From: Actinomycetes bacterium
GTDB taxonomy: Bacteria; Actinomycetota; Acidimicrobiia; Acidimicrobiales; RAAP-2
Assembly (NCBI GenBank): GCA_021799615.1
Contig: JAJZAC010000006.1
Coordinates: 1 to 51,944, forward strand
DNA length: 51,944 bases
Reading direction: 5' to 3'
Shown: piece by piece, positions 1-51,944 of the stretch
How the letters are laid out: each line of letters starts with the position of its first letter
Position numbering within the stretch: the stretch's first letter is position 1
Made by a program: the position numbers and the translations under genes
Notes under the pieces: generated by a model
Told to the model about the DNA's origin: nothing
Database searches by the model: none
The model's input: the letters and a program-made list of their open reading frames with translations, nothing else

Positions 1-149
1 TCTCTCCGACGGACCGGGGTCTGCTACTGGGCTCTCCGGCGATTACCCAGACGGGACTTGCACCCGCAGGCTTGGTCCAGTTTTCAGGACGCAACATGCA
101 CCGACCGTACCGGCGGGGACCGGCCCCCACAACCGGTACCCTTCGGGGG

Positions 150-902
150 GTGAGCGACACGGACGAGACCGCGGACGAGACCGGGGACGAGAACGCCGGC
201 ACCGCCGGGGACACGGACGAGACCGGGGGCGGGGACCGGTCCCCCGTCGGCGGACAACGCCGTCGGCCGGGCCTCCTGGGGAAACTGCCCGGCCTGCTGG
301 CCCAGGCGCCCCCGGGGACGGTCACCACGTCGGCGCGTCCGGCCAGCCGCTGGCAGGTCGACCGCCTGGAGCAGACCGAACGGCGCTTCTCGTTCGCCGC
401 CGCGGTGGTGGCGGTCATCTTCGGGGTGACCATCTACGTGTCCGAGACCTCGGACCGGCACTTCCACCTGGCGAAGAACCAGCTCTCCCCGCAGACGATG
501 CTCGTGCTCGGTCTGGTCCTCGGTGCGTTGCTGGTGGTCACCGCCCTCGTGGGGCGGCGGGGCCCGGTGGCGTTCGTGGCACTCTTCGGCGGCATCGCCT
601 TCTTCGCCTACGGCTTCCTCGGACTGTTGTTCTGGATCCTCGGCTTCTGGCTGCTCTATCGCGGCTACAAGGCCCAGAAGGCAGCGGCAGCGGCACGCTC
701 GGCGGCCGGGACGTCCGGCCCCACCCGGTCAACCGCCGGGCGGGGCCCCGGCGCCCGGGACCGCGGCACCAACCGGGCACCCTCCCCGTCGGGGCCCCGG
801 CGACCACCCGAGGCGAACAAGCGCTACACCCCCAAGCGCCCGCCGCCGGGGGCTCCACGCCCGTCGAGGCGGGAGCGACGCCGGGCAGCGGACGGGTCCT
901 GA
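150..902 (+). CDS. Hypothetical membrane protein with acidic N-terminus, hydrophobic segments and basic Pro/Arg-rich C-terminal tail
   Basis: ORF 72..902; GTG at 150 (VSDTDETADETGDE...) is the likelier start. Hydrophobic stretches FSFAAAVVAVIFGVTIYV, MLVLGLVLGALLVVTALV and VAFVALFGGIAFFAYGFLGLLFWILGFWLLY. Confidence 0.6.
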   Translation: MSDTDETADETGDENAGTAGDTDETGGGDRSPVGGQRRRPGLLGKLPGLLAQAPPGTVTTSARPASRWQVDRLEQTERRFSFAAAVVAVIFGVTIYVSETSDRHFHLAKNQLSPQTMLVLGLVLGALLVVTALVGRRGPVAFVALFGGIAFFAYGFLGLLFWILGFWLLYRGYKAQKAAAAARSAAGTSGPTRSTAGRGPGARDRGTNRAPSPSGPRRPPEANKRYTPKRPPPGAPRPSRRERRRAADGS

Positions 903-910
903 GGCGCCGG

Positions 911-941
911 CGCCGGGCGACGTCACCCGGATCGCCCGGCG
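911..941. terminator. Possible bidirectional terminator hairpin between convergent genes
   Basis: 9-bp perfect inverted repeat CGCCGGGCG (911-919) / CGCCCGGCG (933-941) straddling the 3' end of the minus-strand TetR gene and just after the stop at 902. No T-tract. Confidence 0.4.
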
Positions 942-1627
942 TCGCCCTCCCGACGGCCTCCGTCGACCAGGAGCGCCGAACGGAGCAGGTCCAGGAGCTC
1001 GGCCCGGCGCCGGACCAGTGACCGCGCCGTCGGCTCCTCGCCCACGGCGCGGAGCACCCCCACCTCGGTGACCATGCCGATGACCGTCGAGTAGATGGCG
1101 AGGAGGAGGAGCCGTGGTTCGTGGCGACGCATGTGCCCGGCGTCCATTTCCGCCCGGAGGAAGTCGTTGGCTCGTGCCACGAGGGGCTCCAACGCCGCCG
1201 TCAACCGGGTGGCCGACGGGGGGCCGAGGCGGCCGACCTCACGCACCAGGCCCAGGAGCTCGGGCCGCCGGGCCGCCAGCCGGAACACCGAGCGGACCAC
1301 CGCCTCCACCCGGTCCCATCCGTCACCGGCGCTGGCCAGAGCCGTCTCCAGCGCGGCGGTGAGGTCGGCGGCGCTGCGGTCGATGACCGCGTCGAGGAGC
1401 GCCTCTTTGGACGGGAACCAGTAGAGGATGGTCTGCTTGCGGACCTCGAGGCCGGCGGCCAGCGCGTCGAGTGAGGTCGCCTCGTAGCCGCGTTCGGCGA
1501 ACGACACCAGGGCGGCGTCGAGGATGCGGCTGGCGGTCCCGCCGTCGGCAGCACGTCGGCCTCGGCCGGACGGTGCCCCGGAACCCCCGGCCGGCGGGGT
1601 CGCTGGGTCGGTGGTCGACGGGCTCAC
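923..1627 (-). CDS. TetR/AcrR family transcriptional regulator
   Basis: N-terminal HTH pattern SRILDAALVSFAERGYEATSLDALAAGLEVRKQTILYWFPSKEALLDAVI; divergent from the lipid operon. Confidence 0.92.
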   Translation of the reverse strand: MSPSTTDPATPPAGGSGAPSGRGRRAADGGTASRILDAALVSFAERGYEATSLDALAAGLEVRKQTILYWFPSKEALLDAVIDRSAADLTAALETALASAGDGWDRVEAVVRSVFRLAARRPELLGLVREVGRLGPPSATRLTAALEPLVARANDFLRAEMDAGHMRRHEPRLLLLAIYSTVIGMVTEVGVLRAVGEEPTARSLVRRRAELLDLLRSALLVDGGRREGDAGRSG

Positions 1628-1628
1628 T

Positions 1629-1640
1629 TACCATATGGTA
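1629..1640. promoter_or_regulatory. Palindromic candidate TetR operator overlapping the divergent promoters
   Basis: Perfect 12-bp palindrome TACCATATGGTA in the 23-bp gap between the two divergent start codons; its minus-strand TACCAT lies 7 nt upstream of the tetR GTG. Confidence 0.6.
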
Positions 1641-1650
1641 GACAACCGTC

Positions 1651-4083
1651 GTGGTCGACGTCCGCCATGCGCTGGCCGGGAAACGGTTCTTCGTGACCGG
1701 CGCCACCGGGTTCCTGGGGACGGCGCTCGTCGAGCGGTTGCTCCGGTCGGTACCGGACTGCCAGGTCGTCCTCCTGGTCCGGCCCGGGCGCCGGGCCACG
1801 CCGGCCCAGCGCGTGGCGAGAGAGATCGTGAAGAACGACTGCTTCGACCGGCTCCGGGCCGAGCTCGGCGACCGGTTCGACGACGAGATCTCCGCCCGGC
1901 TCCAGGCGGTGGCCGGCGACGTCGGCACCGACCGCCTGGGTCTCGACGACGACGGGATCCGCCTCCTGTCGACGTGCGACGTGGTCGTGCACAGTGCCGC
2001 CACCGTCAGCTTCGACGCGCCGCTCGACAGCGCCGTCGAGGTGAACATGCTGGGGCCGTCCCGGGTGGCCGAGGCCGTCGTCGAGGCCCGGGCGCTGGCC
2101 GCCGCCGACGGCCGCTCCGGCCCGGCGCACTTCGTACCGGTGTCGACCGCCTACGTGGCCGGCACCCACCAGGGCGAGGCGGCCGAGGAGCTCCTCGACG
2201 GGAACCGCTACAGCGTGGCCGTCGACTGGCGCGGGGAGGTGGCGGCCGCCCGCCGCCTGCGCGACGACCTCGAATCGGCGTCGCGGCGCCCGGAACGACT
2301 GGCCGGTTACACCCGCTCGGCCCGTGACGAACTGGGCGCGGCCGGGCTGCACCTCCTGGCCGAACGGGCCGAGCGGCTGCGCGAGGACTGGGTGAAGCGG
2401 GAGCTGGTCGACGCGGGCAAGGCCCGTGCCCAGGCCCTCGGCTGGCCGGACGCCTACGCGTACACCAAGGCTCTGGGCGAACGGGCCCTCACCTCCCGCT
2501 TCGGCGGCGAGGTGCCCATCACCATCGTCCGGCCGTCGATCATCGAATCGGCCCTGGCTGAGCCCCGCCCCGGCTGGATCCGGGGGTTCCGGATGGCCGA
2601 GCCGATCATCCTCTCGTACGCCCGGGGCCTGCTGCGCGAGTTCCCCGGCGTGCCCGAGGGCGTGATCGACGTCATCCCCGTCGACCTGGTGGTGGCGGCC
2701 ATCGTGGCCGTGGCCGCCCGCGGCCCGGTCGGCACGTCACCGTCGGTCGTCCACGTGGCCTCCGGCGTGCGCAACCCCTTCCGCTACGGACGACTGGTCG
2801 ATCTGGTGCAGGCGTGGTTCACCGACCACCCCATCTACGACGCCGACGGCCAACCGATCGTGGTCCCCGAATGGTCGTTCCCGGGACGGGGACGGGTCCA
2901 GCGCCAGCTCCAACGGGCCGACCGGCTCATGGAGACGGCCGAACGCCTGGTCGGCTCCCTTCCCGTGCGGGGCCGGCGCGCCACCTGGATGGCCGGCCTC
3001 GAGGAACGCCACGCCCTCGTCCAACGCGCCCTCGGCTACGTCGAGCTCTACGGCGCCTACACCGAGACCGAGGCCCGCTACCGGGTGGACCGCCTGCTCG
3101 GCCTGTGGGGCGAGCTGTCCGAGGCCGACCGGGAGCGGTTCTGCTTCGACCCGGCCGCCATCGACTGGGACACCTACGTCCGCGACGTCCACCTGCCCTC
3201 CATCGTCAGCCACGCCCGGGTGCGCACGACGCCCGGTCGTTCCACCCAGGTGCCCCGGGCCGAGCGGACCCGGGCCGCCGTCCTCTCCCCCGACCGCCAC
3301 CTGGCCGCCTTCGACCTGGAGAACACCCTCGTGTCCTCCAACGTGGTCGACTCCTACGCCTGGCTGGCGTCGCGCCACCTGCCGGCACGCGGCCGGGCCG
3401 CCTTCGTGGCCGACCTGGTCCGCCAGGCCCCCGCCCTGCTGGCCCTGGACCGGCGGGACCGCGGTGACTTCCTCCGCTCGTTCTACCGGCGCTACGAGGG
3501 CGCCCCCACCGACCGGCTCGACGACGACGGGTGGGAGCTGTTCCACCACCTCCTCCTGGCCAAGTCCTATCCGTCGGCCATCGCCCGGGTCCGTCGCCAC
3601 CGGGCCCTCGGCCACCGCACCGTGCTCATCACCGGTGCCCTCGACCTGGTCGTCGAGCCGCTGCGCCCCCTGTTCGACGACATCGTGTGCGCCCGGTTGG
3701 GCCGCAACGGCGGGACCTTCACCGGGCACCTCGACGAGCTCCCCCCCATCGGCGAGGCCCGGGCCCTGGTACTGGCCGACTACGCCGCGGCCGAGGGGCT
3801 CCGCCTCGAGGAGTCCGTCGCCTACGCCGACTCGGCCAGCGACCTGGCCATGCTCGAGGCGGTCGGGTTCCCGGTGGCCGTCAACCCGGAAGCCAAACTG
3901 GCCGCCATCGCCCGGCGGCGTGGCTGGCTGGTCGAGGAGTGGGGCACGGCCGAAGGCGGCCCGCGTCCCGTGCTCCCGCTCGGTCCGCTCGACGCGCCCG
4001 GCGCCCGCCGGCGACCGGGTGACTCCCCCTTCTCCCCCGCCGCCCGCGCCGGTGCCCGGCGGCGCCTGGAGCCACGGCGGTGA
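1651..4083 (+). CDS. Fatty acyl-CoA reductase-like NAD(P)-binding protein fused to a C-terminal HAD-IB-like domain
   Basis: Rossmann motif VTGATGFLG, YxxxK motif AYAYTKALGE; C-terminal AAFDLENTLVSSNVVDSYAWLA...VLITGALDLVVEPL...YADSASDLAMLEAVGFPVAVNPE. Confidence 0.88.
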   Translation: MVDVRHALAGKRFFVTGATGFLGTALVERLLRSVPDCQVVLLVRPGRRATPAQRVAREIVKNDCFDRLRAELGDRFDDEISARLQAVAGDVGTDRLGLDDDGIRLLSTCDVVVHSAATVSFDAPLDSAVEVNMLGPSRVAEAVVEARALAAADGRSGPAHFVPVSTAYVAGTHQGEAAEELLDGNRYSVAVDWRGEVAAARRLRDDLESASRRPERLAGYTRSARDELGAAGLHLLAERAERLREDWVKRELVDAGKARAQALGWPDAYAYTKALGERALTSRFGGEVPITIVRPSIIESALAEPRPGWIRGFRMAEPIILSYARGLLREFPGVPEGVIDVIPVDLVVAAIVAVAARGPVGTSPSVVHVASGVRNPFRYGRLVDLVQAWFTDHPIYDADGQPIVVPEWSFPGRGRVQRQLQRADRLMETAERLVGSLPVRGRRATWMAGLEERHALVQRALGYVELYGAYTETEARYRVDRLLGLWGELSEADRERFCFDPAAIDWDTYVRDVHLPSIVSHARVRTTPGRSTQVPRAERTRAAVLSPDRHLAAFDLENTLVSSNVVDSYAWLASRHLPARGRAAFVADLVRQAPALLALDRRDRGDFLRSFYRRYEGAPTDRLDDDGWELFHHLLLAKSYPSAIARVRRHRALGHRTVLITGALDLVVEPLRPLFDDIVCARLGRNGGTFTGHLDELPPIGEARALVLADYAAAEGLRLEESVAYADSASDLAMLEAVGFPVAVNPEAKLAAIARRRGWLVEEWGTAEGGPRPVLPLGPLDAPGARRRPGDSPFSPAARAGARRRLEPRR

Positions 4084-5324
4084 AGACCCTCGTCGTCGAA
4101 CGGAACGTGGCCCGCTTCGCCGCCTCCCGGCTCGCCTCCGCCTTCGGATCGGGCCGGGGAGCAGCCGTCGGTCCGCTCCGCCTGCTCGACGTCGACCCAC
4201 CCGACCGTCCTGGCGGCGACGGGTGGGTCCGGCTCGTGCCCACCCTGTCCGGGATCTGCGGTTCGGACCTGGCCACCCTCGACGGCCGGAGCTCGCGCTA
4301 CTTCGAGGACCTGGTGAGCTTCCCGTTCGTTCCCGGCCACGAGGTGGTGGGGGTGCTCGACGCGGACGGCACCGACCGGTCGGGCGCGCCGCTGGCCGCC
4401 GGCACGCGCGCCGTCATCGAGCCGGTCCTCGGCTGCGCTCCGCGGGGCATCAACCCGCGCTGCCCCGCCTGCGCCGCCGGCCACACCGGCGCCTGCCCCC
4501 ACCTCACCGACGGCCGGCTCGCCCCCGGGCTGCAGACCGGCTACTGCGCCAGCACCGGCGGCGGGTGGTCGGCCGCCGGTCTGTGGGCCCACGCGTCGCA
4601 GCTGCACGCAGTGCCCGACGCCCTGTCCGACGAGGACGCCGTGATGGTCGAACCCACCGCCTGTGCCGTCCACGCCGTGCGCACCGCCGGCATCGGCGAC
4701 GGCGACGTGGTCGCCGTGGTGGGGGCCGGCACCATCGGCCTGGCGGTGGTGGCAGCGCTCGCCCACGCCCTGGCTCCGGTGACGCCGGGCGCCGTGGTGG
4801 TCGGTGCCCGCTATCCCCACCAGCGACAGCTGGCCGAGCGCCTGGGTGCCACGGCGGCCGTCACGCCGGAGCAGCTGCCCCGGGCCGTGCGGCGGGTCAC
4901 TCGTTCCCTGGCCGTGGCCGGCTCGGTCACCGGCGGGGCGGACGTGGTCCTCGACTGCGCGGGTACCGCCGAGTCCCTGGCCACGTCGTTGGCACTGACC
5001 CGCAACGGTGGCCGGGTGGCGCTGGTCGGCATGCCCGGGCGGGTCCAGGTCGACCTGGCACCCCTCTGGCACCGCGAGCTGACCCTGGCCGGCGCCTACG
5101 CCTACGGCGTCGAGGCGCCGGCCGACGGCAGTGCCGGTGACGGCCGGCGCACGTTCGACGTCGCCATCGACCTGGTGGCCTCGGCCGGACTGGGTGACCT
5201 CGTCTCGGCCACGTACCCGCTCGAACGCTACGAGGAGGCCCTGGCCCATGCCGGTGCCGCCGGCCGGCGTGGCGCGGTGAAGATCGCCTTCGCACCCCGC
5301 AACCGGAAAGGACGTGCCCGATGA
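4080..5324 (+). CDS. Zinc-dependent (MDR family) alcohol dehydrogenase
   Basis: SGICGSDLATLDG, FVPGHEVVGVLD, Cys cluster (CAPRGINPRCPACAAGHTGAC), Rossmann VVGAGTIGLAVVAAL; overlaps the upstream gene by 4 nt. Confidence 0.88.
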   Translation: MKTLVVERNVARFAASRLASAFGSGRGAAVGPLRLLDVDPPDRPGGDGWVRLVPTLSGICGSDLATLDGRSSRYFEDLVSFPFVPGHEVVGVLDADGTDRSGAPLAAGTRAVIEPVLGCAPRGINPRCPACAAGHTGACPHLTDGRLAPGLQTGYCASTGGGWSAAGLWAHASQLHAVPDALSDEDAVMVEPTACAVHAVRTAGIGDGDVVAVVGAGTIGLAVVAALAHALAPVTPGAVVVGARYPHQRQLAERLGATAAVTPEQLPRAVRRVTRSLAVAGSVTGGADVVLDCAGTAESLATSLALTRNGGRVALVGMPGRVQVDLAPLWHRELTLAGAYAYGVEAPADGSAGDGRRTFDVAIDLVASAGLGDLVSATYPLERYEEALAHAGAAGRRGAVKIAFAPRNRKGRAR

Positions 5325-6910
5325 GCCCCCGTCCAGGGTTCGTGCTCGACGTCGACCGCTCCACCCCTCCCACCCTGTTCTGGCACGGGGAGGGCTTCCG
5401 CCTGGAGCGCCTGCCCGTGGGCAGCCGGGTCGTCTACGCCCCCGAGCCGCTCGAGCCGCTGCGCGATCCCCGCGCCGCCATCCGCTCCGCCCTCCTCCAC
5501 CCCCTGGGCGACAGCGAACCACTCGACGCGCTGCTGCGGCCGGGCATGCGCCTCACGATCGCCTTCGACGACGTCTCCCTCCCGTTGCCGCCGATGGCCC
5601 GGCCCGACGCCCGCCAACTGGTCATGGAGGAGGTGCTGGACCTGGCAGCGGCGGCAGGCGTGGACGACGTCGTCCTCATCGCCGCACTCGCCCTGCACCG
5701 GCGCATGACCGAAGCCGAACTGCGCCACGCGCTGGGGGACCGCGTCTACGACGCGTTCGCTCCGGCCGGCCTCCTCCTCCAGCACGACGCCGAGGACCCC
5801 GACGCCCTGGTCCACCTGGGCGTGACCGACCAGGGCGAGGACGTCGAGATCAACCGCCGGGCTGCCGAGAGCGACCTGCTCGTCTACGTGAACATCAACC
5901 TGGTCGCCATGGACGGCGGCCACAAGAGCGTCGCCACCGGCCTGGCCAGCTACCGGAGCCTCCGCCACCACCACAACCCGGCCACCATGCGGGCCAGCCG
6001 GTCGTTCATGGACCAGCACCACTCCGAGCTCCACTCCTCCAACTGGCGGATGGGGCGGCTCATCGCCGAGTCGGGCGTACGGATCTTCCAGATCGAGACC
6101 ACCCTCAACACCGACACCTTCCCCGGCACCTTCGACTTCCTCCAGAAGCGCGAGTGGGAGTGGAGCCTGCGCGACCGCGCCGCGTTCGCCGCCAGTTCGG
6201 CCGCTCTCGAGCGCACCCCGCCCCGGGTGGCCCGACGGATCTTCCATTCGGTGCGGGCTCCCCACCGGCTGACGTCCGTCCAGGCCGGTGAGGTCGAGGC
6301 CGTCCACGCCGAGACGACGGCCAACGTCCACCGCCAGCAGCTGGTGGCCGTCGACGGGCAGACGGACATCCTCACCATGGGCCTCCCCTACATCAGCCCC
6401 TACAACGTCAACTCCGTGCTCAACCCCATCCTGGTGGCGTGCCTCGGACTCGGCTACTTCTTCAACCTGTACCGGGGGCGACCCCTCGTGCGCGAGGGCG
6501 GCGTGCTCATCATGAGCCACCCCACCCGGCCGGAGTTCGACCCGGTCCACCATCCCAGCTACATCGACTTCTTCGAGGAGGTCCTGCCGGAGACCACCGA
6601 CCCGGTGGCCATCGCCGAACGGTTCGAGGAGTCCTTCGCCACCGACCCGTGGTACGTCCACCTGTACCGGACCGGCTACGCCTACCACGGGGTCCACCCC
6701 TTCTACATGTGGTACTGGTGCGCGCACGCCCTCGAGCATCTCGGCGCGGTGATCGTGGTGGGCGGCGACCCCGCGTCCGTCCGCCGGATGGGGTTCCGGC
6801 CCGCCTCGACGCTGGCCGACGCCCTCGAGATCGCCTCCGACGTGGTGGGGACCTCGCCGACCCTCACCCACCTCCACACGCCCCCGATCATGCTGGCGGA
6901 CGTCACGTGA
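5321..6910 (+). CDS. LarA/DUF2088-like protein (lactate racemase domain family)
   Basis: DDVSLPLPPM, LHRRMTEAELRHALGDRVYD, VAMDGGHKSVATGLASYRSL resemble LarA signature regions; overlaps neighbours by 4 nt on each side. Confidence 0.75.
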   Translation: MSPRPGFVLDVDRSTPPTLFWHGEGFRLERLPVGSRVVYAPEPLEPLRDPRAAIRSALLHPLGDSEPLDALLRPGMRLTIAFDDVSLPLPPMARPDARQLVMEEVLDLAAAAGVDDVVLIAALALHRRMTEAELRHALGDRVYDAFAPAGLLLQHDAEDPDALVHLGVTDQGEDVEINRRAAESDLLVYVNINLVAMDGGHKSVATGLASYRSLRHHHNPATMRASRSFMDQHHSELHSSNWRMGRLIAESGVRIFQIETTLNTDTFPGTFDFLQKREWEWSLRDRAAFAASSAALERTPPRVARRIFHSVRAPHRLTSVQAGEVEAVHAETTANVHRQQLVAVDGQTDILTMGLPYISPYNVNSVLNPILVACLGLGYFFNLYRGRPLVREGGVLIMSHPTRPEFDPVHHPSYIDFFEEVLPETTDPVAIAERFEESFATDPWYVHLYRTGYAYHGVHPFYMWYWCAHALEHLGAVIVVGGDPASVRRMGFRPASTLADALEIASDVVGTSPTLTHLHTPPIMLADVT

Positions 6911-7917
6911 GCACGCCCCCCGCCACCGGGAGCTGGTCGGGCCGGCTGCGCAGCGCCTCGGCGGCGGCGGCCGACGCCGCTCTCGGAGCCCGGAAGCGCC
7001 GGGCCCGGGTGGCGTCCCGGGTGGCCCGGCTGCCGTTCCCCCTGCGCGCCCCGACCTGGCCCGGCTCGGTCGAACGCCCCCCACCCGACCGGGGCCTGGG
7101 CGTCGACTACGACACCGGCTGGTCCCGGCGATACCCGGTGCGCCTGGCGCGTGCCGTGCTCCTGGACAACGTCGCACGTCCCCTGGCCCGGCTGGTCGCC
7201 GATCCGGTGGTCCGGGGCGAGGAGAACCTCGTCGACCTCGAGGCGCCCGTCATCTTCGTGGCCAACCACGCCAGCCACGTGGACACGCCCCTCCTGCTCT
7301 CGTGCCTCCCGGTGCGGTTCCGGCACCGGACGGTGGTGGCCGCCGCCGCCGACTACTTCTTCGACCGGACGTGGAAGGCGGCACTGTGGTCGTTCGCCCT
7401 CGCCACCATCCCCATCGAACGGACCCGGGTGAACCGCCGCTCGGCGGCCCTGGCCGCCGAACTGGTGGGCGAGGGATGGAGCCTGGTCATCTTCCCCGAG
7501 GGCGGCCGCTCGCCCGACGGGTGGGGCCAGCCGTTCCGGGGGGGTGCCGCCTACCTGGCCGACCGGACCGGACGCCCGGTCGTCCCCGTCCACATCGACG
7601 GTTCCCGCCACGTCCTCCCGAAGTCCGGATCCCCTGGGCGGTCCGGCCTCCACCGCTCGCAGGTCACGGTGACGTTCGGCGCCCCCCTCTCGCCCGACGA
7701 CGGCGAGGACGCCCGGCACTTCGGCGGGCGCATCGAGGCGGCGGTGGCCACCCTGGCCGACGAGCGGGGCACCGACTGGTGGACGGCGAAGCGCCGGGCC
7801 GCGGCGGGGACCACCCCGGCCCTGGGCGGTCCCGACGTCGCTCCGTGGCGGCGGGCCTGGGCGCTCCCCGCCACCCCCCACCCCGCCCACGACGACGAGT
7901 GGCCGCTGGCCGACTGA
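6907..7917 (+). CDS. PlsC-type 1-acyl-glycerol-phosphate acyltransferase family protein
   Basis: HX4D motif NHASHVD, FPEGGRS motif; GTG at 6907 forms a GTGA overlap with the upstream stop. The longer 6439 ORF start is spurious. Confidence 0.88.
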   Translation: MSTPPATGSWSGRLRSASAAAADAALGARKRRARVASRVARLPFPLRAPTWPGSVERPPPDRGLGVDYDTGWSRRYPVRLARAVLLDNVARPLARLVADPVVRGEENLVDLEAPVIFVANHASHVDTPLLLSCLPVRFRHRTVVAAAADYFFDRTWKAALWSFALATIPIERTRVNRRSAALAAELVGEGWSLVIFPEGGRSPDGWGQPFRGGAAYLADRTGRPVVPVHIDGSRHVLPKSGSPGRSGLHRSQVTVTFGAPLSPDDGEDARHFGGRIEAAVATLADERGTDWWTAKRRAAAGTTPALGGPDVAPWRRAWALPATPHPAHDDEWPLAD

Positions 7918-8039
7918 CCCGGCAGTCACGTGCCGGGCAGAGCCGGCATCGCTGACCGGGTCTCCGGGCACGCCGGGGCCCGCATGAGCGTCCTCCACCT
8001 CCGGATCGACCACCACGAGCCGTCCCTAGGATGTCGCCC

Positions 8040-10166
8040 GTGATCAGCTTCCTGACGGGCAGGCGGACGAAATGGCTGGTGCTCCTGTTCTGGGTGGTCG
8101 TGGGCGGGGTCGCCGGGAGCACGGCGGCCAAGCTCCCCGGCATCGAGAAGAACGACCCGGCCGCGTTCCTGCCGGCGAGCGCACCGTCGACCAAGGTGCA
8201 GGCGCTCCTCCCGCGCTTCGCCGGGGCCCGCGACCAGTTGGCCACCGTCGTCTTCCATCGCCCCGGGGGGCTGGGGAGCACCGACCGGGCGACCATCGCC
8301 GCCGACCGGCAACGGGTCGACGCGTCGCCAGCGCGGGCCGTCGCGCAGCAGCCGGCCCTGCCCACGGCGACCTCGACGGACGGGACCACGGCGTACTTCT
8401 CCGTGCCGATGTCCTCCTCGGCCGACATCAACCAGCTCACCACCGCCGTCGACCACCTCCGTTCCATCGTCGGCGAAGGGGCGGGCGGCCTGGACGTGAA
8501 GGTGACCGGTCAGGCAGCCTCCCTGGTCGACTCCGTGAAGGTGTTCAAGGGGATCGACGGGACCCTCCTGCTGGCTGCCGGCCTTCTGGTGGCCGTCCTG
8601 CTCCTCCTCATCTACCGGAGCCCCTTCCTGTGGCTGCTCCCCCTGGTGGCGGTGGGGTTCGCCTACCAGGCGGCCCAGGGCGCCGTCTACGCGTCCGCCC
8701 TCCACGGCCTCGTCGTGAACGGCCAGAGCGCCGGGATCCTGACCGTCCTCGTGTTCGGGGTCGGCACCGACTACGCGCTGCTCATCGTGGCCCGCTACCG
8801 GGAGGAGCTCCGACGCCACCAGGACCATCACGAGGCCATGGCCGCCGCGTTGCGGCGATCGGGACCGGCCATCGTCGCCTCGGGGAGCACGGTGACGCTG
8901 AGCCTCCTCTGCCTGCTGGCGTCGTCGCTCAACTCGGACAAGGGGCTGGGCCCGGTGTGCGCCATCGGCGTGGTGGTGGCGGTGGTGGCCATGCTGAGCC
9001 TGCTCCCCGCCCTCCTGCTGGCGTTGGGCCGCCGCATCTTCTGGCCCTTCGTCCCCCGCTACTCCGCCGCGGAGGCCGCCGGCGCCTCCGCTCCCGCATC
9101 ACGCCTGTGGGCGGCACTGGGCCGCCTGGTGGCTCGCCGGGACCGCACGGTCTGGATCGGCACGGCCGCCGTCCTCGCCGTGTGCTCGCTCGGCCTGTTC
9201 CACCTCGACACCAACCTGACCAACGCCCAGAGCTTCACCAGCTCGGTCGACTCGGTCGAAGGGCAGGCCATCCTGTCGCAGGACTTCCCGTCGGGGATCA
9301 CCGCCCCGCTCTTCGTGGTGGTGCCGGCGACCGACGCCCGGCAGGCAGCCGCCGCCGCCGCCCGCACGCCGGGCATCGCCCAGGTCCTGCCCGCACAGAC
9401 CAGTGGCGATCTCGCCCTCGTCCCCGCCATCGCCACCGCGGCGGACTCCACACCCCGGGCGGACGCCACGGTGGTGGCGTTGCGCCACACGCTCACCTCG
9501 TCGGTGGGGCCGACGGCGCTGGTCGGCGGGGCGAGCGCCATCGACTACGACGTCCGCCAGGCCACCGTGCGCGACGAGAAGGTCGTGATCCCCATGGTCC
9601 TGGCCGTCGTGCTGGTCATCCTGGCCCTGTTGCTCCGCGCCCTGCTCGGTCCGTTCCTGCTCGTGCTCACCGTGATCCTGTCGTTCCTGGCCGCCCTGGG
9701 CGTGGCGTCCGTGGCCAACACCGCGCTGTTCGGGTTCGCCGCCACCAGCCCGAGCCTGCCCCTCTTCGGCTTCATCTTCCTGGTCGCACTGGGGTGCGAC
9801 TACAACATCTTCCTCATGGCCCGCATCCGAGAAGAGGCCCACCGGATCGGCGCCCGGTCCGGCGTGCTGCGCGGGCTGGAGGCGACCGGCGGCGTCATCA
9901 CGTCGGCGGGGCTCATCCTGGCGGGGACCTTCGCCGTGCTCGGGGTGCTGCCGCTGGTGGTGCTGGCCGAGATCGGGTTCGTCGTCGCCTTCGGGGTCCT
10001 GCTGGACACCTTCGTCGTCCGCACCCTGCTCGTCCCGGCGCTGGCACACGACCTGGGCGACGCCTGGTGGCGGCCAGGGTCGCTGGCGGGACGAGCGCGC
10101 CGCGGGGTCCGGTCCGAACCCCCGGACCAGGCAGCCGCCGGGATCGGCGAGCCCGGGCCCGCCTGA
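8040..10166 (+). CDS. MMPL/RND family transporter
   Basis: Multiple TM segments, large extracytoplasmic loops, VFGVGTDYALLIVARYREEL and VALGCDYNIFLMARIREEA. ORF track starts at 8031; GTG 8040 is preferred because TAGGAT (8027-8032) looks like a -10 element. Confidence 0.9.
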   Translation: MISFLTGRRTKWLVLLFWVVVGGVAGSTAAKLPGIEKNDPAAFLPASAPSTKVQALLPRFAGARDQLATVVFHRPGGLGSTDRATIAADRQRVDASPARAVAQQPALPTATSTDGTTAYFSVPMSSSADINQLTTAVDHLRSIVGEGAGGLDVKVTGQAASLVDSVKVFKGIDGTLLLAAGLLVAVLLLLIYRSPFLWLLPLVAVGFAYQAAQGAVYASALHGLVVNGQSAGILTVLVFGVGTDYALLIVARYREELRRHQDHHEAMAAALRRSGPAIVASGSTVTLSLLCLLASSLNSDKGLGPVCAIGVVVAVVAMLSLLPALLLALGRRIFWPFVPRYSAAEAAGASAPASRLWAALGRLVARRDRTVWIGTAAVLAVCSLGLFHLDTNLTNAQSFTSSVDSVEGQAILSQDFPSGITAPLFVVVPATDARQAAAAAARTPGIAQVLPAQTSGDLALVPAIATAADSTPRADATVVALRHTLTSSVGPTALVGGASAIDYDVRQATVRDEKVVIPMVLAVVLVILALLLRALLGPFLLVLTVILSFLAALGVASVANTALFGFAATSPSLPLFGFIFLVALGCDYNIFLMARIREEAHRIGARSGVLRGLEATGGVITSAGLILAGTFAVLGVLPLVVLAEIGFVVAFGVLLDTFVVRTLLVPALAHDLGDAWWRPGSLAGRARRGVRSEPPDQAAAGIGEPGPA

Positions 10167-10188
10167 CCGCGCCGACGCCCGCGCCAGG

Positions 10189-10944
10189 TCAGCGCCGGGG
10201 CGCCGCCGCCAGGCGCTCGGCCCGCAGTGCCTGTTCCTCGCCGTCGTCGAGCGGATCGAGGGACACGTCCCCACCGGTCGCCCACCCGAGGAGGAGGTCG
10301 GCCAGCGCCGGGTTGCGAGCCAGCACGGGGCCGTGCAGGTAGGTCCCGAGGACCCGTCCCGACCACGCTCCCTCCGTCGCCGGACCCCCGCCGGGCCCGT
10401 CACCGTTCCCGATCCCCGAGCGCACCCGAGCGAGCACGGCGGACCCGGCACCCACCGTGGTGCGGCCGCCGTGGTTCTCGAAGCCGGTGAGGGTCGGCAG
10501 GAGCTCGCCGGTGGCGGTGCGGGGCGAGCCGGGACCGGGATCGGCGACGACCTCGCCCACGGCCCGGCGACCGGTGCCCTTCACGGTGACGGCGTCCAGC
10601 AGGCCGAGGCCCTCCACCGCCTGCCCGCCGGCGTCGGGGAACCGGCGCCCGACCAGCTGGTAGCCGGCGCACACGGCCAGGACGGCGGCGCCGTCGGCCA
10701 CCGCGGCCGGGAGCGTGCCGTCGTCGACCAGGCATCGGGCGGCCCGCACCTGGGGGCCGTCCTCGCCGCCGCCGATGCAGTAGAGGTCGGCCCGGGGCAG
10801 GGGCTCGGCCGACGGGGCGTGGACGAGGTCCACGTCGATGCCCCGCCACGCCGCCCGCTTCGCCAGGATGGTGCCGTTGCCGCCGTCGCCGTAGGTGCCG
10901 AGGAGGTCGGGGTAGACGACGGCCACGGTCAGACGGCGGGTCAC
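10189..10944 (-). CDS. gatD: Lipid II isoglutaminyl synthase, glutamine amidotransferase subunit GatD
   Basis: YPDLLGTYGDGGNG, LYCIGGGEDGPQ, AVLAVCAGYQLVG nucleophile Cys, TYLHGPVLARNPALAD His; adjacent to murT. The 727-aa track ORF is over-extended. Confidence 0.93.
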   Translation of the reverse strand: MTRRLTVAVVYPDLLGTYGDGGNGTILAKRAAWRGIDVDLVHAPSAEPLPRADLYCIGGGEDGPQVRAARCLVDDGTLPAAVADGAAVLAVCAGYQLVGRRFPDAGGQAVEGLGLLDAVTVKGTGRRAVGEVVADPGPGSPRTATGELLPTLTGFENHGGRTTVGAGSAVLARVRSGIGNGDGPGGGPATEGAWSGRVLGTYLHGPVLARNPALADLLLGWATGGDVSLDPLDDGEEQALRAERLAAAPRR

Positions 10945-12227
10945 CGGTGTCCCCGCAGGTCGCTGAACGCCGTGTAATTGGCGATGACGTCGACGGCCGC
11001 CCCCGAACCGCCGGCCCGGTGGAGGGCGACGGGCGGGGACGGCTCGGTCACGTGGTCGACCTCGGCGTAGCGGAGGCGCACGGCCAGGTCGCGGCACCGG
11101 TCCCCCGTCGCCACCACGACCCGGCCCGCCAGGCGTTCGAACGGGACGTCCCACAGCCAGCTGGGATCGGCACCATCGGCGGTGCGGGCGTTCACCGCCA
11201 GCACCAGCGGCCGGTCGGCACGGCCGGCAGCGACCTCTTCGTCGAGGAGGTCGAGGATGGCCGTCCATCCGGCCGGGTTCTTGGCCAGCATCAAACGGGC
11301 CGCCACGCCGCCCCGGTCCACCACCGAGAACCTCCCGGCCACCTCGACGACGGTGGCGATCCGCGCCAGGGCCTCGCCCAGGGTCGGGGGGCCGACACCC
11401 CCGACCGGTGCGCTGGCGGCGGCGGCCACCGCCGCCATCAGCGCATTGGCCCGGTTGAAACGTCCGGGCAGGGCCACGGTCAACGCCACGTTCCCGCCGT
11501 CGGCCATCCGGGCCCCGTCGCCGGCCAGCTCGATCTCCACCTCGGGTCGGGCGAGGTCGCAGGTGTCGCACGCCCAGCCGCCGCCGCCGGTGCGGATCCG
11601 GCCACCGCACGCCGGGCAGCCGACGGCGTCGGCGCCCCACACCAGGCCCGCCCCCACCCAGTGGACGGCCGGCGCCGGCGCGGCGGCGTACGTGACGAGC
11701 GGGTCGTCGGCGTTGGCCACCACCGCGGTCGCCGGCCCCACCCCGGCCAGCGCCGCGCGCCAACCGGCCGCCACCATCCGCACCTCGGCGACGCGGTCGA
11801 GCTGGTCCCGCGACAGGTTGAGGAGGACGACGACGTCGGGGGACGTCTCCGCCACCAGCCGGGCCAGGTACCCCTCGTCCACCTCCAGTACGGCCCGACG
11901 CGCCTGCGGTGCCGCCACCAGGGCGGCCACGTGCCCCGCCGGCATGTTCGCACCGGTGGTGTTGCAGGCGACGGGGGCCGCCGGCCCGGGCGGCGTGAGG
12001 GCCCGGGCCAGCAGGCTGGTGGTCGTGGTCTTGCCGTTGGTCCCCGACACGAGGGCCACGCGGCGGCCGGCGGCCAGACGACCGAGCAGCCCGGGGTCGA
12101 CGGCCAGACCTGCCCGGCCCCCCGCCACGGTGCCGCTCCCCCGCCCGAGGCGACGCGACGTCTCGTTGGCCAGCCGGACGGCCGACACCGCCAGCTGGGA
12201 GCGCCAGCCCAGGGCGACGCCGCTCAC
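10941..12227 (-). CDS. murT: Lipid II isoglutaminyl synthase subunit MurT (Mur ligase family with zinc ribbon)
   Basis: P-loop SGTNGKTTTTSLLARAL, Mur ligase pattern, CPACGG...CDTC zinc ribbon; GTGA overlap with gatD. Confidence 0.93.
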   Translation of the reverse strand: MSGVALGWRSQLAVSAVRLANETSRRLGRGSGTVAGGRAGLAVDPGLLGRLAAGRRVALVSGTNGKTTTTSLLARALTPPGPAAPVACNTTGANMPAGHVAALVAAPQARRAVLEVDEGYLARLVAETSPDVVVLLNLSRDQLDRVAEVRMVAAGWRAALAGVGPATAVVANADDPLVTYAAAPAPAVHWVGAGLVWGADAVGCPACGGRIRTGGGGWACDTCDLARPEVEIELAGDGARMADGGNVALTVALPGRFNRANALMAAVAAAASAPVGGVGPPTLGEALARIATVVEVAGRFSVVDRGGVAARLMLAKNPAGWTAILDLLDEEVAAGRADRPLVLAVNARTADGADPSWLWDVPFERLAGRVVVATGDRCRDLAVRLRYAEVDHVTEPSPPVALHRAGGSGAAVDVIANYTAFSDLRGHR

Positions 12228-13603
12228 GCCGGCGGCAGCGTGCGAGCCAGCTCGTCGGCGGTGGGCCGGTGCCGGCGGCGGGCCTCGGGTGGCAGGAGCT
12301 CCACGATCCGCTCCATGAGGGCGGCGGTCTCCGACACGGCATCGTCCCCCGCCACCTCGAACGGCCGGCCAACCCGGACCCGGACCGTGGGCGGATGGGT
12401 GACGGCGGTCACGTCGGGGAGCCGGGAGGAACGCGGCCACACCTGCTCCGTGCCCCACACCCCCACCGGGACCACCGGCGCTCCCGTGCGGCGGGCCAGC
12501 CGGGCCGCCCCGGTCCGCCCCACCAGCACCGGGTCGAAGAACGCCTCGCCCCGGGGGATCGTCCCCTGGGGGAGCACGATGACGACCTCGCCCGCCCGCA
12601 GCGCCGACTCGGCCTCGGCCATCGAACGGCCCGGGTCCGTCTCGCGGTCGACGGGGATGCCGCCGAGCGCGGTGGCCAGGGAGCCGATGATGGGTGCGTC
12701 GAACAGCTCCCGCTTGCCGAGGAAGCGGACGGGTCGGCGGAGGCGGGCAGCCACCAGCCCGATGGCGGCAACGTCGAAGTAGCTGCGGTGGTTGGCCACC
12801 ACCACCACCGGCCCCGACGCCGGCACGTGCTCGACGCCGTCGATGTCGAAGCGCGCGTACGGGAAGGCCTCGGGCCGGAAGAACACCCGGGCCAGGTGGT
12901 AGGGCTCCCATCCCAGGATGGACGGCACCCCCGGCGGGCGGTCCCAGTACTCGAGCGGCCACCGGCGGACCACCGACACCGCGGCCAGCCGGGCATCGGC
13001 GTTCAGGGGATGGGGATGCCCGACCGCGGTGAGCAGCGGCAGGTCGTAGATGCTGTCGGAGTAGGCGTGGGAGGCAGCCAGGTCGACGCCGTGCTCGGCC
13101 GCCCAGGCGCCCACCGCGGCTCGCTTGCCCGGCCCCCAGGCGAAGCGGCCCTCGATCCGGCCCGTGTACCTGCCGTCGCGCACCTGGTAACGGGTGGCCA
13201 CGACGTCGTCGAAACCCAGGGCACCGGCCAGCGGGCGGACCATGTCCTCGGGCGACGTGGTGGCGAGCACCAGCCGGCGGTCCTGCTTGCGGTGCTCGGC
13301 GAGGGCCTCGGGAGCGAAGGGCTGGACCAGGGGCAGCAACCCGTCGACCGCCCGCTCGCCGGCGGCCCGCGTGGCGGCGGCGTCGTTGCCCCGCATGGCC
13401 GCCGCGGTCGCCCGGGCCACCCCCATGAACAGGGCCGTCTCGCCGAACCGTTCGTAGAGGGAGTAGAGGGCGCCCTCACCGGGCAGGTGGCGCCCGTGGG
13501 GCACCACACCCTCGTCCTCGAGGGCGCGATGGAGGACGGGCCCGCTCGCCGAGCGCAGGAGGGTCCGGTCCAGGTCCACGAAGACGGCGCCACCGACACG
13601 CAT
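12224..13603 (-). CDS. HAD-IB hydrolase / 1-acylglycerol-3-phosphate acyltransferase fusion
   Basis: VFVDLDRTLLRS HAD motif I; C-terminal NHRSYFDVAAIG and LPQGTIPRGE acyltransferase motifs; overlaps murT by 4 nt. Confidence 0.9.
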   Translation of the reverse strand: MRVGGAVFVDLDRTLLRSASGPVLHRALEDEGVVPHGRHLPGEGALYSLYERFGETALFMGVARATAAAMRGNDAAATRAAGERAVDGLLPLVQPFAPEALAEHRKQDRRLVLATTSPEDMVRPLAGALGFDDVVATRYQVRDGRYTGRIEGRFAWGPGKRAAVGAWAAEHGVDLAASHAYSDSIYDLPLLTAVGHPHPLNADARLAAVSVVRRWPLEYWDRPPGVPSILGWEPYHLARVFFRPEAFPYARFDIDGVEHVPASGPVVVVANHRSYFDVAAIGLVAARLRRPVRFLGKRELFDAPIIGSLATALGGIPVDRETDPGRSMAEAESALRAGEVVIVLPQGTIPRGEAFFDPVLVGRTGAARLARRTGAPVVPVGVWGTEQVWPRSSRLPDVTAVTHPPTVRVRVGRPFEVAGDDAVSETAALMERIVELLPPEARRRHRPTADELARTLPPA

Positions 13604-13728
13604 GGGCCCACGGTACAGGCAGCGCGGCAGGCGGGACGACCGCCACCGCCCGCCAACCGCCACCGGCCCCGTTCCGGCCCGGCGGGCAACGGAACGACGG
13701 GGCACGGGAGTACCGACCCCCAGACGCG

Positions 13729-13812
13729 GTGAAGGGACCGTCGGGGGGGAGGACGGTCCCTTCACACTGACTCGACAGGAAACGGAGGGGGGGTTCCTGA
13801 TCCCTGTGGTCT
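13729..13812 (-). ncRNA. 6C RNA candidate: two hairpins with C-rich loops
   Basis: Minus strand: CAGGAA-CCCCCCCTCCGT-TTCCTG (13799-13776) followed by GTGAAGGGACCGTC-CTCCCCCCC-GACGGTCCCTTCAC (13765-13729). Each loop has seven consecutive C, matching the definition of the actinobacterial 6C RNA. Located in a non-coding divergent region. Confidence 0.85.
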
Positions 13813-13818
13813 GAGACC

Positions 13819-13847
13819 AGTATGCGGTACCGGCCGCCATCGGTCAA
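13819..13847 (-). promoter_or_regulatory. Candidate sigma70-type promoter for the 6C RNA
   Basis: Minus strand TTGACC - 17 nt - CATACT, placing a start near 13812 just upstream of the first C-loop hairpin. Confidence 0.55.
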
Positions 13848-13858
13848 ACAGGTATTTT

Positions 13859-13873
13859 CGATAGCTGCTATCG
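13859..13873. promoter_or_regulatory. Inverted-repeat operator candidate of the LysR regulator
   Basis: CGATAGC-T-GCTATCG (7-bp arms) in an AT-rich pocket ending 9 nt before the LysR ATG; overlaps a TATCGT -10-like hexamer (13869-13874). Confidence 0.6.
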
Positions 13874-13882
13874 TTATTTCCG

Positions 13883-14806
13883 ATGGAACTCCGCCACCTG
13901 CAGGCCCTGGTCGCCATCACCGACCACGGCACCTTCTCGGCCGCCGCCGACCACCTGGGAACGGTCCAGTCCAACGTGTCCGCCCACGTGGCGCGGTTGG
14001 AGCGGGAGCTCGGCGTCCCCCTCATCGACCGGGCGACCGGCCACCTGACCGAGGAGGGTCACGTGGTGGTGGCCCGGGGGCGTCGGGTGCTGGCCGAGCT
14101 CGACGCCCTGGTGGCGGATGTCGCCGCCTGTCGCGACGAGGTCACGGGCACCGTCCGCGTGGGGGTGATCGGGACCACCGGGCGGTGGCTGGTGCCCGAG
14201 CTGCTGGCCGTGGTGGGCCACCGGCATCCCAACCTCCGCCTGGTGGTGGTCGAGGGGACCACGACCGGGCTCGAGCCCCAGCTGGCCAACGGGCAGCTCG
14301 ACCTGGCCGTGCTCAACCTCCCCCTGCCCAGCCGTGACCTGGTGGCGACCCAGTTGTTCACCGAGGACCTGGTCCTGGTGGTGCCGGTCGACCACCCGCT
14401 CACCTCCCGGTCCCTCCCCCTGCCCCTCGGCATCTTGAGCGAGCTCCCCCTCCTGCTCCCCCTGCCCGGCACGACCTTCCGCGACGAGCTCGACGCCGCG
14501 GTGCGGCCTGCGGGTATCACCCTGTCGCCGGTGGCCGAGATCGACGGCCTCCGCCTGATCGCTTCCCTCACCTTCGAAGGTCACGGGCCCGCCGTGCTGC
14601 CGGCCACCGCCATCCCGGCCAGCATGCGGGACCGCTTCCGCCCCCTGGCGGTCGAGGGCCTCCCACCCCGTCGGGTGGGCGTGGCGCTGCGGAGCCGCGG
14701 CCTCCCGTCGGCGCCGACCCGGGCGCTCCTCGAGCTGCTCCAGTCGGTGGTGCAGGACGCCGACGACCTGCCGGCCGGCCTCCACGCCGCGGTGGACCGT
14801 CGCTGA
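13883..14806 (+). CDS. LysR family transcriptional regulator
   Basis: MELRHLQALVAITDHGTFSAAADHLGTVQSNVSAHVARLERELGVPLIDR HTH; LysR substrate-binding domain. Confidence 0.95.
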   Translation: MELRHLQALVAITDHGTFSAAADHLGTVQSNVSAHVARLERELGVPLIDRATGHLTEEGHVVVARGRRVLAELDALVADVAACRDEVTGTVRVGVIGTTGRWLVPELLAVVGHRHPNLRLVVVEGTTTGLEPQLANGQLDLAVLNLPLPSRDLVATQLFTEDLVLVVPVDHPLTSRSLPLPLGILSELPLLLPLPGTTFRDELDAAVRPAGITLSPVAEIDGLRLIASLTFEGHGPAVLPATAIPASMRDRFRPLAVEGLPPRRVGVALRSRGLPSAPTRALLELLQSVVQDADDLPAGLHAAVDRR

Positions 14807-14883
14807 TCCTGCGATCTGGTCGCCTCCTCTCGGCGCCGTGGCATCCGGGTGGTGCACTGCGGGCAGCGCTAGCCTCACCAGGC

Positions 14884-16131
14884 ATGGCGATCCCCCGACG
14901 ACGCGGCGGCAGGACGGTCCCCGGCGCACGCCGGCGCGGCACCGGGCGACACCGGGCGGTCGGCGTCGCCGCGGCACTGGCCATCCTCACCCTCACCGCC
15001 GCCTGCTCCTCGGGGTCGACGTCCCCGGCCGGTTCGGGGGTGCGCTCGACCGGCAACCCCGACACCCAGCTCGCCATCCCCGGGCCGTACGCGGCGGGCA
15101 CGGCCCGGTTCGTCATGCCCGACGGCGACGGCGTCCAGGTCTGGTACCCGGTCGACCGGTCGGCCACCGCCGGCAAGTCCACCTACACCTACCAGCTCCG
15201 CAGCTGGGTACCGGCCTCGCTGACGGAGAACAAGCTGCTGGCCAGCCTGCCGGACTCGGTGCCCACCACCGCCTACCTGAACCTCCCGGCCGCCACCGAC
15301 GCCGCCGCCAGCGGTGACCCCAGCCACCGGTTCCCCGTGGTCCTCTTCAGCCACGGGTTCGGCTCATACCCCGAGCAGTCGTCGTTCCTCACCGACCACC
15401 TTGCCACCTGGGGCTTCGTCGTCGCCGCGCCCGACCACCGGTCGCGCGACCTGGCGGCCGTCCTGACCGGCACCGTCGCCGCCCACGTCGGCACGCCGTC
15501 GACGACGGCACCCGACGTGGAGGACCTGCGGACGGCACTCGCCTTCCTGCGGGCCCAGGACGCCGAGGCCGGCTCGCTCCTCTACCACCGGCTCGACTTC
15601 ACCCGGATCGGTGTGGTCGGCCACTCGGCCGGCGGCGGCGCCGCCATCACCCTGGCCGGCGACAGCGATATCCGCACCTACGTGGCCCTGGCGCCCGCCC
15701 CCGGCGTCCCCCCCACGACGTCGAAGCCCGGTCTCGTCATGTTCGGCTCGGCCGACGCCATCGTCCCGCCCAGCTCGGTGCGCTCGACCTTCGCGTCCCT
15801 GCCGTCGCCCAAGCGCGAGATCGTGATCGACGGCGCCGGTCACAACGTGTTCGACGACATCTGCGAGATCCACACCGGCTCCCAGCGCCTGGTCGACATC
15901 CTCCACAAGCTCCCGAGCTCGGCAGGGCCGGTCGGCGCCTTCTCCACCCTGGCCACCGACGGATGCTTCCCGCCCGACGTGAGCCCGCCCCTGGCATGGC
16001 CGCTCATCGACCAGGCCACCACCGCCCAGCTCCGCTACGGTCTCGGGATCGACACCGGCCCGGTCGGGCTCGGCAACGGGCTCGACCACGCCTTCCGGGG
16101 TGTGACCGCCGCCGTCACCTCCGTCGGGTAG
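14884..16131 (+). CDS. Secreted lipoprotein alpha/beta hydrolase (lipase/PAF-acetylhydrolase-like)
   Basis: Signal with lipobox LTAACSSG; SHGFGSYPEQ oxyanion region; GHSAGG nucleophile elbow; GAGHNVFDD His. Confidence 0.85.
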   Translation: MAIPRRRGGRTVPGARRRGTGRHRAVGVAAALAILTLTAACSSGSTSPAGSGVRSTGNPDTQLAIPGPYAAGTARFVMPDGDGVQVWYPVDRSATAGKSTYTYQLRSWVPASLTENKLLASLPDSVPTTAYLNLPAATDAAASGDPSHRFPVVLFSHGFGSYPEQSSFLTDHLATWGFVVAAPDHRSRDLAAVLTGTVAAHVGTPSTTAPDVEDLRTALAFLRAQDAEAGSLLYHRLDFTRIGVVGHSAGGGAAITLAGDSDIRTYVALAPAPGVPPTTSKPGLVMFGSADAIVPPSSVRSTFASLPSPKREIVIDGAGHNVFDDICEIHTGSQRLVDILHKLPSSAGPVGAFSTLATDGCFPPDVSPPLAWPLIDQATTAQLRYGLGIDTGPVGLGNGLDHAFRGVTAAVTSVG

Positions 16132-16162
16132 CCGGCCCGGCACCGCCCGCCCGCCTCGGCGT

Positions 16163-16774
16163 TCACCGGGCCGGCCGCCACATGCACCACAACGTGGGGC
16201 CGCCCCCGGCCGGTCGCAGCTCCTCGACGACCTCGAAGCCGAACCGGGCGTAGAGGGGGACGTTGCGCTCCTTCGACGACTCCAGATAGGCGGGCAGGCC
16301 CTCGGCGTCGACGCGGGCCACCCCGTCCGCCAGCAGGGACGAGCCGATCCCCTTGCCCTGCCGGTCGGGCTCCACGCCCAGGTTGGCCAGGTACCAGTGG
16401 GGCTCCTTCGGGTGGTGGGCGTCGATGGCCAGCAGGAACCCGATGGCCGCCGGCGCATGCGGACCGAGCAGGTGCACCGAGGTCGGCAGCAGCTGGAGCA
16501 GCTCGAGCACCGGCCGGCGCGGGCGGAACGGCGGTCCCCAGACGGCCACCCCACCGCCGTCACCTGCCGTGTACACGTGGCCGTGGGGAAGGTACTGCAG
16601 CCCCACCTCCCGGGTGAAGAACGACCGCAGGCCGCGCCGGCGCCGGCCAGGCGAGCGGAACATGAACTGCGACACGGGGTCGTCGTCGAACGCCCGTACC
16701 AGGGTCGCCACTGCGGCCGGCAGGCCGGCGCGCTCCAGCCGGCGGACCTCGGGGGGGGGGGGGGGGGTGGTCAC
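16163..16774 (-). CDS. GNAT family N-acetyltransferase
   Basis: LGVEPDRQGKGIGSSLLADGV acetyl-CoA motif, LYARFGFEVVEE. GTG start at 16774 has a TAGCAT hexamer 7 nt upstream (16782-16787); the start is followed by a C17 tract. Confidence 0.85.
   Translation of the reverse strand: MTTPPPPPEVRRLERAGLPAAVATLVRAFDDDPVSQFMFRSPGRRRRGLRSFFTREVGLQYLPHGHVYTAGDGGGVAVWGPPFRPRRPVLELLQLLPTSVHLLGPHAPAAIGFLLAIDAHHPKEPHWYLANLGVEPDRQGKGIGSSLLADGVARVDAEGLPAYLESSKERNVPLYARFGFEVVEELRPAGGGPTLWCMWRPAR
16751..16767. repeat. G17/C17 homopolymer tract inside the 5' end of the GNAT CDS
   Basis: Seventeen consecutive G on the plus strand, encoding Pro codons 4-8 on the minus strand (GTG ACC ACC CCC x5 GAG). Confidence 0.9.
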
Positions 16775-16868
16775 CGGCCGGATGCTACCCGTGGACCCCC
16801 GCCGGTGCCCGGACCGGGCCGGGCTGGACCGGACCGGGCCACGGCACGTCACCGGAGGGCGTCACCGT

Positions 16869-17480
16869 TCAGTTGACCGACGGGTCCTCCGGATGGGCGG
16901 CGACGAGCGCCCACCGCCCGCCCTGGCGGCGCAGGACCCGGGCCCACAGCGACCGGGGCTCGGGGTCGAGGGCGTCGCACGGCTCGGCGGGCACCACGAA
17001 CCACGACCCCGAGGCGATCTCGTCCTCGAGCTGGCCCTCGTCCCAGCCGGCGTAGCCGGCGAAGACCCGCACGGCGACCAGGGTGGGAACCGGCGGCACG
17101 GCCAGGTCGAAGGTGCCGACCGGGTCGGCGTCCCCGACCACCCGGCGCCAACCGGCGGGCGCGGTCTCGGGGTCCGGCTCCCCGGCCAGCCGACCCAGGC
17201 CCACGAGCGCGTTGGACGCCACCGGGCCCCCGCGGAAGATCTCCGCGGGTCCCGCGGCCAGCGGCCGCCACGGCGGCAGGATCTCGCCCACGTCCACGCC
17301 GCCGGGACTGTCGAGGACGACGCCGAGCGCCCCGTGCGCGCCGTGGTCCAGTATCAGCGTCACCGTGCGCTCGAAGTTGGGGTCGACCAGGCGGGGCGTG
17401 GCCACGAGCAGGTACCCGGTCAGCTCGGCAGGTACCGCCCTGCCGCAGTAGGGATCGAAGGCGCCGAAGGACGCGAGCAT
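16869..17480 (-). CDS. YqgE/AlgH family (UPF0301) protein
   Basis: LTGYLLVATPRLVDPNFERTVTLILDHGAHGALGVVLDSP...IFRGGPVASNALV...RVFAGYAGWDEGQLEDEIASGSWFVV. Confidence 0.92.
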   Translation of the reverse strand: MLASFGAFDPYCGRAVPAELTGYLLVATPRLVDPNFERTVTLILDHGAHGALGVVLDSPGGVDVGEILPPWRPLAAGPAEIFRGGPVASNALVGLGRLAGEPDPETAPAGWRRVVGDADPVGTFDLAVPPVPTLVAVRVFAGYAGWDEGQLEDEIASGSWFVVPAEPCDALDPEPRSLWARVLRRQGGRWALVAAHPEDPSVN

Positions 17481-17546
17481 TCCTGCATCTTTGCCCAACG
17501 GGCCCACACTCGCGACGGACGTGACTAGCTTCCCCGGCGGAAATGC

Positions 17547-17789
17547 GTGACGCTGGGGGCCGTGGCAGCGCGTCAGCAGCGACGAGGGCAACAGCGCCGC
17601 AGGCCGGAGCCGCCGGCCGAGCGCCGGCTGGGGCACTGGCGGGCCGACGGCGCGCCCAAGGCCCGGTACTCGACCTCGGCTGCCGCGGAGCGGGCGTCGC
17701 TGTGGGCCCGGCTGGAGCACGGCAGCGACCTCCATCCCTACCAGTGCGAGTTCTGCCGTGGGTGGCATCTGGGCAGCCGCCCCGACTGA
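17547..17789 (+). CDS. Small CxxC-containing protein
   Basis: C-terminal LHPYQCEFCRGWHLGSRPD; compact ORF divergent from yqgE. Confidence 0.55.
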   Translation: MTLGAVAARQQRRGQQRRRPEPPAERRLGHWRADGAPKARYSTSAAAERASLWARLEHGSDLHPYQCEFCRGWHLGSRPD

Positions 17790-17816
17790 TCCCGTCCGGC
17801 GGCTCCTCCCCGGCCC

Positions 17817-18263
17817 CTACTCGGCCGCGACCACCGGCACCGTCGGGGTCAGCGGGCCGGTGCAGTAGGCGCACCGGGTGGCGGCCGGCGGCACCTCGGA
17901 CAGGCAGGCCGGGCACTGCACCAGCGGCGTCTCCGCTGCCGGCCCCCTGCCCAGGCGCCGCATCAGGTGGTTGACCGGCGTGACCACGAGGAAGAACACC
18001 ACCGCCGCCACCACCAGGAACGTGACCACGGCGTTGACGAAGTCCCCGTAGGCGAACGAACTGCCGTGCAGGGTGAACGTGAAGTTCTTGAAGTCGCCGG
18101 ACGTACCGCCGATGGCGGCTACCAGGGGGGTGATGAAGTCCTTGACCAGCGCGGTGACCACGGCGGTGAAGGCGGCGCCGACGGCCACGGCCACGGCCAG
18201 GTCGACGATGTTCCCTCGCAGCAGGAAGTCACGGAATTCCTTGACGATGCCATGCGAGCGCAT
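17817..18263 (-). CDS. mscL: Large-conductance mechanosensitive channel MscL with C-terminal zinc ribbon
   Basis: KEFRDFLLRGNIVDLAVAVAVGAAFTAVVTALVKDFITPLVAAI; C-terminal CPACLSEVPPAATRCAYC. Confidence 0.95.
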   Translation of the reverse strand: MRSHGIVKEFRDFLLRGNIVDLAVAVAVGAAFTAVVTALVKDFITPLVAAIGGTSGDFKNFTFTLHGSSFAYGDFVNAVVTFLVVAAVVFFLVVTPVNHLMRRLGRGPAAETPLVQCPACLSEVPPAATRCAYCTGPLTPTVPVVAAE

Positions 18264-18353
18264 CGCACCTCCTCGTCGTGCGGGGCCGGGCTCGCCCCGG
18301 CCGACGGCGACCAGCGTAGGGGCCCACCGGGCAGGCCGCCCGGACGACCGGCG

Positions 18354-18836
18354 TCAGGTCCCGGCCCGCCCGTACACCGACGCCCGCCACCGGCCGGTGG
18401 TGGGGACCGAGCACAGGGCGGCGGCCGCGTCGACCAGCCACCGCAGGACGTCGCCGTCGGGAACGCCGTCGGGGAGTCGGACCACCAGGCCGCGCCGGGG
18501 GTGGTCCTGGACCACCCGCCACCCGGCAGGGATCCCCGGGCCGGACTGGCGGAGCCGGAGGGCGGCCCGACGGCCGGCGCCGTGCTGGATCCCCGCCTCC
18601 GCCGGTTGGACCGCGCCGCCGCGCCCCGGTCGGGACGGCACGTAGGTGGCGGTCGGCACGGCCGGGCCCACGGTGCCGAAGATGGCGAACGGCCCCTGCG
18701 GCGGCGGCCGGTCCTCGTCGGCCACCTCCGGGGAGCAGTTCACCCACCCGCCACCCGGCACACCGGCGAGAGCGGCGACGAGTGGACCCAGCTCGGCCGG
18801 GTCCACGTCGAGCTCGGCCACGGGCCTGCGGCTCAC
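18354..18836 (-). CDS. Hypothetical protein
   Basis: GTG at 18836 gives a 4-nt overlap with the upstream nitroreductase; no domain recognised. Confidence 0.5.
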   Translation of the reverse strand: MSRRPVAELDVDPAELGPLVAALAGVPGGGWVNCSPEVADEDRPPPQGPFAIFGTVGPAVPTATYVPSRPGRGGAVQPAEAGIQHGAGRRAALRLRQSGPGIPAGWRVVQDHPRRGLVVRLPDGVPDGDVLRWLVDAAAALCSVPTTGRWRASVYGRAGT

Positions 18837-19534
18837 GGGCCGCCGGGCGGTGCGAACGGGGTGCCGTCGTAGCGGTCGACGGTGGTGAAGGCCGCCACCG
18901 GCTCCCGCCGCAGCCGGGTCGACCGGTGGACGGGGTGCCCGAGGGCGATCACGCCGGCCATCACCACCTCGTCGGGCAGTCCGAGCACGGTGCGCAGGTG
19001 GGGCTCGCCCCGGACCGCCATCGTCGTGACCACGCCCCCCAACCCCTCGTCGCGGGCGGCGAGGAGGATGCTCCAGGCGAACGGGTAGACCGATGCCCCA
19101 CCCACCAGCGGGATGCGGTCGAGATCCCGGTCTACCGTGGCCAGCCGGCGCAGGTCGGCCAGGAGGACGAGCAGGACGGGCACCTCGTCGAGGTGCTCGG
19201 GGAACCCGCCGGGACCGGCGGCGGCCTGGGCGGCGAGCGCCGGCGCCGTGCTGACGGCGTCGGACTCGGCGGCCCGGTCGTTCAGCGCACCCCAGGGCGT
19301 CAGCCCGGCCGCCCCCTGGGCCAGGTACTCGTACCACCCGGCGAGGTAGGCGTCGCGCAGTGCCCGGCGGACCTCGGGACGGCGCACCACGACCACCCGC
19401 CAGGCCTGGCGGTTCCCGCCGTTCGGTGCGAAGCGGGCGGCGTCGAGGATGCGCCCCAGCACGGCGTCGTCGACCGGCTCGCCGGTGAACTCCCGGACGG
19501 CGCCGGTCGTCCGCAGGGCCTCGCCCAGTTCCAC
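18833..19534 (-). CDS. Nitroreductase family protein
   Basis: TTGAVREFTGEPVDDAVLGRILDAARFAPNGGNRQAWRVVVV...GLGGVVTTMAVRGEPHLRTVLGLPDEVVMAGVIALGHP. The track ORF (to 20065) is over-extended. Confidence 0.88.
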   Translation of the reverse strand: MELGEALRTTGAVREFTGEPVDDAVLGRILDAARFAPNGGNRQAWRVVVVRRPEVRRALRDAYLAGWYEYLAQGAAGLTPWGALNDRAAESDAVSTAPALAAQAAAGPGGFPEHLDEVPVLLVLLADLRRLATVDRDLDRIPLVGGASVYPFAWSILLAARDEGLGGVVTTMAVRGEPHLRTVLGLPDEVVMAGVIALGHPVHRSTRLRREPVAAFTTVDRYDGTPFAPPGGP

Positions 19535-19551
19535 GCCGCTCCCGCCGGTCC

Positions 19552-20034
19552 TCAGAGCTCGGCCAGCACCGAGTCGGCCGCGCTGACCGTCAGGCCAGGT
19601 CCCGGCTCGACGAACACGGCCGACACGACGCCGTCGTCGATGATCGCTGCGTAACGCTGCGACCGGATGCCCAATCCGAAGGCGGACCCGTCCATCTCCA
19701 GCCCGGCGGCCCGGGTGAACTCGCCGTTGCCGTCGGCCAGCATCAGCACCTTGTCGTCCACCTCGTGCGCCTGGCCCCAGGCGCCCATCACGAAGGGGTC
19801 GTTGACGGCGATGCAGGCGATGGTGTCGACGCCCTTCGCCCGGAGCTCGTCGTTGCGGAGCAGGAAGCTGGGAAGGTGGTAGTCCGAACAGGTCGGGGTG
19901 AAGGCGCCGGGGACGGCGAAGAGGACCACCTTGCCCGTTCCCAGCACCTCGCCGGTCCGGACGGGCTGGGGGCCCTCCGGGCCCATGGTCATCACCTGCA
20001 CGTCGGGGATGCGGTCTCCGGCGGCGATCGTCAT
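19552..20034 (-). CDS. Peroxiredoxin (Prx5-type)
   Basis: VVLFAVPGAFTPTCSDYHLPSF active-site motif; NDPFVMGAWGQAH. Confidence 0.93.
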   Translation of the reverse strand: MTIAAGDRIPDVQVMTMGPEGPQPVRTGEVLGTGKVVLFAVPGAFTPTCSDYHLPSFLLRNDELRAKGVDTIACIAVNDPFVMGAWGQAHEVDDKVLMLADGNGEFTRAAGLEMDGSAFGLGIRSQRYAAIIDDGVVSAVFVEPGPGLTVSAADSVLAEL

Positions 20035-21257
20035 GTCTCCTCCTCGGGGTCGTCGCGGTCAGCATACGGCGAGCCCGCCGGGCGCGGACCGGAGGCGACG
20101 GCCCGGCGGTGGAACACGGCGAAGAGGGACGCGCCGAGGACGAACGCCACCGCCGACCCGGCGACCAGGCCCAGCTCGGCCGCCCCCACCAGCGACGGCT
20201 GGTCCCGGTAGACGGACGTGGCTACCAGGACGGGCACGGTGAACCCGATCCCGGCCACGGCCGAGCCGCCCACCAGGTGCCGCCACCGCACCCCGGTCGG
20301 GAGGCGGGCACCTCCCAGCCGCACCGCCAGCAACGAGGCGCCGGAGATACCGAGCACCTTGCCCGCCACCCGGGCCGTCGCCACACCGGCGAAGACGCCG
20401 CCGGCGCCCGCCGGCGCCAGGACCCGCGCCGACAGGGTGAGCCCGGCGTTGGCCAGGCCGAACACGGGCAGGACCACGAAGGTCGACAGCGGCACCGCCA
20501 CCCGCTCCACCCGCCCGGCGGCCGCCGCCGGCACGAGGGCCCCGGCCGCCACCCCGGCGAGTGCCGGCTCGACGCCACCGGCCGCCAGGAGGAACCACAA
20601 GGGCAGCGACCCGACCAGGGCGGGCCAGGCCCGGTCCCCCTGCCACCGGACCCGGACCACGACGAGCACAGCAAGCACGGTGCCGGCGCCGACGAGGGCG
20701 AGGGGGTGCAGCGCCGAGGCGCCGGTCACCGCCAGGACGGCGACCGACCCCAGGTCGTCGGCGACGGCCAGGGCCAGCAACCACGCCCGCACCCCCGCCG
20801 GCACCCGCCGACCGAGCACAGCCAGAGCGGCCAGGGCCACGGCGATGTCGGTGGCGAGGGGGATCCCCCAGCCACGAACTCCGGGCTGCCCGGTGTTCCA
20901 CGCCAGGTACACGAGTGCGGCCCCCACCATGCCGCCGACCGCGCCCACGACGGGCAGGGCGGCCGCCCGCCGGTCGGCCAGTGCCCCGTCACGGCGCTCC
21001 CGACCCAGCTCCAGCCCGACGACGAGGAAGAAGACGGCCATCAACCCGCCGTTCACCAGCCCCCGGGGCGTGCCCACCTGCGCCGCCGCGCCCGGCACCA
21101 GCGACAGGCCCCGTTCCCACACGGCCGGGTACGAACCCCGGCCGGGCACGTTCGCCCACACCAGGGCGGCCACGCCGGCCACGGCCAGCAGGGCGCCACC
21201 CGCCACCTCGTCGGTGACGAACCGGCGTGCCGCCTTCCGGTCCGGACCGCCGCTCAC
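20031..21257 (-). CDS. nhaA: Na+/H+ antiporter NhaA
   Basis: FFLVVGLELGRERRDGALADRRAAALPVVGAVGGM, PLATDIAVALA, AVADDLGSVAVLAV; ATGA overlap with the peroxiredoxin. Confidence 0.93.
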   Translation of the reverse strand: MSGGPDRKAARRFVTDEVAGGALLAVAGVAALVWANVPGRGSYPAVWERGLSLVPGAAAQVGTPRGLVNGGLMAVFFLVVGLELGRERRDGALADRRAAALPVVGAVGGMVGAALVYLAWNTGQPGVRGWGIPLATDIAVALAALAVLGRRVPAGVRAWLLALAVADDLGSVAVLAVTGASALHPLALVGAGTVLAVLVVVRVRWQGDRAWPALVGSLPLWFLLAAGGVEPALAGVAAGALVPAAAAGRVERVAVPLSTFVVLPVFGLANAGLTLSARVLAPAGAGGVFAGVATARVAGKVLGISGASLLAVRLGGARLPTGVRWRHLVGGSAVAGIGFTVPVLVATSVYRDQPSLVGAAELGLVAGSAVAFVLGASLFAVFHRRAVASGPRPAGSPYADRDDPEEET

Positions 21258-21278
21258 CCGGCGGTGCCTCGCACCGGC

Positions 21279-21434
21279 TCAGGCGTCGCCGCCGTCACCC
21301 CCGTCGACGTCCACCGCCACCACCCGCTGGCACCGGGTGCACCAGGCTGCGGCATCGCCCGACGAGGGGTGGACGAGTGCGCCGCACGAGGTGCAACGGT
21401 AGATCACCGGGGACCGGGTCGACGGGCTGGTCAT
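21279..21434 (-). CDS. Small zinc-ribbon-like protein (51 aa), absent from the supplied ORF track
   Basis: Read from the minus strand: MTSPSTRSPVIYRCTSCGALVHPSSGDAAAWCTRCQRVVAVDVDGGDGGDA*, with CTSC/CTRC pairs; just upstream of nhaA. Confidence 0.65.
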   Translation of the reverse strand: MTSPSTRSPVIYRCTSCGALVHPSSGDAAAWCTRCQRVVAVDVDGGDGGDA

Positions 21435-21599
21435 GGCGGAGGAGATCTTCGCACAGGAAGCGCAACCGGCGACAGGGAGTCACCACGCCACCACGCGGAT
21501 GGGCGGACGCAGGGCGCGGCCAGGTGGGTGCGGGGCACCGGCCGGAGGTAGGGTGCAGCCGTCGGCGAGCAGTCGCCGGAGGACGCGAGCGGGGGTGGA

Positions 21600-22997
21600 A
21601 TGGGAGACGTCTTCGAGCAGCTTGCCCGGATCGTGGGCGGGGACGACGTGCTCGTCGGCGACCGTATCGACGCTGACGCCGAGCACGACGAGGCGCTGAC
21701 CGTCACGCCGGTCCGCCCTCTCGCCGTGGTCCGCCCCGGCACCACCGACGAGGTGGCCGCCATCGTGGCACTGGCACGAGCGACGGGCACCCCGCTGACG
21801 GCCCGCGGCTCGGCCACCGGGCTGGCCGGCGGGTGCGTCCCGGCCGAGGGCGGTGTCGTCGTCTCCTTCGAACGGATGGACCGGATCCTCGAGATCGACA
21901 CGGCCAACAACGTCGCCGTGGTCGAACCCGGCGTCACCCTCCGGAGCCTGGAGGAGGCTCTCACCCCCCTCGGCCTCGTCTACCCCGTCTACCCCGGCGA
22001 GCTCTCGGCCAGCCTGGGGGGGAACGTCGCCACCAACGCCGGGGGGATGCGGGCCGTGAAGTACGGCGTCACCCGCCACCAAGTCCTGGGCGTCACCGCC
22101 GTGCTCGGCACCGGCGAGGTGGTCACCAGCGGGGGCAAGTTCGTGAAGTCGACCAGCGGGTACGACCTCACCCAGCTCATCGTCGGCTCGGAGGGCACCC
22201 TGGCCCTCGTCACCCGGGCCGTCCTCAAACTGTGGCCCCGGCCGCCGGTCGCCACCACGGTCCTCGTGCCCTTCCGCACCCTCGAGGAGGTCTCGAACGC
22301 CGTCCCCCCCATCGTGGCCAGCGGGATCGCGCCCCGGGTGGTGGAGTACATCGACGTCATGTCGATGGCCGGCATCACCTCCAACGCCCAGATGGACCTG
22401 GGGATCGAGGAGTCGGTGCGCGAGGCGGCCATGGCCTACCTGGTCGTCGTGGTCGAGGGGTTTGCCGCCGACCGGGTCGAGGAGGACGTGGCCGCCCTGG
22501 CCGGGCTGGTCTCCGAGCTCGGCGCCCTCGACGTCTACGTCCTGCCCGAGCAGGCCGGCGCCCGGCTGATCGAGGCCCGGGAGCACGCGTTCTGGGCGGC
22601 GAAGGCGGCCGGTGCCGACGACATCGTCGACGTCGTCGTCCCCCGGGCGTCCATCCCCGAGTACCTGCAACGGGTCGGAGACCTGGCCGCGGCCGAGTCG
22701 TCGCTCGTGGTGGGGTGCGGCCACGCCGGCGACGGCAACGTCCACCTGTCGGTGTTCCAGTCCGATCCCGAGATCCGCCGCCGGTTGGTGCACGCCATCG
22801 TCGCTACCGGCGTCGCCATGGGCGGGGCCGTCTCGGGCGAGCACGGCATCGGCACGGAGAAGAAGCATGCGCTGGCAGAATTGGAGGACCCGGTGAAGCT
22901 CGACCTCATGCGCCGCATCAAGGCGGCCTTCGACCCCGACGGCATCCTCAACCCGGGCAAGGTGTTCGACACCGCGCCGGCCGGGAGCGCACGGTGA
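21600..22997 (+). CDS. FAD-binding oxidase, GlcD/D-lactate dehydrogenase-like
   Basis: PLTARGSATGLAGGCVP, GGNVATNAGGMRAVKYGVT, GHAGDGNVHL, GEHGIGTEKK. Confidence 0.93.
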   Translation: MGDVFEQLARIVGGDDVLVGDRIDADAEHDEALTVTPVRPLAVVRPGTTDEVAAIVALARATGTPLTARGSATGLAGGCVPAEGGVVVSFERMDRILEIDTANNVAVVEPGVTLRSLEEALTPLGLVYPVYPGELSASLGGNVATNAGGMRAVKYGVTRHQVLGVTAVLGTGEVVTSGGKFVKSTSGYDLTQLIVGSEGTLALVTRAVLKLWPRPPVATTVLVPFRTLEEVSNAVPPIVASGIAPRVVEYIDVMSMAGITSNAQMDLGIEESVREAAMAYLVVVVEGFAADRVEEDVAALAGLVSELGALDVYVLPEQAGARLIEAREHAFWAAKAAGADDIVDVVVPRASIPEYLQRVGDLAAAESSLVVGCGHAGDGNVHLSVFQSDPEIRRRLVHAIVATGVAMGGAVSGEHGIGTEKKHALAELEDPVKLDLMRRIKAAFDPDGILNPGKVFDTAPAGSAR

Positions 22998-24556
22998 ACG
23001 GCGCCGGTGCCCTCATCCGCACACTGGTGACGGCCGGCGTGGACACCTGCTTCACCAACCCGGGCACCTCGGAGATGCATTTCGTGGCCGCCCTCGACGG
23101 GGTGCCGGGCATGCGGGGCATCCTCGCCCTGTTCGAGGGGGTGGCCACCGGGGCGGCCGACGGCTACGGCCGCATGGCCGGCCGGCCGGCGGCCACGCTC
23201 CTCCACCTGGGACCGGGCCTCGGCAACGGCCTGGCCAACCTGCACAACGCCCGCCGGGCGTGGACCCCGGTGGTCAACATCGTGGGCGACCACGCCACCT
23301 CCCACACGAAGTACGACGCCCAGCTGCAGTCGGACATCGAGACGGTGGCCCGCAACGTCTCCACCTTCGTCCGCACGTCGGCGTCCACCGCCGCCCTCGC
23401 CGGCGACGCGGTCGACGCCGTCCGGGCCGCCCTCGGTCCCCCCGGCCAGGTGGCGACCCTCATCCTGCCAGCCGACGTGTCGTGGACCGACGGAGGCACC
23501 CCGGTCGACCTGCCTGGTCCCCTCGCCGCCGCCGTCGGCACCGCGCCCGATGCCGACGTGGTCGACGCCGCGGCCAAGGCCCTCCGGTCGGGCGAGCCGG
23601 CCGCCCTGCTCGTCGGCGGGCGGGCATGCCGCACCCCGCTCCTGGATCAGCTGTCCGCCGTGGCTGAAGCCACCGGAGCCAAGCTGCTGTGCGAGACGTT
23701 CCCGGCCCGCCTGGAACGGGGCCGGGGACGCCCCGAGGTCGAGCGCATCGCCTACCTGGCCGAGTTCGCCGCTATGCAGCTCGACGGCGTGCGCCACCTG
23801 GTGCTGGTGGATGCCAAGTCGCCGGTGACCTTCTTCGCCTACCCGGGCAAGCCCTCTGACCTCGTCCCCGACGGGTGCACGGTCCACCCGCTGGCCGCGG
23901 CGGCCACGGACGTGACCGCTGCGGTGGCCGCCCTGGCCGACGCGCTCGGTGCCGGCGGGGCCCGGCCGCGCCACACCGCGGCCGAGCGACCCGGCCTGCC
24001 CGAGGGGGAGCTCGACGCGGCCAAGGTGTGCCAGGCCCTCGGCGCCCTGCTCCCCGAGGGCGCCATCGTCTCCGACGAGGGCAACACCGCCGGCGTGTTC
24101 GCGGCCGGTGCCACCGCCGGAGCCCCGCCCCACGACTGGCTCACCCTCACCGGGGGCGCCATCGGCCAGGGCCTCCCGGTGGCGGTGGGCGCGGCGGTGG
24201 CCTGCCCCGATCGGCGGGTCCTCGCCCTCGAGGCCGACGGCAGCTCCCTCTACACCATCCAGGCGCTGTGGACGATGGCCCGGGAGGGCCTGGACGTCAC
24301 CACCGTCCTCCTCAACAACGGCTCCTACGCCGTGCTCAACATGGAGCTCCAGCGGGTGGGGGCGGACGCCGGCGGGCCCAAGGCCCGGGCCATGCTCGAC
24401 CTCCACCACCCGGACCTCGACTTCGTCTCGGTGGCCCGGGGCCTCGGGGTGCACGCCGAGCGGGCGACCACGGCCGAGACGTTCAACGACGCGCTGGGCC
24501 GGGCTCTGGCCACGCCGGGACCGAGCGTGATCGAGGCGATGGTCGCCCCCATGTGA
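22994..24556 (+). CDS. Thiamine pyrophosphate-binding enzyme (acetolactate synthase large subunit-like)
   Basis: FTNPGTSEMHFVAALD, ALFEGVATGAADGYGRMAGRPAATLLHLGPGL, TPP site ALEADGSSLYTIQALWTMAREGLDVTTVLLNNGSYAVLNME; GTGA overlap with the upstream gene. Confidence 0.9.
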   Translation: MNGAGALIRTLVTAGVDTCFTNPGTSEMHFVAALDGVPGMRGILALFEGVATGAADGYGRMAGRPAATLLHLGPGLGNGLANLHNARRAWTPVVNIVGDHATSHTKYDAQLQSDIETVARNVSTFVRTSASTAALAGDAVDAVRAALGPPGQVATLILPADVSWTDGGTPVDLPGPLAAAVGTAPDADVVDAAAKALRSGEPAALLVGGRACRTPLLDQLSAVAEATGAKLLCETFPARLERGRGRPEVERIAYLAEFAAMQLDGVRHLVLVDAKSPVTFFAYPGKPSDLVPDGCTVHPLAAAATDVTAAVAALADALGAGGARPRHTAAERPGLPEGELDAAKVCQALGALLPEGAIVSDEGNTAGVFAAGATAGAPPHDWLTLTGGAIGQGLPVAVGAAVACPDRRVLALEADGSSLYTIQALWTMAREGLDVTTVLLNNGSYAVLNMELQRVGADAGGPKARAMLDLHHPDLDFVSVARGLGVHAERATTAETFNDALGRALATPGPSVIEAMVAPM

Positions 24557-24572
24557 GCCGGAGGCGGTCGCC

Positions 24573-25001
24573 TCAGCCCGAGCCGGACCCGAGCAGATTG
24601 GCCAGGGCTGGGGGCATGCGTGCGGCGCGGCCCTGACCGTCGACGCAGCCGTGACGGCTCCGCGCCGTGGCCCGGGGCTCGCCGTCCACGGTGAGGAGGT
24701 ACTCGATGCCGAACGTGGCCCGGCGCAGGTCGGCCGGCCGCAGGGCCACGTCCACCACCTCGTCGAACCGCACGGCCCGGAGGTAGCTGACCTCCACCTG
24801 GAGGACGGCGATGTCGATCCCACCGGCGCGCATCTCGGCGTACGGGTTCCCGAGGGACCGGAGCCAGGCGACCCGTGCCTCCTCCAGGTAGAGCAGGTAC
24901 GAGCCGTGGTGGACCACCGCCATGGCGTCGGTCTCGGCGAACCGGGTGCGGACCGGGTGGGTGAAGGCGTAGGCGGTGGGTTCCCGGGATGGGTGGGTCA
25001 C
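24573..25001 (-). CDS. Acyl-CoA thioesterase (YbgC/4-hydroxybenzoyl-CoA thioesterase family)
   Basis: RTRFAETDAMAVVHHGSYLLYLEEARVAWLR hotdog motif. GTG 25001 preferred over ATG 25010 because TACCAT (25009-25014) sits 7 nt upstream. Confidence 0.88.
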   Translation of the reverse strand: MTHPSREPTAYAFTHPVRTRFAETDAMAVVHHGSYLLYLEEARVAWLRSLGNPYAEMRAGGIDIAVLQVEVSYLRAVRFDEVVDVALRPADLRRATFGIEYLLTVDGEPRATARSRHGCVDGQGRAARMPPALANLLGSGSG

Positions 25002-25058
25002 GCCGGGCATGGTACGCCGGTCGCCGGCGGGCGCCACACCTGGCGGTAGTGTCCGTCC

Positions 25059-26333
25059 GTGACGGGACCGGTCGGCAGCGAGCACGAACGCCGCGGGGGT
25101 CGCACCGGCCCCGGCGATCCCGGTACCACGCCCCGCTCCGGCAGTCACGTGGTGGGCGGCCTGGCCGTCGTCGTCTTCCTCCAGTGGCTGGGGGCCAGCG
25201 CCGTCATCCCCATGCTCCCCGTCTACGTGCGCAGGGAAGGGGGCAGCGTAGCGGTGGCCGGGGCGGTCATGGCCTCGTTCTTCGTCGCCGGGGTGGTCAC
25301 CCAGTACCCCGCCGGGCGGCTGGCCGACCGGTTCGGACGCCGGGGGGTGCTGGTCGGCGGCCTCGCCGTCTACGTGGTGGCCAGCGCCGCCTTCGCCATC
25401 CCCTCCAGTCCGGGCGTCGCCATCGTCCTCCGGGGTCTCCAGGGCGTGGGGGCGGGAGCGGCCGAGGTGGCCTCGCTGGCACTGGTCGCTGCCGTGGTGG
25501 CCGAGACCCACCGGGGGCGGGCGTTCGGGACCATCTACGCCGGTGCCACCGCCGGCATGGCCGTCGGTCCCCTGGTGGGCTCCGTCCTCGGCGCCGCCCA
25601 CATGGCGGTGATCTTCGCCGGCACGGCGGCGGCGTCGGCGGTGGGGATCGGCGTGGCCCTCCGCCTGCAGGTCCCGGCCCGGGCACCGGCACCCGCCGGC
25701 CGGGGCGCGGCACCCACGGTCACGGCGCCGCCCGAGATCGGGCGGACACGGCGGGCCGCCCTCGCCGGGTGCCTGTGCGCCGCCGCCGTCTTCGGCCTCA
25801 CCAGCGGCGTCTACGACACGTGCTGGACCCTCCTGCTCGACGCCCGCCACGCCGCGGGCTGGCAGGTGGGCCTGTCGTGGACGCTCTTCGCCGTGCCCTT
25901 CGCGGTGGTGACGCGGCCGGCCGGCGCCCTCGCCGACCGGCGAGGCCGGCGTCCCCTGGCCCTCGGTGGCCTGGCCGTGGCCGTCGCCCTGTGCGCCGGC
26001 TACCCCTTCATCCCCACGGTGGCGGTGCTGGTGGGACTGGGCGCGGTGGAGGCGACGGGTGTGGCCTCGGCCATGCCGGCCGTCCAGTCGCTCCTCACCC
26101 ACGGCGTCGAGCCCCACGTGAGCGGCCGCACCCAGGGCCTCTACGCCACCACCCAGACGGCGTCCACCGCGGTGGCGGCGGCCGCGGGCGGGGTGCTGTT
26201 CTCGATCGCCCGCTGGGCGCCCTTCGTCGCCGTCGCCGTCGCCTGCGCCCTGCTCGTCGTGGCCGCCGGCCTGGCCTGGCGACGCGTGCCGGATGGCGTG
26301 GCCGGCGCGCCGGCCGAGACGCCGGCACACTGA
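25059..26333 (+). CDS. MFS transporter
   Basis: Multiple TM segments; GRLADRFGRRGVLVGG motif A; second-half ALADRRGRRPLALGG. TAGTGT at 25047-25052, 6 nt before GTG. Confidence 0.93.
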   Translation: MTGPVGSEHERRGGRTGPGDPGTTPRSGSHVVGGLAVVVFLQWLGASAVIPMLPVYVRREGGSVAVAGAVMASFFVAGVVTQYPAGRLADRFGRRGVLVGGLAVYVVASAAFAIPSSPGVAIVLRGLQGVGAGAAEVASLALVAAVVAETHRGRAFGTIYAGATAGMAVGPLVGSVLGAAHMAVIFAGTAAASAVGIGVALRLQVPARAPAPAGRGAAPTVTAPPEIGRTRRAALAGCLCAAAVFGLTSGVYDTCWTLLLDARHAAGWQVGLSWTLFAVPFAVVTRPAGALADRRGRRPLALGGLAVAVALCAGYPFIPTVAVLVGLGAVEATGVASAMPAVQSLLTHGVEPHVSGRTQGLYATTQTASTAVAAAAGGVLFSIARWAPFVAVAVACALLVVAAGLAWRRVPDGVAGAPAETPAH

Positions 26334-26377
26334 ACGGGTTGCCGGGTTGCCGGCCCCCGCCCGACGGTGGAGCCCGT

Positions 26378-26415
26378 GGTGCCGGCGCCCCGCGGCGCCG
26401 CACCCCGCTTGCGGG
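26378..26415. terminator. Tandem hairpins in a convergent gap, possible bidirectional terminator
   Basis: GGTGCCGGCGCC-CCGC-GGCGCC(G)CACC (26378-26404, one bulge) partly overlapping CCCGC-TT-GCGGG (26404-26415). Confidence 0.4.
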
Positions 26416-26448
26416 CGGGAGCGGTACGACCGCCCCCGGGGGGTGCCG

Positions 26449-28230
26449 TCACCACGACACGGTCTCGGGCTTCGTGTCGTCGACGCGGCGGGCACCGACC
26501 GTCCACTGCTCGGGTGGCACCCGGGCCGATGGCAGCACGGTCATCGACCCGTGGCGGCCGGGGACGGTGAAGGTGACGACGGTGTCGTTCGTGGCACCGG
26601 GCAGCACGTCGACCTGTGAGACGACCAGCCAGGTGGGGCCCTCGGGGCCCTCGGTCACCAGCGGCCCGCCGGACACCAGCGTCGGGGGCCGGGCCCGGCC
26701 GGGCACGTTGACCGTCACCAGGCCCACGTACTCCCCCGCCACCGCGTCCACCCCCGGGTACGGACCGGCGATGTACGGGGACTGCCCCGGCGGTGTGGTG
26801 TTGTCCAGGTGCACCCGCAGGGTGACGGTGGTGCCGCCGCTCACCGGGCGGGTGGTCACGGTGACCGAGGTGTCCAGGTACGGATCGAGCTTGTTGCCGC
26901 CCCGGTTGACCACGGCCACCGCCACGGTCGACGGCGTGATCGTCCCGGCGACGCCCGCACCCGTCCATGCCGCCTCGGTCGCCGGATCGGCCGACCACAC
27001 CAGCAGGTGTCGCCCCTCGGTGGCGCCGGCCATCGCCTTGGCCAGGGTGGTGAGGTCGGTGGACTGGCCCTCGAGCTGGTGGAGCACGGCCGAGGCCAGG
27101 GCGCCGAGGCGGTCGCGCCGGCCCGTGTCCCCGGTCGCCGAATCGGCGAGCCCGACGTACTGGTCGTGGAGCAGGTACTGCTCGACGGACGACGAGTCGA
27201 CGGTCACACCGGCGGCGGTGACCGGGCCGGTGGCGCCGAGCAGTTGCTTCAGTCCGACCACGTCGAGGGAGAGGACGCCGTCCACCCGCTGTCCGGTGTC
27301 GGCCTGCCACATGTCGGCCGCCATGCGGGCGGTGACGTCGAACTGCGGCGTCACACCCAGGTTGCGCCAGTCCTGGCCCGGATGCAGCCATCCCCAGTTG
27401 CGGGCCAGTTCCGCAGGGACGGGTACGGCCCCGGCCGGCAGGGTCAGGCTCCCGGCCGGCTGCATGGGGCCGAGGTGGAGGTGGCCGCCGGACGTGGTGG
27501 CCGTGCCGACCTCGAGGAAGGCGCCCGACCCGGCGCGCATCTCGGCGTTGTTGGACGCCAGCACCAGGTACGTGCGGGGACCCTGGAGGATGGCGGCCGT
27601 GGCGGCCGACACCGAGGCGGCATGGGAGAGGCGACGCTCGGCGTCGGTCAGCTGGGACACGAACTCGTTGTGCTTGGCGGCCAGCGGGGCGACGAGGCCC
27701 GCCGACGGGCCGACGTCGATGGCGTCGAGGCGGGACGCGGCCCGGCCGGACAGGGCGGCGAGCTCCCGCAGGGCTGCCACCCGCTCCGGCCCGGCGCCGT
27801 GGGGTGCCTGGAGGACGGCATGGGCACCGACCACGAACGACGACCCGGTGGCCGCCACGGTGGAGGCGGCGGCGGACAGGTCCCGCACCGCCCGGTACTG
27901 GCGGCCGGCCACGGGCACGGCCACGAGCGGCACCATCCACGGCTCGGTCAGGTCGGCGTGGGCCGCGTCGAACTGGGCCCGGGCGGCGTCGAGGGCCCGG
28001 CGGGTCCCCGGCGCGCTGACCTGGTCGGGGCTCAGGTTCGCCCGCAGCGCCTGGAGCTGGTCGAGGCCGCGCCGGGCATGGTCGTAGGCGGCGAGCGCGG
28101 TGAGGGACACCGCCCCCACCCACAGCACGACCAGACCGAGCACGGCAACGACCAGCCGTCGGCGCCAGCGGCGCGCCGGGGCGCCGGTAGGGGGCGGCTC
28201 GGTCGTGTGCACGTCGGGGCTGGTGGTCAT
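26449..28230 (-). CDS. DUF4012 domain-containing membrane-anchored protein
   Basis: N-terminal TM; TYLVLASNNAEMRAGSGAFLEVGTATTSGGHL, QFDVTARMAADMW...VDGVLSLDVVGLKQLLGATGPV, HLLVWSADPATEAAW typical of DUF4012. Confidence 0.85.
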   Translation of the reverse strand: MTTSPDVHTTEPPPTGAPARRWRRRLVVAVLGLVVLWVGAVSLTALAAYDHARRGLDQLQALRANLSPDQVSAPGTRRALDAARAQFDAAHADLTEPWMVPLVAVPVAGRQYRAVRDLSAAASTVAATGSSFVVGAHAVLQAPHGAGPERVAALRELAALSGRAASRLDAIDVGPSAGLVAPLAAKHNEFVSQLTDAERRLSHAASVSAATAAILQGPRTYLVLASNNAEMRAGSGAFLEVGTATTSGGHLHLGPMQPAGSLTLPAGAVPVPAELARNWGWLHPGQDWRNLGVTPQFDVTARMAADMWQADTGQRVDGVLSLDVVGLKQLLGATGPVTAAGVTVDSSSVEQYLLHDQYVGLADSATGDTGRRDRLGALASAVLHQLEGQSTDLTTLAKAMAGATEGRHLLVWSADPATEAAWTGAGVAGTITPSTVAVAVVNRGGNKLDPYLDTSVTVTTRPVSGGTTVTLRVHLDNTTPPGQSPYIAGPYPGVDAVAGEYVGLVTVNVPGRARPPTLVSGGPLVTEGPEGPTWLVVSQVDVLPGATNDTVVTFTVPGRHGSMTVLPSARVPPEQWTVGARRVDDTKPETVSW

Positions 28231-28350
28231 CGGTTCGGTCAGAGCTCCGGCGGTGGACCGGCCGGCTGGTGCCCGCAGCCAGACCGTACCCGGTGGTGCC
28301 GGCCGGGGCCCGCCGGCCGCAGCCTCCCCCGCCCTGGGTAACATGCCTGC

Positions 28351-29289
28351 GTGTCGTTCACGGCCGTGCGGATCGCCATCGGCCGGGCGCTCCTCGTCTT
28401 CGGCATCCTCGCCCTCCTGTTCATCCCCTACGTGCTGTGGGGGACCGGCATCGTCGCCGCGCAACACCAGGCGGCACTCCGCCAGCAATTCGAGGCCGCC
28501 CGCAGGCACGCCGGCGTGGCCACGCCGCCAGCCACGCCGCCGCATCCGACGGGACCGCCGCGGGTGGCTCCTCCCACCCCCGATCCGGCGGTGGGCAGCC
28601 CGGTCGGCCAGCTGTCGATCCCGGCGCTCGGCCTCACCACCGTCGTCGTCGAGGGGACGTCCGAGGCCCAACTGCAGATGGGCCCGGGCCACTACCCGGG
28701 AACGCCCCTGCCCGGTCAGGCGGGCAACGCCGCCATCGCCGGGCACCGCACCACCTACCTCCACCCCTTCTACAGCCTGGACCACCTCCGGCCCGGCGAC
28801 CCCGTCACCGTCGTGACCCTCCAGGGGACCTTCACCTACCGGGTCACCGGCAGCCAGGTGGTGGCTCCCGACGACGTGAGCCCGGTGGCGCCGACGCCGA
28901 CGCCCGAGCTCACCCTCACCACCTGCACGCCGCTCTACAGCGCGTCCGAACGCCTGGTCGTCCACGCCACCCTGACCGCCAGCATCCTGGCCGGCGCGGC
29001 CGTTCCCGGCTCCACCACGACACCGTCCACGACACCGTCCGTGGCGTCGGCGGGCCGATCCCGGCCGCCGGCGACCGCCGCGGGACTGGCCGGTGGGACG
29101 GGGAGCTGGCTGCCGGCCCTCGTGTGGGGCCTCGTGCTCCTGGCCCTGGCCGGCGCGGTGGCGGCCCTGGCGCGGGGCCGGTCCCGGCGGGCCCGGGTCG
29201 CCACCTGCCTGGCCGGCGCGGCGGTGGGACTGGTCGTGCTGTTCTACTTCTACGGCGCCGTCACCCCGCTGCTCCCGGCCAGCTTCTGA
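28351..29289 (+). CDS. Class E sortase
   Basis: N-terminal TM; GQLSIPALGLTTVVVEGTS, GPGHYPGTPLPGQAGNAAIAGHRTTY, LTLTTCTPLYSASERLVVHA; additional C-terminal TM segments. TAACAT 6 nt before GTG. Confidence 0.92.
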   Translation: MSFTAVRIAIGRALLVFGILALLFIPYVLWGTGIVAAQHQAALRQQFEAARRHAGVATPPATPPHPTGPPRVAPPTPDPAVGSPVGQLSIPALGLTTVVVEGTSEAQLQMGPGHYPGTPLPGQAGNAAIAGHRTTYLHPFYSLDHLRPGDPVTVVTLQGTFTYRVTGSQVVAPDDVSPVAPTPTPELTLTTCTPLYSASERLVVHATLTASILAGAAVPGSTTTPSTTPSVASAGRSRPPATAAGLAGGTGSWLPALVWGLVLLALAGAVAALARGRSRRARVATCLAGAAVGLVVLFYFYGAVTPLLPASF

Positions 29290-29313
29290 CCCGAGGTACT
29301 ACCCTTCCCGCCC

Positions 29314-29748
29314 ATGGCCATCGACGACCCGCACCCGCCCGTGGCTCCCGACCCGCCCACCGACCCCGCCGGCGTGGTCCGGACCGTGACCGAGGCCCTG
29401 GCCCGGGGCGACCTGTTGACCGTCATGGGCCACGTGACCGGCGACGTCGAGTGGTCGGTGTGCGCCGCCGACCGCCGGGCCGCCCCGTGGTTCGGCGCCT
29501 ACCGGGGGCGCCGGCAGCTGTCCGCCATGTTCGAGGCGCTGGCCGAGCTCGCCTTCGACGACTTCACCCTCCGGCGGCTGGTGGCCGACGGCGACCTGGT
29601 CTTCACCTGGCTCCACGTGGCGTTCCGGACACCGACGGGCCGGTCCGTCGACACCGAGGAGGTCCAGATCTGGGAGCTCGACGGAGCCAAGGTGCGGCGG
29701 GTGCGCACGCTGCTCGACACCGCCGCGGTGGCTGCCGCGTTCCGCTGA
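29314..29748 (+). CDS. NTF2-like/SnoaL-like protein
   Basis: TEALARGDLLTVMGHVTGDVEW...GAYRGRRQLSAMFEAL...DDFTLRRLVADGDLVFTWLHV. Confidence 0.8.
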   Translation: MAIDDPHPPVAPDPPTDPAGVVRTVTEALARGDLLTVMGHVTGDVEWSVCAADRRAAPWFGAYRGRRQLSAMFEALAELAFDDFTLRRLVADGDLVFTWLHVAFRTPTGRSVDTEEVQIWELDGAKVRRVRTLLDTAAVAAAFR

Positions 29749-30845
29749 TGCCCGACGGTCCGGTCGCCCTCGTCCACGACTACCTGACCCAACGGGGCGG
29801 AGCCGAGCGGGTGGCGTTGGCACTCACCGACGCCTTCCCCGACGCGCCCCTCCACACCGCCTTGTTCGATCCGAGCCGCACCTTCCCCGAGCTCGCCCAC
29901 CGCGACGTCCGCCCGCTTCCGCTCGACCGGCTCGCCCTGCTGCGCGGCCGCCACCGCCTGGCCATGCCGCTTCTGGCACCGGCGTTCTCCCACCTCCGGC
30001 TGGACACCGCGGTGACCGTGTGCTCGTCGAGCGGCTGGGCCCACGGTGCCCGGACGACGGGGCGCAAGGTGGTCTACTGCTACACCCCGGCCCGCTGGCT
30101 CTACCAGACCGACCGCTACCTGCGGGGCGCGTCGCCGACGGCGAGGGCGGCCATGGCCGTGCTCGGCCCTCCCCTCCGACGGTGGGACCGGGCCGCCGCC
30201 GCCGGGGCGCACCGCTACCTGGCCATCTCGACCGTGGTCCAGCGGCGGATCGCCGACACCTACGGCATCGAGGCCGAGGTGGTCCCGCCCCCCACCACGC
30301 TCGATCTCACCGGCCCCGTGCGCCCGCTGGACGGTGTCGAGCCCGGCTTCGTCCTGTGCGTGTCTCGCCTCCTCCCCTACAAGAACGTCGACGCCGTGGC
30401 CGCCGCCTTCGCCGCCCTGCCCGACCGCCGGCTGGTGGTCGTGGGCAGCGGGCCCCTGCGATCCCGGCTGGCGTCCAGCTCGCCGGCCAACGTCCACCTG
30501 GCCGGGGAGGTGGACGACGACCAGCTCCGCTGGTGCTACGCCCACGCCGTGTCCCTGGTGGCGGCCTCGTACGAGGACTTCGGCCTCACGCCCCTGGAGG
30601 CGGCCGCCGCCGGGTTGCCGTCGGCCGTGCTCCGCTGGGGCGGGTTCCTCGACACGACCGTCGAGGGCGTGACGGGGCTCTTCTTCGACCAACCGACGCC
30701 GGCGGCCGTCGCCGGGGCCGTCCGGGCCCTCGACGGCCAGCGTTGGGACCGCGCCGCGCTGGCCGCGCATGCGGCCCGCTACTCCCCGGCCGCCTTCACC
30801 GCCCGCATCCGGGCCGTGGTGGCCGACGAGGCCGGCCGCGCCTGA
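29748..30845 (+). CDS. Glycosyltransferase family 4
   Basis: VALVHDYLTQRGGAERVALALTDAFPDAPLHTALFDP; FVLCVSRLLPYKNVDAV; YEDFGLTPLEAAAAGLPSA. TGATG overlap with the upstream gene; the 858-aa track ORF is over-extended. Confidence 0.9.
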   Translation: MPDGPVALVHDYLTQRGGAERVALALTDAFPDAPLHTALFDPSRTFPELAHRDVRPLPLDRLALLRGRHRLAMPLLAPAFSHLRLDTAVTVCSSSGWAHGARTTGRKVVYCYTPARWLYQTDRYLRGASPTARAAMAVLGPPLRRWDRAAAAGAHRYLAISTVVQRRIADTYGIEAEVVPPPTTLDLTGPVRPLDGVEPGFVLCVSRLLPYKNVDAVAAAFAALPDRRLVVVGSGPLRSRLASSSPANVHLAGEVDDDQLRWCYAHAVSLVAASYEDFGLTPLEAAAAGLPSAVLRWGGFLDTTVEGVTGLFFDQPTPAAVAGAVRALDGQRWDRAALAAHAARYSPAAFTARIRAVVADEAGRA

Positions 30846-30857
30846 GGCGGGCGGGGC

Positions 30858-30869
30858 CCGGCGCGCCGG
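30858..30869. terminator. Possible terminator palindrome in a convergent gap
   Basis: CCGGCGCGCCGG perfect 12-bp palindrome inside the 33-bp gap between convergent stops. Confidence 0.25.
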
Positions 30870-30878
30870 CGCCGGCCG

Positions 30879-32375
30879 TTACGAGGCGCCGCGGCCCTGC
30901 AGCACGGTGGCCGGCGTCTTCCACAGGATCCGGGTGTCCCACCAGAACGACCACGAGGCGACGTACAGGTAGTCGAGCCGGCACAGCTCCAGGTACGAGA
31001 GCTCGTTGCGGCCCGACACCTGCCACAGGCCGGTCATGCCCGGTCGGGCCTCGAACCGCTTGCGTGCCCACCCCTCGATGGCCTGGGCCTCGGCCACCAC
31101 GAACGGGCGGGGACCGACGAGGGACATGTCGCCCTTCCATACGTTGAACAGCTGGGGCAGCTCGTCGAGGCTGGTCCGCCGCAGGAAGCGACCGACGGCC
31201 GTCACCCGGGGGTCGTCCCGCACCTTGAAGAGGGGACCGTCGACCTCGTTGCGGTCCAGGATCTCGCAACGGGCCTGCTCGGCTCCGTCCACCATGGTGC
31301 GGAACTTCAACATCCGGAACGGCACGCCGAACCGGCCCGAGCGCTCCTGGCGGAAGAACACCGGGCCGGGGCTGGTGGCCGCGACGAGGACGGCGGTCGC
31401 TGCGAAGAAGGGCGACAGCACGAGCAGGGCCAGCGACGACGCCACCAGGTCGAAGGCGCGCTTGGCGAAGCGGGCGCCGGGGCTGAACGACGCGGGGGCC
31501 ACGTCGATGAGGGGCAGGCCCGATACGTCCTCGACACTGGAGCGGATGGTCACCAGCTCGTAGTAGCGGGGAACGATCGACACCGCCACCTGCCCGGCCA
31601 GGCTCTTCAGCATGGCGATGGTCCGCTCCGGGTGCGTCCGGGAGAAGCACACGACCACCCGCCCCACCCCGAGCGCCCGGCACAGGTCGGGCAGGTCGTC
31701 CAGCCCGCCCAGGACCCCGTCGCCATCGAGCGGGTTGTCGTCCACGTAGCCGAGGAACCGGACGTTGGCATGGGCCCGCATGTGACCGGCGACCGTGCGG
31801 GCCATGACCCCGGTGCCCACCACCACGATGGGCACCGCCGCCCGACGCAGCCGCCCGGACATGGCCACGACACCGGTGCGCGACACCGGGACCAGGACAA
31901 GGGCGATCCCGCACAGGGCGACCGTCTTGCCCACGGTCAGCTCGACGTCGCCGAAGACGCGCTCGATGCCGTAGCCGATGGCGGCGGTGGCGAACCCGCC
32001 CACGATCAGCGCGTGGGCGATGTCCTTCAGGTCGCCGACGACCGCCGTGTCGATGCGGCGGGACGCCGACCGGTACAGCCCGTAGACGGCGAAGGTCGCC
32101 AGGAAGACGGGCACCATGGCCAGGTCGAAGACGAACACGCCGCCCAGACGGTTGGCCCTGCTGGCCGGGTTCGAGGACACGGCGGCCACCACGAGCGGCG
32201 CGACCAGTGCCGCCACCACCAGGGCGGTGGCGTCGGCGGCCACCAGCCGGCGCACGGCCCGCCGGCGCATGGTCACGACCGGCGCGTCCCCACCCCGGTC
32301 GGTGGCCAACGCCGGCCACTCCTCCAGCGGCGTGAGGTCCACTGCCCGCCCGAAGCGGGGGTCGATAACGGTCAT
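30879..32375 (-). CDS. Exopolysaccharide polyprenyl glycosylphosphotransferase (WcaJ/WbaP-type sugar transferase)
   Basis: N-terminal TM bundle and CoA-binding-like domain; C-terminal KRAFDLVASSLALLVLSPFF, KFRTMV, RRTSLDELPQLFNVWKGDMSLVGPRP, RPGMTGLWQVSGRNELSY. Confidence 0.95.
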   Translation of the reverse strand: MTVIDPRFGRAVDLTPLEEWPALATDRGGDAPVVTMRRRAVRRLVAADATALVVAALVAPLVVAAVSSNPASRANRLGGVFVFDLAMVPVFLATFAVYGLYRSASRRIDTAVVGDLKDIAHALIVGGFATAAIGYGIERVFGDVELTVGKTVALCGIALVLVPVSRTGVVAMSGRLRRAAVPIVVVGTGVMARTVAGHMRAHANVRFLGYVDDNPLDGDGVLGGLDDLPDLCRALGVGRVVVCFSRTHPERTIAMLKSLAGQVAVSIVPRYYELVTIRSSVEDVSGLPLIDVAPASFSPGARFAKRAFDLVASSLALLVLSPFFAATAVLVAATSPGPVFFRQERSGRFGVPFRMLKFRTMVDGAEQARCEILDRNEVDGPLFKVRDDPRVTAVGRFLRRTSLDELPQLFNVWKGDMSLVGPRPFVVAEAQAIEGWARKRFEARPGMTGLWQVSGRNELSYLELCRLDYLYVASWSFWWDTRILWKTPATVLQGRGAS

Positions 32376-32429
32376 GCTCCTGCCCTCTCCCTACAAGAGG
32401 AGTTGCCCCTTGGGTTCCCTCGTCATGGT

Positions 32430-32479
32430 GGGCATCCCGCCTCCGACCGGATGCCCATGCACTGAACACGTTGCAGTGC
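32430..32479. promoter_or_regulatory. Two adjacent inverted repeats upstream of the sugar transferase gene
   Basis: GGGCATCC (32430-32437)/GGATGCCC (32449-32456) and GCACTG (32459-32464)/CAGTGC (32474-32479) in a low-GC intergenic region. Confidence 0.45.
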
Positions 32480-32506
32480 CAGTGTAAAGGGGCAGGTCAC
32501 AACGTC

Positions 32507-34999
32507 CTATGGGCCGTTGGTTGTTTTTTTCGCTTCCACCACGACAGGTGCTGACCTGCGCGCGTTGAGTGCGCGTACGCGCCCTCGCAGCGCCGGTGGC
32601 GCACCGGCGCCACCCCGGGCGCCCAACGGTCGGACACGAACGGTGCGCCGCCCGCCGGGGGGCAGGTGGAACCACGAGTCGGACGGGACGTACCCGGGGA
32701 CCTCGATCGCCACCCACCGGGCGGCCCGGATGGTCGACACCTCGATCTCCCCGGCGCCTCCCCCGGCCGGCGCGGCGGCGGCCAGGCCCACGTCGGGCTC
32801 CGGGACCCAGCCGGGTTCGTCCAGGGCCACCACGTCCTCGAACACCGTCCGGCCCTGCGGCCCGGTCAACCGGACGGCCATCGTCGGGTACGGCACGGGT
32901 CCGAACCGGTGGGCACCGGTCAGGTCGGCGAACCGTCCGAGCAGCGTCACCGGCTCGACGGTGACCGAGCCGCCGGCCCGGAGCGAGACGGGTACCGCCA
33001 TCGCCTCGAGCGGCTCCGGCGCCTCGCCGTAGAGCTCGAGGTGCAACAAGCCCTCGACCCCCTCCGGGCGGTCGCACACCACGTGGAGCCGGAGCCCGTT
33101 CACGCCCTCGTCCGTCACCACCACGCTGACCGGCGCCCAGACCCGCGCCAGCGCGTAGTACGGCGCCTTCGGTAGGCCGGTGGCGTCGATCACCCCCCAG
33201 CCCGCACCCGGGCGCAGGTCACGCAGGCACACCAGCAGGGTGCCGGCGCACGGCGATCCCGGACGGCGCCACTCGGCCGCCGCCCCGGCCATCAGCTCGG
33301 CGACGGTGGCCCGGGCCAGGTCGAGGGCACGGCCGGCGTCGGCGAAGCGGGCCGCCCTCGGCTCGACCCCGAACCGGCGGGCGACGTACTCGTCGCGTAC
33401 GTCCTCCAGGTCCCAGGCCCGCCCGGTGTCGTGGTGGACGGCGGCCTTCCAGGCCGGATCGTGACCGGCCGCCGCCGGACCGCCGAACCACCGGTCGACG
33501 GTGGGGGGCTCGGGGGGCACGGCGAAGGCCAGACCCTCCGACACGAACCGGGGGGCTGCCCGGCGGGCGTCGTCCGGCGGGCGGCGGTACGTCCCGATGC
33601 CGAAGTAATGGCACACACCCTCGTCCGACCGGAACGGCGGGTCGCCCCCCGTCGGGCTCGACGGCAGGTAGGGCACGCCGGGGAGGAGGCCGGCGACGGT
33701 ACCGGGCAACGTCGAGCTCACCAGCGGGATCCGCCGCCGGCCGGCCTCCAGCCCGAACATGGCCGCCTGCTCCTCCAGCTCCTGCCCGCCGCACACCACG
33801 GCCAGGCACGGGTGCCCGCCACGGGGGCCGAACTGCTCGGTGACCTCGGCCACCACCTCGGCCGCGAAGTCGTCACCGTCCGGGGGGTCGAGGTAGCCGA
33901 GCATGCAGTCGTGCCACACGGCGATGCCCAGCTCGTCGCACAGGTCGACGACGGTGTCGCTGGCGTACACGGTGCCACCGGGCACCCGTACCAGGTTGCA
34001 GCCGGCGTCACGGGCCAACTCGAGGGTGGCCCGGACCTCGCCGGGGTCGTCGACCAAGCCGACCGGGTCCACGGGAAACCACGCCGCGCCCCGGGCGAAG
34101 ATCGGCGTGCCGTTCCATACCAGGGTGAACCCGCCGCCGGACCGGTCGGCTTCGACGGTGCGGAACCCCACCCGCCCGAGGAGGTGCTCCTCGCCGCCCC
34201 ATCCCAGCACCACCTCGGTGCGCGGCTGGCCACCGTGGGTGTGGGGCCACCACCGATCCACCTCGTCCAGCACCAGCGTGGCCCTGCGGCGGCCGCCGGG
34301 CGCGGCGACCAGCCCGGCCCGCACGCCGGCGGCCTCGACCCACGCCCTCCCGTCCCCGCCGTCGGCGTCGACGTCGGCCAGCTCCACGTGGACCCGGCCG
34401 CCGCCGCCGACGCACTCGGTCCGCAGGCCGACGAGGCGCGGGCACGGGGAGGTGACGAGGGTGACCGGGCGCCACGGACCCACCGGTGCCGGCGTCACCG
34501 TCCACCCCGGCTGGCGCCCCAGCAGCGTGGTGCGGAACCAGCGGAGGTTCTGGTGGGTGGCCAGGCCCGTCCTCCAGCGGGGGCGGGGACGCCGCACGGC
34601 GAGGAGGGGCGCGAGGGCCCGGAAGCAGATGGCCACGTCGGTCCGGCCCTCGGCCAGGGTCACCCGGGCACGGGTGGCACGGAACATGTTCACCGAGCGC
34701 GCCACCTCGACCCCGTCGACGAAGACCTCGGCCACCGACGCCAGGCCGGCGAGCTCGAGGGTGGCGGACCCCGTTCCCGCCGGGTGCTCGACGGTGCACC
34801 GGTACCACCAGTCGGCACCGTCGAGCTCCGCCGTCGTGGGCAGCGCACGCCCGGCCGCGTCCCAGGCCCCGGCCACCGTGCCGGGAACGGTGGCCGGGGT
34901 CCACCGGAGCGGCAGCCCGTCCAGGTCGTCGGGCACGGCCGCCTCCCCCGGCACCGTGCCGGCGCACTCCCACGCCGCACCGGCGAGCAGGTCAGGCAC
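32507..34999 (-). CDS. Glycoside hydrolase family 2 / beta-mannosidase-like protein
   Basis: Jelly-roll-like N-terminus (WWYRCTVEHPAG...LELAGLASVAEVFVDGVEVARS), catalytic region LGIAVWHDCMLGYLDPPDGDDFAAEVVAEVTEQFGPRGGHPCLAVVCGGQELEEQ, RFVSEGLAF. Confidence 0.8.
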   Translation of the reverse strand: MPDLLAGAAWECAGTVPGEAAVPDDLDGLPLRWTPATVPGTVAGAWDAAGRALPTTAELDGADWWYRCTVEHPAGTGSATLELAGLASVAEVFVDGVEVARSVNMFRATRARVTLAEGRTDVAICFRALAPLLAVRRPRPRWRTGLATHQNLRWFRTTLLGRQPGWTVTPAPVGPWRPVTLVTSPCPRLVGLRTECVGGGGRVHVELADVDADGGDGRAWVEAAGVRAGLVAAPGGRRRATLVLDEVDRWWPHTHGGQPRTEVVLGWGGEEHLLGRVGFRTVEADRSGGGFTLVWNGTPIFARGAAWFPVDPVGLVDDPGEVRATLELARDAGCNLVRVPGGTVYASDTVVDLCDELGIAVWHDCMLGYLDPPDGDDFAAEVVAEVTEQFGPRGGHPCLAVVCGGQELEEQAAMFGLEAGRRRIPLVSSTLPGTVAGLLPGVPYLPSSPTGGDPPFRSDEGVCHYFGIGTYRRPPDDARRAAPRFVSEGLAFAVPPEPPTVDRWFGGPAAAGHDPAWKAAVHHDTGRAWDLEDVRDEYVARRFGVEPRAARFADAGRALDLARATVAELMAGAAAEWRRPGSPCAGTLLVCLRDLRPGAGWGVIDATGLPKAPYYALARVWAPVSVVVTDEGVNGLRLHVVCDRPEGVEGLLHLELYGEAPEPLEAMAVPVSLRAGGSVTVEPVTLLGRFADLTGAHRFGPVPYPTMAVRLTGPQGRTVFEDVVALDEPGWVPEPDVGLAAAAPAGGGAGEIEVSTIRAARWVAIEVPGYVPSDSWFHLPPGGRRTVRVRPLGARGGAGAPPALRGRVRALNARRSAPVVVEAKKTTNGP

Positions 35000-35963
35000 C
35001 GAGCCGCGCCTCCACGATCTCGACGCCCCGGTTCCAGCCGGCCGTCATCTGGGCCAGGGGGCCGTCGAGGTCGCCGCTCCGGCCCCGGGCCCGCCGGGCC
35101 AGTACGAACTGGAGCGTCTTCGCCGCCTCGGCCGCACCGGCGAGCGCCGCTGACGCCGGCGCCAGGTCACCCACGTGGGGATCGAGCCACGTCGCCAGGG
35201 ATGCCGCCAGCTCGGCGCCGGCTCCGAACTGCCGGCAGGTCCCGAAGGCGTAGGCGTGGAACGCCTCGGGCCCCGAGGCGGCCAACCAGGGGAGGTCGTC
35301 ACGGATGCGCCGTCCCAGCTCGCCCACGGGGTCGCCGGGCACGCGGCGGTCCAGGTGGTCGCGCGCGGTGGCGACGACCCGGTCGACCAGGTCTGCGGGG
35401 GTGCGGGCACCGCCGATCTTCACCACCTCGACGTACGGCGGGAGGGCCGGTGGCGCCGAGCCGACCACGGCGGCGGCGTCCGCGCCGTCCACCTCGAAGT
35501 AGCCCCCGTTGTGGAAGTAGCCGACGGCCGGCCCGTCGCGGTCGAAGGCGTTGGCCACGATCGTCGTCTTGGTGTGCTCGATCCGGTAGGAGACGCCCGC
35601 CGTGTCCGGAAGGAACCAGGCGTCCGCCTCCACGGTGAGGAGGTGGCCGAGCCCGAGGTGCTCGTCGACGTGCTCGGCCAGGGGCCGCCACACGTTGAGC
35701 TCGGCGACCTCGATGCCGTAGAGGGAACGCAGGTCCTCGACCGGGTACTTGGAGAAGGTCCACTGGTCACCCTCGAACCCGGCGCTCAGGGTGAAGGCGG
35801 TACCGGCCACCGGGTCGAGCCCGAGCGAGGCGAGCACCTCGATCCATACGTCGATGGCGCAGTTCGTCTCGGTCCAGATCCGGTCGGGGGCGTGCAGGGG
35901 GTGGGGCCGGTACCCGGCAGCGTCGAGCTCGAGGAGCCGGCGAGGCCAGGGCCCCCGCCTCAC
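34992..35963 (-). CDS. DUF1839 family protein
   Basis: NCAIDVWIEVLASLGLDPVAGTAFTLSAGFEGDQWTFSKYPVEDLRSLYGIEVAELNVWRPL...EADAWFLPDTAGVSYRIEHTKTTIVANAFDRDGPAVGYFHNGGYFEVDG; GTGA overlap with the ligase. Confidence 0.88.
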   Translation of the reverse strand: MRRGPWPRRLLELDAAGYRPHPLHAPDRIWTETNCAIDVWIEVLASLGLDPVAGTAFTLSAGFEGDQWTFSKYPVEDLRSLYGIEVAELNVWRPLAEHVDEHLGLGHLLTVEADAWFLPDTAGVSYRIEHTKTTIVANAFDRDGPAVGYFHNGGYFEVDGADAAAVVGSAPPALPPYVEVVKIGGARTPADLVDRVVATARDHLDRRVPGDPVGELGRRIRDDLPWLAASGPEAFHAYAFGTCRQFGAGAELAASLATWLDPHVGDLAPASAALAGAAEAAKTLQFVLARRARGRSGDLDGPLAQMTAGWNRGVEIVEARLGA

Positions 35964-36868
35964 GGCCACAAGGCGGCCCGGACCGGTGCCGGCCACCGGT
36001 CGGTCCGGATGCCGTGCCGGGCGAACAGGGCGAGGGTGATGCGGTCGACGCCGAACCCGAAGCAGGCGGTGTGGGCCACCTCGCCGTCGGCCGTCGTGAT
36101 GCCGAAGGGCAGGGCGAAATGGTCGAGGTGGCAGTTGGCCGAGCACAGGGCGACCGGTGGGCCGTCGTCGACGTGCGCCACCAGTTCCAGCTTCAGCACC
36201 TGGTCCCGCTGGCTGGCGGCCAGGATCCGGCCGGCCCGGCCGAAGAACGGGTCGTTGGCCACCTCGGTCTCGACCTCGAGCCCGAGGCCGGCGAGGACGT
36301 CCGCCCCCCGCTGCGCCCACCGGTCCCGGTGGCGGCGGGCCCCCTCCGGCCCGTCGAGGGCGACGTAGTCGTGCTGACGGAAGCTCTGCATGCGGAACGG
36401 GTCGGTGCTGGGTTCGTGGCGGAAGCACCATCCGGACACCTCGACCAGGCGGCCCCCCTCGGGGAGGGTGCCGGCGCACGTCGGGTAGAGCGGGTGGCAG
36501 ACGGCCGGGCACAGGACGACGTCGGTCGGCGGCAGGTGGTCGGCCCACGGCGCTCCCGACTCGACGGCGGCCAGCAGGTCGGCATGGGCGGCCTCGTCGC
36601 CGCCGAACGAGTGGACGGATCCCATCAGGTCGGGGAAGGACTCGAGGTACCCGCTCTTCTCGAAGACGGTCCGCGGCATCACGGGCGGGAACCGGACTGA
36701 CGCCACCGGCAGCCCGGCCCCGGCCCGCAGGATCACGTCCTCGAGCCCGGCGACGACCGCTTCGTAGGAGGCGGACCGGCCGTCGACGCCCGCCGCCGAG
36801 GTGGGCACGAGCAGCCCGGCCTCGACGAGTGCCGCCCGCAGGCGGGCCCGGCCGTCGCCGGCCGTCAC
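35960..36868 (-). CDS. Amino acid:[carrier protein] ligase (class II SerRS-like, lacks tRNA-binding domain)
   Basis: VRFPPVMPRTVFEKSGYLESFPDLMGSVHSF, class II motif 2 CFRHEPSTDPFRMQSFRQHDYV, CSANCHLDHF, motif 3 CFGFGVDRITLALF; only 302 aa. Confidence 0.92.
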   Translation of the reverse strand: MTAGDGRARLRAALVEAGLLVPTSAAGVDGRSASYEAVVAGLEDVILRAGAGLPVASVRFPPVMPRTVFEKSGYLESFPDLMGSVHSFGGDEAAHADLLAAVESGAPWADHLPPTDVVLCPAVCHPLYPTCAGTLPEGGRLVEVSGWCFRHEPSTDPFRMQSFRQHDYVALDGPEGARRHRDRWAQRGADVLAGLGLEVETEVANDPFFGRAGRILAASQRDQVLKLELVAHVDDGPPVALCSANCHLDHFALPFGITTADGEVAHTACFGFGVDRITLALFARHGIRTDRWPAPVRAALWP

Positions 36869-38037
36869 TCCACCCCCCGGTGGACCAGGAGCAGCTGGGC
36901 GTTGTTGCCCAGGATCCGGTCGTTGTTGACCATGAGCGCGGCCCCGTAGGCGTCGCGGAGGTGGCGACCGAGCCCGTAGGGACCGCCGTCGCGGTACCCG
37001 GCCATGCCGCACACCTGCACGGCCCGGTGCACGACATCGACGACGAGCGTCGAGGCGGAGACCTTGAGCGAGTTCATGGCCAGGGCGAAGCCGACCGACG
37101 ACAGGACACCGGGGTCGTCCCGGGCGTCGTCGAACCGGCGGGCCCCGCCCCGCACGGCGTCGGCCAGCTGCCCGTGGACGGCCAGCAGTTCGGCAACCCG
37201 GCGGGCGGCTTCGGGCGGCGTGCCCGGGGACTTGCGCGCCGCGGCCTGGACGAACGCCCGTGCCCGCTGGGCGGCGGCCGAGGCGATGCCCCACCACACG
37301 GCACCCCACAGCACATGGGCCACCGGCAGCATGGTCCGGGCCGAGATCTCGCCGTAGGGCTCGGGCAGCACGAGGTCGTCGTCGCCCGAGGCGCGCAGCA
37401 CGAACCCCGGGCTGCACGTACCCCGGAATCCCAGGGTGTCCCACTCGCTCACCTGCTCGAGCTCCAGGTCCGGGGGACGGCACACCACCAGCACCTGGTC
37501 GTTGGGCGGGCTGGCCGCATCGCGCCGGGCGGTGACCAGCACGGCGTCGGCCTGGGCGCCGTACGAGATGACGGGCGCCTCCTTCACCAGGTGGAAGCGC
37601 CCGCCCCCACGTTCCAGGGCGCACCGGCTGGAGCGCACATCGCCCCCGATGCCCACCTCGGTGGTGGCGGAGGCCAGCAGCAGTGGGCGGTCGACCAGGC
37701 CGGCGGTGAGCTCCCGCAGGGCGGGGGTGTTCCCGTGGCGAGCCAGGCACGCCACCTGGATGTGGTGCATGGCCAGCACCATGGCGCTCGACGCGCACTG
37801 CCGGCCGAGCGCGGCGACCGACTCGGCCACCTCCGACAACGGCCGGTCGGGCCCGCCCAGGGCGGCCGGGACCAGCGCGGCCAGGACACCCTCTGCCGCC
37901 AGGGCGGCGAGGGCCTCGGTCGGGAACCGAGCCCGGCGGTCGACGTCCGCGGCGTGGGCGGCGGCCACCGCGTCGGCCACGTTCGTCACCGTCGCCACCA
38001 GCTCGGCGGTCGGCGCCGGGCCCGAGCCGTCACCCAC
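36865..38037 (-). CDS. Acyl-CoA dehydrogenase-fold flavoprotein
   Basis: FPTEALAALAAEGVLAALVPAALGGP, ASATTEVGIGGDVRSS, VQVCGMAGYRDGGPYGLGRHLRDAYGAALMVNNDRI; GTGA overlap with the ligase. Confidence 0.9.
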   Translation of the reverse strand: MGDGSGPAPTAELVATVTNVADAVAAAHAADVDRRARFPTEALAALAAEGVLAALVPAALGGPDRPLSEVAESVAALGRQCASSAMVLAMHHIQVACLARHGNTPALRELTAGLVDRPLLLASATTEVGIGGDVRSSRCALERGGGRFHLVKEAPVISYGAQADAVLVTARRDAASPPNDQVLVVCRPPDLELEQVSEWDTLGFRGTCSPGFVLRASGDDDLVLPEPYGEISARTMLPVAHVLWGAVWWGIASAAAQRARAFVQAAARKSPGTPPEAARRVAELLAVHGQLADAVRGGARRFDDARDDPGVLSSVGFALAMNSLKVSASTLVVDVVHRAVQVCGMAGYRDGGPYGLGRHLRDAYGAALMVNNDRILGNNAQLLLVHRGVE

Positions 38038-38278
38038 CGAGCAGTTCCTCGAGGGCGGCGCGGATGGCTGCCACCGACTCGAAGGTGTCCTTGCGCAACA
38101 GGTGTTCGGGGAACTCCACGTCGAACTCGTCCTCGATGCCGAGCATCACGTTGACGCTGGCGTGGGACGTCATGCCCGCCGCATACAGGTCGGCGGTGTC
38201 GTCCAACTCCTCCACGCCACGGGGAAGGCGCGCATGCGCGCCGAGCACCATCCGGATCCGATCCTCGACGTCAGCCAT
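38030..38278 (-). CDS. Acyl/aminoacyl carrier protein
   Basis: DLYAAGMTSHASVNVMLGIEDEFDVEFPEHLLRKDTFESVAAIRAALEELL; Ser in the GMTSHAS motif is the candidate phosphopantetheine site. Confidence 0.92.
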   Translation of the reverse strand: MADVEDRIRMVLGAHARLPRGVEELDDTADLYAAGMTSHASVNVMLGIEDEFDVEFPEHLLRKDTFESVAAIRAALEELLGG

Positions 38279-38777
38279 CTCCTCCACCTCGATCGACCTG
38301 TGGTCCGCTCCCGGACCCGAGCTCATCGTGCCAGCTCCGAGCTTCGCACAACGCCAGCACGACCGCAGCGGCGACACCGCCGTGATGGGTGAGGCTCACC
38401 GCCCACGAGATGACACCGACATCGGTGGCCCGGGAGGCGGCCCCGCCCGAGAGCGCGAGCTCGCACGCCCCCGACGGCCGCCGGCGCACCTCGATCTCCG
38501 TCCACGACGGGGCCCACCCGTCGGGGGCGAGCACCTTGACGACGGCCTCTTTGGCCGCGAAGCGGGCAGCCAGGCTCTCGGCCGCGTCCGGACCGGCCAC
38601 CGGCCACCGGCTGTCCGACCGCTCGGCCGCCGTGAACAGGCGCCGGGCGTAGCGGTCGCCGAAGGCGGCCAGCGAGGCGGCCACCTCCTCCACGGCGACG
38701 ACGTCGATCCCGGCCCGGTAGCGCAGCCCGGCGGGAGGCGCCGGGGCCCGCATGGCCGCAGCCATGGCCTCCGCCAT
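38271..38777 (-). CDS. AcpS-type 4'-phosphopantetheinyl transferase
   Basis: AGIDVVAVEEVAASLAAFGDRYARRLFTAAE, ESLAARFAAKEAVVKVL; overlaps the carrier-protein gene by 8 nt. The track start at 38861 would overlap the GT4 gene. Confidence 0.88.
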   Translation of the reverse strand: MAEAMAAAMRAPAPPAGLRYRAGIDVVAVEEVAASLAAFGDRYARRLFTAAERSDSRWPVAGPDAAESLAARFAAKEAVVKVLAPDGWAPSWTEIEVRRRPSGACELALSGGAASRATDVGVISWAVSLTHHGGVAAAVVLALCEARSWHDELGSGSGPQVDRGGGDG

Positions 38778-38841
38778 CGCCGCCGGTTCGACCCGGCGCG
38801 ACCTGCGGCCGCCGCCCGCCCCCGGTACCGGCCGGCCGTGG

Positions 38842-39996
38842 TCAGGCGCGGGCCAGGGCATCCCGGTAACACTCCCGGTACCGTCCGGCGATCACCTGCC
38901 AGGCGAAGTCCTCGACCCGCGCCCGCCCGGCGGCGGCCAGCCGGGCCCGACGGGCGGGGTCGGCGAGGAGCCCGGCCAGGAGCTCGGCGAACCGCGACGG
39001 GTCGGTCGGGTCGACGAGGACACCGTCCACCCCGTCGGTGACGAACTCCGGCGGGCCGCCCCGTCCGGTGGCCAGCACCGCGACCCCCGCCCGCCACGCC
39101 TCGAGGACCACGATGCCGAACGGTTCCAGACGGCTCGGCATGACGAACAGCTCGGCGCCGGCCATGGCCGCGGCCACGTCGTCGCGGTCGAGCCGCCCGG
39201 GGAAGTGCACCCGGTCGGCGATCCCGAGGCTGGTGGCCAGGGCACCCAGGCGCTCCCGCTCGGCACCGTCGCCGGCGACCACCAGGTCCGCCGTGCGGGC
39301 GGCGGGCGAGACGGCGGCGTACGCCGCCAGCAGCAGGTCGAACCCCTTCTTCTCCACCACCCGGCCCACGGCCAGGACATAGGGGGCGGCCGGGGCCCGG
39401 CGCCACCGCCCGGCCGGCGGTGCGGCCAGGTCGACACCGTTGAAGACGACGCGGCCCCGACCCGCCGCCAGCCCGAAACGGTCCTCGGCGTCGGCCAGCG
39501 TGAACGCCGAACAGGCCGTGACGACGGCCGCGTGCCGGAGGGCGGACCGCAGCGAGGCACGCAGGACGGTGGAGCGCTCGAAGATGTCGGCGTCGTCCAT
39601 CACCGTCTCGCCCTGCAGCGTGACCACCACCGGCAGGCGCCGCCAGGCGCCGAGGGCGGCGGCATAGGCGCCGTTGGGCCCGAAGCACTGGACGTGGAGC
39701 ACCTGGGGGCGGAACTCGTCGACAGCCCGCCCCAGGGCGCGCAGGGCGCGCAGGGCACCGGGACCGGACCGGGTCAGCGGTCCGGGCCGGGCCGCCGGCA
39801 GCGGCAGGGGGAAGCGCCGCACGGTGATCCCGTCGAGCACCTGACGGCTGGGCGGGTCCCGGTCGTCGGAGGTGCCCGTCCACACCTCCACCTCGTCACC
39901 GGCCTCGCGCAGGGTACGGGCCAGGTGGCGGGTGAGCTCCTCGACCCCGCCGAGGGCGGGGAGGTACGAGCTGGGCACGAGGGCGATCCTCGTCAC
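38842..39996 (-). CDS. Glycosyltransferase family 4
   Basis: VPSSYLPALGGVEELTRHLARTLREAGDEVEVWTG; VLAVGRVVEKKGFDLLLAAY; SRLEPFGIVVLEAWRAGVAVLATGRGGPPEFV. Confidence 0.93.
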   Translation of the reverse strand: MTRIALVPSSYLPALGGVEELTRHLARTLREAGDEVEVWTGTSDDRDPPSRQVLDGITVRRFPLPLPAARPGPLTRSGPGALRALRALGRAVDEFRPQVLHVQCFGPNGAYAAALGAWRRLPVVVTLQGETVMDDADIFERSTVLRASLRSALRHAAVVTACSAFTLADAEDRFGLAAGRGRVVFNGVDLAAPPAGRWRRAPAAPYVLAVGRVVEKKGFDLLLAAYAAVSPAARTADLVVAGDGAERERLGALATSLGIADRVHFPGRLDRDDVAAAMAGAELFVMPSRLEPFGIVVLEAWRAGVAVLATGRGGPPEFVTDGVDGVLVDPTDPSRFAELLAGLLADPARRARLAAAGRARVEDFAWQVIAGRYRECYRDALARA

Positions 39997-40037
39997 GCCG
40001 GCACCGCCGGGCCGTCACTGCTCCCTGCGTCGGGCAC
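39993..40037 (-). CDS. Candidate 14-codon leaderless leader ORF coupled to the GT4 start
   Basis: GTG at 40037 lies 6 nt after TACGTT (40044-40049); encodes MPDAGSSDGPAVPA*, and its TGA overlaps the GT4 GTG (GTGA). Confidence 0.35.
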   Translation of the reverse strand: MPDAGSSDGPAVPA

Positions 40038-40069
40038 GCCGGGAACGTACCAGGCGGCAGCGGACCAGG

Positions 40070-41146
40070 TCAGCCGATGGTCGGGTTCAGCCAGGGCTCC
40101 ACCGCTGCCAGGGTGGCTCCCGTCGGCATGGGGGCGACGTTGCTCCACTGCCCGACGCCGGGGGACCAGTAGGCGGAGAAGGCCGCCGCGTACCAGCCGG
40201 ACAGGAAGTTCTGCTCGGCACAGTCGCAGTTGGGTGCCCAGCTCGCGGGGTGGATGCCGAGGATGTTCTCGATCTGGGCGTGGCCGCCCTGGGGATCGAC
40301 GGCGGCGGCGTCGACCTCGTGACCGATCTCGAAGGCGACGATGCCGGCCAGCTGCTGGACCGTCTCACCCGGGAACACGTAGAGGGTCGAGGTGCCGCCG
40401 GCCTGTCCCCAGGTGAAGGTGGTGTTGCCGTAGAAGCCGGGAGACGGGGCGTCGGCGATGGGCAGGAACTGGATGGAGTAGCCGGGGATCCGCTGCCACG
40501 GGTACCGCACCAGGGTGAGCGCGTCGGCACCGAGCTGCTGGGGGGTCGCCGTGGCCGGCGGCGCGGCTGCCGGAGCCGCCGGCGGCGGGGCCGCGGTCGG
40601 CGGAGCGGTGCTGGCCGGGGCCGTGGTCGGCGGGACGGTCGTGGGCGGTGCCGCGGTGGGCGGGGCCGTGGTGGGCGGAGCCGTGGGCGGCGGCACGGTG
40701 GTGGGCGGAGCCGTGGGCGGCGGCACGGTGGTGGGCGGAGCCGTGGGCGGCGGCACGGTGGTGGGCGGGACGGTGGTGGGCGGAACCGGGTGCGAGGTGG
40801 AGGCCTCCCTGGCCCGCATCGGTGCCGCCACCGCAGCCACGGAGCGGGGACCCGGGGTGCCGTTGCCGCTGCTCCCGCCGAAGCCGGCGGCGCCGGCGAC
40901 GCCAGCTGCGGCCAGCACCGACAACGCCACCGCTGCCTGCAGGGAACGGGCGCTCAGCGAGCGGCCATACAGCGCCCGCCGCACCGCGTTGGCCACTCCC
41001 GGGCGGCGTCGGTCGGGACCCCGGTAGCCGGGGACGGCCACGGTGGCCGCATAGGTGGCGTCGTCGGACGGCGACGCCGGTACGGCGACGTCGTCGGCCT
41101 CGAGTCCATCGGCAAGGGGGGCAGGATCTTGCATCTCGGTCTCCAT
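40070..41146 (-). CDS. Hypothetical TM-anchored protein with Pro/Thr repeat linker and extracytoplasmic C-terminal domain
   Basis: TM region SLQAAVALSVLAAAGVAGAAGFGG; repeats PPTTVPPPTA; C-terminal FPGETVQQLAGIVAFEIGHEVDAAAVDP...NCDCAEQNFLSGWYAAAF. Confidence 0.75.
   Translation of the reverse strand: METEMQDPAPLADGLEADDVAVPASPSDDATYAATVAVPGYRGPDRRRPGVANAVRRALYGRSLSARSLQAAVALSVLAAAGVAGAAGFGGSSGNGTPGPRSVAAVAAPMRAREASTSHPVPPTTVPPTTVPPPTAPPTTVPPPTAPPTTVPPPTAPPTTAPPTAAPPTTVPPTTAPASTAPPTAAPPPAAPAAAPPATATPQQLGADALTLVRYPWQRIPGYSIQFLPIADAPSPGFYGNTTFTWGQAGGTSTLYVFPGETVQQLAGIVAFEIGHEVDAAAVDPQGGHAQIENILGIHPASWAPNCDCAEQNFLSGWYAAAFSAYWSPGVGQWSNVAPMPTGATLAAVEPWLNPTIG
40671..40760. repeat. Three perfect tandem copies of a 30-bp unit (coding PPTTVPPPTA)
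   Basis: gtgggcggagccgtgggcggcggcacggtg x3 at 40671, 40701 and 40731, then a partial copy. Confidence 0.9.
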
Positions 41147-41267
41147 GACGCCCGGGATGGGCGCTCACCGTCCCATCGGCGCGACCGGGACCCACCTGTA
41201 GCGCGACCACCACGGAGAGTGATGATTCATCGGCGCTACGCTGCCGGCAGCCGCAACGACCGGACCC

Positions 41268-42326
41268 ATGCCCCCTGCCGACTCCCCTCCCCGCCTCGTG
41301 CTCGCCTCGCTGGCGACCAGCGTCGCCATGGGGCAGCAGGCCTACGAGCGCAATCTGGCCGCGGCCCTCGGCCGGGTCGCCGGTGACGCCTGGCAGGTCC
41401 GGGAGTGCCCGGTCCATTCCCTTCGCTCCCGTGCCACCACAGGACGACGGCTCCCGCTGCGGGCGGTGGCCGGGCTGCCCGCACCCGCCGCCCGGTGGGC
41501 TGCCCGGCTCACCTACGGGCCTGCGGCGGTGGTGCACCGGCTCGACCTCCGCTTGCCACCGGCTGGTGCGCCCGAGGTCCTCACCGTGCACGACCTGGCC
41601 CCGCTGCACTTCGCCGACGAGGGCGCGCTCCCCCCGGGCTGGCGCCAGTCCGTGCGGCGCGCCGCCGTCGTGGTCGCCCCCTCGGTCTTCGCGGCAGCGG
41701 AGATCGAAGCGGCGACCGGGGTGCGGCCCGTCGTCGTCCACCATGGCGCCGACCGGGACCTGGCGGAGGCCGAACCGCTCGGCCGCGTCGAACTGGCCGC
41801 GCTCGGTATCCGGCATCCCTACGTCCTCCACGCCGGCGGATCGACGGCCCGGAAGAACCTGGCTGGCCTGGCCGAGGCGTGGAGGGCTGTCCACCGGTCC
41901 CGGCCCGACTGCATGCTCGTCCTGTGCGGGCCGGCCGACGCCCGCCGGGACGCGCTGTTCGCCGGTGTCGGCGGCACGGTGCGCCCGGGCCATCTGCCCC
42001 GGTCCACCCTGGCCGGCCTCCGCCGCGGCGCGGCCCTGGTCGTCGTACCGTCCACCTACGAGGGGTTCGGGCTGCCGGCGCTCGAGGCCATGACGGCCGG
42101 GGTACCGGTCGTGGCTGCCGCCCGTGGCGCCCTCCCGGAGATCGTCGGCGACGCCGGACTGCTGGTCGAGCCGACGGGACCGGCGTTGGCCGACGGGATC
42201 CTGGCCGCCCTGAGCGATCCGGCGGTGGGTGCGCGGGCGGCCCGCAACCGCGATCGGGCCCGGAGCCGGACGTGGGACGACGTCGCCACCGACCATCTGG
42301 CGCTGTACCGCCGCGCCCTGGCGTGA
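41268..42326 (+). CDS. Glycosyltransferase family 4
   Basis: YVLHAGGSTARKNLAGLAEAW; VPSTYEGFGLPALEAMTAGVPVVAAARGALPEIVGDAGLLVEP. Confidence 0.92.
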   Translation: MPPADSPPRLVLASLATSVAMGQQAYERNLAAALGRVAGDAWQVRECPVHSLRSRATTGRRLPLRAVAGLPAPAARWAARLTYGPAAVVHRLDLRLPPAGAPEVLTVHDLAPLHFADEGALPPGWRQSVRRAAVVVAPSVFAAAEIEAATGVRPVVVHHGADRDLAEAEPLGRVELAALGIRHPYVLHAGGSTARKNLAGLAEAWRAVHRSRPDCMLVLCGPADARRDALFAGVGGTVRPGHLPRSTLAGLRRGAALVVVPSTYEGFGLPALEAMTAGVPVVAAARGALPEIVGDAGLLVEPTGPALADGILAALSDPAVGARAARNRDRARSRTWDDVATDHLALYRRALA

Positions 42327-42368
42327 ACCTGCCCTCCCATCATCGGGGGCCCCGGCCGCCCGGGTAGC

Positions 42369-43652
42369 ATGACGGCGGCCGGGAAGCCGAACGGTGGCGA
42401 CCAGCCGCAGATCCTGGAGCCCCCGCCGAGAGCCCCGATGCAACCGTCCCCCGCCGTCACCGTCACAGGTCTTTCCAAGTCGTACCGGATCGCCCACCAT
42501 GCCGACGCGCCGGTCACCGCCACCGAGGCGCTCCTGGCCCGCGTGCGCCACCCGTTCACCCGCATGGAGCGCGAGACGTTCGACGCCCTCCGGGACGTGT
42601 CTTTCGAGATCCCCTGGGGTTCGGTCGTCGGCCTCATCGGTCGCAACGGCGCCGGCAAGTCCACACTGCTCAAGATCCTCACCCGCGTCACCGCCCCCAC
42701 CTCCGGCCGGATCGTCATGGGTGGCCGGGTGGGCAGCCTCCTCGAGATCGGGACCGGCTTCCATCCGGAGCTCACCGGCAGAGAGAACGTCTACCTGAAC
42801 GGCACCCTCCTCGGCATGCGACGGTCCGAGATCCGCTCGCGTTTCGACGACATCGTGACCTTCGCCGGCGTCGAGCGGTTCCTCGACACCCAGGTGAAGC
42901 GGTACAGCACCGGGATGTACGTGCGCCTCGCCTTCGCCGTGGCCGCCCATCTCGAGTCCGAGGTCATGGCCGTCGACGAGGTGCTGGCCGTGGGCGACGC
43001 CGACTTCCAGGCCAAGTGCCTGGAGAAGTTGCGCGAGGTCGCCCGGGGCGGGCGGACGGTCCTCCTGGTCAGCCACCAGGCGCAGACCATCGTCGACCTG
43101 TGCGACTCGGCCCTCTACCTCGAGCGGGGCAGCCTCCGCTACCAGGGGGCGGTCGACGGTGCCCTGGAGGAGTACCGGAACAGCTACCGCCGCATCCGCG
43201 ACGCGGGCCTCGACGCCTCGACCAGGCCCGGCAGCGGCGAGGTGCGCTTCACGTCGGTGCGGGCCGAACGCGACCTCTACGCGGCATCCGACGAGAAGGT
43301 GGTCCACCTCGAGGTGTCGGCCAATCCCGAACTGGCCGGCCGGTACTGGCTGGTGGCCCACGTACTCGACGACCTGGGCACCATCGTGGCCCAGTGCGAT
43401 TCGCGGGTGCTCGGGTTCTGGCTGGAACCCGACCGGCCGGCGACGTGCGAGCTCCGGTTGCGCACGCCGTGGCTGAAGCCGGGCAGCTACACCGTGGACG
43501 CCTTCGCCGTGCGGGCCAGCGACCGCATCGACGTCTGGCAGGCCGCCACGCACTTCGACGTCCTCCCCGACCCCCCGTACCCGGTGGCCACCTCCTCGGA
43601 GGCCACCGACCGCGGCGTGGTGTTCGCCGACTTCACCTACGAACGATGCTGA
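42369..43652 (+). CDS. Polysaccharide ABC transporter ATP-binding protein (Wzt/TagH-like) with C-terminal domain
   Basis: Walker A GLIGRNGAGKSTLLKIL, signature KRYSTGMYVRLAFAVAA, VMAVDEVLAVGDADFQAKC; C-terminal beta domain. The true start may be the internal ATG at 42438, since TAGCAT overlaps the 42369 ATG. Confidence 0.93.
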   Translation: MTAAGKPNGGDQPQILEPPPRAPMQPSPAVTVTGLSKSYRIAHHADAPVTATEALLARVRHPFTRMERETFDALRDVSFEIPWGSVVGLIGRNGAGKSTLLKILTRVTAPTSGRIVMGGRVGSLLEIGTGFHPELTGRENVYLNGTLLGMRRSEIRSRFDDIVTFAGVERFLDTQVKRYSTGMYVRLAFAVAAHLESEVMAVDEVLAVGDADFQAKCLEKLREVARGGRTVLLVSHQAQTIVDLCDSALYLERGSLRYQGAVDGALEEYRNSYRRIRDAGLDASTRPGSGEVRFTSVRAERDLYAASDEKVVHLEVSANPELAGRYWLVAHVLDDLGTIVAQCDSRVLGFWLEPDRPATCELRLRTPWLKPGSYTVDAFAVRASDRIDVWQAATHFDVLPDPPYPVATSSEATDRGVVFADFTYERC

Positions 43653-44521
43653 CGCCCCCCGCCGAGTCGTCCGGCACCCAGCACCCCGGACCGCCCGATG
43701 GCGCCCGCCCGGTGGTGATCGTCCCCCCGGGGCGCTGGTCCCTGCCCCGCTTCGGCCAGTTGTGGGAGAGCCGGGAGGTCTTCCTCCGCTTCGGCGCCCG
43801 GGACCTCACCCTCCGCTACCGGCAGACGGCACTCGGGATCATCTGGGTCGTCCTCCAACCGCTCCTGACCGCCGGTGTCTTCACCCTCGTCTTCGGTTCG
43901 GTGGCCAAGCTGCCCCACGGCACGGTCCCCTACTTCCTCCTCAGCTACGCCGGCATGCTGGCCTGGAACGTCTTCTCCGGCATCGTCTCGCGAGGGACGG
44001 GCTCCCTCGTGACCAACGCCAGCCTCGTGTCCAAGGTCTACTTCCCCCGCGTGCTCGTCCCCCTGTCCACCGCCTACGCCGTCGTCGTCGACTTCGCCAT
44101 CGCCCTGGTGCTCATGGCGGTGCTGCTCGCCGGCTACGGCGTGAACCCCGGGTGGGCGGTACTGGCCCTTCCCGTGTGGGTCGTGCTCCTCGTCCTGCTG
44201 GCGTCGGGCGTCACGGTGATCACCGCCGGGCTCACCGTGCGCTACCGCGACATGCAGTACATCGTCCCGTTCGTGCTCCAGCTCCTCCTCTACGCCAGTC
44301 CCATCGCCTACTCGCCGGCGGCGGTGCCGGCCCGGTACCACCTCCTCTTCGACCTCAACCCACTGGCGTGGATCCTCCAGGAGTTCCGGTGGTCGCTCAT
44401 CCGCCAACCGCTGCCCCCGGCGTGGCAGCTGGCCGCATCGGCTGCGGTCTCGGTCGGCGTGTTCGTCGGCGGCATGTTCGTCTTCGAGCGCATGGAGCGC
44501 GGCTTCGCCGACGTGATCTGA
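43646..44521 (+). CDS. Polysaccharide ABC transporter permease (Wzm/TagG-like)
   Basis: RFGARDLTLRYRQTALGIIWVVLQPLLTAGVFTLVFGSVAKLP; VRYRDMQYIVPFVLQLLLYASPIAY; 7-nt overlap with the ATPase gene. Confidence 0.93.
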   Translation: MLTPPAESSGTQHPGPPDGARPVVIVPPGRWSLPRFGQLWESREVFLRFGARDLTLRYRQTALGIIWVVLQPLLTAGVFTLVFGSVAKLPHGTVPYFLLSYAGMLAWNVFSGIVSRGTGSLVTNASLVSKVYFPRVLVPLSTAYAVVVDFAIALVLMAVLLAGYGVNPGWAVLALPVWVVLLVLLASGVTVITAGLTVRYRDMQYIVPFVLQLLLYASPIAYSPAAVPARYHLLFDLNPLAWILQEFRWSLIRQPLPPAWQLAASAAVSVGVFVGGMFVFERMERGFADVI

Positions 44522-44538
44522 GCGGTCCCGACCCCGGC

Positions 44539-44558
44539 CGCCGGTGCACGGGCCGGCG
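44539..44558. terminator. Possible terminator hairpin in a convergent gap
   Basis: CGCCGG (44539-44544) / CCGGCG (44553-44558). Confidence 0.25.
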
Positions 44559-44569
44559 ACGGAACGGCG

Positions 44570-46726
44570 TCAGCGCCCCGCTGCCCGCCGGTCCCGGCGC
44601 CCCAGTGCCCGCCGGTCGAGGGCGGTGCGCAGGCGGACGGACGCCTCGTAGGCCAGGCACCCCGTGCCGAGGACGCGCCAGTACGGGAACCACCAGCGGG
44701 CGACCCGGACGGGTGCACTCCACCGGGGCCCGTCGGACACCACGTCGTCCCACGCCCCCGGCAGCGCGTCGGCACGGGCGCCGAGCGCGGGGACCACGGG
44801 ATCGGGCAGGGGGTCACCGGCCACCCAGGCCGCGTACACGTCGGCCACGTTCCCGCCCGCCATCGCCGACACCGACACCGACCCCCACACCCGCGGGTTC
44901 ACGTCGTGGACCCAGTACCGGTCGTCGGCGTCGCGCAGGATGCCCGCGTTGAACAGGCCCTCGAGCCCGGTGGCCTCCACCACCCCCTGGGCGATGCGGT
45001 CGAACACCGGACCCTGCAGGTACGCCAACCGCCGGGCTGGGCCGAGCGACCGCACGGCCTCGACGATGCGGTAGCCGACGTGCCAGCACAGGCGCGATCC
45101 GTCCGACATTCCGGCGACCTGGAAGGACTCCCCCTCGACGAAGCGCTCCACGTACCACTCCTCGGGGCGTTCCAGCGCGCCCACCACGGCACGCAGCTCG
45201 TCCAGGCCGTCCACCATCACCACCGACTCACCGCCGGCACCGACCCGAGCCTTCACCACCAGGCGCGGACCGAGCTCGCCCACCACCCGCGCCAGGTCGG
45301 TGTCCGGCAACGCCACCGCTGACGGGACGTCCAGGCCGGCGGCGGTGAGGGCCCTCGACACCTCGAGCTTGTCCATCAGCTCCCGTCGCCGGAGGAAGCG
45401 CCGGCGGCAGGCGGGCGTGACCGCGGCCAGCAATGCCGGTCCCACCCCGCCGACCAGTGGCTCGGCCACGTGGAGGTCGACCACGCGCTCCCCGGCCAGG
45501 ACGCCGGCGGCGCTCTCGATCTCGTCGAGCGAACCCACCTCGACGGTGGCGTCCCAGCACCAGCGGGTGCCGATCCGGCTGGGAGGTCGGGTGGTGACAC
45601 GGACCGCCCGGACCCCTCGCCGGCGCAGGAGGACGGCGAGGTGGACGAAGGACGTCCAGGCGAACTCGTCGACGAAGACGACGGTAGGCGGCCGGGTGGG
45701 CGGCTCCGCCGCCGGCACCACCGGTGGCCGCACCGGGCCCGGATGCCCCCGCCGGGCGGCGACCGCCCGTTCGGCGACGGCCGCCGCTCCCCCGGCTGCC
45801 AGCCCGGCGGCCGCTGCCCCCGCTCTCGACAGCCGGCCGGCCACGGCCCGGACCCGTCGGCGCCCGCGTGGCGGCGGATCGGGGCGCTCCCCGGCCAGCA
45901 GCCGGGCCACCTCACCAACGCCCACCCGCAGATAGCGCCGGAGCACCGGCGACACGAGACCGAAGTTGCGGGCCAGCAGGACGACGTGGTTCCGCTGTGC
46001 GAAGTACGCGTAGCGCGTGTCGAACCGGCGGCCCCGGGCGTAGGGACCGGCCACGTGGACCACCGCCGCCGAGGGGGTGAAGACGAGGCGCCAACCGGCG
46101 GCGCGCACCCGGAGGGCGATGTCCGTCTCCTCCCGCAGGCACGTGCCGGGGAAGCCGTCACGGATCCCACCCAGCCCGACGAGCACGTCGCGCCGAAAGG
46201 ACATGTTGGCCCCCAGCAGGTGGTCGACCTCGACCGGGCCGGGCGGTCGGGCGGCGAAGAACCCGGTGAGGGTGCCGTCGCGCCGGAGCCGCCCGATACG
46301 GTCCGTCCCCTCGTCCTCCTCGCCGGGATTGCCGTTGGCGGCGCGCCCGCCGACACCGCCGACGCCGGGACCGTAGGCGGCCAGGAGCTCCGCCAGCCAG
46401 GTGGGCTCGGCATAGGCGTCGTCGTCGAGGAAGGCCACCACGTCGCCGGTGGCGTGTTCCAGGCCGAGGTTGCGGGCCGTCGCCGTCGTCCCCGGGCCCC
46501 GCCGGTTGCGCAGGTAGACCACGCCAGGGAACTCGGCGGTCACGACGGCCTCGGTGTCGTCGTCGACCGAGGAGTCGACCACGATGGTCTCCACCGGCGC
46601 CACCGTCTGGGCGGCGACGTGGGTGAGGCAGGTACGCACGTGGTCCGGGCGCCGGTAGGTGACGATCACGACGGATGCCAACACCGGCGGCGCCGGGTCC
46701 GCTGGCGCCGCCCTCACGTCCTCCAT
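44570..46726 (-). CDS. Bifunctional GT2 glycosyltransferase - ATP-grasp fusion
   Basis: GT2: ASVVIVTYRRPDHVRTCLTHV, FLDDDAYAEPTWL, CLREETDIALRVRAAGW. ATP-grasp: LMDKLEVSRALTAAGLDVPSAVAL, RLVVKARVGAGGESVVMV, WYVERFVEGESFQV, YWVHDVNPRVWGSV. ATG at 46726; the 1062-aa track ORF is over-extended. Confidence 0.88.
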   Translation of the reverse strand: MEDVRAAPADPAPPVLASVVIVTYRRPDHVRTCLTHVAAQTVAPVETIVVDSSVDDDTEAVVTAEFPGVVYLRNRRGPGTTATARNLGLEHATGDVVAFLDDDAYAEPTWLAELLAAYGPGVGGVGGRAANGNPGEEDEGTDRIGRLRRDGTLTGFFAARPPGPVEVDHLLGANMSFRRDVLVGLGGIRDGFPGTCLREETDIALRVRAAGWRLVFTPSAAVVHVAGPYARGRRFDTRYAYFAQRNHVVLLARNFGLVSPVLRRYLRVGVGEVARLLAGERPDPPPRGRRRVRAVAGRLSRAGAAAAGLAAGGAAAVAERAVAARRGHPGPVRPPVVPAAEPPTRPPTVVFVDEFAWTSFVHLAVLLRRRGVRAVRVTTRPPSRIGTRWCWDATVEVGSLDEIESAAGVLAGERVVDLHVAEPLVGGVGPALLAAVTPACRRRFLRRRELMDKLEVSRALTAAGLDVPSAVALPDTDLARVVGELGPRLVVKARVGAGGESVVMVDGLDELRAVVGALERPEEWYVERFVEGESFQVAGMSDGSRLCWHVGYRIVEAVRSLGPARRLAYLQGPVFDRIAQGVVEATGLEGLFNAGILRDADDRYWVHDVNPRVWGSVSVSAMAGGNVADVYAAWVAGDPLPDPVVPALGARADALPGAWDDVVSDGPRWSAPVRVARWWFPYWRVLGTGCLAYEASVRLRTALDRRALGRRDRRAAGR

Positions 46727-46746
46727 GACCGTCCGTCCACGGCGCG

Positions 46747-48498
46747 TCACGCTCCCGGCGGGGCAAACCGCTCCCGCACGTGGGCGTCGAGGAGGGCGGC
46801 GGCACGCTCGCGGCCGTCGCGGATCAGCAGGCTGTGGTCCATGTCCTCGACCACGGTCAGCGTGAAGCGCCCGGTCCGTCGCAGCCGGCGCTCGCCGAAC
46901 CACCGCCAGTAGGCGACCTCGCGCAGGGGTCGGACCTCGTCCTCGCCCGACACGACGAACGTGTCGACACCGGCCCGCACCCCGCGGGCGACCACGGCCA
47001 TCGGCGCCCACCCCACCACCACCTGCCGGACGGTGCGCCAGATCCACCACGCGGTGCGACCGTGCTTGCGGGCGAGCCGGACGAGTGGCATGGGCAGGGT
47101 CATGAACGCCTGCCGTCGGGAGTCGGCCAGCCCGGACTCCTTGTGCATCGACGTGGAGGACACGGCGGCGTTGATCGTGCAGACACCACGAGCACCCAGG
47201 GTCAGCGCCGTCTCGAGGGCGCCGTAGCCACCCGAGCACAACCCGACGAGAACGACGTCGGAGGGGTCGTCGGGGGACACCGACCGCACGGCGTCGGGCA
47301 GGTCGTCGAGCCACTGCCGGGCGTAGGTCACGTTCTCGCGCTGACCGGGATGGACGGGGCTGTCCCCCACGCCCGTCAGGTCGAACCGGAGGCAGGACAG
47401 CCCGGCCCCGGCCCATCGGCGGGCCAGCTCCACCCACTGACGGCCGGGACCGATGTGGTGCTCGGTGGCCACGTTCACGAAGACCACCCAGGGCCGCGAC
47501 CCCCCGCCCACCGGTTCGGTCACGATCCCGAACATGCCGACGGACGCGAGACGGACGACCCGCTCGTGGACCGGACGACCTCCCTCGCCGGTGGCAACCA
47601 GCACCCCGTCGGGGCCGACGGGCATGTGCCAGGGGCGCCGGTCCTCCGGTGCCCGGGACCCCAACCACGTGCCCACCGTGGCCAGCGCCTCCCACGGGAC
47701 GGCGGCGTCCAACGGAGGGACGTCCAGGAGGTCGGCCTGTCCGGCCGCCACCTCCCACGCCACCCCGGAGCCGTCCTCCAGACCCGGCGTGCGGGCGAGC
47801 AGCCGGCGGCGCGTGGCGCGGTCCTCACGGGTGAGGACCAGCGTGGCCGGCACGGTGTCACGCAGTCGAGCCAGGTCCAGCCGGCACCCCTCCAGGGCGG
47901 CGACCGTGGCCTCGTCGTACCAGTACCCCGGGGTGTCAGCCCCCGTCGGCGACGGCAGGCGACCGTCGAAGAGCCGCACGAGCAGTGCCTGCTGGTGGCG
48001 GAGGAACTCCCGCCCGTCGAGGCAGGGATCCCACAGGACGCACGCATCGGGGGGTGCCTCGGACGCGACGGCGGCGACCGACGCCAGCACCGCGCCCATC
48101 CGCATCCCCACGAGCGCCGTCCACCCGGGCGACGCCTGGCGCACCAGGTCCAACGCCGCGTGCACCCCGGCGATCCAGGCCCCGAGGCGATCCGGATCGG
48201 TGGGCAGCCCGGCCGAGTCGCCGGTGCCGTCGTAGGCGAACCGGAGGGAGACGAACCCGTGCGCCGCCAGCGACTCCGCCACCTTCCGAAAGGTCCGGTA
48301 GGTCATCCGCTCCTCGTCGCCGAGGGGCGGGCACAGCACCACCGCGCCCCGGGCCTCACCGGACGCGGGCCCGGTGAGCCAACCGAACAGCGGTCGCTCA
48401 CCGGGGCCGAACCACACCGGCTCGGCCCGCACCAACTCGCCGTCGCCGACCTTGTCCACCACCGCGGCCACCGTCTCGAGCCCCTCTCTCCACTCCAT
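46747..48498 (-). CDS. Tandem alpha/beta hydrolase protein (two hydrolase-fold domains)
   Basis: Domain 1 GAVVLCPPLGDEERMTYRTFRKVAESLAAHGFVSLRFAYDGTGDS...ALVGMRMGAVLAS; domain 2 PWVVFVNVATEHHIGPGRQWVELARRWAGAGLSCLRFDLTGVGDS...VLVGLCSGGYGALE. Confidence 0.8.
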   Translation of the reverse strand: MEWREGLETVAAVVDKVGDGELVRAEPVWFGPGERPLFGWLTGPASGEARGAVVLCPPLGDEERMTYRTFRKVAESLAAHGFVSLRFAYDGTGDSAGLPTDPDRLGAWIAGVHAALDLVRQASPGWTALVGMRMGAVLASVAAVASEAPPDACVLWDPCLDGREFLRHQQALLVRLFDGRLPSPTGADTPGYWYDEATVAALEGCRLDLARLRDTVPATLVLTREDRATRRRLLARTPGLEDGSGVAWEVAAGQADLLDVPPLDAAVPWEALATVGTWLGSRAPEDRRPWHMPVGPDGVLVATGEGGRPVHERVVRLASVGMFGIVTEPVGGGSRPWVVFVNVATEHHIGPGRQWVELARRWAGAGLSCLRFDLTGVGDSPVHPGQRENVTYARQWLDDLPDAVRSVSPDDPSDVVLVGLCSGGYGALETALTLGARGVCTINAAVSSTSMHKESGLADSRRQAFMTLPMPLVRLARKHGRTAWWIWRTVRQVVVGWAPMAVVARGVRAGVDTFVVSGEDEVRPLREVAYWRWFGERRLRRTGRFTLTVVEDMDHSLLIRDGRERAAALLDAHVRERFAPPGA

Positions 48499-48689
48499 CG
48501 TCCCCCCGGCACGCGGCCGTCGCCCACCACCATGCACCGGCGCGGGCGGCCTCGTCATCCCGGGTCTCCATTGTCCCAGGTCGGGAACGAACGCCGGCGC
48601 GGCTTTCGCAACAATCCCACTCTCCGTCTTCAGGCCACTTCGTTGCGTGCCGATAGCTGGGCAAGCACCCCGATTCGGAAAGGCACGTC

Positions 48690-51600
48690 ATGCGTTCTGC
48701 CCCGCAGACACCTGGCCGGGCGAGGGCCGCGTGCCGGGCCGCGGTCGTCTCCGTCCTCGCTGCCGCCGCCACCTGGCCGGCGCTCGCACCTCCACCGGCG
48801 GCGGCCGCCGTCGCCGGGACGTCCCCGGCCGCGCCGCTGTGCGGTGTGGCCGCCCCGTCGTCGGTGGCCGAGCCCACGGTGGCGGCTCCCTCCTCGCCGG
48901 TCCAGACCGTGGTCAGCGGCGTGCCCGTCACCAATTTCGTGGTGGTGGGAAGCGACATCGACATCTTGAGCGGTTCGTCGATCGTCGTCCGCACGCTGGC
49001 CGGCGCAGCGGTCACCAGCTTCGCGCTGCCGTTCCCGCAGGGGAACGCCAGCACGGACATGGTGGCCGACCCGTCCGGCAACCTCTACCTGTTCGGGTCC
49101 TTCTCCTACGGTTGGGGTGTCGGCAAGGTCACACCGACCGGATCCCTGGCCTGGTCGGTACCCGTCGCCGGCATCCCCAACGGCCTGTATCCCTGGCACG
49201 ACGCCTCGGGGAATTTCGCCGTCGGCGTGGTCCTGCGAGGCCAGGCGGGCGGACCGGTGCTCTCCACGACGGGCACGCAGGTCGCCACCGGTCCGGTGGC
49301 CGGCTCCGGCAACAACGACGACGTCAACCCCGGACCCAACGGCGGGCTCCTGGTGACCGACGGCACCAGCGTGACCCGCTACTCCTCGTCGGGCGCCGTG
49401 ATCGGCACCTTCGGCGCCGCCGGGGCCGCCGGCTCGCCCGACAGCCCCGGTTCCCCCTTCCACTTCTACCAGGAGGGCTTCGCCGCCCAGGTGGGGTCCA
49501 CGATCCTGGTGGCCGACGACGGGTGGCCCTCCTACGGACAGGGCATGGACCTCGTCGCCGAGAACGGCCTGGCGCCCCAGATCGTGCCCGACAGCACCCT
49601 CGGCAACGTCAGCACCAACTCGCCCGTCGCCGTGGTCGGCTCCACCGTGTACTTCGCCAACGGCAACGGGTCCCAGATCGCGTCGACGACGGTCGCCGAC
49701 CTCGAAGCGCTGGCCGCGGCACCGGCCGCGCCCCTCCAGGGAGGTTTCGGCGACACCCTGGGAATCGGTGCCGGCCTGTCCACTCCCCAGGCGGCCAACT
49801 ACTTCGCGCCGGGGACGACGCCGTCGATCACCGCCACCTTCCAGCCGTGGTGGTCGTCGTTGGCGCCGCAGCTGGACCTCAGTTACTGGGTCGCCGGGCG
49901 CAGCCAGTACACGTCGGGGGCCGTCCCCGCCCCCACCACCGCCGCCGTGTCGACGGCGGCCACTGCCACCGACGGTACCCTCACCCTGCCCCTCGCCGTT
50001 CCCCCCGCCGACCAGGGACCGGGTGTCTACCTGGTCAATGCCGATCTGGTCGACTCGACCACCGGCGCCACGGTGGGGTCCACCTGCCTCACGTACTCGG
50101 TGGGGATGGCCGGCGACACGCTCGACCTGTCCTCCCTCGCGCCCGGGATCGACTTCGGGGGCCCGGGCCCGGTGCGCGGCGTCCAGCTGGCCTCCGCGTT
50201 CGGGACCGGCCTGGACCGCACCCAACTCGACTGGGCGACCATGCTGCCGTCGTGCAACCCGTCCGCCGTCACCGCGGCCCAGTGCGGGCCGGGAGCGCTG
50301 GTGTTCACCGCCTACGATCCCGCCGTCGAACAGGCAGCTGCCGAGGCCAGGTCACTGGGTGTCGCCTACGAGGTCCAGGTGGCCGACGGGCACGCGGTGG
50401 ACAGCGCCGTGGTGAACGCCGGCGGCGGCCTTTGGGAACAGGACGTCCAGGCCATCGTGGCCCATTTCGCCACGTCCGCACCCGACCTGACCGACTTCGA
50501 GGCGTGGAACGAACCCAATGCCACGTGGACCGGCGCCACGAACTACGTCGACCAGATCCTGGCCCCCTTCTACCAGGCCGTCCAGGCGGTGAACCAGGCC
50601 ACCGGCCGCAGCGACAAGGTGGTGGGCGGCACCGTGATCGGCGCCAGCGAGTCCTACTGGCAGGCGTTCGCCGCCGCCGGCGGCTTCTCCGACGTCGACA
50701 TCGTGGCCGCCCATCCCTACACGCAGTACGACGCGTCCTTCGAGGAGGAGGGCACCATGGCCGGGCTCCAGTCCCTCCGCTCGCTCATGGCCCAGTACGG
50801 CGCGTCGGCCAAGCCCATCTGGGTCACCGAGCTCGGCTGGTGGTCCGACGGACCGGCCGCCTACTACGACGTCGGCAATTGGGTCGCCCGAGCCTGGATG
50901 TGGCTCCATTCCGTCGGCATCACCGACTGGAACTACTTCGTGACCGAGGGGGAGTTCTCGGGAACGGGCACCTCGTACTCGCTCATCCAGGGAAGCAGCC
51001 AAGACCAGTACGTGAAGCCGGCCGGGATCGCCCTGATGACCGTGTCGAACGTGCTCGGGTCCCGACCGTTCCTCGGCACGGTGCCGACCGGTGTCCCGCA
51101 TGCCACGGCCATGCTCTTCGGACCGCCGCCCGGCGGTTCGGGCGACGTGCTGGCCGCCTGGACGGACGACCTGTCGGTGCCGGCCGTCGTGTCGGTCACC
51201 GGCGGCACGGTGCCGGCGTCGCTCGCCACCACGGGCGCGCTGGGATCGAGCGGCAGCCTCGCCTTCGGTTCGGGATCCTCCGCACCCCTCGAACTGACCG
51301 GTGCTCCCGTCTACCTCCACGTGCCGTCGGGCACGACGGTGGCCATCGCTCCGGCCGAGACGTTCGGCACCGACCTCCTCCTGGCGACGGGGACGGCGGC
51401 CACCGCCTCGTCCTCGCTGTCGTCGACCAACGGCCCCGCCGACGTCCTGCGCTCCGCGGTCGTCAGCGGAGTGACGGTACCGGTGGCCGACATGGGCGGT
51501 TCGTCGACCGGGCTGTCCTCCACGCCGGTGTGGGCGTCGGCCCCCGGGGACACCACGCCCACCCTGACCGTGACCATGCCGGAACCGGCACCGGTCGACC

Positions 51601-51944
51601 GCGTGGTGGTGGCCACCAGTTCACTGGCCAGCGTGATCCCCGGGCTGCGTGACTACCAGGTCCAGCTGGACGAGGGAGGGACGTGGACCACGGTGGCGTC
51701 GGAGACGGACCAATTCTTCTCCCGCATGGCGCTGCTGAGCTTCCCGACGGCGACGGCCACCGGTGTCCGGGTGGTGGTCACGTCGATCGACGACGGCGGC
51801 TCCGCCGGCGGGATGGCACCGTGGTACTGGACGTCCTCGTTCCCCGACAACGCCGTCGTCGACGCGCTGGAGGCCTACGGCCCGGGCACGTCGACGACCA
51901 CGGCACCGCCGACCACCACGACGACCACGGCACCGCCGACCACG
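48690..51944 (+). CDS. Large secreted multidomain protein: signal peptide, propeller-like repeats, clan GH-A-like glycosidase domain, beta-sandwich, Thr/Pro linker (3' truncated by window edge)
   Basis: ATG 48690 after GGAAAGG; no stop seen to the window end (1085 codons), so it is absent from the ORF track. Motifs FEAWNEPNATW (50505-50519) and PIWVTELGWWSDG; ends TSTTTAPPTTTTTTAPPTT. Confidence 0.85.
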   Translation, partial: MRSAPQTPGRARAACRAAVVSVLAAAATWPALAPPPAAAAVAGTSPAAPLCGVAAPSSVAEPTVAAPSSPVQTVVSGVPVTNFVVVGSDIDILSGSSIVVRTLAGAAVTSFALPFPQGNASTDMVADPSGNLYLFGSFSYGWGVGKVTPTGSLAWSVPVAGIPNGLYPWHDASGNFAVGVVLRGQAGGPVLSTTGTQVATGPVAGSGNNDDVNPGPNGGLLVTDGTSVTRYSSSGAVIGTFGAAGAAGSPDSPGSPFHFYQEGFAAQVGSTILVADDGWPSYGQGMDLVAENGLAPQIVPDSTLGNVSTNSPVAVVGSTVYFANGNGSQIASTTVADLEALAAAPAAPLQGGFGDTLGIGAGLSTPQAANYFAPGTTPSITATFQPWWSSLAPQLDLSYWVAGRSQYTSGAVPAPTTAAVSTAATATDGTLTLPLAVPPADQGPGVYLVNADLVDSTTGATVGSTCLTYSVGMAGDTLDLSSLAPGIDFGGPGPVRGVQLASAFGTGLDRTQLDWATMLPSCNPSAVTAAQCGPGALVFTAYDPAVEQAAAEARSLGVAYEVQVADGHAVDSAVVNAGGGLWEQDVQAIVAHFATSAPDLTDFEAWNEPNATWTGATNYVDQILAPFYQAVQAVNQATGRSDKVVGGTVIGASESYWQAFAAAGGFSDVDIVAAHPYTQYDASFEEEGTMAGLQSLRSLMAQYGASAKPIWVTELGWWSDGPAAYYDVGNWVARAWMWLHSVGITDWNYFVTEGEFSGTGTSYSLIQGSSQDQYVKPAGIALMTVSNVLGSRPFLGTVPTGVPHATAMLFGPPPGGSGDVLAAWTDDLSVPAVVSVTGGTVPASLATTGALGSSGSLAFGSGSSAPLELTGAPVYLHVPSGTTVAIAPAETFGTDLLLATGTAATASSSLSSTNGPADVLRSAVVSGVTVPVADMGGSSTGLSSTPVWASAPGDTTPTLTVTMPEPAPVDRVVVATSSLASVIPGLRDYQVQLDEGGTWTTVASETDQFFSRMALLSFPTATATGVRVVVTSIDDGGSAGGMAPWYWTSSFPDNAVVDALEAYGPGTSTTTAPPTTTTTTAPPTT

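Follow-up and report, generated by a model that had tools for sequence, protein, structure and literature searches.

A candidate carrier-protein-dependent aminoacylation cassette in an actinobacterial polysaccharide export locus

What becomes of an amino acid loaded on a small carrier protein when the genes concerned lie in a polysaccharide export locus? The question is raised by a minus-strand operon at positions 32507-39996 of a 51,944-nt stretch of DNA (the window: contig JAJZAC010000006.1, positions 1-51,944, assembly GCA_021799615.1) from an Actinomycetes bacterium (Acidimicrobiia; Acidimicrobiales; RAAP-2). What tRNA-synthetase-like carrier-protein ligases do physiologically was an open question in 2010, and our literature search found no paper that names the end product of the pathway. 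From the analysis described here, the aminoacyl group is most likely passed to a sugar amino group in a surface polysaccharide.

Our analysis confirmed the operon of seven genes and the family of each of them (Table 1). The genes, noted earlier as coupled, were all found without internal stops in the order GT4 > PPTase > ACP > ACAD > ligase > DUF1839 > GH2. Successive overlaps are 20 nt (provided that ATG 38861 is the PPTase start), 8, 8, 4, 4 (or 10 with GTG 35969 as the DUF1839 start) and 8 nt, while 131 nt separate the operon from the next gene. The arrangement is not due to chance, because the same gene order recurs in relatives and in other phyla.

Table 1. Genes of the operon and of the surrounding export locus in the window.
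Feature	Position	Strand	Support
GT4 glycosyltransferase (384 aa), encoded by the first operon gene	38842..39996	-	PF00534 (Glycos_transf_1) 141.5 bits
AcpS-type phosphopantetheinyl transferase (PPTase), 196 aa from ATG 38861, or start further in	38271..38861	-	PF01648 (ACPS) 47.9 bits
Carrier protein (ACP), 82 aa, phosphopantetheine Ser within GMTSHAS	38030..38278	-	NF005480 96.1 bits, cut-off 72
ACAD-fold flavoprotein, 390 aa, without canonical catalytic Glu	36865..38037	-	PF02771 and PF00441 (N and C domains)
SerRS-like amino acid--[carrier protein] ligase, 302 aa	35960..36868	-	NF005479 394.9 bits, cut-off 357
DUF1839, predicted carrier-protein-dependent aminoacyl transferase, papain-like fold	34992..35963	-	PF08893 338.7 bits, cut-off 22.5
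GH2 beta-mannosidase-like protein, 830 aa	32507..34999	-	PF22666; GH2-type N2 and Ig_mannosidase domains
Priming glycosylphosphotransferase for exopolysaccharide, encoded downstream of the operon	30879..32375	-	TIGR03025 364.7 bits, cut-off 295.55
Second GT4 glycosyltransferase	41268..42326	+	PF13692 80.9 bits
Wzt-like ABC ATPase, polysaccharide exporter	42369..43652	+	PF00005 72.7 bits
Wzm-like ABC-2 type permease, overlapping the ATPase gene	43646..44521	+	read from translation
GT2 and ATP-grasp fusion, 726 aa	44570..46750	-	Pfam
Two-domain alpha/beta hydrolase (hydr2_PEP/hydr1_PEP-like), 603 aa	46747..48558	-	366.8 bits vs profile of ligase-neighbour proteins
Secreted glycoside-hydrolase-like protein, continuing past the window end	48690..51944	+	PF11790 and F5/8 type C domains

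The ligase scores above the curated equivalog cut-off of NF005479 and matches the Bll0957 structures 3mey and 4h2w (E 1e-66 to 1e-68). The tRNA-binding N-terminus of archaeal SerRS has no counterpart in it, the alignment covering solely positions 247-503 of the 518 in the SerRS model. C124, E152 and C269, which we take to be the Cys-Glu-Cys zinc ligands, are invariant in nine aligned members. The cognate carrier gene lies in the same operon; the GMTSHAS motif of its product is conserved among relatives and a family scan gave a weak match to DltC. Besides the operon PPTase, the genome has two further ACPS-family genes.

The flavoprotein had been proposed in the earlier note to modify the aminoacyl thioester. 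This proposal is refined here: in the alignment, the canonical base column is V or I in 96/96 sequences, so that the catalytic Glu base of acyl-CoA/acyl-ACP dehydrogenases is absent from that site throughout, and the alternative base site is S or A in nearly all. An oxygenase or oxidase is more likely than an alpha,beta-dehydrogenase.

DUF1839, to which no role had been given, is the best candidate for the transferase on the basis of its predicted structure (pLDDT 92.9). In a Foldseek search of the PDB, the model gave 17 matches with E<=1e-3, all of them AziU3/U2, CcbD or CtaG (next E 0.15), with TM of about 0.55-0.63 and E of 8.5e-8 to 6e-5 against these folds; this restriction of the PDB matches to three kinds of enzyme is new. 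In the alignment, C37 (86/86 sequences), T/S135, H153 and D164 are invariant (numbering from GTG 35969), and C37, T/S135 and H153 fit by sequence the C-(T/S)-H pattern of PMC10318531. CcbD takes carrier-bound proline onto its own Cys, from which a thio-octose receives it on its amino group (PMC12945683). DUF1839 resembles CcbD/LmbD with the CcbZ carrier in predicted fold, nucleophile Cys and carrier-bound amino acid, and a basic C-terminal helix (R292, R295) is placed similarly to the carrier-binding arginines of CcbD. The putative triad of DUF1839, C-(T/S)-H, differs from the C-H-E of CcbD, and comparison of DUF1839 with PDB sequences, a profile search included, found no relative, neither CcbD nor CtaG nor AziU3/U2; sequence similarity being undetectable, we suggest that DUF1839 may work like the CcbD class and do not file it as a member.

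The GH2 protein matches the beta-mannosidase 6bye (E 7e-35) and keeps the catalytic Glu pair of acid/base and nucleophile (E407 in 74/77, E488 in 77/77). Inspection by eye revealed no evident signal peptide, and the protein is therefore probably intracellular. It also gave the single match in a comparison with a defence library, weak and partial.

How far these genes belong together was seen from other genomes. The core ACP-ACAD-ligase-DUF1839-GH2 is present at 60 of the 80 named ligase loci, in at least six phyla (Actinomycetota, Chloroflexota, Planctomycetota, Acidobacteriota, Myxococcota and Proteobacteria). Without exception, the genomes that have DUF1839 also have the ligase (13/101 relatives, 3/398 phylum genomes). 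DUF1839 and GH2 are both present at 56/66 loci and both absent at 9/66, DUF1839 standing alone at 1/66. Judged from this distribution, the core cassette is old and widespread, the PPTase and GT4 being lineage additions. The co-occurrence of GH2, GT4 and DUF1839 with the ligase, on which the earlier note had staked its reading, thus stood for two of the three: the GT4 was rejected as a core partner and its failure to co-occur was what we found, because the window's type is confined to close relatives (only loci L022, L031, L036, L037, L051-L053 and L055). A GT4 or priming-transferase gene lies in the fetched flanks of 28/65 ligase loci as compared with 0/30 control stretches. The earlier proposal of a pathway for a carrier-bound amino acid, equipped with a PPTase of its own and lying beside polysaccharide genes, is supported. 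Of the two directions proposed, transfer of the amino acid to a glycan is better supported, and release from it less so.

Beyond the operon, neither a functionally linked eighth gene, for a hydrolase, nor the surrounding polysaccharide export locus had been described in the earlier note. The stop of the hydrolase gene is overlapped by 4 nt by the GT2/ATP-grasp gene; this fusion was rejected as a core member, being full length in the same genus only. The hydrolase occurs in 26/26 ligase-bearing relatives and in 28/101 genomes in total (hypergeometric 4e-22, kinship ignored), and where DUF1839 and GH2 are missing, it is the partner that remains. Its first elbow, GMRMG, is without Ser, and its second, GLCSG, carries C441, kept in 60/62 sequences; E541 and H575 are further residues. 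A fold search with the AF2 model (pLDDT 83) returned generic esterases and lipases only and was uninformative. From these sequence features, the protein is a candidate second acyl transferase or thioesterase with a cysteine nucleophile. Its two domains, fused in one chain, resemble TIGR03100 and TIGR03101 (exosortase-A-associated hydrolases 1 and 2), with scores far under the equivalog cut-offs (TIGR03101: 71.1 vs 202.75 bits). Exosortase-A loci with ligase, decarboxylase and ACP may be parallel to the cassette; this parallel stays a lead, because in Rhizobacter another locus with the alpha/beta hydrolase has no recognisable ligase or decarboxylase neighbours.

Taken together, an aminoacyl-carrier pathway working in polysaccharide synthesis, in which the amino acid is loaded, modified on the carrier and moved to an amino-sugar acceptor, is the reading that we favour, with slightly more confidence than doubt. 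The genes and their coupling, the conserved residues of the active sites, the similarity in fold and the co-occurrence were observed; we infer the substrates, direction and acceptor, and the order of the ACAD, DUF1839, GH2 and hydrolase steps. The operon PPTase would turn the carrier protein into the holo form, and the ligase would adenylate a small amino acid, glycine or alanine by analogy with characterised homologues, and put it on the carrier. Alanine dehydrogenase genes near eight loci (Rhodococcus, Burkholderia) are a suggestive hint at alanine and only that. The flavoprotein would then oxidise the carrier-bound aminoacyl group, probably as an oxygenase or oxidase, before the invariant Cys of DUF1839 accepts it for transfer to an amine, which most likely belongs to an amino sugar or to an intermediate linked to a sugar. 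The GH2 protein may trim or free the sugar part inside the cell, while the cysteine hydrolase could carry out a second acyl transfer or clear mischarged carrier. Against this reading stand the 37/65 ligase loci without GT4 or priming transferase in the flanks, the Bep structure and the mild becG value described below, and, for DUF1839, the missing sequence similarity to CcbD and the different putative triad.

The same genes might instead make a diffusible aminoacyl-glycoside, lincosamide-like or mycothiol-like, with polysaccharide genes only sometimes adjacent. The restriction of DUF1839 fold matches to natural-product enzymes would suit such a product, as would the probably intracellular GH2, the 37/65 ligase loci without GT4 or priming transferase within the fetched flanks, and the cassettes that sit on plasmids adjoining unrelated genes. 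We consider it unlikely, given the enrichment of polysaccharide genes, the position of the cassette inside the export locus of the window and inside Burkholderia polysaccharide clusters, and the lack of any recurring dedicated small-molecule exporter among neighbours with scanned families. The original proposal for the ligase family, supply of non-ribosomal peptide synthesis, agrees with the resemblance of ligase and carrier to a stand-alone loading module; with no NRPS module recurring among scanned neighbours and GH2 tied to DUF1839, it is very improbable.

The hydrolase opens a different route, in which it, and not DUF1839, would esterify the amino acid to polymer sugar hydroxyls as an intracellular counterpart of Dlt D-alanylation. 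Its constant presence in ligase-bearing relatives and its persistence where DUF1839 and GH2 are missing accord with this, as does Bep, a Burkholderia polysaccharide with no amino sugar, the structure of which was determined under alkaline conditions that would strip esters. Most loci, however, also carry DUF1839, whose fold relatives form amides, and the scanned neighbours include no membrane partner of the Dlt type, which makes ester formation by the hydrolase improbable.

The Burkholderia biofilm polysaccharide clusters Bep (Bcam1330-1341) and becA-R contain the cassette and a TIGR03100 hydrolase. They are under c-di-GMP control via BerA/BerB, and their cassette is without PPTase or window-type GT4. 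The setting of the Burkholderia cassette, flanked by Crp/Fnr and sigma-54 regulators with ManC nearby, matches cluster becA-R / BCAM1334-1350 (PMC5507470), which also has a TIGR03100 hydrolase, Bcam1334 (PMC3584217). By annotation and position, becG is presumably the ACAD of the cassette; the sole mutant value that we found, for becG, is mild (0.84+/-0.08, PMC5507470). In the published Bep repeat unit, solved in NaOD, neither an amino sugar nor a substituent is present (PMC7084887), although the structure could miss ester-linked groups because NaOD removes esters and not readily amides. A wider proposal, that DUF1839 and the cysteine hydrolase are the transferases of a widespread intracellular aminoacylation of exopolysaccharide intermediates with a flavoenzyme-modified amino acid, Bep/bec included, with an ester-linked share hidden by alkali, is tentative and rather more doubtful than not. 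The cassette is tied to genetically tractable biofilm polysaccharide clusters, and the question is reduced to a few bench experiments. If true, bacteria would possess a carrier-protein route that places modified amino acids on surface sugars.

Delivery of a carrier-bound amino acid to a surface polymer is known from Dlt D-alanylation. Dlt employs an adenylation-domain ligase and a membrane acyltransferase in place of the parts found in the window. Closer is the Bll0957 system of Bradyrhizobium (Mocibob et al. 2010, as cited in PMC9437257), which shares the ligase family, the window proteins exceeding the cut-offs of both NF005479 and NF005480, and in which the locus tag bll0957 is directly followed by bll0958, an acyl-CoA dehydrogenase; the window differs in the PPTase and GT4 that precede the other genes and in its setting, a polysaccharide export locus of an actinobacterium. 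Attachment of an amino acid to a surface glycan is not an original idea. An essentially identical prediction stands in the note in proof of Iyer et al. 2010 (PMC2922099), with Agrobacterium Atu2574 as amide ligase, the same proposed chemistry and the same gene set of ACP, redox enzyme, conserved ORF, glycosidase and liposaccharide genes. Relative to that note in proof, the present analysis names a probable transfer enzyme from fold evidence, adds the hydrolase as a second acyl-handling partner, finds the ACAD base missing and places the cassette in c-di-GMP-controlled Burkholderia biofilm clusters.

The system encoded in the window is real and conserved, and of a kind that is already known but uncharacterised. 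Seven genes were found where the earlier note had placed an operon for a carrier-bound amino acid pathway, and family scans upheld each of its family assignments. From GT4 to GH2 the starts and stops overlap by 20, 8, 8, 4, 4 and 8 nt, and 131 nt separate the end of GH2 from an exopolysaccharide priming transferase gene. The operon PPTase is an extra copy, as the genome holds two further ACPS-family genes. From about 30.9 kb onward, the rest of the window looks like a polysaccharide locus. The GT2/ATP-grasp fusion in it has a full-length counterpart in only one same-genus genome, with one in-frame TGA there.

Features of the window, and examples from ligase loci of other genomes (L numbers, each with its own coordinates)
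Feature	Positions	Strand	Remark
Sortase-domain ORF	28351-29289	+	just beyond the polysaccharide locus
Exopolysaccharide priming transferase	30879-32375		
GH2	32507-34999	-	family scan
DUF1839	34992-35963	-	family scan
Ligase	35960-36868	-	family scan, above curated equivalog cut-off
ACAD	36865-38037	-	family scan
Carrier protein	38030-38278	-	family scan, above curated equivalog cut-off
PPTase	38271-38861	-	family scan
GT4	38842-39996	-	family scan
Protein with no known domain	40070-41146	-	probable membrane segment, long Pro/Thr repeat linker; adjoins GT4 gene upstream
Second GT4	41268-42326		
ABC ATPase and ABC-2 type permease	42369-44521		
GT2/ATP-grasp fusion	44570-46750	-	4-nt overlap with hydrolase gene
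Two-domain alpha/beta hydrolase	46747-48558	-	366.8 bits; absent from the earlier note
Secreted glycoside-hydrolase-like protein	48690 onward		
Radical SAM and LysRS-like (EpmB/EpmA-like) genes	L104 7075-8337 and L127 6139-7254		
Alanine dehydrogenase	L073 1419-2531 and L050 9280-10416		

A papain-like fold with a C-(T/S)-H triad was earlier proposed for DUF1839 (PMC10318531), and C37, T/S135 and H153 were invariant in 86 sequences. Foldseek comparison of a confident AlphaFold2 model (pLDDT 92.9) with the PDB gave 17 matches at E ≤ 1e-3, exclusively AziU3/U2, CcbD and CtaG. CcbD takes carrier-tethered proline onto its own cysteine and hands it on to a thio-octose amino group, the carrier being contacted by C-terminal arginines (PMC12945683); in DUF1839, two conserved arginines, R292 and R295, lie about as far from the C-terminus. 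Since sequence similarity to these fold relatives was undetectable, we say that DUF1839 works like the CcbD types and do not assign membership. The link to AziU3/U2, CcbD and CtaG was not found in a literature search. That DUF1839 is a transferase is held with moderate confidence.

The dehydrogenase glutamate of ACAD is missing from the canonical site in 96 of 96 sequences and from the alternative site as well, both positions having been placed by hand from known ACADs. Because this base is missing while H241, W244, W248, N372 and R374 are near-invariant, and because the nitrososynthase DnmZ is among the sequence relatives in the PDB, we favour an oxygenase or oxidase that would act on the carrier-bound aminoacyl group. 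GH2 is closest to beta-mannosidases and keeps both catalytic glutamates; no signal peptide is evident in its sequence, which suggests that it probably acts in the cytosol.

When neighbour proteins were clustered, a family of two-domain alpha/beta hydrolases emerged that is present in over half of the ligase loci. It resembles exosortase-associated hydrolase 2 plus hydrolase 1, yet falls under both cut-offs. The nucleophile serine is lost from the first domain, and the second has an elbow cysteine (60 of 62) plus D/E and histidine. Of 101 relatives, 28 have the hydrolase, among them every one of the 26 that carry the ligase (raw counts, kinship ignored), and in loci lacking DUF1839 and GH2 the hydrolase gene comes next after the ligase.

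DUF1839 occurs in 13 of these 101 relatives, always among the 26 ligase-bearing ones and beside the ligase; in a phylum sample it was present in 3 of 398 genomes, each time within about 2.5 kb or less of a ligase. A scan of named genomes gave 80 ligase loci from Actinomycetota, Acidobacteriota, Planctomycetota, Proteobacteria, Myxococcota and Chloroflexota. The ties of DUF1839 and GH2 to the ligase expected in the earlier note were borne out: ACP, ACAD, ligase, DUF1839 and GH2 are all present in 60, nearly always in the same order, and several loci without all five stop at contig edges. DUF1839 and GH2 co-vary (both 56, neither 9, DUF1839 alone 1). The expected GT4 partnership failed, the window's GT4 type being confined to near relatives, while the PPTase is common in actinobacterial loci and found in some Myxococcales and Dictyobacter. 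On the ligase tree, the distribution of the full cassette takes at least 11 changes, a count that would miss genes located elsewhere in draft genomes; the ACAD/DUF1839/GH2 part has therefore been repeatedly lost or gained. The order recurs on annotated plasmids of Azospirillum, Burkholderia, Mycetohabitans, Phyllobacterium, Rhizobium and Shinella, with GH2 detected by profile only in some and shortened in Rhizobium. One cassette on a long ligase branch (L088) lies on a MAG contig titled Klebsiella pneumoniae, possibly a misclassification. About seven Rhizobium-type loci carry radical SAM and LysRS-like genes immediately upstream of the cassette. In 8 loci, from Rhodococcus and Burkholderia, an alanine dehydrogenase gene lies close to it, which may point to a supply of alanine.

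GT4 or priming transferase genes flank 28 of 65 longer ligase loci and 0 of 30 control stretches (Fisher 2e-6); the controls were hand-picked from a genome set that partly overlaps with that of the loci, and the clades are not independent. In Burkholderia, the cassette is bracketed by Crp/Fnr and sigma-54 regulators and adjoined by undecaprenyl-phosphate glucose phosphotransferase and ManC, a setting that matches becA-R of B. pseudomallei and BCAM1334-1350 of B. cenocepacia (PMC5507470). The latter belongs to Bep, a polysaccharide under c-di-GMP control, and its cluster also holds the TIGR03100 hydrolase Bcam1334 (PMC3584217). For an insertion in becG (acyl-CoA dehydrogenase), a biofilm table gives 0.84 ± 0.08 (PMC5507470). 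The published Bep structure, a neutral unsubstituted repeat, was solved in NaOD (PMC7084887), so ester-linked aminoacyl groups would vanish and amide-linked ones stay; a main-chain amide is hard to reconcile with this structure.

We are highly confident that an amino acid is loaded onto the carrier, and have low confidence in the proposed acceptor and in the proposed roles of GH2 and the alpha/beta hydrolase. The mechanism as a whole, loading, modification on the carrier and transfer to an amino-sugar acceptor, we judge slightly likelier to be right than wrong. The glycan link drawn in the earlier note is a rediscovery, because Iyer et al. had proposed in a 2010 note in proof (PMC2922099) that an amino acid is joined to a surface sugar. 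Beyond that note in proof, the present analysis contributes fold evidence for the transferase, adds the alpha/beta hydrolase as a partner, shows that ACAD lacks its base, traces how widely the cassette is spread and connects it with Bep/bec.

Follow-up and report, generated by a model that had tools for sequence, protein, structure and literature searches.

We propose, with a probability of roughly 0.45, that a 718 amino acid protein encoded on the minus strand at 44570..46726 of the window (the whole stretch of 51,944 nucleotides that was analysed) is a two-domain enzyme of surface polysaccharide synthesis, whose C-terminal ATP-grasp half would amidate the sugar at the chain end before its N-terminal GT2 glycosyltransferase half extends the chain, whilst the neighbouring aminoacyl-carrier genes would add a separate aminoacyl decoration. 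In this scheme the ATP-grasp domain would use ATP to form an amide, the most likely partners being a small amine and the carboxylate of a uronic-type sugar at the growing end of a lipid-linked chain, and the GT2 domain would add the next sugar onto the amidated end. The finished chain would be exported via Wzt/Wzm, and the carrier ligase, acyl carrier protein (ACP), oxidoreductase, DUF1839 protein and hydrolase would, in a step of their own, decorate this polysaccharide with an amino-acid-derived acyl group. Both the substrates and the order of these steps are those that we infer.

The reading frame of the fusion extends from an ATG at 46724-46726 to a stop codon at 44570-44572, comprising 718 codons with zero internal stops; coding on the plus strand across 44570-46726 was ruled out, as a stop interrupts the plus frame. 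The GT2 domain, delimited by Pfam and an alignment of 16 sequences, occupies residues 1-300 (45827..46726), with the Glycos_transf_2 match (PF00535) covering residues 18-178 (E = 3.4e-23; 82.8 bits against a gathering cut-off of 23.3). It is followed by a linker of residues 301-346 (45689..45826), consisting of the GT2 C-terminal tail and then a Pro/Ala-rich part (about 330-346), positioned where stand-alone GT2 relatives end. The ATP-grasp region takes up residues 347-718 (44573..45688), of which residues 452-616 matched ATP-grasp_3 (PF02655; 33.1 bits, cut-off 23.2; E = 7.4e-8). The single 718-residue polypeptide with N-terminal GT2 and C-terminal ATP-grasp domains described, with no strand given, in an earlier note on this DNA was thereby confirmed, both Pfam matches being above cut-off and all four of the quoted motifs being present (FLDDDAYAEP from residue 99, REETDIALR from 198, VKARVGAGG around Lys492 and DVNPR at 608-612). 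The same fusion was found on contig C43 of the other genome of the genus compared (G001), as a protein of 711 amino acids with 74% identity.

There is experimental precedent for fusions of GT2 and ATP-grasp domains that amidate a polysaccharide and extend it. In Cj1438 (C. jejuni HS:2) and HS19.11 (HS:19), the C-terminal half amidates the chain-end glucuronic acid, after which the N-terminal GT2 extends the chain (PMC11800379, PMC13276843), and, as in these proteins, the polypeptide described here combines a GT2 domain, a linker and a C-terminal ATP-grasp within a polysaccharide locus. However, the ligase of Cj1438 and HS19.11 is TupA-like and connects to the GT2 through a middle domain some 127 residues long, whereas the present fusion has a short Pro-rich linker and an ATP-grasp_3/PRK12767-like domain with Gly at metal ligand 1. 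No TupA-type family was found among all Pfam matches of the fusion up to E = 1, and a TupA-like identity was rejected; judged by sequence, the fusion is therefore of the Cj1438 kind in architecture, not in ATP-grasp family, and function would be transferred from Cj1438 by architecture only. Because of this architecture and the genomic context, amidation followed by extension would be the most likely logic for the fusion. The earlier note had envisaged the opposite order, with the sugar added first and an amide or ester link made afterwards, which does not agree with the two characterised analogues. What appears to be new is a GT2 domain fused to an ATP-grasp of non-TupA type, and the interest of the fusion lies mainly in its aminoacyl-carrier context and its changed metal site.

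Within the GT2 domain, the Asp-rich metal/nucleotide motif (D101-D102-D103) and the acidic catalytic-base motif (R198-E199) were invariant in 16 of 16 sequences. The ATP-grasp region retains the ATP-binding lysines K453 and K492, which are invariant in six subfamily members, as well as the metal residues D608 and N610, plus R612 and E527. The full set of metal ligands, namely an acidic or amide residue together with (E/D)-x-N, is incomplete in the fusion, both species having Gly595 in place of the first ligand. This position aligns with an Asp in D-Ala-D-Ala ligase and a Glu in the Microbacterium ATP-grasps, and is D, E, Q or N in 70 of 72 relatives (gap-free sequences), the two with Gly being the G001 protein and L110 of another family. 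Of the catalytic residues whose absence the earlier note had regarded as fatal to its proposal, K453, K492, D608 and N610 are thus present and the first metal ligand is lost. The profile of the fusion's ATP-grasp family matched D-Ala-D-Ala ligase 8evy (E = 1.2e-17), such that membership of the superfamily stands by sequence, though intact catalysis does not follow from it. When the ATP-grasp region was modelled from an alignment with two distant rows, the mean pLDDT was 39, too low for the active site to be judged.

These observations bear on a rather unlikely alternative, in which the ATP-grasp half is catalytically dead and serves the GT2 or the hydrolase as a scaffold or as a regulatory or acceptor-binding domain, with amino-acyl transfer performed by DUF1839 or the hydrolase. 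The presence of Gly595 in both species would suit such a role, as would the dN/dS of the ATP-grasp part between the window and G001 (0.36, relative to about 0.15 for the GT2 part), which is the highest among 13 locus genes, and an ATP-grasp core conserved no better than the remainder of the domain. Nonetheless, a ratio of 0.36 is well below 1 and near those of the next two genes, encoding a second GT4 glycosyltransferase (0.32) and a GH2-like glycosidase (0.31), so that the ATP-grasp half is under constraint, but the least of the 13 genes, and K453, K492, D608, N610 and R612 have all been kept. A separate ATP-grasp family (L110, L141; motif GIVDMGFRYDxRDGRYKLLDVNPR) also has Gly at metal ligand 1 and otherwise looks intact, hence Gly at this position does not by itself prove that activity has been lost. 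Ligase activity of the ATP-grasp half is considered likely despite Gly595, and the fusion would represent a case of an ATP-grasp that lacks the first metal ligand whilst selection continues.

The polysaccharide locus surrounding the fusion spans 30.9 to 48.6 kb. On the minus strand it encodes an initiating sugar-phosphate transferase (Bac_transf; 30879..32375), a GH2-like glycosidase (32507..34999), a DUF1839 protein (34992..35960), an amino acid:[carrier protein] ligase (35961..36853, with a putative start), an acyl-CoA dehydrogenase-like oxidoreductase (36865..38037), an ACP (38030..38377) and a 4'-phosphopantetheinyl transferase (38271..38861), the latter two assigned by Pfam, and a first GT4 glycosyltransferase (38842..39996). 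A Pro/Thr-rich protein with PPTTVPPPTAP repeats lies at 40070-41146, its C-terminal part being 77-95% identical among relatives with the same locus. The plus strand then encodes the second GT4 glycosyltransferase (41268..42326), the exporter ATPase Wzt (42369..43652; 54% identical to a homologue in locus L030 that has a Wzt_C domain) and the ABC-2 polysaccharide exporter permease Wzm (43649..44521). Beyond the fusion, a double alpha/beta hydrolase is encoded on the minus strand at 46747..48558, 20 bp upstream of the fusion in the window and with a 4-bp overlap with the fusion start in G001. This hydrolase is a head-to-tail pair, with residues 57-189 resembling exosortase-A-associated hydrolase 2 and residues 358-445 resembling hydrolase 1 (NCBIfam, below cut-offs), proteins which are normally the products of two separate genes. 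All genes of the locus were found in the same order in G001, on contigs C17 and C43, both contig ends falling inside Wzm. The genes for the fusion and the hydrolase make up a separate pair on the minus strand, and as the plus-strand GT4-Wzt-Wzm genes lie between this pair and the carrier operon, the fusion and the carrier genes are neighbours and not one operon.

With respect to the acceptor, no uronic acid gene was identified among the annotated genes of the window, which tells against the proposed scheme. The genome (an assembly 88.5% complete) does encode nucleotide-sugar dehydrogenases, the enzymes by which uronic acids are made, whereas a search of it for DegT sugar aminotransferases gave no convincing match; a sugar carboxylate is therefore mildly favoured over an aminosugar as the target.

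The assignment of the predicted carrier ligase is secure, with 394 bits to NCBIfam PRK07080 against a cut-off of 357, and a match to structures of Bll0957-type ligases (PDB 4h2w) at E = 9e-69; ligase, carrier protein and phosphopantetheinyl transferase, the components of an amino acid:[carrier protein] ligase system, are all present in the locus. Joining of an amino acid to the amine of a cell-surface sugar by such a system was proposed in 2010 on the basis of gene neighbourhoods (PMC2922099), and DUF1839, to which a papain-like fold was assigned, was suggested to have a role in glycan processing (PMC10318531); no established physiological role for these ligases was found in the papers searched, which offered nothing further on the system. 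The window locus resembles Bll0957-type operons, and comes close to the neighbourhood in PMC2922099, in its ligase, ACP, oxidoreductase, DUF1839, glycosidase and polysaccharide genes, but adds the GT2/ATP-grasp fusion, the double hydrolase and the Wzt/Wzm exporter. The fusion is a single protein on which a surface-glycan role of the carrier ligases becomes testable.

An association between the fusion and the aminoacyl-carrier genes, as claimed earlier, was upheld by the synteny of the locus in both species and by the usual place of the hydrolase elsewhere. A hydrolase homologue was located near the carrier ligase in 16 of 21 loci (20 of the 24 family loci, and G012), and the hydrolase, which is co-directional with the fusion, is therefore a usual member of carrier operons in related genera. 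Co-occurrence of fusion and operon, which the earlier note had put forward as a check, was rejected in its strict form; the relationship is one-way, in that both genomes of the genus have the two together and the fusion was found only in this genus, but the carrier operon is far more widespread, 24 of the 61 family genomes having the ligase.

Separate ATP-grasp genes were also linked to the carrier genes. In six genomes of the family (G012, G019, G021, G025, G032 and G974), a BacD/PRK02186-like ATP-grasp with an intact E/E/N metal triad is encoded no more than about 12 kb from the carrier ligase, and 12 of the 14 family genomes with an ATP-grasp of this type also had the carrier ligase (Fisher p = 8e-5, the genomes being related and not independent). 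This type was absent from G000 and G001. These ATP-grasps, in related genera and in Microbacterium aoyamense, are comparable to the fusion in their linkage to carrier ligase, ACP and hydrolase genes, but they differ from it in being separate genes of another subfamily, with all three metal ligands. In M. aoyamense (L030), a compact locus at 7986-17313 encodes a member of the GT2 clade, a second GT2, Wzt, Wzm, an ACP, a carrier ligase and a hydrolase, along with two separate, 57%-identical ATP-grasps. The identities relative to the window are 59% for the GT2, 54% for Wzt, 49% for Wzm, 46% for the ACP and 39% for the carrier ligase, and of 19 GT2-clade genomes searched this was the only one with a carrier ligase. 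The case for a single polysaccharide pathway served by both ATP-grasp ligation and carrier-bound amino acids is best made by this independent grouping in M. aoyamense; the organism is a cultured strain, DSM 19461, fit for experiments. Together, the window locus and its relatives connect carrier ligases, in two distant actinobacterial groups, with ATP-grasps and with loci complete for polysaccharide export.

The same findings could be accommodated by the order in the earlier note, with the GT2 adding a sugar and the ATP-grasp then linking an amino acid through an amide or ester, fed by or cooperating with the aminoacyl-carrier operon. Conservation of the locus in both species, the gene content of the M. 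aoyamense locus, the frequent presence of the carrier ligase in family genomes with a BacD/PRK02186-like ATP-grasp and the 2010 prediction of an amino acid joined to a sugar amine are all in keeping with this. We nevertheless regard it as unlikely, since the operon-linked ATP-grasps elsewhere belong to a different subfamily and amidation precedes sugar addition in the characterised fused analogues. Furthermore, loading onto a carrier protein has by itself activated the amino acid, whose transfer would then need no ATP-grasp, and it is therefore more likely that the ATP-grasp performs a second, separate modification, or activates a sugar carboxylate, as in the amidate-then-extend reading that we prefer. 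A more far-reaching proposal is doubtful, in which the fused domain would be a novel kind of amide ligase, active with its altered metal site, and would join the carrier operon in decorating one exported polysaccharide with amino-acid-derived groups; if true, the carrier ligases would gain a physiological job in the decoration of surface glycans.

Stand-alone relatives of both halves were identified. Those of the GT2 half (53-59% identical) came from some 20 actinobacterial records, Micrococcales in nearly every case, plus G016 of the same family, and the neighbours of this clade in Micrococcales include other glycosyltransferases and genes of the Wzx/Wzy or Wzt/Wzm type; no ATP-grasp of the fusion type was found near any of these relatives. 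Those of the ATP-grasp half (about 25-33% identical) were found in G027, G174, G276 and G327, the G027 and G174 members carrying D or N as first metal ligand. The contexts of stand-alone subfamily members are varied (L147, L148), and the ATP-grasp fold accepts highly diverse substrates, both of which would be compatible with a substrate outside the repeat unit, such as the reducing-end or lipid anchor, a peptide or another metabolite, the fusion merely co-localising two activities. This is improbable in view of the polysaccharide locus around the fusion and the arrangement in G027, where a separate ATP-grasp of the same subfamily is situated directly downstream of another GT2, about 24 bp past its stop. 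That pair is preceded by a gene whose sequence, judged by eye, is dTDP-4-dehydrorhamnose-reductase-like.

The existence of stand-alone relatives suggests that two separate genes were fused in this genus. The architecture search proposed in the earlier note confirmed both domains and recovered the fusion from both genomes of the genus, but nowhere else: a search of genome contigs for close relatives matched the GT2 half only, and profile searches of the order, class and phylum returned no further GT2 fusion, with matches mostly to generic ATP-grasps (of biotin carboxylase or CarB size). An artefact joining two genes by frameshift, misassembly or read-through, or a chance reading frame, against which the earlier note had cautioned, is excluded for practical purposes by the 718 codons free of stops, the recurrence of both fusion and gene order in a second species and dN/dS values well below 1 in both halves.

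Two further genes flank the locus. A sortase-domain protein is encoded at 28351-29286, some 1.6 kb ahead of the gene for the initiating transferase, whilst the region adjoining the other end, 48690-51944, encodes a large protein, 82% identical in G001, that combines a weak glycosyl hydrolase core with a sugar-binding domain of the F5/8 type.
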